DNA of 64,000 bases from Cymbidium sinense (taxonomy: Eukaryota > Streptophyta > Magnoliopsida > Asparagales > Orchidaceae), in NCBI GenBank assembly GCA_021442155.1, contig CM038214.1, positions 137,616,040 through 137,680,039 on the forward strand, read 5' to 3'. The notes beneath the pieces are model-generated. The model saw nothing but the letters and a program-made list of their open reading frames with translations. It was not told the DNA's origin and ran no database searches. Positions 1-64,000 of the stretch are shown here, in pieces. Position numbers and translations under genes: made by a program. How positions within the stretch are numbered: position 1 is the stretch's first letter; each line of letters starts with the position of its first letter.

Positions 1-600
1 ATTAATGTAATATATTTTTTTATAAGCATCATTAGTCTCAAATTGGAATTAACATTATTTAAATTCAAATATTATATAAAAATATTTAGCATATTTTTTT
101 AAATACTCATGTTTTTCAAGATAATGAACAAAATAACTCCTTAAGAGAAATATTGAATAAATATTTTTAGACTCTACGTAAAAGTGATCGCGATATTGAA
201 CTTTGTAATTCGGGCATAATATTATTCCCCATGGGAAAAATATTACGTCGAGTCCGACGTAGTTTACACCATGACGCGTATGACAGCTAACGCCAAAAAA
301 TGATAAGACAAACGCGCTATTTTCGGTTTAGCGCGACCCGACCCAACCCGATTTACCTGCCTAAACCTCGGGAACAAAATATCTACGTCGTTCGGTATTC
401 TTTCGTAATACTGTATAGGCTTTCGGAAGAGAATTTCTGAGCTCCCACCGCCCACCTCATCATCGGCTTGGCCAGAATTTCAAACTGATAGGTGACACGA
501 GGTATTGCATTGAATAACTTGAAAGATTTTAGGATTTTCTGCCTTTTGTCACAATCCATCAAGATGTGTTTAGGTTTATGGCTCCTTTGATTTTATATAT
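1..600. other. unassigned AT-rich flank
   Basis: I recognise no gene here. The first 200 bases are AT-rich. Bases 240-480 are locally CpG-rich (ACGCG, GCGCGACCCGACCC) and unlike the deaminated DNA further on. A 63-codon open frame on the minus strand (264-455) resembles nothing I know. Confidence 0.4.
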
Positions 601-1835
601 ACCCTCTACTCCTACATTCTCCCGATATTGATAGACGATTTTGGGCTATTTTTTTGATTGTTATTGCCACCTACTCTTGAAACCCAATGCCTATATACTT
701 TCTTGAGATTTTGCATTTTTTCACCATTTTTCCGTTTGGAGGGCATACTATGGCTAGAATCCATTATGAATAACCGGGAAGTTGTTTTGCCGGTTGGGTG
801 TGTTGGAGAAATGAATGTACTCATGTACCTCTACCTCTGCACCTCCTGCACCTGCACCTCCCCGATAGAGGCATTTTGGGGTATTTTTCTTTTATTGTCG
901 GTCGATTTTAAGACAATGTTCGCTCTAAAGAGATTGGTACTGCTTGTGCCTGTACCTCCAGAATCATTATGAATTTCAGTGGCTTGGGTGTGCTGGAGAA
1001 ATGAATCACTGTCTCCTGCATTCTCATACCTCCTCATCTCACATTAGGCATTTTGGGCTATTTTTTTATTATTGGGTTTTGAGACAATGTTTACCGCTGG
1101 GATTAGAGGTTTTTGAAAGCTAATTTTGATGCTTGTTTGTAAATGTACTCCCCAACCCCCTCTGTAGACTCTACTTTCTTTGAGATTTTGCATTTTTTTC
1201 CATTTGTCCGCTGAGGGCATACTATGGCTAGAACTGCTATGAATTGAAGTTGTGTTTTGGCTTTTGGAGTGGGGAGAAAATGAATCAGATCCCTGCACAT
1301 TCTCCTGCCTCCACCTCGATATTAGACGATTTTGGGCTATTTTTCTTGATTGTTCGGTTTTTGAGACAATGTTTAATGCTTGGGGAAGTAGATTAGAGGT
1401 TGTTTGGAAGCTAATTTTGATGCTTGTTTGCAAATATACTCTCAACCCTCTCTGCATTCTATACTTTCGAGATTTTGCATTTTCACCCATTTGTTCCGTT
1501 TGGAGGGCATACTATGGTTAGAATCATATGAATAACGAGAAGTTGTGTTTTGCCGGTGTGTTCTGGAGAAAATGAATCTGTACCTCTTTAATCTTTGCAT
1601 TAGAGCATAGGGCTATTTTTCTTGATTGTTGGCCTGATTTTGAGACAATGTTTACCGCTTTTCTCGTGGAAGTAGATTAGAGGTTGTTTGGAAGCTAATT
1701 TTGGTGCTTGTTGTAAATGTAACCCCAACAGTAACTCTATACTTTCTTGAGATTTTGCCGGTTTGGATGTGTTATGTGGAGAAAATGAATCGCACCTTAC
1801 TCCTCTGTACCTCCGATATTAAGGTGCTTGCAATC
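600..1835. repeat. tandem repeat, ~280-bp unit, about five degenerate copies
   Basis: The phrase TTTTGGGCTATTTTT followed by GATTGTT and GAGACAATGTTTA recurs near 641, 873, 1051, 1331 and 1609. The last two spacings are 280 and 278 bp; the first two are shorter (232 and 178) through internal deletions. Each unit also carries GGGCATACTATGG and GGAGAAAATGAATC blocks and a pyrimidine-rich CACCTCC segment. It is a degenerate satellite or the internal repeat of an unrecognised element. The open frames inside it are repeat translations, not genes. Confidence 0.75.
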
Positions 1836-1879
1836 CATTATGCTGTTAATATTCTGATTACCTTGACTTTATTTTGAAG

Positions 1880-4290
1880 TTCAGCATGTCTGCAAAAAGG
1901 ATAACGTCTGCCATCATAGCATTATTTGATAATATTACAGCTCGCTTCACTAGTGAAGTGACGAAATATTGAAGCGTTTTCAACCAATGCCGATTGCTGA
2001 CTGCAAGAAGACTCGGTTGCCATAACCTCTATCCTATCTTGCTGGGACATCAGACATCAAGCCTTTTTCTTGGGTGGGCAGTGCATTTCTTTCACCCCGG
2101 ATGAAGTAGCTATGATGCTGGGGATGCCAAACAAAGGGGAGAAAGTTTTATGGTAGAAATCCCCATTGTCACAGTATAGTTCAGCCGATTATAAGAATAA
2201 GCTCGAGCAATCGGATAGCTTATCGATGGCTGACAATACATACGTTTTATTTCAAATTTGTTCTTTGCATACCACAACTATAGAGTTCTTTTAATTGTCT
2301 ACCGATAATATTAAAAAATTTGTTGAGTACATTGTTTACCATTTGGGCCTTCAAGTGTCACAATTCAATGGCATTACAAGAAAGATACACACAGAAAGCT
2401 GGCTACATGAGTGGCTTTGTCCCTCTTCTTATGGTATCCCGCTTATATTTTACTTGATGTGAGCAAGTTAACCCAGACATGTTTCTTGTAGATCTGCTAG
2501 TGAGCACATTATTAGCATTAGGCCGCCATTTTTGCCCGACATGCATGTTGCTTGGCCTAAAATAAAGTTTACGACGCTTCGATTTGGGAGGAGACTGTGA
2601 CATTAGTTATGTTCATGTAGTAATGCATTTACCTATGTTATTTGTCATATCTATCTTTGGCTTAACACAGTCCTTTTACACGAGGATTTATCAAAAGAGG
2701 AGACCTGACTCATTGAATCATCCTCTCCTCCCCATGAAACTTCCTAGCCTCGACCCCATCCCATCCGCCATTCGCTCCTATTGATTCCCCTCATATCTCT
2801 CCCAAATATTCCCCAACCGGTGTATAGCACCCTCCGCTACTACCCCCAATCGAAGGATCATAATAGATAGGTTATTTGCGGGTTTGAGGGAGTTGAGGGA
2901 AGTTGTGGCATCCTACCACACAGAAAGGTGAGAGGCTGGGTATGCACGGTTATTGCTATTGAGGGTACCCTTGTCGAAGAGTGCTTCCATCCCGGTGGAA
3001 GTCGCTTCTGAGACCACCGGGTATCTTCTCAGAGACCTTTATAAGGAAAGCCCCTCCGGGAGTCTTGTGCCAGAAGCCCGTGAGGCGTCAAGGGAGGCTC
3101 CCACCGAGCATACATGTCACCCTTCATCAAGCCTTGTATGGGTGAACACCAGATGATGAGGAAGAGGAAAGCTATGTTCTCCCGCTCACCACCACGTACC
3201 GCTAAGAGTGGTTTTTCCGATTTACCCTCCACCCAACTGGCAACCGGTATTATGTTAATTTCATGAATAATGTGATACAATAGATGACCAGTTGTTCGGT
3301 TTCACCCTTATACGGTCGGCCGGCGTTTCCTCCGATGAGCCATCAAGGCTATCGTGGAGGAGCACCACCGGTAAGCGTAAGTTCCTTTCGAGCTTTAGAT
3401 GACAATGAATATAGCTTTTTCCAATTATTTTCTAAATAATTATATTACAGCCAAGAGTGCACTTCCCATCCAGATGGCATGCCTCAACCGATGCTCCAAC
3501 TCATAGGCCGTGGGTGCTCGATTCCGTGACAAGTAAGTCACCCGACATCTTCCTCCTTTTCATAGATTCAAATGTCATATCATTCTAACTACTTCTATTT
3601 CTCTCGCTCAATAAATTATAAAAAACAACTATTTCGATAATGTGGGGAGAGATGCTCGTGGAAATATTATTATTTTAGGCGATTGACGATTATCGATGGA
3701 TCAATATCGATGCATGTCGAGCGCGTCGTGCATATCATACAGTAGAGAAGTACTCTGCCTGTTGATATGTCCCATTCCTTTACATTTCATGCTTATATTG
3801 GGTGAGTTACTCCTCCAAAATTAGTGGTTATGCAATTCATTCTTGATATTCATGTATGTCACGTGACTTATAGATGTTATCTTGCATCCCGAATTATGCT
3901 ATGGTTTGCTAAAAGAAAGCAAGATGTATATCCAAAGATGTCACGCAGCTGCATCCGTAACAGCCGCTCTTACTCCCGCTATCCATAATCGACTAGACAC
4001 TTCTTGTAATATCAAGCATGGTGGTCATTTTACTCATTGCCAAACCGACACATAAAGTCATTCTCCGCGAAATGGTATGCACTCTTCGGATCGGGATCTA
4101 ACTAATACCTTATCCATCTTCTGTGCAGATCAAATTCGCCGTGATATCGCCATTACGACCCCAAATGGCGTTTGAAACGCGAGTGGAGGGTTGCCACCCA
4201 ACGGTCAATGCGGCATGTTCATTTGCAAATACATGGAGGCTATCGAGAAGCCCAAATTAACGGCTCTAAACCAGACTGGACAAAAAGATG
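1880..4290 (+). pseudogene. decayed Ulp1 (C48) protease / plant-mobile-type transposon gene
   Basis: Two widely spaced stretches carry family signatures. At 2060-2157 the + strand reads FFLGGQCISFTPDEVAMM and continues LGMPNKGEKVLW then stop, the 'FTPeeValilGLPnkG' signature of plant transposon proteins that carry Ulp1 peptidases. At about 4185-4292 it reads LPPNGQCGMFICKYMEAIEK and ends KPKLTALNQTGQKDE-stop. QCGMF matches the C-terminal Gln/Cys box of C48 (SUMO/Ulp1-type) peptidases, with the nucleophilic Cys kept and the usual Asp before it replaced. Between them, 3875-3945 reads HPELCYGLLKESKMYIQR, and the His-box region near 4020-4060 is degraded. Stops and frameshifts break every frame, and intron-like AT-rich spacers may explain some gaps. 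In plants such proteins occur in Ulp1-bearing Mutator-like and CACTA elements. No terminal repeats were found, so the class is open. Confidence 0.55.
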
Positions 4291-4494
4291 AATAGAGATA
4301 CTTTGTTTATATTTTTTTGGCCTCAAAAATACTTAAATAAAATTTGGATGCTTGAGTTGTTCTCTCAGACATTCGCTTTAGGTAGGGATAATTCATTTTT
4401 ATTTGGATTTGGTAGGATAATTTAGTTGTTCTCATACATTCTCATTTAGCATGTTCATTTGCATTTTGAGAATAACGATTTTTTCCGCTTTGTT

Positions 4495-4930
4495 TCACTT
4501 TCTATAGGTTGTCATCATGGTAACTAAATTCCAATAAAGGTCGCTCACAAATTTTAAGAGATTTCGGTATTTCTACTCTGCAGTGTTTTGTTTTCTCAGA
4601 GCTGCTTGTTCATGATCATGGTAAATCCCAAATCAAGCAATAAGGTGGTCGTCACAAATTTTAGGAGATTTTGGTATTTATACTCTCATGTGTTTTGTTT
4701 CACTTCAGCTTGTTCAGATCATGGTAACTAAATCCCAATCAAGCAAATGAGGTGCCTGATTTGGGAGATTTCTCAATGCACCTCACCTTCCATACCTTTG
4801 TACTGCACTCTCCACTGCACTCTGCACTCTCCTGCCTCTATACCTTTGTACCTCTGCACTTTGCACGCCCATTCCTGTCTCTCTCTATACCTCTGCACTC
4901 TCCTCATACTTCCTCTATATATCCTTATAT
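4495..4930. repeat. short tandem repeat (~105 bp, about 2.5 units) and CTCTGCAC-rich tract
   Basis: Units begin near 4539, 4647 and 4751 (spacing 108 and 104). They share GGTCG.TCACAAATTTTA, GAGATTT.GGTATTT.TACTC and TGTTTTGTTT. Bases 4785-4930 are pyrimidine-rich with repeated CTCTGCAC / CTGCCTCTATACC words. The two overlapping open frames here are translations of this low-complexity tract. Confidence 0.6.
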
Positions 4931-6324
<1,394 letters not shown>

Positions 6325-6427
6325 AAACACTAAACCATAAATCCTAAAACCTAAACCCTAAACCCTAAAACTAACCTTAAACCTACAACCCTAAACCCTA
6401 GACCAAGCCTAAACCTATAACCCTAAA
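6325..6427 (-). repeat. short interstitial telomere-like tract
   Basis: About 100 bp of CCCTAAA and variants (CCTAAA, CCATAAA, CCTTAAA) on the + strand, so TTTAGGG on the minus strand, the sense strand of Tat copy A. It abuts the archaeal-type RNase H of copy A at 6427. The minus strand reads GGTTACCATTTA shared with copy B (24125-24136), then GGGTTATAGG instead of the RNase H continuation. The break falls on TTTA, which is itself part of the telomere word. Confidence 0.85.
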
Positions 6428-6770
6428 TGGTAACCTCGATTTGGTCCAATAAGTCCATAGTGTACTTTTGATGGCTTTAATAACCTTATAGGATCCAATG
6501 ATTTGGTTTATAACTAATCGAGAATCCTCAAGATGTTGATGTTCTAAATGCTTATAGTACTTCTGTAACTCAAAGAATCGAGCCTCATATTTGGCTTCGT
6601 TATTGGTGCAAGGATTACATAGATGATATAAGAATCTCATCACATCCCATTCTATAGTTAAGAGAACTATTCCTACCCATGCCTTTCCTAGAATAGTAGA
6701 TTATGGTTCTTCTTCTCTTTGAGAGGCAACCGCACCATCAAAGTACATCTCCCAATGGTGAATGCTAGTA
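6428..6770 (-). pseudogene. archaeal-type RNase H, copy A (3'-truncated)
   Basis: The minus strand reads HHWEMYFDGAVASQ (first catalytic Asp of FDG kept), then NPCTNNEAKYEA (catalytic Glu region) and EDSRLVINQIIGSYKV (catalytic Asp of the 'gDSqLVInQi' box). This is the additional RNase H of Tat elements, which removes RNA from RNA:DNA hybrids during reverse transcription. The domain is cut at 6427 by the telomere-like tract, and frameshifts separate the boxes. Confidence 0.75.
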
Positions 6771-6894
6771 TCCCCTAAGTTCATGATTTGTTCATCGGGG
6801 AGATCATCACTGCGGAGAGTCACTAAAAGTGGGTGTGCTAAGAAATCGCTAGCTTGTCCTTTCAATAGAGAGTATGAAGGTAATGTCAAATTAT

Positions 6895-7300
6895 CAGAAT
6901 CATGATGGAACATTTGGGGGTATGTCATGAGATATATTAAATTAATCCTAGAGATTAAGTTCACCTTATAAAGAAGCATGTAGTGTTGTAGATTTTGGAA
7001 TGCAAAGATTAAAGCTAGGTAATGCTTTTCAATAGGTGGTTAATTAGCCTTAGTAGGGATTAGATGAGGTAGTAGAGTGTGTTTTCCTTCCCTTCATCAT
7101 TGGCTTTGGCCAACAAATCATCAAGGAGTCGCCTAATGAAGAGTGTAAAGTATGAGCGGCCTAATAAGATAGGGGTGGTGGCAACATCAGGTAATGGTTG
7201 ATGTCTTCAAAGGCATGCTCACACTTGTCATTTCACCTAAACTTGCCATCCTTTTGATAAGTTGGATATGCCAACGCCTTGGAATGATCTCGAGTTGAGT
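6895..7300 (-). pseudogene. first RNase H and RT connection, copy A
   Basis: The minus strand reads LLYKVNLISRINLIYLMT, matching 'lp.KVnLISRiNPLkYLMt' at the end of the first RNase H of Tat elements. Upstream (to about 7300) are degraded matches to the conserved tract found in copies B and D: an EANYPPIEK-type box and a WDDK-type box. No frame stays open. Confidence 0.65.
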
Positions 7301-7860
7301 TAAACTTTTATTGGTGGTATTTCTAATATCACCTTGATCTTTTCCAAATCAATTTCAATTCCCTAGTGTGGGACAACAAACCTAAGGAATTTCCATGAAG
7401 CTACTCTGAATGTACACTTCAGGGGAGTTAATTTTGAGGTTAGATTATCTTAACTATTCAAAAATTACTCTTAAGTCAAAGAGATGGTCTTTCTTTTCTC
7501 TATGTTTTACCACAAGATCATTGATATTGCACTCGACTTGATGATCAATGAGTTCATCAAAGATTCAAGTCATAGCCCGTTGGTATGTAGCACCGTCATT
7601 TTTAAGTCTAAAAGTCATGAGCTTATAGTAATAGATTCTGATCAGGGTTCTAAAAGCAATGTTTCTTTCATCTTCAGGGGCCATCTTTATTTGGTAATAT
7701 CTAGATGAGCCATCCATGAAAGAGAAGATTGCATGAGATAAGGAAATGCCTACTATCACCTCTGAGATTGGAAGTGGAAATTCATCTTTTGAACATGCCT
7801 TATTTGAATCCCTAAATCGATGCATATGTGAATTTGTCCATTCTTTTCATAAATGGGATG
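7301..7860 (-). pseudogene. reverse transcriptase, copy A, catalytic motif mutated
   Basis: The minus strand at 7565-7825 carries the box NKACSKDEFPLPISEV, then FSFMDGSSRYYQIKMAPEDE (motif A, catalytic Asp of MDG kept) and RLKNDGATYQRAMT. The YxDD motif reads NIND (7517-7528): the first, metal-binding Asp is Asn and Tyr is Asn. Copy B has the same Asp-to-Asn change; copy D keeps both Asp. The RT is therefore inactive independently of its stops. Confidence 0.8.
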
Positions 7861-8870
7861 ATGTCACAACCGTAGGTATTTATCTTCTGGATGAAGCCAA
7901 CATTAATCAGTTTCTTGACTTCATAAATGACCTATTGTTTTATGTCCATTCACATGCATCTAGGAGATTGCTTGATAGTGTTAGCAGTAAGCGCTATTAA
8001 TAGTTTATGGATCGCTATGTCAAGAGCAAATCCAGACATCTCTTCATAACACCATGGAAAGTAGTCCTTAAACAAAGTCAATAGCCTAACTAAGTCATTG
8101 GTCTCAATTTCATTCAACAAAAAACTGATGTGTATTGGGCGTGGATCTTCATCAGTTCCTAAGTTGATTTCCTCAAGCTTGTCAATGGTTGACTTGATCT
8201 CTTCTTCAAACTCTAGCAGTGCATCTTTGACTTCAAAATCATCTAGATCATCTGAAGTCTCTAAGCATAACTCTTCATATGAGTTAATGTGATTTGAAAA
8301 GAACCTATCAAATTCTAAATGATTGGTAATTACTAAGAAATAATCATAATCATCGACTGGAACCACTATACTGAATCCTAGTCCCAATTTTGATTGAGAG
8401 TTTTATATTTGTTCTTCCATATTCTCTCAAAGTAGTATGACCTGCTCTTTGATGAAATATGTGGGATTAACCTTTTCTTTGCTAAATTATTGACACAAGA
8501 CAAGCACCAATCAAAAGGTAATCCTATTAAATCTTTATATGACTAATCCTCAAGTTATACATAAACTTCTTGACTTGAGGATGATGCTCCTAGATAGAAC
8601 CTCTGAGTCTTCACACTTGTGGATGACTTAGGGGCTTCCTTAACTACCAAACCCTTAACTTTTTTTGAGGAAAGTGTAAGGTTAAGGTTCCCAATGCCTA
8701 ACTATTTCACATATAGACTTGGATACACTTATGCTTTGGTTTGGAGCCTAATCTTCATCACTATCTAGCTCAAGTTCACTTCCAAAGAAATCTACTATTG
8801 AGAATAGCTGGTTGGTGTGCTAACCATATAAGACTCATCCTATGAACTAGATTCAAAGTCTATATGGATA
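7861..8870 (-). pseudogene. protease-RT linker of Pol polyprotein, copy A
   Basis: The longest open stretch of copy A lies at 7950-8387 (145 codons). It is acidic (SYEELCLETSDDLDDFEV) and ends near DYFPWCYEEMSGFALDIAIH, matching the 'fawsyeEMpGLdp.iv.H' box just before RT in Tat elements. Copies B and D carry the same acidic segment. Its role within Pol is unknown. The rest, to 8870, is degraded. Confidence 0.65.
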
Positions 8871-9448
8871 GTAGGTGTACTCAGATATGGGACATATCTT
8901 CTATTGGGTGACCTATAAGGAGGTTTTCCACCCCTGGATTGCCACTGCCTCTTCCTTTGCCTTGTGGAGGTCAAGTCATCCAACTCATATGTTTGAATGG
9001 AATAATGAACTGTGGGTGGAATCTAATGTCAGGCTCCACTTCCCCCTCCAAGTATATTTCCACCCCCTTTTATTTTTATTTTCATTTTTTATTTTCATTT
9101 CTTTTAATTTATTTCTTTCTTTTTCTTTTTCTTTTTATATTTCTTATATTTTTAAACTTTAGCAAAGTTCACAAGAATATACTTGTTGATTTTGAGGGAG
9201 GTAGTATGCTGCATCCTCATATATGCCGACCTCGTGAACTGTAAATAGCTTGAGATCTCCTTTGACATAGTAGACGATCCTACCTCTCATGAACATCATA
9301 CACTGATGTAGAAAAGATTGAACTATGTTGTTCTCTTGTATTCATGGTCTCCCAAGCAAAGCATTAGAAGATGTATCAAAGTCTATAACGTGAAACTTTA
9401 CTGATCAACCAATCATCTATCTCTGGAAACACTCTAGAACCTAAGGCT
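8871..9448 (-). pseudogene. C-terminal half of retropepsin and Lys-rich tail, copy A
   Basis: The minus strand from 9448 begins QQALGS and passes through a degraded box matching LLGRPWIHE of copy B, then YYVKGDLKLFTVHEVGIY. The pyrimidine tract at about 9060-9165 is the complement of an A-rich Lys/Glu-coding run also present in copy B (21363-21420). The active-site half lies 5.5 kb away at 14921-15140, beyond block X. Confidence 0.7.
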
Positions 9449-9639
9449 TGTTGACCTTACATTTGAGTGATTCAATCTCTCCATCTTAGACTAAGGAGGC
9501 TTCTAGACACTAAGACTTCCTATTCATAAGACACTTTCAATAATTAGGTAAACATTTAACCTAAGCTTAAAGACATAGAAGGATTAAGCATAGGATTAGG
9601 TTATGCCTTAGGGATTAGGATAATCCACCTACCCTACAA

Positions 9640-10330
9640 CCCAAACACAATCCATGTTCACCTTCTCAAACCAAATCTCAAGTTTAATTCAAATATCAAA
9701 TTCAAATTCAAATCCAAATCCAAATGCAAATTCTGAAACCAAATGATTGAAGCCCATGATCAAATCCAAACTTGAAACCCTTCCTAAGCCATATGACCTA
9801 TCCCATGGGTGTAGCCAAATATTAATCCAAAAAAATCCAAAATCAATTGAATTTCTCATAATAAGCTTATATCTTTAATCTTCTTCCTAAATGTAAATCA
9901 AATCTACATTCAAATGATCACAACTAAATAGAACTAAATAAAAACCCTTCCTAAGCCATATGACCAATCCCATGGACTTAGCTAAATCTTAATCCAAATA
10001 AAGTCAAACTCAATTGATTTTGTCACAAATCAATCATATTTTTGATCATCTTTACAAACATAAATGAAATATACATTTAAGTCATCAAAACTAAATTTAA
10101 CCAAATCAAAATCCAAAACTAAACCACATGACCCAACTCCATGGACTTAGCCAAATTTCTTCATTCCAAACCCCAAATTCAATTGGCTTTCTCATGAATA
10201 AATCATACCTTCAATCATATTCAAAAATATAAATGAAATATACAATCATCAAGCCAAACCAAAATCAACCCAAGTCAAACCCAACATAACCCTTTTGACT
10301 TGAAATATTCAAATAAACTAAAACCCATTT
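9640..10330 (-). repeat. ~170-bp tandem repeat within block X, copy A
   Basis: Minus-strand units centre on TTTGGCTAAGTCCATGG.. and CATATG.CTTAGGAAGGG, seen in complement near 9779-9830, 9945-9996 and 10120-10165. They alternate with a 'TATAAATGAGA..GATTGA' segment. The same array occurs in copies B, D and E. Confidence 0.75.
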
Positions 10331-10429
10331 GAACCTAAGCCAATTGTAATTGAATTTATATATCAATCCCAAATCCATATATAAACTCAACTAAATCAAA
10401 CTCAACCTAAAATCAAGCAAACTAAACCC

Positions 10430-11230
10430 AATTGGTCCACTTGACCAAAAGTGGCAAATTTGACTTATTTGGGCCAAGTTCTAAGTCTACCCAAATTGGA
10501 TTGAACCAAACTGAACAAAACCTCCCATCATGTTTGTTGATCACCCTAGGTTGATCAATTGTCAAACAAGTCAAGTCAACTTGGTCATTTGACCAAGTCA
10601 ACCCTTAACCCATATGAACCCAAACAAGCAAAATTGCAACTAAGCCAATTTCCTTGAAACTAATGATTCATACCAAATCAAAATCAATACTTGAATATGA
10701 CTTGTCCTTTAATAGAGTCAAACCAAACCAAATTGATTGTAACAAATGGCTCAAATTCATTCAAAATTGATTGTTGAACTTGACCTAAGTCATGATTGGA
10801 TCCAATTGAACTCATTTGACCTACTTAGCCCAAATTGACCTAAAGGTTTAAGTTGGCAAAAATCAAAATGAAATTCAAATTAATTGAAACCAAAGCCTAC
10901 AATCATTTTCAATTGGTCAACTAAACCCAAACCAACACCCAACCCAAGCCAATTTGGATTATTTGGTCAAATTGGTCAACTCAACCCATTTGACCCAAAT
11001 GAATTCAAATGAGCCAAAATAAAATATAAGACAAACAAAACCAAACTAATTAAACCAAAACATCCCAAATAATCAAATGAACTTGGCCCAATCATTGGTT
11101 TGACCCAATTTGACCAATTGGTCAACTTTACACAAACTAACACAATTTGACCTAAATGAGTCAAATTGAGCCAAACCTAACCAAATCAAGTTAAATTGAC
11201 TTGAAATTTGGGCTAACCCACTTTTGGCTC
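10430..11230 (-). repeat. TTGACC/GGTCAA (W-box-like) cluster in block X, copy A
   Basis: More than a dozen TTGAC[CT] / [AG]GTCAA words lie in about 0.8 kb on both strands, far above chance. They include a perfect 16-bp palindrome TTGACCAATTGGTCAA at 11110-11125. TTGAC[CT] is the core of WRKY-factor W-boxes in plants, so a regulatory role is possible, but simple repeat expansion would look similar. Matching clusters lie in copy D (55380-56110) and copy E (62490-63330). Confidence 0.6.
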
Positions 11231-14200
11231 ATTTCAAATCTGCCAAAGTTAAATCCAATGCTAAATGATCATTCTACCCTTTGGTCAAGGGCATCACATG
11301 AGACAAATCACCTATCTAAATGGTCATTTCCACTTGGTACTCTCCAATGGTCCACCTAGGCACTAGATGCTGCCAACCCACCTTGGGGTGGTTGGGTCAC
11401 ATGACCCATGGGAGGTTAAATCACCTCACTCTTCCCATTGGAGTGTTTGAAACCCATAGCACACCCACGATTCCTCCTTGGCATCCAGCTCCACGCCTTC
11501 AAACAACCAAGCTGAGCTAACTCACCTCCTTCCTGCCACCCATGACTCCCTAAGATGGTTAGACAACCACTAGAAGCCAAACCAAATCCCATCATTCGAT
11601 CAAGATGAATATGGGTATACATCCCCTCATTTCCACTCAAACACACACAAAAATCATTCCTTAGATCCATAGCTACACAAGACAAGCCACCGGAGCCATT
11701 CCTAATCTTCTTCCTCAATCAAAATGACATTCCTATCCGCCTCAAATATGACAATTTCCAACCTAACTTACCCATTTCTCAATCAAACTCAAATTAACTT
11801 TGCACGACCTTCCTTCTAGGAAAGAAAGAATGAATTATCTCTAAGCTGAAAGCACCGGAGGTAGGACTTCAATCAAAGTCAAGCTCCAAATCATCGATTC
11901 ATGGCCTTTTGAGTGAACGTCGAGGAATTGATCCAGTTATTGCTCAACAAGGATTCATCTCCACTAGATGAAGCTCCCTCAATCATTTGAGCCATCAGTC
12001 TTGATTTCCAGTGAGGTATGCTTCCAAAACTGATCCTTAGGAAAAAAGTGGGTTGGAGGTCTTTGAAGAAAACTTGCATCTCATGTGATCTTGACCATTG
12101 GATCCCATCTGATTGATGTTGTGAAGGTGTGGGATCCTTTTGGAGTTGATTTGAGATCGCAAGCTATCAAGAGGAAATGGAGACTATTCTCCCCGTGTGA
12201 TGTTAGATCACCCACCATCCTTTCCGTGTGATCGAAATGGATGAGCATGATTAGATCCACTAGATTGATCTGATTTAATCCTAAGCTATGGAATTAATCA
12301 TAGCCATCCCATCTTAGATCAAATGGTGGATGAGAAAGCATCCGCCGCCACATGAGTCTGATAAGTTTAAGTAGCCAACCTTGCGCGTGGAAAGCGTCAT
12401 AGCATGCCATGTGGCACTAATAGGATTATGCTTTAATTAGGAAATTAATCATTTTTAATGGTTGAAACTTCTAAAAATCATAAAAATTTATAGAGAAATA
12501 AAAAAAATACAAATAACTACTCATTTTAAAGGTATTTCATAGGAGAATTAATTAAAAATGATCATAACTATTTTTGAATAGTAATTAAGGTTTAATTATA
12601 AAATTAATTTGCTTAATTACTTCTTAATTACTTGAGCAATTAATCCTAAAATTTGTGGGTTAATTTAATGGGATAACCTCTACCTCCCATGATTTTCTTG
12701 GGATTTATTGCTCAATTAATTAAGAAAATTGATTAATTAAAGCTTAACTACTCTTTTAAGTGAATTGATGATTAATTAATCCCATGAATAGTAATAAATT
12801 GTTTAATTAAGTTTATTAATCATTTTTAAACAGCAAGTGATGTAAGGAATAGGGTTGGGATCCCTTTCCCTAAGTTTAATTCACCCTTTTTTAAAACAAA
12901 ATTAATTGAGATTTAACTAGTTAATTAAATCACTTAATCAAATTGAAGTCATAATCACATCGAGCTTAATTAATCATGGGTAAATCTTGGTGTTAATAAC
13001 ATAAAGGAGTTTAATGAAATTATGGTTAGTCCATATGTGTGGGAAAACCATAAGAGTAATTAATTAAGTCCTTTAATCTAGTTAATTATTAATCATGAGT
13101 CAATTGCATTAGGCCCCTTTTATTTCTTAAGATCTTTACAAGTTTATTTTCATGCATATCATGTTGTCTCATAATTATTTAGTAAATTACTTTAAGGTGA
13201 AATAGGTAAGGGTAATTAATTCATCTAATTAAGGTTTCAACTTAATTAACTCATAAAATCAACTTAATTACATTTCCATAAATTAAATCAAATTATTAAT
13301 GTGGGAATGGATTTAAAACAACAAGTGATGATTTCTCTTCTCCTTTTAAATAAAATCAAATCCAAAACCTAATTAATAAGAAGCTTTTGCTTTTTAAATA
13401 ATCTATTTGATTTGATTGTCCTTAAGAACTAGTTTGTTTGAATGAATCACATGCTTGTATTTGATTGTCCTCTTTCCAATTATGTTAAATTGGTATGTCA
13501 TTTGAATTCGTGCATCCATCTTTTCAAAATCAAGTAAAATAAAATGGATTCCCTTTATGTAAGCTTGCATGTGTTGATTTAATTTAATATATTATCTATT
13601 ATCACTATTAAATCCAAATGTATTTAAAGGCTTATAAATGAATAATAATATGTGTTATGATGCTAGTTATAAATACATAAGTGGATGTACTTATAGCTTA
13701 AGTGTATGAATGTTAAGTTCTCTTTCCTCTATTCATGTGTTGATTTATATAAGATTGAATGATAATGGGTATATAGTCTAGACATCCCGAATATGAGGTT
13801 TTATTAGCTATCCCAATGAGGTCATTTGATTACCTCACTTCTTTGTTTTAACAATGGCACATACCCATTTGATTTCACTCTTATGTATTTCAACATTAGA
13901 ATTTGGATAAAGCTTTAATTAATATATATAAATGATTCAATAAAAAATATACAATCATATGCATGTTACATGTGATGGATAAAAATTGATTTAATATATG
14001 TCATGTGGTAGTAATTGAACTAAATAAATCTTAAGATGCCTTTCATTTTGAATAGGATTATTTAAAGTGAACCTAAACTTAGGATTAATTAAATCATTTA
14101 ATAAGTCATTCATTAAAGAGAAATAAATCAAATTAATATACTTTATAAAGTGACTAAGGATGAAAGAGGGAAATCCTCTTTTCCTCTCTTTATAACACTT

Positions 14201-14920
14201 TGTTGCTAAGTGTAATCAAATGAAACAAAAGAAAACACAAACTAAAATTCTCATATCAATTAAACTACTTCAAGTGAAATCAATCTTTCTTATTAAATTG
14301 AATTTTTACACATAAAAAATACAACTCTAATGCCCAACTAGACTTACCACACAAGCCTTAATACACACATTAGAATTAAGTCACCACTTCTAGCTCTAAG
14401 TTAATATAATTATAGTTATACTTTCATATTCTAGGTTGTATAATGGTAGACCTCAGCAACCAATTTTTTTTTCTCAAGTTGTACGACGGTACCCGACCAC
14501 ATCATCCTTTTATTCTTTTACGATAGTTTATATAGTTGTTTGATGTTATGTTTACATTGTGCATTAGGACAACATGCTTTTATAGTTTCTTAAATGATTG
14601 ATGCTTTAATGTGTGGCTTGGATAATGATTAGGTTCTTAGAATAAAATTAACATTTCTAACCAACTAATCACCCATAACTAAATTTTAAACAACTCATAA
14701 CCTCATCATAAAGCCTAAGACATAAATAAGATAATTAAAAGATTTAGCAACGCCTTAGCTATATGTTTGTATGTTTCACATCATGCATGCATATTCTTTC
14801 TCTCTCTTGAACATGAAGGATCTCCATCCTGTCTCGATAAAGGAATGCTAGACCTGAGGGCATCCCTTGTGGTGGAGAACAACTTCTAGCTTATTACACC
14901 ATAACTTATTTCATCATGCA

Positions 14921-15140
14921 TTTAGGTCCTCTTGCCTTATTCATTGAATCTTCTTAACATCATCCTTTCTTTTTAGAGTTTGGAGATGTTGATCCTCAAT
15001 TAGGCAAGGGTTCTTAGACTCATAATGTTGACTCATACACATGGGTCAAGTAACTCTAGATAGTCTATATCTGCCTACATCCACTGTAATGTGAAGAGGC
15101 AGTTGTGCTCAGTCGTCCCTAGGAGTAAGTCTTCATCATT
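14921..15140 (-). pseudogene. active-site half of retropepsin, copy A
   Basis: The minus strand matches copy C (43525-43625) through AATGATGAAxACTTACTCCTAGG and ACATTACAxTGGATGT.GGCAGATATA, where copy C reads FNDEYLLLGMTKHN. It then runs on with a degraded 'vniMsLRTL...IeDQhLQTL' type segment (about 15030-14970), typical of sequence after the catalytic DPG/DSG of Tat proteases. Array 1 begins immediately upstream, so gag is missing. Confidence 0.6.
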
Positions 15141-16962
15141 GAATGTAAGTAAATAAAAACCTAAACCTAAACAATAAAAATAAAATAAAACCTAAAAATA
15201 AAAAAAAAAATTAAATAAAACCAAAACCCTCAACTAAAAAATCCTAAACTTAAAATAAACAAAATAAAATAAACCTAAACCTAAACTAAAATAAATAAAA
15301 CCTAAACTTGAACCAAAACCTAAACCCTAAAATAAATAAAATAAAATCTACCAAAAATAAACTTAAACCTAAATTAAAAATAAAAACCTAAAAAAAAACT
15401 AAACATAAACCTAAAAAAATACCTAAACTTAAAAATAAAATAAAAATAAAACTAAACTAAAATAAACCTAAACCTAAACCTAAACTAAAAAATAAACTAA
15501 AATAAAAAACCTAAACTAAAATAAATAAACCTAAAATAAATAAACTAAACTAAATAAAAATAAAAATAAACTAAAAAAACTACAATATATAAAAAATAAA
15601 CTAAATAAACCAAATCTTACTAACTTAAAATAAAAAAGATATATAAAAATATTAAAATATATAAAAAAAATTGTAAACCCTAAACTCTAAAACCTAAACC
15701 CTAAACCCAAAACCCTAAAACCTAAACTTAAACCCTAACCAACTAAACCCTAAACAATAAAACTCAGAAAACCCTTAACCCTAAAGTTAAACCTTAAACC
15801 CTAAACCATAAGCTAACCCTAAACCTTATTCCCTAAACCCAAGAACCCTATAATTATAAAGCCTAAACATTAAACCCTAAACCTTAAACCATAAACTTAA
15901 AAAAAAACCCTAAACCCTAAACTAACCACAAACCTTAAACCCTAATCCCTAGAAAGCTAAAACCTAAACATAAACTAAATAAATCTAAAAATTAAATGAA
16001 TTAAATATCTAAACCAAAATAAAATAATAAAATAAAATAAAAAGATAAACTAAAGCCTGTAAACCTAAACCTAAAAAAGAAAATAAAATAAAAAATAAAA
16101 ATAAAGTAAAATAAAATAAATAAAAACCTAAACTAAACTAAAATTAAAAAACCTAAATAAAATAAAAACTAAACATAAGATAAAATAAATTAAAAGCTAA
16201 ATAAATGCTTAATCCTAAATAATAAACCTAAAAATAAAACCTAAAAATATATAAATAAATAAAACTAACCTAAAGAAAACCTAAACCTAAAATAAATATA
16301 AAATAAACCTAAACCTAAACAAAAAAAACTAAACTAAATTAAAAGAAAAACTGAACCTAAACCAAAACCTAAACCTAAACCTAAACAAAATAAAATAAAG
16401 CAAACTAAAAATAAACCTAAACTTAAACCAAAAATCAAAACCTAAAGATAAAGCTAAAATAAAAACCTAAAACCTAAACGTAAAAAATAAAAAAATAAAA
16501 CCTAAACCTAAACCTAAAAAATAAAATAAAATAAAAACTAACCTACAAAATAAACCTAAACCTAAAAAAAGAGAAATAAAATAAAATATAAACCTAAAAT
16601 AAATAAACTAAACTAAATAAAAATAAACCTAAATAAAAATAAAAAATAAAATAAACTAAAATCTATAATGAATAAACTAAATAAACCTAAACATACCGGT
16701 TTACTTAATTTTTTTAAAACCATAAATTTTAAATCCTAAACCCTAAACCCTAAACCTATTATACTAAACCCTAAACCTTAAACCATAAACCCAAAACCCT
16801 TGAACCCTAAACCATAAAAGCATAAACCCTAAAACCCTAAACCCTAAACCCTAAACTTTAAATCCCAAACCCTAAAGCTTAACCTAAAATAACTAAACAA
16901 ATTAAAAAATAAACCTAATCCCTAAAACCTAATAAATTGAAACCTAAACCTAAAAACCCTAA

Positions 16963-17388
16963 GAATGGGCGTAACCTGAACAATAATGTCAACCAGCTCA
17001 CCCAGATCTAGGAGGAAAAGTGAGAAGGTGGTTTTATAGTGTGGTGGCACAATGTGAGGTCGTGATATGGAGGTGGTTGTTAGAGCAAGGGTGCTTACTG
17101 AGGTGGGAGGAGCCAGAGGTTACAACTGGTGGAGATGGAGATATGATGGTGGATCCCGCCACTGAGAGGTCGGTAGTTTTGATGGGAACTGAGAATCAAT
17201 AACGCCCAATCCGCTTATGGAATTGTGTCTTTATAGTAGAGACAGTTCTAGTTAACTAGGGTTTTTGATTTATTCTATGCATGCTCATTTTTTGATCTAT
17301 GTCATCACTTGTGTCTTAGAAAAGTTGGTGTGTTACATGGTTGATAAAATCTAAAAGAAGAAATCTCAAATTGTTCTCTAAAAAAAAT
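16963..17388 (+). pseudogene. glycine-rich RNA-binding protein 3' fragment, copy 1
   Basis: The fragment starts GAATGGGCGTAACCTGAAC right after CCCTAA. It reads as the end of the RRM (a decayed 'NGqNLdgrnItVNeAQ' with the Glu codon now CAG, followed by a stop), then a decayed Gly-rich domain (GYNWWRWRYDGGSRH, SFDGN), then 3' UTR with TGCATGCTCATTTTTTGAT and TATGTCATCACTTGTGTC. It ends in TTCTCTAAAAAAAA before CCCTAAA resumes. It is the complement-oriented counterpart of the copies in arrays 2 and 3 and is the most degraded. GRP7/GRP8-type proteins bind RNA through one RRM; here the RRM start is absent, so this is a gene fragment. Confidence 0.75.
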
Positions 17389-18653
17389 AAACCCTAAACT
17401 AAAACCTGAAGCCTCAACCTAAAACCTAAACCCTAACCCTAAAACCCTAAACCCTAAAAAACCCTTAAACCTAAACAAAACCTAAACCCTAAACCCTAAA
17501 CCCTAAACCCTAAACCACCCTAAACCCTAAACCCTAAATCAGAAACTAACCATAAACCTAAAAAAGCTAAAACCTAAACCTTACCTAAATAAAACCTAAA
17601 AATAAAATTAAAAAAATTTAAACCAAAATAAAATAAATAAAGACATAAACTAAAACCTATACCTAAAAAAAAAAAATAAAAAAATAAAACTAAACTAAAA
17701 TAAAATAAATAAAAACATAAACTAAACAAAAAATAAAAAATAAAAAAAAAATTAAAACTAAACTAAAAATAAACCTAAAATAAAATAAAATGAAACTAAA
17801 TAAAAACCTAAACCTAGAAAGCAAACCTTGAAATAAAACCTAAACATAAATAAATATAAAACCTAAACCCTAAACTAAAGAAAACTAAACCTCAAAAAAT
17901 AAAATAAACCTAAACCTAAACTAAAATAAACTAAATTAAAATAAATAAAACCTAAACCTAAACCTAAAATAAACATAAACATAACTACTAAACTAAAATA
18001 AAATAAATAAAATAAAATTAAACCTAAACTAAAACATACACCTAAACTAAATAAAATAAAATTAAACCTAAACTAAAACATAAACCCAAAAATAAACCTA
18101 AAATAAAATTCTAAAATCTAAAAAAATAAAAATAAAATCTAAACCTAAACTTAAAAATAAAAAATAAAACTTTAAAATAAAAAATAAAATAAAAATAAAG
18201 CTAAACTAAAAAAAACCTAAACCTAAACATAAGCTAAGAGAATAAACTAAAATAGAAAACATAGACTAAAATAAATAAGCCTAAAATAAATAAACTAAAC
18301 TAAATAAAAATAAAAATAAACTTAAATAAAAATAATAAATAAATAAAAAATAAACCTAAACATATTGGTTTACTTAATTTAAAAAAAAATAAAAATAAAA
18401 AAATAAAAAAACCTAACCCTAAACACTAAACCCTAAATCCTAAACCTATAACCCAAAACCCAAACCCAAACCTAAACCCTAAACCCTAAATCAAAAAACC
18501 AAAAAATCTAAAACCTTAAATAAAACCAAAAAAATAAAATAAATAAAAAAACTACACTTAAATAAAATAAAAAAACCTAAAATAAAATTGAAACCTAAAC
18601 CTAAAAGTAAAATAAAATAAAAACTAAAAACTAAACTAAAATAATAAAATAAA

Positions 18654-18866
18654 GATTTAGATACATAATGCATTTAATATATATTTCATCAAACTTTAAT
18701 ATTTACAAAACTAGCACTTTCCCATGCATAAAAGGTGCATTTCACTTAGAAAAGTAACAAGGGTGGTATTTTGATGTAATAATAAAGATTTAGGTGGTAT
18801 TTAAGTAAAAATTAAAGTTTGGGTGAAATATGTAAATGCATAAGAATTGCATGGTATGTATAAATC
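18654..18866. mobile_element. MITE-like inverted-repeat insert in array 1
   Basis: The only non-telomeric insert in array 1 other than the GRP piece. The left end GATTTAGATACATAATGC and the complement of the right end (GATTTATACATACCATGC) match. The match continues, with small gaps, through ATATTTCA..CAAACTTTAAT.TTTAC, giving imperfect terminal inverted repeats of about 45-50 bp in a 213-bp element. No clear target-site duplication can be seen in the repetitive flanks. No coding capacity. Confidence 0.55.
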
Positions 18867-19125
18867 CTTTAAAATAAACCTAAAATAAAATACCTAAATA
18901 AAATAAACCTAAATGTAAAATAAAATAAAATGAACCTAATGTAAAATAAAAACTAAATAAAAACCTAAACCTAAAAAATAAACCCAAAAAAAGTAAATTG
19001 AATAAACCAAACCTAAACCAAACCTAAAACTAAACAAAATAAAATAAACTAATTAAAATAAGCTAAACTTAAATAAATAAAACCCAAACATAAACATATA
19101 AATTGCTAAACCCAATTAGTTTAGG

Positions 19126-19796
19126 CTCTAGGTTTAGGGATTCTAGGGTTAGTTTAACTTATTACTTAGCACAAGTTTAGGGTCAGGGGATTGTGGTTTA
19201 GGGTTTAGTTTATTGGGGCTTTAGTTTATAGTTTTCATTCTTAAGGTGGATTTAGGGCTTTTAGGGTTTAGCCAGGGGTGGTTTAGGCCTAGGGGCCTTG
19301 GCCTTTAGCTTAGCTACCATTTAGCCTAGCCTTATTTACAGCCTTTTAAAGCCTAGTTGCCTTAGCTCAACCTTTCCAGGAGCTCAGGGCCTTCTTAGCC
19401 TAGCCTACGCCTACCATGCCTAGATCTTTAGCCTAGGTCATCAATAGGCCTCCTTACCATTAGCCTAGCTTACCAGCCCATTAGGGCCCAGGCCTAGCCT
19501 TTGCATCAGCCTAGCTTCAGCCCAGGCATGGCCCATGGCTCAGGCCTCTAGGTCATTTAGTCATCAGTAACTAGCCTCATGTTGGCCAGATCTCCAGCCT
19601 AGGCTGCTCATCTAGCCAGGCTCTTAGCCTTAGCTCAGCCTAACCATTAGTCATTAGCTTACTAGGCCTAGCCTAGCCTCACTACCAGCTCAGCCATTTC
19701 AGTCAGTTTGGCCTTAGGATCACACTTTGCTGGCCTGCTTCAGCTCAGCCTAGGCCTTTGCCAATTTCAGCTCAATCAGGTCAAAAGCTCATCTAG
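19126..19796 (+). repeat. TTTAGGG flip and GC-rich CCTAG-type island
   Basis: After the strand flip, 19130-19280 reads GGTTTAGGG / GGGTTTAG. From about 19285 it becomes GC-rich with recurring AGCCTAG, CAGCCTAG and GCCTAGCC words. Similar islands lie in arrays 2 and 3. The sequence runs into the gap. The 19708 open frame is a translation of this repeat into the Ns. Confidence 0.75.
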
Positions 19797-19896
19797 NNNN
19801 NNNNNNNNNNNNNNNNNNNNNNNNNNNNNNNNNNNNNNNNNNNNNNNNNNNNNNNNNNNNNNNNNNNNNNNNNNNNNNNNNNNNNNNNNNNNNNNN
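19797..19896. other. assembly gap (100 N)
   Basis: Exactly 100 N, the usual scaffold placeholder. It lies between array 1 with copy A (minus) and copy B (plus), so their relative orientation and distance are not proven by sequence. Confidence 0.99.
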
Positions 19897-21066
19897 CATT
19901 GATTTCAAAAGGATTGCTATTGCTAGTTTGGGTACATATGGTTAAGGGATTGACTTGGCAATTTGTGACAATTGATCAACCTAGGGTTATCAACAATCAT
20001 GAGAGATGGGCTTAGTTCAATCAATTTGGGCAAGATTAAAACTTGGCTCAAATAGGTCAAATTGGCCACTATGGGTCAAGTGGACCAATTGGGTTTTGTT
20101 GGCTTTATTTTGGGTTGAGTTTGATTTAGTTGAGTTTATATATGGATTTGGGATTGATATATAAATTCAATTGCAATTGGCCTGGGTTCAAATGGGTTTT
20201 GGTTCATTTGAACATTTCAAGTCAAAAAGGTTAAGTTGGGTTTGACTTGGGTTGATTTTGGTTTGGCTTGATGATTGTAGATTTCATTTATATTTATGAA
20301 TATGATTGAAGGTATGATTGATTCATGAGAAAATCAATTGAATTTGTGTTTTGGAATGAAGGAATTTGGCTAAGTCCATGGAGTAGGTTCATGAGGCTTA
20401 TGTTTTGATTTTGATTTGGTTTGATTTAGTTTTGATGATTTAAATGTATATTTCATTTAAATTTGTGAGGATGATTGAAAATATGATTGATTTGTGAGAA
20501 AATAAATTGCATTTGACTTGATTTGGAGTAAGATTTGGCTAAATCCATGCGATAGGTCATATGACTTAGGAAGGGTTTTGATTTAATTTGATTTGGTTTT
20601 GTTTAGTTTTGATCATTTGAGTGTAGATTTGATTTATATTTAGGAAGATGATTGAAGATATAAATTTATATGTGAAAATCAATTGATTTTGGATTTAGTT
20701 TTTATTAAGATTTGGCTAAGTCCATGGGATAGGTCATATGGCTTAGGAAAGGTTTCAAGTTTGATTTGATCATCAATCATTTGGTTTTGGAATTTGGGTT
20801 TGGATTTGGATTTGAATTTGATGTTTGAATTGAACTTGAGGTATGGTTTGAGAAGGTGAACATGGATTAGATTTTTGGTTATAGGGTAGGTGGATTATCC
20901 TTCCCAGGCATAACCTAATCTTATGGTTAACCCTTCTAAGTCTTTAAGCTTAGGTTAAGTGTTTACCTAATTTTTAGAAGTGTCTTATAACTGGGAAGTC
21001 TTAGTGTCTAGAAGACTCTAAGTCTAAGATGGGAAGATTGAATGCACTCCAAAAGTGAGGACAACA
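19897..21066 (+). mobile_element. block X right part, copy B
   Basis: The complement of copy A 9449-10600, in the same element-sense order: GGTCAA words (to about 20110), ~170-bp tandem repeat, then GAGAAGGTGAACATGG and GGCATAACCTAATC..., ending GACAACA at 21066. Everything left of 19897 is lost in the gap. Confidence 0.8.
20340..20760 (+). repeat. ~170-bp tandem repeat in block X, copy B
   Basis: TTTGGCTAA.TCCATG begins at 20365, 20534 and 20711 (spacing 169 and 177). Each is followed by AGGTCATATG.CTTAGG and a TTGATTTGGTTT segment. Confidence 0.85.
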
Positions 21067-21326
21067 AGCCTTAGGCTCCATAGTGTATCTTGGAGATAAA
21101 TGATTTGAAGATCGAAGCAAAGTTTCACATTATAGACATAGATACATCTTTCAACATTTTGCTTGGGAGACCATGGATACATGAGAACAACATAGTTCCA
21201 TCCTCTCTACACCAGTGTATAAAGTTTATGAGAGGTGGGATCATCTACTATGTCAAAGGAGATCTCAAGCCATTTACAGTTCATGAGGTCGGCATATATG
21301 GGGATGTAGCTTACTACCTCCCTTAA
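21067..21326 (+). pseudogene. retropepsin C-terminal half, copy B
   Basis: After AGCCTTAGG (ALGS) and one frameshift, an open stretch reads EINDLKIEAKFHIIDIDTSF and NILLGRPWIHENNIVPSSLH, then YYVKGDLKPFTVHEVGIY and a TAA stop. 'yN.LLGRPWiH....vpStlHQ' is the diagnostic end of plant Tat/Athila proteases. The catalytic DPG/DSG half is absent here; in copies A and C it lies on the other side of block X. Confidence 0.85.
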
Positions 21327-22425
21327 AATCAAGAAGTCTATTCTCATGAACTTGGCCAAAGTTTAAAAAAAAAAAAAAGAAAAAAAAAAAAAAAAGAGAA
21401 AATGAAAAAAGAAAATAAAGGGGAAGAAATAGACTTGGAAGTGGATCATGACATTAGATTCCACCCACAGTTACTACTCCATTCAACATAAGGGTAGGAT
21501 GACTTGACCACCACAGGGAAAAGGCTAGTTTAGAGGCAGTCCTAGGGGTGGAAAACCTCCTTATTGGCCACCCAATAGAAGATATGTCCCAGCTACCAGG
21601 AGTACACCTGCTATCCATATAGACTTAGAATCTAGTTCATAGGATGAATCTTATATGGTTAGCACACCAGCTAGCTCTTCTCAGTAGTAAATTCTCTTGG
21701 AGGTGACACTTGAGCCAGATAGTGATGAAGACCAGGCTCCAAAGCAAAGCATAAGTTTATCCAAGTCTATATGTGAAATAGTTAGGCATCAGTTGGGAAC
21801 CTTAGCTCTAACCCCACTTTTCCTAAAAAAGCTGAGGTTTTGGCAGTTAAGGAAGCTCTTAAGTCATCCATAGGTGTGAAGACTCAGAGGTTCTTTCTGG
21901 GAGCATCATCCTCAAGTCAAGAAGTTGATGTAGAACTTGAGGATGATTTATATAAAGATTTAATAGAATTACCTTTTGATTGGTACTTGCCTTGTGTTCA
22001 TAATTTAGCAAAGAAAGGGTTAATCCCACATACTTGGTTAAAGCATAGGTTAGACTACTTTGAAAGAATATGGAACAAATGCAAAAGCTCTCAATCAAAG
22101 ACTAGGATTGGTATAGTGGGTCTAGTCGATGATGATCATTACTGCTTAGTCATCACCAATCATTTCGAATCTGATAGTTTATTTTATAATCACATTAAAT
22201 CATGTGAGGAGCTGTGCTTAGAGACTTCAGATGATCTAGATGATTTTGAAGTTAAAGATGCACCGTCAAAGTTTGAAGAAGAGATCAAGTCAACCATCAG
22301 AGCTCAAGGAAATCAATTTAGAACCAAGAAGATCCACATACAACAATTCTTTGTTGAATGAAATTGAAATCAATGACTTAGTTAGGATATATTGAGTTTT
22401 AAGGACTACATTTTGAGTTATGAAG
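21327..22425 (+). pseudogene. protease-RT linker, copy B (Lys-rich run and acidic region)
   Basis: An A-rich run at 21363-21420 would encode Lys/Glu-rich residues. A degraded tract follows (to about 21800; it includes a decayed PATRSTPAIHID-like stretch). A 173-codon open frame (21840-22361) then reads LPFDWYLPCVHNLAKKGLIP and CLETSDDLDDFEVKDAPSKF, the acidic segment shared with copies A and D. Function unknown; it is part of Pol between protease and RT. Confidence 0.65.
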
Positions 22426-23190
22426 AGATGCGGTTTGGCTCTCATGGTCCATAAACTAGTAATAGAGCCTACTGCTAACCCTATCAAGCAAGCTCCTATC
22501 TGCATGCAATTAAACATAGAGCAATAGGTCATTTGAAGTCAAGAAGTTGATTGATACTAACTTCATCCAAGAAGTAAAATACCCTACCAGGTTAGCCAGT
22601 GTCTTCTTAATTAAGAAAAAGAATGGACAAATTCACATATGTATCGATTTTAGGGATTTAAATAAGGCATGTTCAAAAGATGAATTTTCCGACCAATCTC
22701 ATAGCTATGGTGGAGATTTCTTCATCTTATGCAGTCTTCTCTTTTATGGATGGCTCATCTGGATATAACCAAGTAAAGATGGCCCCTGAAGATGAAAGAA
22801 ACACTACTTTTAGAACCCCATCGTAATATATGCTATAAGGTCATGCCTTTTTATCTTAAAAATGCGGGTGCTACATTCTAGTGGGATGTAACTTGATTCT
22901 TTGATGAACTTTTTCATCATAGAGTCAAGTGCTATGTCAATGATTTCGTGGTCAAAAGTAGAGAAAAGGAAGACCATCTCTTTGACTTGAGAATAGTTTT
23001 CAAATAATTAAGATAATTTAACTTCAAATGAACCCTCTGAAGTGTGCATTTGGATTAGCTTCAGGGAAACTCCTTGGGTTTGTTGTCTGACACAAGGGAA
23101 TTAAAATCGATCCTCAAGGTGATATTAGAAATGCCACCCCTAAAAGTTTAACTCAACTTAGATAATTCCCTTGGTATCTAAGATGCTTTA
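22426..23190 (+). pseudogene. reverse transcriptase, copy B, YVND motif
   Basis: Boxes in order: CGLALMVHKLVIEPTANPIK, then TNFIQEVKYPTRLASVFLIK and the substrate box ICIDFRDLNKACSKDEF. Next come FMDGSSGY (motif A Asp kept), KMAPEDER, and VMPFYLKNAGATF followed by a stop. The catalytic YxDD reads YVND at 22933-22944, so the first Asp is Asn. After it come VVKSREKEDHLFDL and the degraded connection box PKSLTQLR (about 23143-23160). At least three frameshifts and several stops. Confidence 0.9.
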
Positions 23191-23640
23191 TATCTAACCT
23201 ATCGAAGATGTCCATTCTTAGCACTTATCAAAAGGATGCCAAGTTCAAGTGGGATGATAAGTGTGAGCATCCCTTCAAAGACATTAAGCATTACTTGATG
23301 ATGTTGGCAGTTCTAGTAGCCCCTATCCCAAGCAAGATGCTCATACTTTACACTGTTGCATTAGACAACTCCCTTGGTGCTTTGTTAGCCCAAGCCAATG
23401 ATGAAGGGAAGGAAAATGCACCTTACTACCTCAGTCATCATCTAATCCCTACTGAGGCTAATTATCCACCCATTGAGAAGCATAACCTTGCTTTAATCTT
23501 TGCACCCCAAAATCTACAACATTACATGCTTCCTCATAAGGTGAACTTAATCTCTAGGATCAATCCACTATAATATCTCATGACATGGCAACGCTATCCG
23601 GATGATTGGCACAACAGTCCATGATCCTCTCGTAGTTTGA
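23191..23640 (+). pseudogene. first RNase H domain, copy B
   Basis: A 121-codon open stretch (23208-23573) reads KDAKFKWDDKCEHPFKDIKH, then ILYTVALDNSLGALLAQAND, then YYLSHHLIPTEANYPPIEKH and QNLQHYMLPHKVNLISRINP. These are the ordered boxes of the gypsy RNase H that follows RT. This domain is usually catalytically degenerate in Tat elements, with its role supplied by the second RNase H. Confidence 0.85.
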
Positions 23641-24240
23641 CATTACCTTCATACCCCTCTATGTGGTGAAAGAATAAGCACTAGGAGATTTCTCAGTGGC
23701 ACGCCCACTTCTTGCTAACTCTTCGCTTAGTGATGATCTCCCCGATGAACAAATCATGAACTTAGGAGAAACTAGCATTCACCATTGGGAGATGTACTTT
23801 CATGGGTGCTTTCTCTCAAAAAGGAGAAGAACCATAATCTACTATTCTAGGAAAGGCAGGGGTATGAATAATTCTCTTAACTCTTGACCATGATGTGATG
23901 AGATTCTCATATCATCTTTCCAATCCTTGCACCAATAATGAAGGCGAATATGAGGCTCTGATTGCCAGTCTAGAATTATCCATTCCTCTAAGCATCCAAA
24001 ACATCAACATCTTCGAGGATTCTCAGCTAGTTATCAACCAAATCATTGGGTCCTATAATGTTAAAAAGCCCAAGCTCCATCACTATCACATGTACACCAT
24101 AGATTTGTTAGCCCAAATCCCAAAGGTTACCATTTATAAGATTCCTCAATAAGAGAATGTCATAACGTATGCTTTATCCAAGCTTGCCAAGGAGTTGACA
24201 TGTCCGAGGATGAGTCCATTTCAAGGTCCAAAATTGATAA
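23641..24240 (+). pseudogene. archaeal-type RNase H, copy B, first Asp lost
   Basis: LPDEQIMNLGETSIHHWEMY leads into FHG, where copies A and D keep FDG, so the first catalytic Asp is His. After a frameshift come NPCTNNEGEYEALI (Glu box) and FEDSQLVINQIIGSYNVKKP (Asp box). LLAQIPKVTIYKIPQ then a stop and YALSKLAKEL close the domain. This is the marker domain for the Tat lineage. Confidence 0.85.
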
Positions 24241-25665
24241 GTCTTATCCCTTATTGATATTGAATTCATCAAAAGTACTCTCTTGAAGGGGAGGTTGCCA
24301 TTGCTAAGAAGGAGGAGGAGTTAGATTGGAGGCAACCATTCATGGATTACCTAAATAAAGGAAAACTGCCTCAAGTGAAGTCCCAAGCCTATCAGATGAA
24401 GCAGAGAGTGCTTTCCTATGCTCTTGTGGATGGTGTCTTGTACCAAAATTCATTCGATCATATATGGTTATGTTGTTTAGACAAGCACGAAGCCTGTAAG
24501 ATCATGACTGAAGTACACTTAGGATTATGTGGAGCCAACCAATCCAGTCCAAAGATGAAAGCAAAGATCAAGAGACTAGGATACTACTAGCCATCGATGA
24601 TCAAAGATTGCATGGATATGGCTAGGTGATGCCACCAATGTCAAATACACGGTGTGGTCCTACACCAACTGCCCAAAATTTTACATCCTACATTAGCCTT
24701 ATGGCCATTCGAGTGTTGGGGTACCGACATAGTGGGTCCGAGTGATCCTCCTTCTTCCAAGAATCATTGGTTCATCTTAGCTACTACTAACTACTTTTTC
24801 AAGTGGGTGAAGATGATTTCACTCAGAGAGGTCATCACAGCTTAGCATGTGCTCCATTTTTTTAAGAACCATATTGTATATAGGTTTGGAGTGCCTTGAT
24901 AAATTATATCTGATAATGGTACTACATTCAAGAGCACCGAGATCAATAGCTTTTCCTGGAGACATTGCATAGATTGGAGATATTCTACCATCAACTACCC
25001 AAGGGCAAACGGCTTAGAAGAAGCCTTCAACAAAACTCTCATCCAAATACTAAAGAAGACACTCAAAAATAATAAGCGATAATGGCATAAGAAGTTAGTT
25101 GAAGCCTTATGGGCCTACCACACCATATAGAACTCCAACCCGCCTACTCCATTCTCTTAGTGTATGGGTCTAAAATCGCTATCATTATTAAGTTCAACTC
25201 CCATCACTAAGGATAGTTGTGAGTAGAAAGATCACGAAAGAGCAGAATGCCAAGTTATGGTTATAAGAGCTTGAAGGTTTGGAAGAAAGATGCCTGTGGG
25301 CATGCCAAAACCTTGAGTTTTACAAAGCTAAAATTATTCAAGCTAACAATAAGTTTGTTCATCCTAGAGCTTTTCAAGTAGGAGAGCTTATTTTAGTTCT
25401 AAGGAGATCGATTGTTGCCCATCGTAAGATGGGAGAGAAGTTTGAACCCACTTGGGAAGGCCCTTTTTCCATAGAGATGGCCTACCAAGAAGGATCTTAT
25501 GAACTTATTAACCATAAGGGAGAGCACCTAATGCTTCTAGTTAATGGACTCTACATAAATAAATATTATAAATCATGTTTGGAAATAATTATCAATAATG
25601 AAAATTCCATTTCAAATTCAATCTCTTCCATGTTGAAAGTATTCTTGTTCATGAATCCGCCATGA
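24241..25665 (+). pseudogene. integrase, copy B
   Basis: Leader DWRQPFMDYLNKGKLPQVKS; zinc domain EVHLGLCGANQ (second His now Asn) ... GYY-stop ... CHQCQ (about 24510-24645). The catalytic core shows WGTDIVGPSD (Asp kept), TNYFFKW (usual Asp now Asn), SDNGTTF (second catalytic Asp kept, about 24910) and ANGLEEAFNKTL (Glu kept, about 25010). A C-terminal open frame (25279-25665) reads HPRAFQVGELILVL, KFEPTWEGPFSIEMAYQEGS and ends near YINKYYKS, the usual GDLVLr / P.WEGPy domain. Multiple stops. Integrase would insert element cDNA into the chromosome; this copy is dead. Confidence 0.9.
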
Positions 25666-25936
25666 TGTGTTTAGGGTAGGTGTAAGGAACCCTAGCGGGG
25701 TCCTATCCTTCATCAACATAGCACAAATATAACTTACACATAAACATATAAAAAAAACACATATCTTTTATATGGCAACTCTGAGTTGAGATAACACCCC
25801 GAGAAACACTCACACAATAGTTGCTCTAGGTGAAGCTAACATGTCTACCCTAAATGTGTCACCCTAGTGGTCTTCTTACTTTGGAGGATGTAAGTTTATT
25901 GTGCTTTTCTTTCTTACTTGGCCAATGGACAATATA
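25666..25936 (+). other. 3' untranslated region of copy B
   Basis: It begins after the integrase stop with GGGTAGGTGTAAGGAACCC. It includes GGCAACTCTGAGTTGAG (25774), also present in copy F at 29428, and one unit of the 3' satellite (GAGGATGTAAGTTTATTGTG... CTTGGCCAATGG). Copy F has many such units; copy B has one. Confidence 0.7.
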
Positions 25937-26175
25937 ATATACTAAAACATTTCAATAACATCCAAAAACATATCACTACATGATCAAATATATGATGTCA
26001 TATTATAAAATAATATATAGTATTATAATATGATTTAGGGTTGGGTTTTAGGGTATTCAAATCTCTAATAGTCAAGGGAAAGTCTCTTGAAGACATTTTC
26101 TTTAGCTACATAACTATGTTAGATTAGGTCATTCTTTAGATCTTCCTAATGACATCTCTATTCAAGATTTAGGTT
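25937..26175 (+). repeat. conserved 3' flank preceding array 2
   Basis: Near-identical by eye to 33108-33325. Shared words include AATATACTAAAACATTTC, GGGAAAGTCTCTTGAAGACA and TAGATTAGGTCATTCTTTAG. Within it, a single GATTTAGGGTATT in copy F is GATTTAGGGTTGGGTTTTAGGGTATT here, so a TTTAGGG seed has expanded. Telomere-like DNA starts directly after it in both places. Confidence 0.85.
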
Positions 26176-26392
26176 TAGGGTTTAGGTTTATGATTTATTA
26201 TTTAGGGTTGATTTAGGGTTTAGGATTTAGGGTTTAGGGTTTAGGGTTTGGGTAGGGTTTGGGTTTGTAGTTTAGGTTTGGGGGGTTTAGTTTAGGTTTA
26301 GATTTAGGGTTTTAGGTTTAAGGTTTAGCATTTAGGGTTTAGGGTTTAGGTTTTAGGTTTAGGATTTAAGTTTTAGTTTAGGGTTTAAGGTT

Positions 26393-26845
26393 TTTTTTAA
26401 TAAAGAATAAATTCATATTCAACATTTCTTCTTTTTGATATCATCAACCAAGTGGCACCCCAGGATTTTTAAGTCACAAGCGATGACATAGATCAAAGAT
26501 AAGCACCCATAGAGCAAAACAAAAACCCTAGATAAGTAGAATTATCTCTACTCTAAAGACATAGTTCCATAAACAAAGATCAATCATCCATTCTTCACCA
26601 CCGCCTCGAGTAGCGGTCCCCTCATATCCTCGATCTCCCTCTACCACCACCACGATCGTAACCTCCATCGCTCCTCCTGCCTTCATAACCACCACTATTT
26701 CAAACACCACCTCTATATCCACCAGCACCTCTAGATCCCCCACCACCATTATGATAACCGCTGCCTCTACCTTCACCTCCACCATTAAATCTGGACTGAA
26801 CCTAGTTGACGATGATGTTCTTGCCATCAAGGTTCTATCCATTCT
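26393..26845 (-). pseudogene. glycine-rich RNA-binding protein 3' fragment, copy 2
   Basis: The minus strand starts after CTAA with GAATGGATAGAACC. It reads NLDGKNIIVN, a stop where the family has Glu, then VQSRFNGGGEGRGSGYHNGG, GGSRGAGGYRGGV and, after another stop, NSGGYEGRRSDGGYDRGGGR. 'NGqNLDGkNItVNeAQSR' followed by a Gly/Tyr/Arg-rich tail is the end of the RRM and the start of the Gly-rich domain of plant GRP7/GRP8-like proteins. The 3' UTR (GCTTATCTTTGATCTATG, TATGTCATCGCTTGTG) follows and ends in an A-rich tail (TTATTAAAAAAAA in complement) touching the array. The RRM start and promoter are absent. Confidence 0.85.
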
Positions 26846-27764
26846 TAGAATTTAGGGTTAGTTTAGGGTTTAGGGTTTGGGGAGCTATGTTTGTGGTTTA
26901 GGATTTAGGGTAGTGTTTAGGCTTTAAGGTTTAGGGTTTAGGGTTTAGAGTTTTAGGTAGGGTAGGGTTTAGGTTTAGGGTGGGTAGTTTAGGATTTAAG
27001 GTTTATGGTTTAGAGTTTAGGATTTAGGTTTTAGGGTTTTTAATTTAAATTAAGTGAAACTTGGTTTAGGTTTATTTAGTTTATTTAATTATTTATTTAT
27101 TTATTTGAGTTTATTTTATTTTTATTTTTATTTAGGTTTATTTTATTTAGTTTAATTATTTGAGGTTTATTTTATTTTACTTTAGTTTAGTTGAGTTTAT
27201 TTTTATTTTATTTTAGTTTGGTTTTATTTTATTTTAGTTTAGTTTAGGTTCTTTTAAATTTTAGGTTTAGGTTTTAGGTTTTATTTTGGCAATTTTAGGT
27301 TTTATTTTATTTTAGGTTTAGGTTTATTTTAGTTTATTTTATTTTATTTAGGTTTAGTTTAGTTTAGTTTATCCAAGTTTAGGTTTAGGTTTATTTATTT
27401 TAGTTTAGGTTTAGTTTATTTTATTTTGTTTACTTTATTTTTATTTTAGGTTTAGGTTTTAATATTTATTTATTTTTATTTTATTTTGTTTGTCTTTAGA
27501 TTAGGTTTTAATTAGTTTTATTATATTTTCTTTTTATTTTATTTTATTTATGTTTTTTTATTCTTAGGTTTATTTTATTTTTAATTACTAGTCTTTTATT
27601 TCTTTTTTTAGTTTTTTTTAATTTTAGGTTTAGTTTTAGGTTTTATTTTATTTTTATTTTACACCGATTTAGGCATAGGTTTTATTTATTTATTTTAGGT
27701 TTTATTTACTTATTTAGTTTTAATTTTTTTAGGCCTAGGGTTTAGGTTATAGTAGGGTAGTAGG

Positions 27765-28120
27765 GTTGTGGCCCAGGATTTTAGGGAAGATCAGCCAGGT
27801 TTGGTGGCTCAGTTAGTGTTTGGCTCAGGGTTTGTGGTTTATCAACGCCATTTAGGGCCTTTGGGTCAACCAAGGCCGAGGGATAGTTTTTCTGGCTCAG
27901 CCTTCAGGGCTCAGGGTTTTAGGCCTAGGATTATGGCCTGGCTCAGGTCAGGGTCTTTAGGTCAGCCAGGGCTTAAGGTTGGCTCAGTGGCCTGGGCCGG
28001 GCCAGTGGGGGCTCAGGGTCAGGCTCAGTGGCCTAGGGCTCATGTAGGGCCTAGTTAGTGGGGTTTAGGATCCAGCTCAGTGTTTAGGGCTCAGGGTCAG
28101 GGTCCAGTTGCAAAGATTGG
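27765..28120 (+). repeat. GC-rich telomere-variant island in array 2
   Basis: GGCTCAGGG, GGCCTAGGG, GTCAGGG and CAGGGCT words replace TTTAGGG, as if T had changed to C within the repeat. It lies about 920 bp to the right of GRP copy 2. The 96-codon open frame here (27768-28058) is a repeat translation. Similar islands lie at 36440-36800 and 40730-40985. Confidence 0.75.
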
Positions 28121-28726
28121 TTTAGGGTTTTGGGCTAGGGTTTTTTATCTTTAAATACCAAACCCCAGTTTAGGTTTATTTAGCCTATTTTAGTCTATTT
28201 TTATTTATCTTTTATTTTATTTTTTTTATTTTATTTAGCTCATTTTATTTTATTTAGGTTTTATCTTTAGTTTTATTTTAGGCTCAGTTTAGGTTTAATT
28301 TTTTTTTTTAGTTTCAGGTTTTAGGTTTTATTTTTTAGGTTTAGGTTTTAGTTTTTTATTTTAGGTTTATTTCAGTTTTTTTATTAGTTTATGTTTAAGT
28401 TTATTTTAGTTTATTTTATTTATTTAGCTTGTTTACTTTATTCTTTAAGTTTAGGTTTTGTTTTATTTTAGTTTGTTTAAGTTTATTTTATCTTATTATT
28501 TTAGGTTTAATTTTAGGGTTAATTTATGTTAGGTTTAGGGTTTAGGGTTTAGGTTGAGGTTTAGGGTTTTTTAGAGTTTAGGATTGTAGGTTTAGGGTTT
28601 TGGGTTTAGGTTTGTTTATTTTGGGTTTTGGGTTTTGGGTTAATTTTATGGTTTGGATTAGGTTTTAGTTTATGGTTTGTTTTAGGTTTAGGGTTGGGGT
28701 TTAGGTTTAGGGTTTAGGGTTATAGG

Positions 28727-29431
28727 ATGAGAACCAAGATCGAGAAACTAGATACGGCCATCAATGATATCAAAGATTTCATGGATACTTAGTGATGCCA
28801 CCAATGTCAAATACATGGTGTGGTCCTACACCAACCACCCAGCATTCTACATCCTACATCGACCTCATGGTCATTCGAGTGTTGGGGTACTACATAGTGG
28901 GTCCGATTGATCCTTTTCTTCCAAGGGTCATCTCATCTTTACCACTACTACTTTTTCAAAAGCAAGGCTATTCGCTCACAGATCACCAACATATGGTCTA
29001 GTTTTTTTAGGAACCATATCGTATTAGGTTCAAAGTGCCTTGATGAATTATATTTGATAATGGTAATGCATTCAAGAGCACCGAGATCAACAAATTTTCT
29101 CAGAGACATAGCATAGATTGGAGATATTCTACCATCAACTACTAGAGGAGAAATGGCTTAGCAGAAGCATTCAACAAAACTCTCATCCAAATACTAAAGA
29201 AGACACTCGACAATAACAAGCAATAGTGTCATGATAGTTGATGTCTTATGGGATTCCGCAAGACATATAAAACTCAACTCGCCTACTCCTTTCTCCAATG
29301 TAAGTTTTTCTACCATTAAAGTCCAACTCCCATCACTAGAGATAGTTGTGGGTAGCAAAATCATAATAGAGTAGAATGCCAAGTTCTGGTTACAAGAGCT
29401 TGAAGGTTTGGAGGAGAGACTCCTGCAGGCA
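28727..29431 (+). pseudogene. integrase fragment, Tat copy F
   Basis: Collinear with copy B 24555-25302. It starts at the zinc domain (GATGCCACCAATGTCAAATA..), then a degraded core with ECWG-type box (VIRVLGYYIVGPIDP), FDNGNAFKSTEINKF (catalytic Asp kept) and NGLAEAFNKTLIQILKKTLD (catalytic Glu kept), with stops between. At 29428-29431 (GGCA) it jumps to sequence matching copy B 25774, so the last ~475 bp including the C-terminal domain are deleted at a 4-bp microhomology. Array 2 abuts it on the left. Confidence 0.85.
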
Positions 29432-31110
29432 ACTCTGAGTTGAGAAAATGCCCACAACGACACTCTCAAGAGTCTGTGCTACCCCTACTAGTGTGTCATC
29501 CTAGTGGTCTTCTTGCTTTGGAGGATGTAACTCTGCTACACTTTCCTTCTTTACTTGGCAACTATACATCAATGAGCACTTGGTTAGTTTGGTAGGCCTT
29601 ACTACATGGCTAGTAAGCTACCTCATGTTGGCTTAGTTTAAGAGAATGTGAGTCTGCTATGCTTTCTTCTTGGATTGGCCTTTGTGCACTCACTAAGTCA
29701 AGTATATTTGAGGTTTAGGATAAGTCTCCTAGTGGGTCCATCCCTCCTAACTACTCCAAATCTGGGTCTAGTCCTTCCTCGGGGCTCCTCGCTTAGTAGT
29801 CACTCTAGCTTAGATAGAATATGTCACACCGATGATAATCTATCCTAATGATCAGTTCTGTCAAGAAAATTGTAAGCCTACAAACTTTCTTTCTAGATTG
29901 ATTATTGCACACTGACAGGCACTTTAGGTTGGTTGGTTCTTACTATGCTGACGGATACACCACGCATGCTGACGGATACACCTTAAGTTGGTTGGTTCTC
30001 AAACCTTAGGATACACCATTCATGGTAGATATAAGTCTGCTATGCTTTCTCCTTGAGTTGGCCACCGTACACTTATTGGCCTTCTTTTCCAGGGCTTAGA
30101 TAGCCCCCTAGCAAGACCTCTCCTGTGGGCACTTTCTTTGGATCACATCCAGGACTCAATTTATACACTAGGTTACTATATTGGACAATCCCTTTTCTAA
30201 ACCACCCATTATTGGAGAATCAATCTTGTGGATGTGTAGATTCTTCCTTGGTCCAAGAATTTGAGATAAAGGTCAAGCCTAGCTTTTGGTACCTCGCACA
30301 CCAACAGGGTCCACAAAAACATATAAACAAAATATATATTCACTTGTGGATTAGGAGGACACCCCTAGTGGTACCTTTTCTCAAGTAGGTATCTTATCTT
30401 CAAGGCGTGTCAAGAAACTCCCTGGAATTTCTTACTACTCATGAGATATATAAGTCCTCACATTCACTCAATACCCCTCATTTGATGTTCTACTAAGTCA
30501 CCCCAGTTGTTCCCCGCTTAAAATGTAAGTCGCTATGCCTTCTTCCTAGCTATCAGACACAAAAGGCAACCCCTTTGGTTGATTAGCTCTACCCCACGGC
30601 CAGTAGACTATCTCTTTGGATTTGTAAATCTGAGATAGACAAGTCCGATAGAACCCCTTCTCAGTGGGTCCATCGCATACCTACATAGTCCATAAATTAA
30701 ATCTATCAAATTTGACTAAGCTCACATAATCGATATGCCCTCAAAATCAAACTAAACCAAACAAACCATATCAAATCACATGAAATTAAGATATATAATT
30801 AACTACTTGAGTTGACATAAGTCCCTAGCGGCATTCACTCAAGAGTCTCCCCAGTTCAATTTATTATGCATCCAAGGTCACCTCTCCCTTTTGGAAGATG
30901 TAGGTATGCTATGCCTTCTTCTTAGCATAGTCGTTGCACACCGAAAGGAAACCCCTTATGTTGGCTAGCTCTACCCGCAGCCTATAGACTATCCCTTTGG
31001 ATTTGTAAACCTGAGGTAGGTCAAGGTTGATATAGCCCCTTCTTAGTGTGTCCATCGCACATCGACAGGATCCATACATTAACTCAAATTAAATTAAACT
31101 CAATCTGATT
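29432..31110 (+). repeat. 3' satellite of copy F (degenerate, variable unit 120-490 bp)
   Basis: The unit core GTAAGTCTGCTATGCTTTCT / CTTGG.TTGGCC.TTGCACACT begins near 29527, 29649, 29872, 30032, 30525 and 30899. Fuller units also hold TTGGTTGGTTAGCTCTACC, GACTATC.CTTTGGATTTGTAAA and CCCCTTCT.AGTGGGTCCATC. It is variable-length through internal deletions and non-coding. A single unit is in copy B (25880-25925), and diverged units lie in copy D (about 49600-50450, minus). Confidence 0.75.
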
Positions 31111-31739
31111 TTCCCTAGTGGAGTTAAATCACACCTTCTTCCTAGTGGATCCACAAATCATATAGAAACAAGTCACGCAAACAAATCAAATTCAAAACTA
31201 ACCTCTCTAGTGGAGCCAAATTAAACCAACTCCCCCAGTAGCAACTAAATCAAAGAAATCCAACCAAACTCTTATCCCCAGCGGATACTTTGGCAAACAT
31301 GTCTATGAAATCAAACTAAATCCCAATCCACAGCGGATAGCTCGAACCTACTTTAGTTATGGAAGGTTCATATACTGGATCCCTAATGGACTCGAGCCCA
31401 TATCTTAAGTAGATATGCCTCCACATTAATTAAAATAAAACAAATTAAAGTTGATTCGATCTTAATCTCTGGTGCATTATAGATTCTTATCCCTGGCAGA
31501 TCTTCATTCCACAAATCATATAATCAAATTAAATTCAAACCTTATCCCCAGTAGATTTTCTTCTTCTATGGCCTCAACATAGACCCTCACATGTCATGTC
31601 CGATGCATGTGTGATCCCTTAATAGATCTCCTCCATGTCTTTGACATGAAATTCTCATCAAATCTTATGTCTTCTTATGCACCTTTAATACTTCAACTAA
31701 AAGCCTAACAAAGTGTATTCATTCAAATTACATCATCTT
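31111..31739 (+). other. 3' region of copy F, non-coding
   Basis: Non-coding DNA with short recurring phrases (CCCTAGTGGAGTTAAATC, CCAGCGGATA, CTTATCCC.AG.GGAT). It matches the complement of copy D near 49140-49560, for example ATGGAAGGTTCATATACTGG here and its complement at about 49210, which shows that both are the same 3' region. Confidence 0.65.
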
Positions 31740-32160
31740 AACATTGTAATCAACATTTTATGATTTTGATGGTGCAAGCTCAAACTAACTATACAATATC
31801 ATGCTAAACATATAATAGTGTGAATTAACACACTATATTATATTATAATATATGATGTTATATTATAATTTGCTATAATATAATATATTGTCTAACATTA
31901 CACCTCATTAGAATCACTTAAAATGAACAAATAACAAATTTTTTTCAATATATGACTAATGTTCATGTTGGAAGAAAATTGTTATTTTTCTATTAGAAAT
32001 GCTACAAAATAGCATAATTTTGGTGTTTTCTTGGTGCCGTGAATTTGGCCAAACTCTTCCATCTCAACTTTCAAATTAATATTTTTATGAGTTTTGACCC
32101 AATGTATTATAACAAAAGTAAAACATACTAAAATGTATAATAATATTTAGTAACACAAAC

Positions 32161-32226
<66 letters not shown>

Positions 32227-33107
32227 GTTATATTGTTATGTACATTATATTTTAATATGCTTTCATATAATATATTATCTTACATTGCAAATTAAAATGA
32301 ATCACTTTAATAAAAAAATTTATAAAATCTGGTTGAGAAATGAATATTTATTTTGGATGCAAAATTCCATTCTTTTGATTAAATGACACACCATAGCACA
32401 CCCCCAGTGATGTTCCTTAAAGCTTACCTTAAATTTGGCCAAATCTCATCATCTCAACCTGTAAATTTGTATGTATATGAATTATACCAGTACAAAATCT
32501 ACTACATCATACTATAATAAACTAAAATATGCTAAACAACAAGTATTAATACACAATAGTATGCTATAATGCATGATGTTATACTATTTTATGGTATCCT
32601 ATATTATAATACATTATAACATATTATATTATTTTATATTATATTGCATATCACATCACAAGGGATTGCTTAAGATAAAAATCATAAAATTAGTCTAAAT
32701 AATAAAAAAAACTATATATTTTAGTCATATCACTCACATATTTTAAATTGAAAAAATATATTATGATGTCATGCTCTACCTATTATGAATTTGTCCATAT
32801 TTCACCATTTTAAAGTCTAAATCAATATTTTTATAAATAATGCTAGTGTAGGCTCGACTGCATGATTCTAAAATACTAAAAGAAATTAAAATGCGCAGAA
32901 TAATATATTATGTTATATGATGTTATGCTATGCTACAACATATAATATTTATTTTGAACATAAAATCTTACTTTTTAGACTACAAGTGGCGTAGCACACC
33001 TTTGGTACTACAACCTAATTCCAACTTCAAATTTAACAAGTATCATCATCTGATTTATTAAATATATATTTTTATGATTTATATTAATATAGACTATAAG
33101 GCACAAT
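31740..33107 (+). repeat. AT-rich tandem repeat (~350-390 bp unit) in copy F 3' region
   Basis: The phrase AATTTGGCCAAA.CTC (or degraded) followed by ATC.TCAACTT..AAAT..ATATTTTTATGA appears near 32046, 32434, 32787 and 33033 (spacing 388, 353, 246). ATGATGTTATACTAT and TAATATATT segments lie between. The last unit merges with the conserved flank at 33108. Confidence 0.7.
32163..32223. repeat. (TA)n microsatellite, ~60 bp
   Basis: Uninterrupted TA dinucleotides within the AT-rich tandem repeat. Confidence 0.97.
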
Positions 33108-33325
33108 ACCATAATATACTAAAACATTTCAAAACATCTTATAACATCCAAAAACACATCACTACATGCTCAAATATATGATGCTACATTATACTATAAT
33201 ATATGGTATTATAATATGATTTAGGGTATTTAAATCTCTAATTCTGGGAAAGTCTCTTGAAGACATTTCCTTTAGCTATAAGTATAGATTAGGTCATTCT
33301 TTAGATCTACCTAATGATGTCTTTA
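33108..33325 (+). repeat. conserved 3' flank preceding array 3
   Basis: Second copy of the segment at 25937-26175 and the direct entry into array 3. It keeps a single TTTAGGG where the other copy has an expanded run. Confidence 0.85.
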
Positions 33326-33610
33326 TCAATGTTTGGAGGTTTAGGTTTTTTTAGTTGGGGCTTGGGGTTTGTGGGTTGGGTAGGAGGTTTATGATTTATG
33401 GTTTTAGGGTTTAGAGTTTAGTATTAGGGTTTAGTTTAGGTTTAGAGTTTGGGGTTTAGGGTTTATGTTTAGGGTTTAGGTTTAATGTGGTTTAGGTTTT
33501 AAGGTTTAGGGTTTTGGTTTAGGATTTAGGGTTAAAGAGGGTTTAGGGTTTAGGGTTTTGGTTTGTCTAGGGTTTAAGTTTTAGTTTAGATTTAGGTTTA
33601 GTGGTTTAGA

Positions 33611-33967
33611 GGAGTACCTCAAGTTTTCTAAGACATAAGCAATGACATAGATGAATAATGAGCACCTATAGAGCAAATGAAAAACCCTAGATAAGTAGAA
33701 CTATCTCAACTATAATGACCCGCCTTCTCGAGTAGTAGGATCCGCCATCATATCCCCGATCTCTCCCTTGGCCAACACCATCATTGTAACCCCTGTCACT
33801 CCTCCTGCCTCCAAATCCACCGCTACTCCGACCACCACCTCCATATCCACCAGCACCTCTAGATCCCCCACCACCATTATGATAACCACCACCACCGTCC
33901 TTGCCTCCACTGCTAGATCTAGATTGAGCTTAGTTGACGATGATGTTCCTGCCGTGCCCTCCCATTC
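33611..33967 (-). pseudogene. glycine-rich RNA-binding protein 3' fragment, copy 3
   Basis: The minus strand starts CCTAA-GAATGGG, then GRNIIVN, a stop in place of Glu, AQSRSSSGGKDGGGGYHNGG, GGSRGAGGYGGGGRSSGGF and GGRRSDRGYNDGVGQGRDRG. This is the cleanest Gly-rich reading of the set. The 3' UTR is present as far as TATGTCATTGCTTATGTC, but the A-rich end is replaced by array sequence, so it is 3'-shortened. Confidence 0.87.
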
Positions 33968-35090
33968 TTAGGTTTAGGGTTGGTAGGGTTTATAGTTTAG
34001 GGTTTAGGATTAAGGGTTAGTTTAGTGTTTGGGGTTTAAGGTTGGGGTTGTAGGTTTTAGGGTTTAGGGTTGGGGTTAGTAAGGTTTAGGTTTAGGTTTA
34101 GGGTTTACGATTTAGGGTGGGTTTAGGGTTTATGGTTTAGTGTTAAGAGTTTAGGGTCAGATTGGGTCAGGTTTAGGGTTAGTTTTAGGTGTGGATTTAG
34201 GATGGTTAGGATTTCTTTAAATTAAGCAAACCATAGGTTTAGGTTTATTTAGTTTATTTAGTTTATTTTATTTATTTGACTTTGTTTTGGTTTTATTTTA
34301 TTTAGGTTTATTTTATTTTTTTTATTTAGTTTTATTTATTTATTTTAGGTTTATTTATTTTAGTTTAGGGTTTTATTTGAGTTTTATTTTTATTTTTTTT
34401 TAGTTTAGGTTTTTATTTTTATTATTAGTTTAGGTTTTTTTATATATTTTTCAGGTTTAGGTTTAGGTTTATTTTTTAGGTTAATTTTTAGGTTTTATTT
34501 TTTTGTTTAGTTTTAGTTTATTTTAAGTTTATTTTATTTTATTTTAGTTTATGTTTAGGTTTAGGTTTTAGTTTATTTTAGGTTAGTTTAGGTTTTATTT
34601 ATTTTAGTTTAGTTTATTTTAGTTTTTTAGGTATATTTTATTTTATTAGGTTTAGGTTTTTTTTTTTTTAGTGTTTAGGTTTATTTTTATTTTTTTAGGT
34701 TTTATTTTTTTTGTTTATTTTAGTTAGTTATTATTTTATTTTATCTTTATTTTAAGTTTAATTTTTATTTTATTTAGGTTTTTTATTTTTTAGTTTAGTT
34801 TAAGTTTTTATTTATTTTATTTAAGTTAAGTTTTTTATTTTTTATTTTATTTTCTTTTTAGGTTTAGGTTTAGGTTAGGTTTTAGTTTATGTTTTTATTT
34901 TATTTTTGTTTTGGTTATTTTATTTATTTTATTTTTAGGTTATATTTAGTTTAGGTTTAGGTTTTAGTTTTTAGGGTTTATTAGGTTTAATGTTTAAGAT
35001 TATTTTAATTTTTTAGGGTTTGGGGTTTATGGTTTAGGTTTAGGATTTAGGGTTTAGATTTTAGGTTTAGGGTTTAAGTTTTAGTTTAAG

Positions 35091-35489
35091 TAGCACCCTA
35101 AGTTTTCTAAGGCACAAGCGATGACATAGATAAAAAATGAGCACCCATAGAGAAAATAAAAAACCCTAGATATGTAGAATATGTAAGGACACGCATAAGT
35201 AGTGATGGATCGATCTTTCTTCTCCAATTCCCATCAACTAACCCTCGAGTAGTGGGATCTGCCATCATATCCCTGATCTCTCTTTCCGCCACCACCACAG
35301 TTGTATCTCTGACTCTCCTCCTGCTTAGATAACCACCACTTCTCCGACCACCACCTCCATATCCACAAGCACCTCCACATCCCTCACCACCACTACGATA
35401 ATTTTTGCCTCCACCTTCGCCTCCACCAACAGATCTAGACAAAGCCTAGTTGATGGTGATGTTCTTATCATCAAGGTTCTGCCTATTAT
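35091..35489 (-). pseudogene. glycine-rich RNA-binding protein 3' fragment, copy 4
   Basis: The minus strand reads NLDDKNITIN, a stop, then ALSRSVGGGEGGGKNYRSGG, CGYGGGGRRSGGYLSRRR. After a frameshift come decayed GYDGRSHYSR and DGNWR. 'DGNWR' near the C-terminus matches plant GRP7-like proteins. The upstream junction is CCCTAA-TAATAGG, a mutated form of the shared GAATGGG junction. The 3' UTR with GTGCTCATTTTTTATC and CATCGCTTGTGCC follows. Confidence 0.85.
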
Positions 35490-36439
35490 TAGGGTTTAAG
35501 GTTAGTTTAGGGTTTAGGGTTTAGGGTTACTTTAGGCTTTAGGGTTTAGGGTTTGGGATTCATTTAGGGTTATAGGTTTTAGGGTTTAACGTTTATAATT
35601 TAGGGTTTAGAGTTTTATGTTTAGGGTTTAGGGTTCAGGATTTAGGATTTTAGGGAGTACGATTTAGGGTTTAGGGTTTAAGTTTAATTTTAGGGTTTAG
35701 GACTTATGGTTTAGGGATGTTTTTTTTAAATGAAGCAAACTGGTAGGTTTAAGTTTATTTAGTTCAATTTTTATTTATTTGAGTTTATTATTTTTTATTT
35801 AAGTCAATTTCTTTATTTAGTTTAACTTATTTATTTTATATTTATTTATTTTAGTTTAGGTTTTTATTTTAGTTTATTTATTAGGTTTAGGTTTATTTTT
35901 TAGTTGAGTTATATTTTTATTTTATTTTTTAGGTTTAAGTTTTACTTTTTTGTTTAGGTTTAGGTTTAACTTTATATTTTTAATTTTTTTAGGTTTAGGT
36001 TTTAGGTTTTTATTTTAGCTTTATTTTAGGTTTTAATTTTTTAGTTTAGTTTATTTCTTTAGTTTATTTTATTTTATTTAAAATTAGGTTTAGGTTTAGG
36101 TTTTTTTTATTAGTATAGTTTATTTTAGATTAGTTTATGTTTATTTTATTTTATTTATTTTTTTTTATTTATATATTTTTTAGTTTAGGTTTAGGTTTTA
36201 TTTATTTTTTATTTATTTTTTATTTTATTTTTATTTATTTTTAGGTTATTTTTTAGTTTATTTTTTTATTTTATTTATTATTTTATTTTATGTTTATTTT
36301 ATTTACATTTAGTTTTTATTTAGGTTTTTTATTTATTTTTATTTAGTTTAGTTTATTTATTATTTTAATTTTACTTTTAAAGTTTAGGTTTAGGTTTTAT
36401 TTATCCAGGTTTATGTATTTATTTATTTTATATTAAGTT

Positions 36440-36800
36440 TATTAGAGGTTTAGGTTAGGTTATTAGGGCCCATAGTTAGTGGCCCAGGTTAGGCCCAGGA
36501 CTAGCCTTTGTGGGCCCAGGTCCAGCCTCAGGGCCTAGGGTCTGAAGGGCCTGAGGGCCCAGGGTCAGCTTAGGGCGCAAGGGGTGGCCTAGGGCCTAGA
36601 CCTCAGTGGCCTGGGCCTTTGATCCAGGGTTTAGAGCCCAGTGTCAGCTCAGTGGCCTGTGTAGGTTGTGAGGTCAGGGCCAGGGCCCAGGATCTAGAGT
36701 AGGCCAGGGTCAGCCTGGGCTGGCAGTGTAGGTCAGAGGTTGGTGTAGCTCATGGTTTTGGTGCAAGTGGGTCATGGGTTTAGGTCATACTTAGGATTTA
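36440..36800 (+). repeat. GC-rich telomere-variant island in array 3 (first)
   Basis: GGGCCCAGG, GGCCTAGGG and GGTCAGCC words. It begins about 970 bp right of GRP copy 4. Confidence 0.75.
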
Positions 36801-37556
36801 GGTTAGTTTAGTGGTGTCAGGTTAGGGTTTATTTATTTATTTAAACAAGCAAAGGTTTTTAGCTTTATTTAATTTATTTTATATTATTATTTTATTTTTT
36901 TATCTTTAGTTTATTTTTTTATTTATTAGTTTATTTATTTTAAGTTTATTTTAGTTTATTTTTTAGGTTTAGGTTTTATTTTATGTTTTAATTTAGTATT
37001 TTAATGTTCTTTTTAGTTTTAGGTTTATTTTAAGTTTCTTTTATTTTATTTAGTTTGGTTTGATTTGTCTTTAGTTTTGGTTTTTTTAATTATTTTAGTT
37101 TAGGTTTATTTTATTTTTAATTAAGGTTTAGGTTTTTTTAGTTTAGTGTTTAGGTTTTATTTTTTATGTATTTTCAAGTTTTATTTTTATGTTTATTATT
37201 TAGGTTTAAGTTTTTATTTAGTTTTACTTTTATTTTACTTTAGTTTTATTTTATTTTTATTATAGGTTTCATTTTTATTTTATTTAGGTTTTTTATTTTT
37301 AAATTTAGTTTGGTTTTTATTTTAGTTAAATTTTAATTTTACTATTATTTTTTTAGGTTTAAGTTTAGGTTTATATTTAGGTTCAGGTTTTAGTTTACAT
37401 TTTTATTTTATTTTATTTTAATATTATTTTTTTTAGATTTTTTTTTTATTTTATTTTTAGGTTTTATTTAGTTTAAGTTTAGGTTTTTAGCTTTTTTGGG
37501 TTTAGGATTTAGGGTTTTAGGATTTAGGGTTTAGGGTTCAGGTTTTTGTCTTGGGT

Positions 37557-37605
37557 TATTTTTTAATGGAGAACAAATTCAGAATCAACATTTCTTTTTT
37601 TGATT
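37557..37605 (-). pseudogene. GRP fragment remnant (3' end only)
   Basis: GGAGAACAAATTCAGAATC and AACATTTCTTTTTTTGAT match the extreme 3' end of GRP copies 2 and 5 (AGAGAAAAAATTCAAATTC, AACATTTCTTTTTTTGAT). The rest is missing and TTTATTTTA repeats continue. Confidence 0.65.
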
Positions 37606-39326
37606 ATTTAGTTTATTTTTTATTTATTTTAGTTTAGTTTATTTTTTATTTTTATTAATGTTTAGCATTTATTTTTATTTAGTTTAGTTTATTTATTTTA
37701 TGTTTATTTATTTTAGTTTATTTTTTAGGTTTAGGTTTAGGTTTAGGTTTATTTTTGCAGTTCAGTTTTATTTTTATTTTTTTTTAGATTTAGTTTTATT
37801 TTTATTTTTTAAATTTAGGTTTAGGATTTTGTTTTATTTTAAGTTTAGGTTTTAGGATTTTATTTTAGCTTTATTTTGTGGTTTTTTTTTTTAGTATTTT
37901 TAAGTTTATATTATTTAGTTTTGGGTTAAGGTTTTGTTTATTTTAGGTTTAGGTTTAGTTTTGTATTTTAGTTTATTTATTTTAGTTTTTAGTTTATTTT
38001 ATTTTATTTTATTTTAGGTTTTGTTTTTTAGTTTAGGGTTTAGGTTTTTTAATTATTTATGTTTGTTTTACCACCATTTATGTTTAGATTTTATTTAGTT
38101 TTATTTTATTTTAGGTTTATTTTATCATTATTTTGGTTTAGTTTTATTTTATTTTGGTTTATTTATTTTATTTAGTTTAGGTTTTATTTATTTTATTTTA
38201 GTTATTTTTTTTTACTTTCTTAGGTTTAGGTTTTATGTTTTATTTTATTATTTTATTTTATTTTATTTTGGTTTTGAGTTTATTAGTGGTTAGTTTAGAG
38301 TTGTAGGTGTAGGGTTTAGGGAGGGGTTTAGTGGTAGTTTTTAGTTTAGGATTAGCTTCAGGTTTAGGCTTGTTAGTGGTTTAGTTTTAGTTTTAGTTTT
38401 AAGTGAATAAATGATTAAATATTTCTTCATTTAAATTTTAGTTTTTTTTATTTATTTTTATTTTTATTTAATTTTTATTTAGTTTATTTTATTCATTTTA
38501 GGTTTATTTATTTTAGTTTAGGTTTTTTTTTAGTTTATTTTTTTTATTTTTATTTAGGTTTATTTTTTATTTTATTTAATTTAGTTTATTTTTTCTTTAT
38601 TTTTCAAGTTTAGGTTTTATTTTTTATTTTTAAGTTTAGGTTTAGGTTTTTAGTTAATTTTTTTAGGTTTAGGTTTGGTTTCTAATTTTGGTTTTACTTT
38701 TTAGGTATTGTTTATTTTATTTTAGTTTATTTTATTTTATTTAGTTTAGGGTTTGGTTTAGTTAATTTTTAGGTTTAGTTTTATTTATTTTAGTTTAGTT
38801 TACTTTAGTTTAGTTTAGGTTTATTTTATTTTGTTTATTTTATTTTATTTTAGGTTTAGATTTTTTTAGTTTAGAGGTTTTATTTTACTTATTTCTGTTT
38901 TTTTTAGGTGTATTTTAGGTTTAGGTTTTATTTAGTTTTAATAAGTTTATTTGAGGTTTATTTTATTTTATTTTACATTTAGTTTTTATTTTGTTTAGGT
39001 TTATTAAGCTTAGGTTTATTTTATTTTTTAATTTAGTTTAGGTTTTTATTTATTTTATTTTAGTTCACTTTTATTAGTTTATTTTATTTTATTTTTAGGT
39101 TTAGGTTTTAGTTTTAGGTTTTTGTTTTATTTTATTTTTTATTTTTTTATTTAGGTTTAAGTTTTTTTATTTATTTTATTTTTAAGGTTTGGAGTTTAGG
39201 TTTTAGGATTTAGGGTTTAGATTTTAGGGTTTAGGGATTAGGGAATATGGTTTTTTGGGTTTAGGGTTTAGGGTTTAAGTTTTAAATTTACGGTTCAAGT
39301 TTTAGTTTAGGGTTTAAGGTTTATAG

Positions 39327-39776
39327 TTTTTTTTTAATAGAGAAAAAATTCAAATTCAACATTTCTTTTTTTGATTTCATCAAACAAGTAACACACCAAG
39401 TTTTGTATGACACAAGTGATGACATAGATAAAAAATGAGCATGCATAAGGCAAATTAAAAACCTAAGATAACTAGAACTGCCTCTACTGAAGACACAGAT
39501 AAGCAACGATCGGATTCTTTATTTCTCCAGTTCCCATCAGAACCACCCCGACCTCTCGGGTAGCAGGATCTGCCATCATATCCCAGATCTCTCACTCCTC
39601 CACCACCACGGCTATAACCTCCTTCACTCCTCTTGCCTCCATAACCACCATTGCTCCGACCACCACCTTCATATCCACCCCACCACTAACCGTCGCCTCT
39701 GCCTTCCTCTCCACCGCTAGATCTACACTAAGCCTGGTTGATGGTGATATTCCTGTCGTCAAGATTCTACCCATTC
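39327..39776 (-). pseudogene. glycine-rich RNA-binding protein 3' fragment, copy 5 (fullest)
   Basis: The minus strand starts CCCTAA-GAATGGG and reads NLDDRNITINQA. The family Glu is Gln here (CAG), with a stop two codons later. A mostly readable Gly-rich domain follows: GGYEGGGRSNGGYGGKRSEG, GYSRGGGGVRDLGYDG, then YPRGRGGSDGNWRNKES. GGSDGNWRN is the usual C-terminus of plant GRP7-like proteins; the natural stop is now a Lys codon. The 3' UTR (TATGCATGCTCATTTTTT, TATGTCATCACTTGTGTC) ends in AAAAAAAAC at the array. Expression is unlikely: no RRM start and no promoter. Confidence 0.9.
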
Positions 39777-40729
39777 TTAGGGTTTAGGTTTAGGTTTAGA
39801 TTTATTAGGTTTTAGGGTTTAAGTTTATTTTTTAATTTATTTAGTTACTTTAGTTTAGGTTTAGGTGGGTTTAGGGTTTGTTTAGGGTTTAAGGCTGTTT
39901 AGGGTTTTAGAGTTTGTGATTTAGGGTTTATGATTTTAGGTTTAGGTTTGGGTTGTAGGTTGATTAGAGTGGGGTTTAGAATTTAGGGTTTATGGTTTTT
40001 AAATTAAGTAAACGAAAGGTTAATTTAGTATTTTTAATTTTTATTTATTTAGTTTATTTTATTTTATCTTGGTTTACTTTTTATTTTTATTTAGTTTAAT
40101 TTATTTATTTTGGCTTAGGTTTTTTATTTTAGTTTATTTTTTAGGTTTATTTTTTTAGTTCATTTTTATTTTTATTTTATTTTTTACATTTAGGATATAT
40201 TTTTTATTTTTAAATTTAGGTTTAGGTTTTAATTTAGTTATTTTTGTTTAGGTTTTAGGTTTTTATTTTAGTTTTATTTTGAGGTTTTACTTTTAGTTTA
40301 GGTTTAGGATTACATTTAGTTTATTTTAAGATTAGGTTTAGGTTGTATTTATTTTAGTTTATTCTAGTTTAACTTTAGATTTAATTTATTTAATTTATTT
40401 TATTTTTATTTTAAGTTTAGGTTTTTTTAGTTTAGGGTTTATCTTTTATTTTATTTATTTTTAGGTTTTATTTTAAGGTTTATTTTTAAGGTTTAGGTTT
40501 ATTTATTTTATTTTATTTTAATTTAGTTTATTTTATTTGTATTTTACATTTAGTTTTATTTATTTTTTTTATTCTTAGGTTCATTTTATTTTTAGTGAAT
40601 TTAGGTTTTATTTATTTTATTTTAATTTATTTTTTAGGTTTAGGTTTAGTGTTTTTATCTTATTTTATTTAGCTCTTTTTTATTTTATATCTTTTATTTA
40701 GGTTTTATTTTATTTCAGTTTAGGTTTTA

Positions 40730-40985
40730 GCCTAGGTTTAGGGTTTAGGGTTGTGGCCCAGGGCCCAGGTTAGGTTTGTGGCTTTAGGCTCAGCCTGTGG
40801 CCTTTGTGGCCTGGGGTTTAGCCTGGGGTTTAGGTTTAGTAGCAGGCCTGGCCTCAGTGGCCTGGTTTAGGCCCAGATCAGTTACCAGTAGCTCAGGGCC
40901 CAGGTCAGTGAGTTTAGGGCCTAGGGTCAGGTTTAGGCCATTTATGGTAGGGCCAGGATTTAGGGTCCAGGTAGATTAGGGTAGT
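40730..40985 (+). repeat. GC-rich telomere-variant island in array 3 (second)
   Basis: GGCCCAGGG, GGCCTAGGG and AGCCTGGGG words, about 960 bp right of GRP copy 5. The 60-codon frame at 40797-40979 is a repeat translation. Confidence 0.75.
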
Positions 40986-41508
40986 AGGTTTCTTTAATCA
41001 AACATACAGTTTAGTTTAAAGTTTATTTAGTTATTTTATTTATCTTAATTTATTTGATCTTTATTTATTTAGGTTTATTTTATTTAGTTATTTATTTTAG
41101 TTTATTTTATTTTAGTTTTATTTTAGTTTTATTTAGGTTTAGGTTAATGTTTATTTTTTCATTTTTTCATTTTATTTTATTTTTAGGTTTAGGTTTTCTA
41201 TATTTAGGTTTATGTTTAGGTTTTATTTTATTTTTCAGGTTAGGTTTTATTTTGTTTAGATTTAGGTTTATTTTTAGTTTATTTTATTTTATTTAGTTTA
41301 GGGTTTAGGTTTAGTTTAGTTTAGGATTAGGTTTAGGTTTTATTTAATTTAGTTTAGTTTATTTTAATTTATGTTTATGTTTATTTTATTTTGTTGATTT
41401 TAGGTTTAGGTTTTCTTTAAATTTAGGGTTTAGGTTTTATTTTTATTTATTTTAGGTTTATTTTTTAGGTTATGTTTTCTATTTAGTTTTTATTTTATTT
41501 AGGGTTTT

Positions 41509-42440
41509 GTGCCACCATCCTTCAAGATCTTTGATGATAATGAGAACCCACGATAACACATTGCACACTTAGAGCTGGCTGTTGCTACACCGGTGGAAGC
41601 AACACACTCCTCTTCCCTTTTCATTAGCCTATCAAGTGTTGCATTTGATTGGTACTGCCAAACTGCCCAATAGTTTGATGAAGAGTTTTGCTAAGTTGGA
41701 GCTCATCTTCATCAAGAGGTTTGTTGGAGCTCAGCAGAGGGTGACTGTAGGAGACCTCATTATATAGAAATAGAAACTCAATGAGTCCCTTGTTGATTAC
41801 ATTCTCAGGTGGCACAACTTGAGCATAAAATGTGAACCACAACTGTCTGAACAGCATGCCATTGAGATTCTTCTCAAGAATTTCTGTGGCCCGATTGCCA
41901 TCATGCTTAAGGGCTTTATAATCAAAACATTCGAGAAATTAATCAACAAGGCGGATAGCCTACAAGAGGAAGCCAAACAGTTGCCCTTTCTAGGCCAACC
42001 ATCTAGGCCTAAGCCGCAAAAGGTGTTTGAGAGGAAGCCAGGGACAGTTGTGTCATTGGACAGAGGGAAGCAGCCAGCCAGAGTTCAATATGAGAGACTA
42101 TGAGCTCAGGAGCCGCCTTTTCCACCTCCTCTTCCACCACCTCGGCCATCATATTGACCACCGGAGTCGCCACAATGAACATTTCCACCTTAGCGCCTAC
42201 CCAAGATCATTCATATTCCTTGCTAGGTAGCTACTTTCCACCTACTCTTGATGATAGATTGAATAAGCCATATTCATTTAAAAGGGAGGTAGTTAGGAAA
42301 ATCTTTAAGAATCTTGTAAAGCAACCTAACTTTCAGTTTCAAGAGCTTAAGAGGCCGGAGGAAGTGGCAAGAGTGATGATCCTAGCTATTGCCCTACCAC
42401 CGTCTGTTAGGCCATGTCTTAGAGGATTATATCACTTTTA
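41509..42440 (+). pseudogene. gag capsid/nucleocapsid region, copy C
   Basis: It begins VPPSFKIFDDNENPR-stop-HIAH with AFDWYCQ (about 41647). After a frameshift come LMKSFAKLELIFIKRFVGAQ, KLNESLVDYILRWHNLSIKC and FEKLINKADSLQEEAKQLPF (to 42100). These are the ordered boxes of the plant retrotransposon Gag core ('FDWY', 'F..RF', 'esl.dYi.RW..Lsl.C'). After further shifts, 42250-42440 carries KPYSFKREVVRKIFKNL, LKRPEEV and a decayed YCPYHR...GH..EDY zinc-like motif. Gag would package element RNA; here several stops prevent that. Confidence 0.85.
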
Positions 42441-43145
42441 ATGATTAGCTTGAGCACAGCTACAAGTTGAGATCCATAGTTATCCCTAAGGAATACTTAT
42501 TATAGCAACCATCTAGTTCTATTAGAGTGATCCTTGGGGATACTAGCGATCCTCTTAAGACCAAAAAAGATTAGGATATCTTCCTATCTCAAGCATCTAT
42601 GAAAATCATTTCTAAGATCAAGAAGCTTTCCTTGTAGGTGCGTAAAGTATCTCAAACCTCCAACACTAAGGAAGGTTTGCTAGTTGCAAAGGATACCAAG
42701 TAGTAGCAGTAGCTCACCATACATGCCTGACATAGTCCAGAAGTGCAGCCACTATTCCAGTTCAATACTCCCTCTACCATTGCAGCTACCGCCTCTTCTG
42801 CTAGGTCCTCTTCTACCAATAGGAGCATTTTTTGTAGATAAGAGCACTAAATCCTTTACTTTGCTTACTTTACTTGATTTCTATCATGTACCTCCACCTA
42901 AAAATAAAGTAATAAAGAAAGCTGATTCTACTTTTATGTTGTTTACTTCTGATGCTGTTGATTTTATTCCTATTGAATGTTCTCTAAGTCAAAATAAAAA
43001 TAATAGCTCTAGTAGTTCTGATCCTTTCATTTCTGATTTAGAGTTGGATTATCCTTCTTTGAATCAATCGGGTTCAGCTTTTGAGATTGACTTGGAGTCA
43101 ACTATCTCTAATGATCTCATAGAAGTCGTGTATGCCAGCTGAAAA
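42441..43145 (+). pseudogene. gag-protease spacer, copy C
   Basis: A 152-codon open frame (42684-43142) is Ser/Pro/Leu-rich, then acidic (IPIECSLSQNKNNSSSSSDP, DLELDYPSLNQSGSAFEIDL). It lies between nucleocapsid and protease, where Tat polyproteins carry a variable, poorly conserved spacer. No enzymatic motif seen. Confidence 0.5.
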
Positions 43146-43625
43146 GGTAGAACTTTCCACAAGCTCATCGTTCCAATAAGTCACTTAACTCAACCTACGT
43201 AGTGAGAAAGTTCTACCTTCTAGGGTAGCACCTCAGGATAAGGGTAAGCAAGTCATTAGCTCTAGTGAGCAGATAGCCCCTCCGTAGGATACTCCACCCA
43301 TGGATATGCTTGTGGTGGACTAAGCCAAAATTGATTACAATGTCCTAGCTCACCTTAGAAAGTTTCTAGCTAAGTTAAGCATATACAATTCCCTTGTCTT
43401 ATCCAAAGAGATGAGCGAGTCACTAATCAAGGCCTTACTTGATCTAGAGATATGCTTAGCTCAACTGACCGTTACTAAAAAGGAGGCATGCCACTAAAAG
43501 GACATCTTAGGTATTATATTCAATGATGAATACTTACTCCTAGGTATGACCAAGCACAACCACCTCTTTACATTACAATGGATGTTGGCAGATATAGGCT
43601 ATCCAAAGTTTTGATTGACCCAGGC
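43146..43625 (+). pseudogene. retropepsin N-terminal half, copy C
   Basis: The + strand reads KIDYNVLAHLRKFLAKLSIY, LVLSKEMSESLIKALLDLEI, FNDEYLLLGMTKHN and, after a shift, YITMDVGRYRLSKVLIDPG. These are the lead-in and catalytic Asp (IDPG) of Tat-type proteases. The LGRPW half should follow within about 80 codons; instead block X starts (about 43626) and no LGRPW half is found in copy C. Confidence 0.75.
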
Positions 43626-46600
43626 TTCAAGGCATCACATCGCACCCCAGGAGTAACCCTTCTAGCCAATGCTCATCCTAGACCCCCATAGCACTAATCC
43701 TAATTCCTAATGCAAAATTACATTAAAAAAGGAAAAGTAAATCTAACTACACCTAAAAAATAAGTGTTAGCTAAACACACATATAACCCAAATAGTTATA
43801 TTTATAATTTGGACTTATCACCCTACACATCAGTAACAAAACTGGCATGTCCTAACTTGGATTATGCTTAGGGGCTTAAGCAACCTACAGATAGAGCATT
43901 TATATTTATTTTTAAACAACCTCTTAAGCACAATCCTTTGCAAAAAAAATAATGTTAGACTATCAACCACCTAACATCCAACCTATGATCCACATTCCTA
44001 ACATTCAGTCTAAAAATATTACATCACAAAATAAGACACAACATCAACCATACAATCAACACATCTACCAAACCTAATTCTAGGTCAGTGACCTAGTATT
44101 CTAGTGTGTGAAAAAAGGGATTGTGTGAAAAGACATTACTAGGCTTCTTTTGTTTAAGTTTCAATTTGAAGTTTGAATTTGTTTAAATTTTTTCTTTGGG
44201 TGGTTTCAATTTAAATGATTTAATCATTTATTTTCCATTTTTATCTCACTTTTATTTGGTTAAAGTGATATTTAGGTTTTCAAGAATGAAGAGTAGAATG
44301 AATTCTATTTTTGGATGGAACTCATCATATTCTACATCCTAACTCTGAAAGAGTCTAACTAAGGTCTTTAAGTATCTTAATTAGACCATTTGAATTTATG
44401 TGATTGATTTGATTTGATTAATGTTTATCTTATTTAAATTAGATTTTTAAATTTTTAATTTACTTAGTCTTCGTGTATTTTGATTGATTAATTTTGGATT
44501 ATATATTTTGATTTAATTAAAATTTGATAATTCAATTTCCTTAATATCTAATGAAGTTTAAGTTTATTTAATTTCATAAATTATGATTGATTAATTTTGG
44601 ATTAGATGTTTTGATTTAATTAAATTTTGATAATTCAATTTCTTTAATATCTAATGCTTTTTTTGTTTTAATTTCATATGATTATTATCATTTCGATGTT
44701 TATTTAAATTCATTGATTTTTACTATTTTATTTGAGTTTGATTTGGATTGGTGAATGTATTTTAATTTACTTATGATTTATTTGAAGTTTAATGTGTTCT
44801 TTTATTTGAATTCCAATTAAGGGTTTAACTTATTGAATTTATCCATCTAGTTTATATAAATGATTATCTCTTTAGCTTAATGATTATTCTCTTATCTTAG
44901 TTCAATAAGTTTGTTTATTTGGATTTTATTTTTGTTTAACTTATTTTGATATTGATTGAAATTTGGAGTAATTGGATATGATTTAATAACTTTTGAGTTT
45001 ATATTTAATTTTATGTTTATTTTATTTGATTATGATATTTAAAATATGAGATTTGAATTAGTTAAGAATTCCTCCAAAATTTTATATGAATAACTAATCA
45101 AATAAAGCTTAGCCAATTATAATAGTTGAGTTAATTATAATTAAGGATATGTCACATAACTAAATTTTCTTTTTGATTTTAAAATCAACATATAATAATA
45201 AGAGATTAAATTGACTATATAATTGACTTTCATAAATTATTTTCAAACAACTTTTTATATTTGATTATAATATTTATAATACTATTGGTTTAGTTAATTT
45301 TTTTCTTTTTATACTAAGTTTTACTTAGATTTTATGATATTTTAATTTGCACTTTTTTATTTTGTTTGATCACATATTATTTCATTTTTAGTTTTGTTTG
45401 GAATTCTAAAGATTGATTAACTCCTTTTTTTTAAAATTTAATTAAATCTAATAATAAATAAAATAAGGTGGATTAATCGTGATGGTTCGATCAAAAATCA
45501 AATGGTCCACGAGTTAATCATGGATTGATAGGTGGAATAAAATCACTATGCCATTCGACCTAATAAAAACTATTCATTTCAAACACATAAAATAAATAGT
45601 TTTGCTTTTGTCTCTAATCTCTCACCAAAAGGACTAAAAAGTAAAGTACACGGGTGCTAAAGGTTGGATGCTAACGACACTCGCATTCAACACATCGAAC
45701 ATAAGATCCCTAAGGCTTTCTAAGAGTTTAAGAATTATACCTCACTAGAGCTAATGTCTGGTGGATTGATGAAGAGGTGGCTTCGTTTAGAAGAAACAAA
45801 GCCCTATTGAGATGCTTGTTGGGTTGGATCAATACTTTGGCTAGCATACCTTTTCTTTACTCATATGGTTCTCCTCAAATGCCTACTCACTGATTGAAGA
45901 TAGTGTTCTCTAAATTGGTCAATTTGAACATCTTTCCTAAGGCACGAGGCAGCTTTGCCAGATGTTTCTAGGCTTGCCTCCTCACTAAGTATCCCATAAG
46001 CTCACTGACGGCCGCTGCTTACCAGAGCTTCATCATTCTCATGGATAGAATAGTTAGAAGCAAGTTGGAGGAAATATCTTCCTTACATGTGCTTGGGTTG
46101 TGTAGAGAAGAGTTGTTCAAATGCAGGCCAATGGAGGAAAACCTAGATGGAGAATAGGAGGTAGTGGAATGCAAGCTAGAAGAAGGAAAGGAGGTTCAAC
46201 ATATAAAGAGATTAAAGTTGCAGCAGCATTTTTGTAAGGAAATGTGGAGAAGATCAAGTGTTGGCTATCTAGTAGAGGAAGAGGGCAAGAGGAGAGAGGC
46301 TCGATGTCGTAGCATGATACTTTTAAACTGAAAATGAGAGGGATGAGAAGAATTACTATAGCCAAAAAATAGTTTAAAGAGGACTGGATTTTGCATTGAG
46401 TTGGAGAAATGAATATTCTCGCAAGTTATAGTGCCTCTCAACCTATGGGCTCAGGGATGAAGCTTGCCTGTGGATAAGAGTGTTGGACATGAGTCTCTAG
46501 CTTGGTCTGCTCACACAAGGAAAAGAGAGGGAGGTGTGTGGCTAGCCTTTGATTTGATTGGAGGGGAGGAAGTACTGAACTGACAAGAGAATGAGACGCT

Positions 46601-46906
46601 GCTCATGTGCGACTAATATGGAGAGTGAAGACGAACGAACAAAGGGACTCCAATCCTGTGAGGCTAGCCTTCGATCAAACAAAATGACATGCAGGAATGG
46701 GTTCGACTGCTCTTGCATGAAGGAAGATGCGAGAGAGGTTAAGCTTCTCTTAAAAAAATGGCAAGAATGAGAGGCTCTGTATGCAAGGGAGAAAAAGGTC
46801 TGTTTTCTCTCTTCTTCCCATCCAGTTCATGGGGATGAAAATGGAGGAGGAGATGGTATTCCACAGTATAAACATGGAAAGGAGTCTCATGAATGCTATT
46901 GGATGG

Positions 46907-47050
<144 letters not shown>

Positions 47051-47285
47051 TCGTGTGCTCCAAGGGGGTAAGATAAGATATTTTATTTTATTTTATTTTT
47101 TTAAAGCAGGAGAAGAGGTTTTCATCTGAATAGAAAATAAAAAAATTTATTAGAGATTCATGTGAAATAAAAAAATACTTGATGCTTTTGCTAGCTTTAA
47201 TAAAAGAGTGATGTACAAATTTATTATTATTTATTTTATTTTTTAACTGGATAAATATGGCATGAGAATGATAGCATACATGCTT

Positions 47286-47296
47286 GATACATACAT

Positions 47297-47330
<34 letters not shown>

Positions 47331-47332
47331 AT
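47286..47332. repeat. (ATAC)n then (TA)n microsatellite
   Basis: ATACATACATACATACATG followed by about 13 TA units, read directly. Confidence 0.95.
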
Positions 47333-48954
47333 TCTTGGTGTCACGTGACTAAAGATGGAATTTTTTTTGTTATTATTTTTTTTAGACATGTTCTTCTTTT
47401 ATTTATAAATCTTCATAATTTTTAGTAATTTTGATATTATAGTTAATTTAACTGAAGTTTATAAATTATATATACTATAATTAATGATTATTCAAATTAT
47501 ATATTTATTATTTATTTAGTAGTTCATTATCTAGATTTAATTTTAATCAAATTTATATTTGTTGTTCAAATTTAATTATATTTATATTTCAATTATACAA
47601 TGACAATGTTGATTGTTTCTTTTTTTTGTTATATGATTGATTTTCTAATTATTATAATTTGATTTCCTTGCTAATTATATTTTGTTTTAGTTGGGCTTAA
47701 TTGATTCAAATGATCAATTTGGCTCAATTATGGTAACTCATGTTCAATTAAGTGTTTAAGATGATTTGGAGTAATTGATCTCACTTGATTTGATGTAGAT
47801 TTAGATTTAAGCCCATTTTTACCAAAATTGGGCCTAATGGGCCGCATTGGACTTATTTGAGTTAAATGATCAAATTTATTAAATTAAACTCAAATGTTGG
47901 CTAAAATTTATCTAATTATAAATTTAAAATGATTTTGGAGGTTTGATTTGAATTAATTTTCAATTTAATTCACATTTAGATTTAATCCATATGGGTCTAC
48001 TTGGGTTAGGTGGCCAAATCAACCCATTTGGATCTTCATTAAATTTAGATTTGTTTAGTTTTAGACTCAAACATGTTCATTTAATGATTTTGAGTATTTG
48101 GAGTGACTCAATTTGATCAAATTTTAATTTGTTGACTTTTGTCTTAGTGGAGCCCATGTGGGTCAACTCTAGGTCAAATGACATATTTGTTATTTCGTGT
48201 CCCATCTTGATTTCCTTTTAGTTTGTTCATGTTTATGCATTGATTTCATATTTTTGATTCAATTTAATTTAGTTTAATTTTGATTTAATTTGATTTTATT
48301 TGGACTTAGGTTATTTGGAGCTTATTTGAATATTTTGGGTCAAATGTGTTAAGTTCGGTTTTACCTTGGCTTGATTGATTTGATTGTAGATTTTGGTATG
48401 GCTTGAAGTGATGATTGAAGGATTGATTAATTTATGAGAAAATTAATTGAGTTAGGTTTGATTTGGATGAGATTTGGCTAAGTCCATGAAATTTGCTTAA
48501 GTTTGATTTGGATTTTATTTGATTTGATTTAAGTTTGGATCATGATTTGAAGTTGAGTTTGAGTTTGAGATACATTGATTGAAGGGTTGAATTGATTTTG
48601 AGAAAATCAATTGAATTTGGATTGAGGGATTTGGCTAAGGCTAAGTCCATAAGATAAATCATGAAGTTTGATTTTGGATTGATCATGGGCTTCAATCATT
48701 GATTTGGATTTGAATTTGGATTTTGATGATTGAATTGAATTTGAGGTTTGGTTTGAGAAGGTGAACATAGGATTATGCTATAGAGTAGGTGAGTCTCTTT
48801 AATCAAGGCATAGCTAATCCTATAGTATGAAGTCTTGCATTTAAGTGTTCAATTAATTGCTAGAAGTGTCTTAAGACTAAGGAAGTGTGTGTCTAAATGG
48901 CTCATAGGTCTAAGAAGAAGAGGTTGAGAACTCACTCCAAAATTTAGGTCAACA

Positions 48955-50734
48955 AAAGGATCAATAGGGTTGTACATTTGAGAGACGAACAACATCCTTT
49001 GGATTGGTACTAATGAAAATGATCTATGCCTAAGTCTGAAGATAGATATAATCATGATCTTAGTGATTTAACATGCCAAGGGCATAAGATAGAAAAGTAG
49101 ATTTGGTTGGAATTTCATGTTAAGAACTTGAAGGAAGATTAGGGATCACACATGCATTGGGAATGATGTGAGAGGTTTATGCTAGGCATAAAAGGAGAAA
49201 TAAGATTGAGTATATGAACCTTCCACTAAGGAAGAGGTTCAAGCTTATTAGGGATATGGATTTGATTTGATTGTGAATATGATTAATTTTGGTGTGTTTG
49301 AGATTAGAATCTATAACCCAAGGGGATCAAGATCAAATTAATTTTAATTTATTTTATTTTATGATATGGAGGCATATCTGTTGATATGGATTTGAATCTT
49401 AGATTGAGAATGAACCTTCCACTAGTAGATTGATGGGACAAGATGATGATTTATGGCTCCATGGAGAATGATTTTGAATCATACATTGGGGACATAAGTA
49501 GTGAATTTGTTAGATTTATATTTTGATTGGCTCTAGGAGACTAATCGATTGTGCTCAGGGTGAAGTTTGGTTGTTGAAAAATTTGACTAGGAAGGTTGGT
49601 TTGAATTTGGTTTGTTATGAATGTGTGATGGAATAAGAAGGATAGTTGGTCTTAGATTTACAAATAATGGGGTAGTCCATCCAGGGTAGATAAGGTTTTT
49701 GTGAATGTACTGGAAGAAAGCGTAAATTTTATATCTTCCAAAGGGATCAATGTGAGATCTATCAATGGAAATCAAATAAGGTTATTGAAGAGTGTTGTTA
49801 TCTTATCAACTCAAGTGTAGTCTGATGAAATTTGATTTATATTGATTTGATTTGATTTAATTTAATTTAGTGTGTTATAGGATGTGGTGTGTGATGCAAG
49901 AAGAGCTATGTTGGCTCATCAAATTTATAAGTCAAAGGGTAGTCTACCACCAATGGGAATCTAACCCAAGTTGCTTATCAATGCAAGATTCCAAAGTGGG
50001 GAACAATCATGACTTGTGATGAAATAAATCAATTAAGTTTACCATGAGTGATGGGAGGACTTATGTCAGCTCAAGAGTAGTGATTAATTTAATTTGATGG
50101 ATCCCATTGATGTGTAATGGATCAAGAGAAGAATGTCTTTGGTATCTGATTTTACCAATCAAAAGGGTTTTTAAGGGTAAGATTATTGATAAATTTGTGT
50201 GTAACGGTTACCATGAAGAAAGCATGTAGACTTACATATAAGAGTGAAAAAGATATATTGATGTATAATAGATCGAACCCAACTTTTGGATTATGAGTGC
50301 AAATGTAAAGAATAAATACATCTTAAAGCGAGAAATATATATATAAAAATAAATTGAATTGATAAGGGCATAAAAAGAGTGTATTTATCTCAACTCAAGA
50401 GTAGTATTCTATAGAAAGTTTTTTATTTATTTTATTTTTTAGTGAGTTCTCAACTTATCATGGATCTAGAAATCTAAATAATTTTAATTCTAGTGATATA
50501 ATTAATAATTAGACTTAGAAGTTATAAATAGATATGCTTTAAATTAAAGATATAAATAAATAATATATTTTTTATTAATTAATAGATATTTTTAATTAAT
50601 TTTGCTATCAAAATAGATTCTTTCTTAATATAATAGCATTGAAGAATTGTTTAGTTTATGTTATGATGAAGGATGATGTCAATTCTTTACATATAAATGC
50701 ATTGGAAGATTTAGAAATATTTCAATTTGAAGAG
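48955..50734 (-). other. 3' non-coding region of Tat copy D
   Basis: The complement matches the 3' region and satellite of copy F (49140-49560 with 31560-31330; diverged satellite words near 49800-50000). It meets block X of copy C at 48954/48955 in opposite orientation, a clear inversion junction. No gene recognised. Confidence 0.6.
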
Positions 50735-51820
50735 AGAATTTGAAATGAAATTTTCATTGATGATAATGATTTCAAACATAATTTTATGGATTTATTTAAG
50801 TAGATATTGATTTATTTTTTATGGTTGATGAGTTGATATCCTTCTTGGTAGTTCATGGAAAAATGCTTAAGTATAAAATTTCATTTATTAATTAACAATT
50901 GGTATTTAAAACTAAAATAAAATTTATTGATATGAAATAAATTGTGAGCTTGAATTTAGCTTTTAAAGTCAAAGTTATGTTGTGTAAATTTGATTCTTTA
51001 AATAATTTAGATTATGTTATGATTGCTAAAATATATGATTTGACTTAATGGAATTTTCTAACTCAAATATGGAGAAAAATATTGATTGATTAGATTTTGT
51101 AGTGGTGCGATAAGCCCACAAAGCTTCAACAAATTACTCATTTATATTTGTTATTGAGTGTCTTTTTTTATTTGAATGAGATTTTATTGAAAATAAGGTA
51201 GAGTATCACCAATCTATATTGTGTCTTCGAGCAAAGTTATTGATCCTAGTGCATTTGAATGCAAAATCATTATTAGATATAATTCATCGAGGCACCTCAA
51301 ACTTATATACGATATGGTTCCTGAAAAACTGGAGCACATGCTAGGCTTTGACCTCCCTGAGAGGAATTGCCTTTGCCCACTTGGAAAAGTAATCAATAGT
51401 GGCAAGGATGAATCGATGACCTTTGGAAGAAGAATGATCAATCAAACTCATAATATCGCAGTACCCCAACACTCGAATGGCCAAGAGGCCAATGTTGGAT
51501 GTAGAATGTTGGGTGGTAGGGACCACTCCATGCACCTAACATTAGTGACAACGCTTGGATACATCTATGCATTTGGTAATCATCATAGGCTAATAGTACC
51601 CAAGTCTCTAAATCTTGGCCTTCATCTTTAGACCAAATTGGTGAGCTCCGCCATAATCCTGAGTGTGCCGATCATGATTTTATGGGCTTCGTGCTTGTCT
51701 AAACAATGTAACCACATATGATTAAAGGACCACCAAGGTGCCATTGATGAGAGTGTAGGAAAGGGCTCTGCTTCATTTGATGGGCTTGTGACTTCTCTTG
51801 AGGTAGTTTGCCTTTAGTTA
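50735..51820 (-). pseudogene. integrase, copy D (AT-decayed C-terminus)
   Basis: The minus strand carries a CH-stop-C zinc remnant (about 51560), then FILATIDYFSKWAKAIPLREV (Asp kept where copy B has Asn). The second catalytic region IISNNDFAF has DNG mutated to NND. The C-terminal domain (51030-50735) aligns base by base with copy B 25310-25640, but GC positions are largely replaced by A/T, so little protein is readable. Confidence 0.75.
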
Positions 51821-52028
51821 GATAGTCCATGAATGGTTGCCTCCAATCCAGCTACTCATCCTTTTTGGCAACATCAACGTCCCCTTGAAGTTAGAATCTC
51901 TCGATGAATTCAGTATCAATAAGAAATTGGACTTATCTATTTTAAATCTTTATTGATATGGACTCATCTTCCAGACATGCCAACTCTTTGGCAAGCTTTT
52001 CTAGTGCATCTGCTATTGCATTCTCTCC

Positions 52029-52400
52029 TCACGAGATCTTGTATATGGTAACCTCTGGGATTTGGGCTAATAGATCCATGATGTATTTGTGATAATGACA
52101 GAGTTTAGACTTAAGAACCTTATATGACCCAGCGATTTGGTTGATGACCAGCTCAGAATCCCCAAAGATATCAATGTTCTGGATGCATAGCATGACTGTT
52201 AACTCCAGACCAATAATTAAAGCCTCATACTCAGCTTCGTTGTTAATGCAAGGATTGGATAGATGGTATGAGAATCTCCTCACATCATTATCTAGAGTTA
52301 GAAGGACTATTACTACCTTTGAGTTTTTTGGAAGAGTAGATTGTGGTTCTTCTCCTTTTTGAGAGATAGCCGCACCATCAAAATACAATTCCCATCAGTG
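52029..52400 (-). pseudogene. archaeal-type RNase H, copy D (best preserved)
   Basis: A 119-codon open frame reads MYFDGAAISQKGEE, NPCINNEAEYEALIIGLELT, IFGDSELVINQIAGSYKV and LLAQIPEVTIYKIS. All three visible acidic boxes (FDG, NNEAEYEAL, GDS) are intact. This is the Tat-lineage marker domain and the longest undamaged domain in the window, though it is isolated from any open polyprotein. Confidence 0.88.
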
Positions 52401-52559
52401 ATTACTAGTGTCCCCCAAGTTCATGATTTGTTCATCGGGGAGATCGTCATTAGGTGGAGAGTTAGCATGAAGTGGGTGTGCTACTAAGAAGTTTGTCAAT
52501 GCTTGTCCTTTTACTGCACGGAGGGGTATGAAAGTAATGTCAAACTATGAGAGAATCAT

Positions 52560-53059
52560 GGACCATCGTGTCAACCACCCGGATAACGCGCTATGTCATT
52601 TGATATTGTAGTGGATTGACTTTGGAGATCAAGTTGACTTTATGAGAAAGCATATAATGCCATAGCTTTTAGGATGCAAAGATTAAAGCTAGGCAATGTT
52701 TCTCAATGGGTGAATAATTTGTTTTAGCAAGGATTGGATGAGGACTGAGATAGTAGAGAGCATTCCCTTTCTCTTCATCATTGGCTTGGGACAACAAAGT
52801 GCCAAGGGAGTCATCCAATGTAGTAGTTAGAGGATGAATAGCTTGCCTAGATAAGGGCTACTAGAATTGGCGGCATCATCAGGTAGTACTTGATGTCTTT
52901 AAAGGCATGTTGAAACTTGTCATCCCACATAAACTTGGCATACTTTTTGATAAATGCTGAAAATGGCTGGCACCTTCCTAATAGGTTGGATATGAAGCAT
53001 CTTAAATACTCCAACCATCCTTGAAATAATCTGAGTTGAGTTAGACTTTTAGGGGGTGG
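52560..53059 (-). pseudogene. first RNase H and connection, copy D
   Basis: The minus strand carries MPPPKSLTQLRLFQGWLEYL, RCFISNLLGRCQPFSAFIKK, YAKFMWDDKFQHAFKDIKYY and further boxes to about 52560. This matches the connection and RNase H region of copy B, with stops after 52847. Confidence 0.8.
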
Positions 53060-53785
53060 CATTTCTAGTATCACTTTGAACTTCTTCGGATTTATCTTGA
53101 TTCTCTGTGTCGAATAACAAACCCAAGGAACTTTCCTAAAGTTACTCAGAATGCACACTTCAGGTGGTTCATTTTGAGGTTAAATTGTCTTGACCATTCA
53201 AAAACTATTCTTAAGCCAAAGAGGTGGTCTTCCTTTTCTTTACTTTTGACTATGAGATCATCAATAGAACAGAACTTAATGATGAATGAGTTCATCAAGA
53301 TTCAAGTCATAGCCCACTAGTATGTAGCACCGTTTAAGGTGAAAGTCATAACCTTATAGCAATAAATTTTGATCGGGTTCAAAATAAGTATTTTTTCATC
53401 TTCATGGGCCATCTTAATTTGGTTGTAGCGATGAGTCATCCATGAAAGAGAAGACTGCATGAAATGAGGGAATGTTCACCATCAACTCTGGGATTGGTAA
53501 TGGAAATTCTTCTTTTAAACATGCCTTATTTAAGTCCCTAAAGTTGACGCATATGCAAATTTGGTCATTCTTCTTCTTAACTTGGACGACATTGGTGAAC
53601 CATATAAGGTATTTTTCTTCCCTGATGAAGCCATCATCAATCAGTTTCTTGACTTTAGAAATGACCTATTGTTCAATGTCTAATCGTATGCGTCTAGGAG
53701 TTTACTTGATAGGGTTAGCACTAGGCTCTATCGCTAGTTTATGGACTGCTACATCAGGATATTAATTGGGAATCTCTTCATAACT
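53060..53785 (-). pseudogene. reverse transcriptase, copy D (catalytic Asp pair kept)
   Basis: Complement boxes match copies A and B: RT substrate box near 53500, motif A near 53440. The YxDD motif reads SIDD (about 53255-53270), so both Asp remain although Tyr is Ser. It is frameshifted and interrupted, so not active. Confidence 0.75.
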
Positions 53786-54466
53786 TCATATGAAGTAGTA
53801 CTTAAACTTAGTCAATAGCTTAACTAAGTCATTAGTTTCAGTTTGGTTCAACAAGGAACTAATGAAAGTTGGGCGTGGATCTTCTTCAGTCCCTAAGTTG
53901 ATTTCTTTAAGTTCATGAATGGTTGATTTGATTTCTTCTTCAAACTTTGGTAGTGCATCCTTGACTTGAAAATCATGTAGGTCATCTAATGTTTCTAAGC
54001 ATTCCTCCTCATAAGAGTTTGTGTGATTTGAAAAGAACCTATCAGATTCCAAATGATTGGTGATAACTAGGCATCAATTATCATCATCGACTGGACCCAC
54101 TGTACCGAATCTTAGTCCTAGTCTTGATTAAGAATGTCTACATTTGTTATCCAATAACCTCTTGAAGTAATATGACCTGTGTTTAGACCAAGTATGTTGG
54201 ATCAATCCCTTCTTCGCTAGATTAAGAACATAAGGCAAGTACTAATCAAAAGATAATTGTATTAAATCTTTATATGAATCACCCTCAAGTTTTACATCAA
54301 CTTCTTTACTTGAGGATGATTCTCCTAGAAATAATCTCTGAGTCTTCACATTTATGGATGACTTAGGGGCTTCCTTAACTACAAAACCCTAAACATCTTA
54401 TGAGAAAAGTGGGTTAGAGCTAAGGCTCCCAACGGATGCCTGACTGTTTAACATATAGACTTGGAT
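53786..54466 (-). pseudogene. protease-RT linker, copy D
   Basis: An 88-codon open frame reads SYEEECLETLDDLHDFQVKD and EEDPRPTFISSLLNQTETND, the acidic segment of copies A and B. Further upstream (54070-54466) it is collinear with copy A 8340-8730 but full of stops. It ends at ATATAGACTTGGATA (54452-54466). Confidence 0.7.
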
Positions 54467-57400
54467 AGCTAAATTCCATCAATCATTTATCAAATCCAAA
54501 TCCAAATTCCAAACCAAATGATTAGAACCCATAATCAAGTACAAAATCAAAATCCCCCTCAAAGCCTTATGATGGAATACCATAAACCTAGCCAAATCTC
54601 CTAATTTAACCCAAATTTGATTGATCTCTTCATGAATCATTTATATCTTCATTTATACTCATAAACAAAAATGAGATATAAACTCAAATAGCCAAAACTA
54701 AATAAAACTAAATCAAACCAAGCCAAATCCCCTCTTAAACCTTATGGACCTATCTCCATAAGCTTAGCCAAATCTCATACAAATCAACCCAAAATCAATT
54801 GGTTTCTTTATAAACCTATTACTCCTTCATTTATACTCATAAATATAAATGAAACCCACCTTCAATGACCAAAAATAAATCAAATTAATTCCCTACTTAA
54901 GCCCTTTTGACCTACATCCTTAAGCTTAGTCAAATTTGCTTCCAAACCACTCCAAAATTAAATGATTTTCTCATGAATCATTTATATCTTCATTTATATT
55001 CCTAAATATAAATGAAATATAAATTCAAATAGGTAATACCAAATCCAAAATCAAATTAAAATCCAATTTATACCCTTTAATCCAATTTCTTGGACTTAAC
55101 CAAATCTATCCAAATCAAGCCAAAACCAATGGATTTTCTCTTGAATCAATCATTCCTTCAAATATCTATCCAAATATAAATGAAAACTACAATCATCAAG
55201 CCAAATCAAAATCAACTCAAGTCAAATCCAACCTAGTCCATTTGACTTGAAATATTTAAATGAAAAAAAACTCATTTGAACCTAGACCAATTGCAATTGA
55301 ATTTATATGTCAATGAAATCCATATATAAACTCATCTAAATCAAACTCAACTCAAAATCAAGCTAACTAAACCCAATTAGCTCACTTGACCCAAAGTGGC
55401 CAATTTGACCTACATGAAGAAAAATCAAATTCAATTCAAATCAAAGTGAATTAAGCCAATCCAAACTTCATGTCATGATTGTTGATCATCCTAGGTTAAT
55501 CAATTATCATGAATTGGGTCAAACCAAGTCAACCTAGCTCATTGACCAAGTCAACCCTTTAACCCATATGAACCCAAACTAGCCAAATTATAATCTAAAC
55601 CAAATTGATTGCAACCAATGACTCAAGTTCATTAAAAATTCATTATTGAACTTGATTAAAGCCATAATTGAGCACAATTGGACCAGTTGGTCAACCTAGC
55701 CCAACTTAGCCCAAATTGACTTAAAGGATCAAATTGGCCAAAATCCAAATAAAATCCAAATTGATTCAAACCAAAGCCTATAATCATTTTCAATTAACCA
55801 ATTGAACTTAAACCAACACCCAACCCAAACTAATTTGGCCAAATTGGTCAAATTGGTCAACTTGACCCATTTGACCTATATGAATCCAAAAGAGCCAAAA
55901 TCAAATCCAAAGCAAATTGAACCAAACCAATGACACCAATACAGTCCAAATGGTCATGTGAATTTGACCCAACCATTGGTTTGACGTAATTTGACCAATT
56001 GTTCAACTTGACCCAACCTAAGCCAATTTGACCTAAATAGGTCAAATTAAGCCAAATCAAACCAAATGAACTCCAAATCACTCAAAATTTGGGCTAACCC
56101 ACTTTTGACTCATCTTAAATCTGTCCAAATGAAATCCATTACCAAATGACCAAGATACCCTTGGGCTAGGGCATCACATGAGGCAAATCACTTGGGGAAT
56201 GGTCATTTCTCTTCCTTGGAAACTTGGTACCCATCTATTGGTCCACTTAGGCACCAAGACACTGGTTAACCTCACCCAATGGTGGTTGGTTTTGCCATGA
56301 CTCATGGGGAAGTTATATCACCTCCCCATTCCTATTAGAACACTTGGAAAGCCATGGACACCCACTCCCATGGTGGCCACTCACACCCTCTTCCACTCAA
56401 GAAACCATTAAGGTGATTCCCTACCCATTGAGCTCCCATGATAGCTATTTGATTAAAACAACCAAATAAGGCTAGCTATCCAATCCAAAGAATGAGGGGG
56501 TATACCTTTCTCATTCTCACTCAAACCTAAAGACACACTCGATTCAACCCTAACAGCCAAAAATGCATGCCCCAGAGTAATTTCCAAGGTTTCTCGAGCT
56601 CCCCAACTCTTCCTCTATCAAATTTAAAAAAATTAAAATAGGGGAGCCCCAATACAATTGCCATTTCCTCAAACCTCCATCAAAGTGCAATTAACTTTGC
56701 ACACACCATCCTTGGCCTAGAAGAGCAAGAACAAATCATCCCTCAAGCTTCTTGATGATTGGAGGGTAGAGTTCAATAGAATCTGACCACTTCCATCCTG
56801 TGCCTTGGTTTTTCAAGTAATCCACCTCAAATCAAAACTCATGCTACTGTGGTGAAAATTTTCTACAAAGGAGTCACCTTTCAAATTTACGGGGAGAAAT
56901 GAAAGAGGAGCCCTTATAAAAATTCATCTTGCATGATGCCACGTGATCCAGATGTACTTATTCATGTGATCACATATGTCATCAAGGTATAGTTTACTAT
57001 CTCGAAAGATAGAAGTCACTACCCTTTAATGGAACCAATTACCTCAATAAAGACTCCTAAGGATGATGGGTCTACTAATGTACTAGAGATGCTTCTCCTA
57101 CTTTACATGAAAAAGTAAAGTAAAATTTATTTTAAATTGAGTTAGTTAAGTTCCATATAGGGGCAAACCCCCATAGTTAATTACATCCTAAGGGATGGGA
57201 TCCCTTAGGAAAACTCTCGATTAAGGTAAATGATCATTGTCTCTAAAGATTTCAATAGAGAAGGACTATCAATCGATTGGTTTATATTTTGAAGATCAAA
57301 TGGGATTGATTAAAAAGGGAGTTATTATCGAAGCCAAAATAGGAAATAAGTAAGAGATGCTCATGATGCTAGGAAACCTAGCGAGCATCTCAAACTATCC

Positions 57401-57880
57401 TATAGTTAGGCTTTACATTTTAGAAATTGATTTAGTTTATTTGAGTTACATTTTCATTAGAAATTTAGTACTTAAGATTCCTTAACACAAGATTGAGGAA
57501 ATGTCTAAGAGGTGAGGTATTATGCTTATGGCCCACAAAGGGAGAAGCAACCTAAATTAAATCTAGAGAGCTTCAAAGGGATGGAAGCACAACCTAAATC
57601 TAAGGCAAAATGGTAATTGCCTCCACAAGAGAGGACAAACCACCCGACATTTTGACTTACAACCACCTGGCTACCACTAACTAACTCGCTACAATTTTAA
57701 ATACATGTAGGCAAGTCTATACTTATACAAGATAGCTAGTTATTACTTAGAAAGCTAAGTCCTTAAACTCACTCTAAAGAGACTAGATGATGTAAAGGGA
57801 CATGCTTCAAATGACCTAAATCTAATACAATTCAAATTTTTTTATGTTTATTTTTGGACAATTATTTTGACTCAGGGCTT
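54467..57880 (-). mobile_element. block X, copy D (right part)
   Basis: The complement of the copy B/E arrangement: ~170-bp repeats (TTAGCCAAATCTC-type words near 54590, 54765, 54930 and 55090), TTGACC-rich cluster (55380-56110), then the 56.2-56.9 kb stretch matching copy A 11.3-12.0 kb, and TAAGGGATGGGATCCCTTAG (57190), comparable to copy A about 12855. The left part of X seems lost near the junction with copy E. No gene seen. Confidence 0.65.
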
Positions 57881-58417
57881 ATAGGATCTTTATGACTAAT
57901 GCATGAAAAATCAAATTATTGGCCAAAATGTGAGAAGGGAAGAGGTGAGTTTCCACCACGACCTCAAAGGTAGGTTCTCTTGCAAAGGTGGAAGCCCTCC
58001 AATCAAGTATAAAATAAGATGAATTTGTGCATGATATTATAAAGAAATGCTCATCCAGCTAAAGGGTTGCTAATTCTTTTATCTTGATTTTAATCCTAAG
58101 TTTTAGGTGAGGTTATGAGTTGTTTAATTTTAATTTGAGTTAAGTTGGGTAAAAGATTTATTTTTTTCTAAAGAGCCTAATCCACATCCAGCCATACATA
58201 AAGCAAGGAAGAAACTAGGAAAAGCATGTCACTTAATGCAACATAAACAAATCATCAAATAATTTATAAAGCTAATCGTAAAAGAATAAGTGGTCGGGTC
58301 TCCACCACACAAACCAAAATATCAAATGTGAGAGCTTTATCCTTATACAACCCAGATAAATGAATTAAATTACAATTTAAGAAAAGGTATTCAATGTTGT
58401 GGGGGTCTTCAAGCTTT

Positions 58418-58470
58418 ATTCTTCTTTCTTCTTTCTTCTTTCTTTCTTCTTCTTTTCTTCTTTTCTTCTT
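58418..58470. repeat. (CTT)n / TTCTT microsatellite
   Basis: Imperfect CTT/CTTT run. Its complement gives the Lys/Glu-rich run of the minus-strand frame over it. Confidence 0.9.
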
Positions 58471-61400
58471 TGGTTCCTCCTTTGGAAGGTTGGATGGTAG
58501 CTGCTCCAAGGCTTCACATGGTGCATAAGATAGGATCTTATGACCAATGCTCTTCCTAATCCCCCAAAACAAATCATTCCAAAATCCTACTTTTATAAAT
58601 TTTTACATGAAAAGAAATAGCATAAATCTAACTAACACCGAAAATAAAGGTTAGTTAAATCACACCACACATAGCAAGAATGTATATTGGACTTATCACC
58701 CCAACATGGGTGACTAAATCCACATGGCCTATGATTATGCAAAGGGTTATAAGCACCTACAAGCAAGAAGCATTTATATTTTTATTTATGATAGCACCCC
58801 TTAAGCACAATCTCTCGCAGAAAGGAATAATTAGACTGAGAACGTCCTATCATTCATTCTATGAGCATACACCCTAACATCGAGTATAAAACATTCATTA
58901 CAAAACAAAACAAACATCAAACCATGCATTGACCTAACCTAAAGCTAGAAGTGGTGACTTAGGCTAATGTGTGTGCTTTGAAGGTTTGTGTGATATGCTT
59001 AGCTATGGCTTTAGGTTTAAGTTCTCTAAGAAGAACATGTTCAACTTAGAGGAGGGTTTCATTTAAGTTGTTTAAGTATTTTTGTTATTTTATTTCATGT
59101 TTTAATTTTTTTTAAGTAAAACCTACAATTAATTACTAAGTTATGAAGAGAGGGAAAGAGAAGAGAAATTCTCTTTCCTTCCTTAACCTTAAGTAATTTT
59201 CTAAAGTAAGTTCATATTTTAAGTTCATTTAGATAAATATTTTGATTACATCTTTTAATCAATCCTAAGTTTATACAAACTCTAAACAAACCTATTCAAA
59301 AAGAAATGCATTTTAAGATTAAGTAAAATGAATCAAAATCCACATATCACATATTACTTCATTTCTTTCCCAACATATATGACATGCATACATATGGACC
59401 CTAAGCTTATCTATACATGCAAATGAGAATAGTTAACACACTTTATGATGCATTCTAAGTAATAAAATTTAGAAGTTGAATATGCATTATTTTTCTTAAG
59501 TAGAAAAGGTTTTCCTTATCCAAAATTTCACATACATACATGAAAGTAAGAAAGGCATAAGTGAGTACAGGGTCATTGTTAACCAGAGGTTTAAGGTACA
59601 AGACCTACTTAAGGCTACTTAAAGCCTAGTAACCTCAGGTGTCCAAACTATTATACCACTTTCCGTAAGTACTAACATGCATATAAAAGAAATGAAATAG
59701 AAAACGAAGATGCAAAAGTTGTTTAATTGATTTATTTTATTTATGAAATTTATGTATGTAAGTGTAAGTAACCCTTCTTAGATGGTAGCATGGGGATGAA
59801 TAGGATATGAAATTAGGTGAGCATTAGGTCCCTTTCAAATGAACCTTATGTCTCACCAAAATTTCTATTCAAAACTATACCAACATGGGAAAGAAAGGAA
59901 ACCTATACTAAGCATACCTTTATAATATTTCACATGCAAGCTTATAATTAAAGTATAAGTAGCATAATTTTAGATTTTATATTTCATTTTTAAGTTATAA
60001 AAATATTTTGGATTTAATTGTGATAATAGCCACTCATATTTTACTTTAGCCAACACATGCACATTCGACATAAAGTAAACAATTTCATTTTAAAATTTGA
60101 AACATGAAATTATGAATGCATGAATCACATGACATACAACTTAACAAGTTGGAAAAGATCCAAAGCAATGAAAACATGCAAAAAAAACTCACTTTACTTA
60201 AATCCTAAAGACATTCTTAAGGAATAAGAAAATTTTAGAATAAATCAAAGTGAATTCCAAAAATGATTTTTGTTTAATTTGAAGTTTGATTTAATTTTGA
60301 AAAGGTGAGATGAGTTTGTTGTTCCTAACCCATTACCACATGTGTTTTGTATTTTTGTTTAATTTTTAGATAATCAAATCCATTTTTAAGCATTGATTAG
60401 GTTAAGGTATAAATTAAGTGGCTTAATTAACCCTTACCTACACCACCTTAGAAAAATTAACTAAGTAATTATGAGCCAATGAGATGACATAAAACCCATA
60501 AGGTATTTAAATTTTCAATGAACCTAATAATGAAAAGGCATAATGCAATTTGGCTCACAATTAAAAGTTAATTAAGCTAAGGGATTTAGTTTAATTTTAA
60601 AACACCCTTTCATACTTATGAAAGGGGTTTTAATTTCCTTAATTAAACTAAGGCTATTAAACACCTAAGCATCTACCCAAAGTAGATTAATTAAGTTCTG
60701 GAACTTTTTAGAATTTTGAAAATTGATTAAAGGGGTGATTAATGAGTTAACCCTTAATTAAGATGAGATTAAGGAGAGAAAAGGGGGTTTAGGGAATAGC
60801 TTAGGGGAAATGCCCTAAAATTATTCTATAAACCCCCTACTCACTGGATCTGACCTTAATCAAACCTAATCATAGGGTAAATCCACTAATCATACCTTAA
60901 TTATCCTTAATTACATGAAATAAGTAATTAGGGAATAAAATACCAATTTCCCCAATTGAGCCCTCAATAAATCTCAAGAAAATTAGGGGAGGGAGAGGTC
61001 ATTCCCTAAAATGAACCCTAGAAATTTGAGATCAATTGATGACCTAATTAAAGGATAATTTGCTAATTATGATTCCCAAAGAAGCCCAAATTTAGAGAAA
61101 AGAGTAATTCAAAATCCAATGAGAACACTTTTTAAATATTCTAGATGAAGTTATCTTTCCATGGCATTTTTCCTTTTATTTTTATAATTTTTTATGAAGA
61201 ATTATGAATTTTTGAAGATCCATGGATTAATTAGGAATTAATTAATTACTTAACTAATCCCTGCTTAATACTCAGCTCACGACACGATGTGTGGCAGCGA
61301 TGGTCAGTGCGCTTTACACAAGTCATGCTGTGAGGGTGTAACTTAAACGTCACATCCCAAATGGTGACGGTGACGCATGCACTAATATCCTTGGTCGTCC

Positions 61401-62489
61401 GATCAAAGATCCGACGGCTAAGGATTCACCCACGATTTTAAAAGTGAAATTGATTTTTAAAATTTGTTAAATAATCTCAGTTGTCTATCTAAAATGTGCA
61501 GATGGATGGATGAGATGAGCCAAGTTCTTCCCTGAGGATCAATGGAGAATGTCCATGATCTAAGGGGAGATCTGAACTTGATCTAGCATGGAATCATACA
61601 AAAATCAATCCACACCATCTAAGCATAATTACAAACCCATCCAACAGTGGATTTCACATGCCATGAATATTTCATTCACAAAACTCCAACACCTCCTAAG
61701 CTAAGTGGTCAAAAAATTCCATACCTCACCGGTGCTCGAGATCGATGAGGTAGCTTCGTCTGGTGGAGACAATGGCCTGTTGAAATTCCTAGGCCTTGGG
61801 ATTGAGTGGATCAATTGGTAGACCAACACCAAATCACTTGGGCTTCGGCTTTGATCAAATTGAGCTCTTCCTTGCTATGGGAACTTCAATCAGAGCTTGA
61901 GCAAGTTTGACTTGACCCTCTGATGGAGTGTGCAAGAGTAATTGAATGGAGATCAAGTATAGAGGAAGTTGGCTGATGGATTGAGCTCCCCTATTTTGCA
62001 TTATGCAAAATCGAGAAATAGGGAATTCAAATCCTTCCTAAGAAGCTTGGGAATGCTCTGAGGTGGTTTCTCTAGGTTCCTAGGCTTCAATCGACAGTGA
62101 GTGAATTGAAATTTCATTGAATTATGGGGAGTATATCTCCCCCTATGGAAATCAGACGACTGACACCTCCTTTGCCATTTTGATCCAATTATTGAGATTG
62201 GAAGGGTTGCTTTGGCTGTTAGATCTTTGTACATGGTTGATTTGAGGTGTTGAGTGGATTGGAAAACTCCCATGTGCATCAAATTGAGCTTAGGAGGGAA
62301 TTTGAAAACTCAATTTCAAGCTATGTGATTGGGTTTGGTCTATGGGCCAAATGGGCAAGACAAAAATTTGTTCTAAGGCCTAGGGGTAAAATGGTCATTT
62401 TGCTATTTTTTCAATTTGGATATGTTAGTTATGTGGAGAAACTAGGTTTGGCCAAGTTTTATTAGATTTGGAATCCATTTGATAGGGCT

Positions 62490-63330
62490 TCGCTCATGTT
62501 GACCCATTTAGGTCAAAATGGATCAAGTTGACCAATTGGTGAAATTGGGTCAAACCAAGGGTTGGCTCAAGTTTATATGACCATTTGAAATGTTTTGGTG
62601 GCTTTGGTTTGGTTCAATTAGATATATATCTAGTTTTGGCTCATATAACTTCATTTAGGTCAAATGGGTCAAGTTAACCTGTTTGACCCATTTGACCTAT
62701 TTGAGGTAGGTCAAGGGTAGGTTTAGGTTAGGTTAGTCATTTGGAGTGGATTGGTATCTTTGTTTCCAATCAATTTGGGTTAAGTTCAATTTTGGCTCAA
62801 CATGACCCCTTTAGGTCATGTTGATTCTAAGGTCAATTGGGCTACGTTGGGTCTAGTTGGCCAATTGAGGCTTTGCTCAAGTTCCACAAGTAATTTGGGA
62901 TGGACTTAACCCATTAGTTTAAATCAATTCGTCTTAGATCAAGTTTTAACACATTTTGACCTTTTAGGTCAAAATGGGTCAACTTGGGTCAATTGGGCCA
63001 ATTTGGCTAGGTTAGGCTCAAATATTGTCTTGGTCAAGTTCAAACATAGGTTATGAGTGAACTTATATCAATGGTTTCAATCAATTTGGCCTATGGTGGA
63101 TTTTGGCTATGTAAGGTTTCATTTTAGGTTAAGTGTTGACTTGGTCAACCCTTAGGTTTGACTTGATTTGACCCAATTTGATTGATTGATCATCCCATGA
63201 TGATTGTTGATCATGATGAGAGGGATATATGAGTTTGGTTCAATCCAATTTGGTTAGGATCAAAAGTTGGCTCATAAGGGTACTTTAGGTCACTTAGGGT
63301 CAAGTGAGCTTAAGTGGGTCAAAGCTTGAT
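62490..63330 (+). repeat. TTGACC/GGTCAA cluster in block X, copy E
   Basis: About nine TTGACC/GGTCAA words in the first 230 bp alone, for example TTGACCCATTTAGGTCAA and TTTGACCCATTTGACC. It includes TTGACCAATTGGTGAA, one base off the palindrome of copy A. Same position within block X as in copies A and D. Confidence 0.7.
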
Positions 63331-64000
63331 TTGAAGTTGATTGATCTTGTATATGGACTCATCATTAAAATATAAATCCATTTACAACTGATTTGAAGTC
63401 AAATGGGTTTTGATCCATTTGGAAATTTCATATTCAAAGGAAGAATATGAAAGGGTTTTGGGTTTAATTTTTTATTTTAGTTTTGATTGTTTGATTCAGG
63501 TTCGGATTTTTATATGAGCTCATGATTGTAGGATTGATTGTACCATGAGAGAAAATCAAGAGTTTGGCTTAATTTGAAAGTGATTTGGCTAAGTTCAAGA
63601 TTTTGACTTGAAAGACTTAGATTTGATTTTGAATGGATTTGGGTTTGATTTTTTGAATTGGTTTTGATTTTTTGAATTTATTTTTCATTTATATATGTGA
63701 TTACAAATGAGAATATAAATGGATCATGAGAAAATTTCAAGTTTGAAGTGGTTTAATCATGATTTGTGTTAAAGCCGTTAAAGGGAATTTAAAGGATTTT
63801 AGGAAATTTTTAAATTGAAATTTAATTTTATAATTGGATTTGATTGATTTATATTTATATCTCATTTATATATGAGAATATAAATGAGAATACAAATAAG
63901 TTTTGAGAAAATTTTATGAGTTTTAATAGGTTTGATCAACGTTTAGGTTAAATCCATGAATGGGAAATTAAGGGATTTAAGGGAATTTCAAGGATTTTAA

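Follow-up and report, generated by a model that had tools for sequence, protein, structure and literature searches.

In plants, telomere-like repeats away from chromosome ends are often taken to mark a past chromosome fusion or the repair of a break. For their origin, satellite-like amplification and circular DNA have been discussed (PMC8621592, in excerpt). Tandem repeats are also known between pol and the 3' LTR of Tat retroelements (PMC11963269, PMC7004042 and PMC3305785, all in excerpt), a lineage of the Ogre/Retand type whose hallmark is an additional RNase H of archaeal type, located between RNase H and integrase (PMC6317226, in excerpt). In the genome examined here, a single family derived from retroelements appears to have scattered many such arrays, which would affect the reading of telomere FISH signals and of karyotype history. 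It would also allow the path from the 3' region of a retroelement to satellite-like arrays to be traced, with a gene piece captured along the way.

Arrays and element fragments in the window

The window, a stretch of 64,000 nucleotides, is taken from the 3.53-Gb genome of Cymbidium sinense (assembly GCA_021442155.1, CM038214.1, positions 137,616,040–137,680,039, forward strand). The sequence TTTAGGGTTTAGGG occurs in it 30 times, against 0 in 100 shuffles, with 12 occurrences on the − strand (6.3–18.5 kb) and 18 on the + strand (26.2–40.8 kb). The features are as follows.

6324–6427, − strand: short tract of TTTAGGG adjoining the aRNH end of element A
6424–15148, − strand: element A fragment with protease start, spacer X, RT region, RNase H and aRNH
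15151–19100, − strand: array 1, TTTAGGG/TTTA-rich, with one GRP-like block at ∼16980–17364
19897–25665, + strand: element B with spacer X end, protease C-terminal half, RT region, RNase H (23166–23573), aRNH and integrase region (the last presumed from position and motifs)
25774–25931, + strand: seg2, a block of the 3' region after pol
25924–26175, + strand: seg3, the segment directly before array 2
26164–28725, + strand: array 2, with TTTAGGG, GRP-like, TTTA-rich and GC-rich blocks
26401–26860, − strand: presumed GRP-like pseudo-exon (named from a motif) and the sequence next to it, on the strand antisense to pol
28726–29431, + strand: partial pol piece (equivalent to B 24554–25302) joined to the end of array 2
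29428–33097, + strand: 3' region with a seg2-like block, repeated 3' UTR blocks to ∼31700 and an AT-rich region
33098–33341, + strand: second seg3 copy, before array 3
33331–41509, + strand: array 3, composite, with GRP-like blocks at ∼33616–33981, 35088–35504 and 39338–39792
41510–43513, + strand: gag fragment of element D, beginning at an internal motif
43514–44266, + strand: protease start and first part of spacer X, broken off thereafter

Arrays 2 and 3 start behind the same segment, as a preliminary description of the locus had noticed; the two seg3 copies share 79% BLAST identity, at a K2P distance of 0.123 over 213 sites. Segments diverge to differing degrees, and no single date is therefore claimed for the joints; the AT-rich region is itself internally repetitive. 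That description was also right that TTTAGGG reads along the sense strand of the neighbouring element at every place it named, including array 1 and the tiny tract that adjoins the aRNH region of element A at 6424. A + strand TTTAGGG run at ∼19125–19290 adjoins array 1, itself on the − strand, and precedes an N gap of 100 bp at 19797–19896.

The arrays are composite and not plain telomere-like DNA: TTTAGGG is combined with TTTA-rich and GGCCCAGG-rich (GC-rich) blocks and with five GRP-like blocks, and block order is preserved between arrays. The GRP-like block starts ∼290 bp past seg3 in both arrays that follow this segment (294 and 286 bp). These pieces lie antisense within the arrays and translate, in broken frames, as LDxRNITxNQA followed by Gly-rich sequence; by this motif they may resemble a glycine-rich RNA-binding protein (GRP) gene, in which the end of an RRM precedes a glycine-rich domain, and a PDB search with the translation returned a chance match only. 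The ends of the arrays differ by element position: array 2 ends at pol (28726, equivalent to B 24554), array 3 at gag (41510) and array 1 at the protease start (15148). Element F, also in the window, has pol and a 3' region with no array up to its cut-off.

The second RNase H of the Tat lineage is present, Pfam having identified RT_RNaseH at 23166–23573 in element B and RVT_3 at 52032–52394 in element F, with their order taken from the B/F alignment. The integrase pieces gave no Pfam match and are presumed to be such from position and motifs.

Joints at unlinked loci

At all 20 genomic loci fetched, seg3 passes into a TTTAGGG array at one fixed point (the seg3 query contained 12 array bases, a slight bias), and pol lies directly upstream of seg3, which was accordingly rejected as a monomer of the AT-rich region. 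Placement of the array downstream of pol in fixed order and orientation, the criterion of PMC7004042 (in excerpt), was thus found at 20 of 20. A GRP-like block follows the joint at 18 of these loci, and the partial pol piece that follows array 2 recurs at 14. The six loci without the pol piece are L014, where the fetched piece ends, L018, where polarity switches to the opposite, L019, where a few TTTAGGG units are followed by an inverted RT, and L020, L021 and L024. Array polarity is fixed overall, with 741 TTTAGGG vs 3 CCCTAAA in 45,449 array bases from the 20 loci.

Where it can be traced, units follow one another head to tail, in the order pol, 3' region, array, gag and again pol: a second copy of RT or integrase lies downstream at three of three probed loci, C1:52.05 Mb has this order on either side, and the second unit at C2 runs plainly from integrase region through 3' region, AT and seg3 to array. 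The single upstream probe at C2 (L036) holds X-like sequence only, with no array. A single tandem duplication of B, array 2 and C within the window was dropped as a candidate, the same order being present at unlinked loci, and independent insertions of elements into an old array were rejected because the joints recur.

An array lies immediately upstream of gag in all 17 copies examined (the window, L030, L032 and 14 probes), and at the two array-3 loci whose fetched pieces end in array a same-strand gag match follows 0.7 and 1.4 kb on (C1:33090784 and C1:285810665). Array 3 had been thought to end at the first codons of gag; it cuts into gag at an internal motif. The opening of the gag frame, PPSFKIFDDNENPRxHIAHLE, is presumably internal to Tat gag, and no start codon, PBS or LTR was found between array 3 and this motif, nor any Pfam match on the two gag pieces of element D. 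Four gag stop positions are each common to 10–12 of 12 copies; only that at 41554–41556, common to all 12, is counted, because the window gag frame has already shifted by 41774. With this shared stop, the unit made no gag of its own from that copy. In the three pol frames no stop is common to more than 6 of 16 copies, a pattern suggesting that pol may still have had open frames when the copies spread.

Self-comparison of the window yielded no LTR pair, and no LTR was found between an array and the next fragment in any piece read. A scan with five PBS 12-mers, allowing at most 1 mismatch, gave two isolated matches (exact but antisense within gag at window 42172, and with 1 mismatch at L025 8585) and none at the array/gag joint, on which ground the array as a conventional 5' LTR was rejected. 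No PPT or purine tract was found in L029–L032, L038 or window 24.4–46.1 kb; the preliminary description had suggested looking for both signals around the arrays. Because no LTR pair, PBS or PPT was found at the joints, and gag is cut at the array instead of beginning there, its placement of the array within an LTR position is unproven.

A gag 21-mer has 864 + 933 exact copies on the two strands of the genome (control, 0). Among the first 100 matches listed, the median spacing along C1 is 426 kb, on both strands, which fits a dispersed element; neighbours closer than 120 kb are on one strand in 16 of 19 cases and other neighbours in 37 of 80, and spacings among the close neighbours include 21.2, 22.1 and 22.3 kb. 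Copies on C1 span 0.09–372 Mb, and further copies lie on other contigs. No array-free copies with ordinary LTRs were found among the best 40 of 2531 and the best 40 of 5378 candidates, which are the closest relatives of the queries, and such copies may exist beyond them.

The observation that opened this work is thus partly confirmed. Its main inference, that the element family or a unit containing it carries the array, is largely right and partly supported: the joints recur at unlinked loci, from segment to array at 20/20, from array to gag at 17/17 and from array to partial pol at 14/20, with fixed polarity. Neither array-free copies with ordinary LTRs nor junctions confined to a single locus were encountered in the part of the genome examined.

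Origin and spread of the arrays

The arrays are on balance probably an inherited part of a decayed, high-copy Tat-derived (Ogre/Retand-type) family that spread as a head-to-tail chimera. The unit ends in 3' region, seg3 and a TTTAGGG-based composite array, after which the family resumes as a 5'-cut copy, with a pol piece behind array 2 and at an internal point of gag behind array 3; these joints recur at unlinked loci. A telomere-like tract and a GRP-like gene piece would have become linked, on a single occasion, to the downstream side of one element's 3' region. Through the array, recombination or template switching may then have fused it to 5'-cut copies, at the cost of the LTR, primer-binding site and gag N-terminus, to give the head-to-tail chimera. 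The dispersal of the chimera across the chromosomes would most likely be due to trans-mobilised retrotransposition of a larger unit with ends beyond the sequence read, and polarity-keeping recombination between arrays could have produced local head-to-tail clusters. The arrays would afterwards have diverged and changed length in satellite-like fashion. Counted against this explanation are the negative searches for an LTR pair in the window, a PBS at the joint and a PPT in the pieces scanned, the gag stop in 12/12 copies, the pol piece missing at 6/20 loci, L018, L019, L036 and element F. Joining head to tail via arrays instead of LTRs raises the question of how such units move.

The head-to-tail order at traceable loci, the same-strand clustering of close neighbours and their spacings, and the shared gag stop with neither PBS nor PPT found might also be expected if an LTR-less giant repeat of ∼22–30 kb per unit, joined by its arrays, had multiplied at the DNA level via circles, unequal recombination or segmental duplication. 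Exact gag copies at 426 kb median on both strands of C1 are, however, unlike a block-confined satellite, and this origin is a tentative second possibility. It is doubtful that the array took over the LTR role in an LTR-less Tat lineage, with homologous TTTAGGG arrays at both ends serving as terminal repeat for strand transfer or for recombination into existing arrays; if true, such a lineage would grow head to tail in one polarity and seed interstitial telomere-like DNA genome-wide.

Somewhat less probable still is an ordinary LTR retrotransposon with an array between pol and 3' LTR, of which only chimeras were encountered, their LTRs having been removed by inter-array recombination. The plain order of the second C2 unit, from integrase region to array, agrees with it, as do documented Tat arrays behind gag-pol in fixed order and orientation (PMC7004042, PMC11963269, in excerpt), but in the pieces read no array is separated from the following fragment by an LTR, and the array-to-gag joint is present in 17/17 gag copies. 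A chromosome-end or fusion relic invaded later by retrotransposons, which the preliminary description had already judged unlikely, would be permitted by interstitial TTTAGGG arrays at one locus alone and is made very improbable by joints recurring at many unlinked loci in one polarity. An assembly or base-calling artefact, for which the N gap and noisy AT- and GC-rich stretches might speak, is hardly credible given joints on many contigs with copy-specific differences and the block order kept between arrays.

Comparison with described systems

The arrays resemble those of Tat elements in lying behind pol in fixed order and orientation, in their variable length and in belonging to high-copy elements; antisense ORFs are reported in the array region of Retand, and near-gag arrays for Tat copies with large deletions (PMC11963269, PMC3305785, in excerpt). 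They differ in that a telomere-like unit is mixed with a GRP-like piece and joined to 5'-cut copies, with no LTR seen. Neither 'telomer' nor 'TTTAGGG' occurs in the available text of PMC11963269, 'telomer' occurs twice in that of PMC7004042 (one passage concerns a reference database), and a telomere-like, gene-fragment-bearing Tat array was not found in the portion of the literature covered.

Seed-plant interstitial telomere-like repeats are likewise of TTTAGGG type and away from chromosome ends, but no repeat-carrying retroelement is described for them in the available text of PMC8621592, where 'retrotransposon' occurs twice, both times in the reference list. MoTeR elements of the blast fungus share telomere-like tracts at element joints, truncated elements, multi-element arrays and recombination-driven change, but have telomeres as their insertion sites and are described as similar to site-specific elements that bear an endonuclease (PMC7367193, in excerpt). 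In place of the telomeric location and non-LTR-type RT of MoTeR, TRAS and SART, the family described here has a Tat-type pol with RNase H domains, and its copies lie along the chromosomes.

Composition of the arrays

Degenerate TTTAGGG sequence forms three long arrays and one short tract in the window, and the 14-mer TTTAGGGTTTAGGG occurs there 30 times vs 0 in 100 shuffles. As the preliminary description proposed, arrays 2 and 3 begin after one common segment, seg3, the copy before array 3 being designated seg3'.

6324..6427 (-), short tract
15151..19100 (-), array 1
25924-26175 (+), seg3
26164..28725 (+), array 2
33098-33341 (+), seg3'
33331..41509 (+), array 3
41510..43513 (+), gag of element D

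The array structure is composite: a ∼400-bp block, present in five copies within the window, is flanked on both sides by ∼200-bp TTTAGGG blocks, and TTTA-rich and in places GGCCCAGG-rich stretches come next. Translated on the strand opposite pol, the ∼400-bp block resembles, across disrupted reading frames, an RRM terminus with a glycine-rich domain, a motif that we take to be that of a glycine-rich RNA-binding protein (GRP-like); a PDB search with this block returned a chance match only. GC-rich GGCCCAGG/GGCCTAGG-like blocks in or beside the arrays (19280-19796, 27756-28160, 36460-36830 and 40740-40985) may stem from base-calling error. An AT-rich region (31700-33220), with long TA runs and internal repeats of 60–67 per cent identity, lies between the 3' UTR blocks and seg3'. 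A 100-bp run of N (19797-19896) separates array 1 from the downstream retroelement copy B, and because array 1 and its adjoining copy A are oriented opposite to what follows, this join may be a scaffolding choice.

Recurrence of the array joints

The source genome (3.53 Gb, 2174 contigs) was searched with seg3, giving 2531 first-look candidates, of which 40 were scored, each at least 89 per cent identical; 20 loci were fetched out of the 39 scored besides the window. In all 20, seg3 passes into TTTAGGG at the identical point with integrase-region sequence upstream, and the first eight array bases, AAGATTTA, are identical in 14, with small differences in the remainder. The GRP-like block lies downstream of seg3 in 18 of the 20 loci (absent at L019 and L021), and in 14 array 2 terminates in the pol piece that follows it in the window (28726). 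This piece is missing at L014, where the fetched sequence stops at 6762 bp, at L019, a rearranged locus whose array is broken off after a few units, and at L018, L020, L021 and L024. Two further arrangements were seen: at L018 (7500-9900) the array flips polarity and its GRP-like block is inverted too, departing from the head-to-tail order, and at L024 (1-1930) an array with a GRP-like block is joined upstream to mid-RT.

Four downstream pieces, taken at about +5 to +15 kb, all contain the 3' UTR blocks, then the AT-rich region, then the array, with seg3' in three (absent in L032). The far array end meets gag exactly at the equivalent of window 41510 in L030 and some 15 bases later in L032; the other two pieces stop within the array, with same-strand gag matches 0.7 and 1.4 kb further (C1:33090784 and C1:285810665). 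When the genome was searched with gag sequence free of array bases, 40 of 5378 first-look candidates were scored, and the array lies directly upstream of gag in all 14 of the scored ones that were probed, TTTAGGGTTTT being kept exactly at the joint in 10. The claim that the element, or a unit containing it, carries the array is thus borne out by the seg3–array joint at 20/20 fetched loci and the array–gag joint at 17/17 (14 probes, the window, L030 and L032), and that of fixed polarity by 741 TTTAGGG vs 3 CCCTAAA in 45,449 array bases from the 20 loci. Inherited along with the rest of the unit, the array links seg3 to 5'-cut copies.

Contig C2 shows the order X (a spacer), RT, integrase region, seg3, array 2, pol piece, 3' UTR, AT, seg3', array 3, followed by gag, protease, X, RT, integrase region, 3' UTR, AT, seg3 and array. 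A second RT lies downstream in all three loci probed, at start-to-start spacings of 28.4 kb (C2), 30.8 kb (C1:285) and 30.3 kb (C1:33); the single upstream probe, at C2, met X-like sequence only. Small probes gave the same order on both sides at C1:52.05 Mb, a locus from the gag list, and no clear order at C1:156.9 Mb.

Identity and decay of the retroelement

All element copies in the window are broken. Ten window pieces were scanned with Pfam: the piece spanning 23166-23573 contains RNase H domains, and that spanning 52032-52394, on the other strand, contains RVT_3 (archaeal-type RNase H, aRNH). Integrase and gag pieces had no Pfam match and are presumed to be such from position and motifs, as is the protease from motifs. 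Alignment of the copies puts aRNH between RNase H and the integrase region, an arrangement described in excerpts of PMC6317226 as a mark of Ogre and Retand.

The protease lies in two halves, the first directly after gag (window 43514; also L033) and the second near 21100-21300, separated by the ∼7 kb spacer X. Both copy A and L033 have the protease interrupted by X, which precedes RT in 18 of the 20 fetched loci. X may be an unusually long intron or an ancient insertion. Spacer X (15148-8725 (-), 19897-21060 and 58021-64000) contains tandem repeats of 167–177 bp. Element F (-), at 47900-51200, has pol and a 3' region, with no array before an X-type fragment of opposite sense at ∼49.0 kb.

Twelve gag copies, chosen for likeness to the window, are 86–94 per cent alike and all share a stop at window 41554-41556; gag was therefore probably already broken when the sampled set was amplified. 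In the three pol frames no stop is common to more than 6 of 16 copies. At a substitution rate of 1.3e-8 per site per year, the median integrase-region K2P of 0.082 (n = 21 copies) would correspond to very roughly three million years.

Spread of the unit and known systems

A telomere-like tract and a GRP-like piece may have become attached a single time, after which chimeras would have arisen through the array and dispersed. Dispersal by retrotransposition, probably in trans, is the tentatively preferred reading: an exact gag 21-mer occurs in 864 + 933 copies in the genome (reversed control 0), at a median spacing of 426 kb among the first 100 places listed, and this wide distribution on both strands favors retrotransposition over multiplication of the unit at the DNA level. 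The latter, less favored, is supported by the tandem order of units; among the same 100 places, 16 of 19 neighbors less than 120 kb apart share a strand vs 37 of 80 others. It is also supported by the stretches scanned, in which no LTR, no polypurine tract and, at the array–gag joint, no primer-binding site was found, a result that did not uphold the proposed LTR position of the array. In the boldest, and a less likely, reading the arrays would have taken the place of the LTRs.

Titles and abstract openings of the literature searched named no Tat element with a telomere-like array, which is no proof of absence. Arrays behind pol are already documented in Tat elements, in excerpts that describe their order and orientation as fixed (PMC7004042; PMC11963269; PMC3305785), and the arrays here are placed likewise. 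For the MoTeR elements, an excerpt of PMC7367193 describes telomere-like tracts where elements join.
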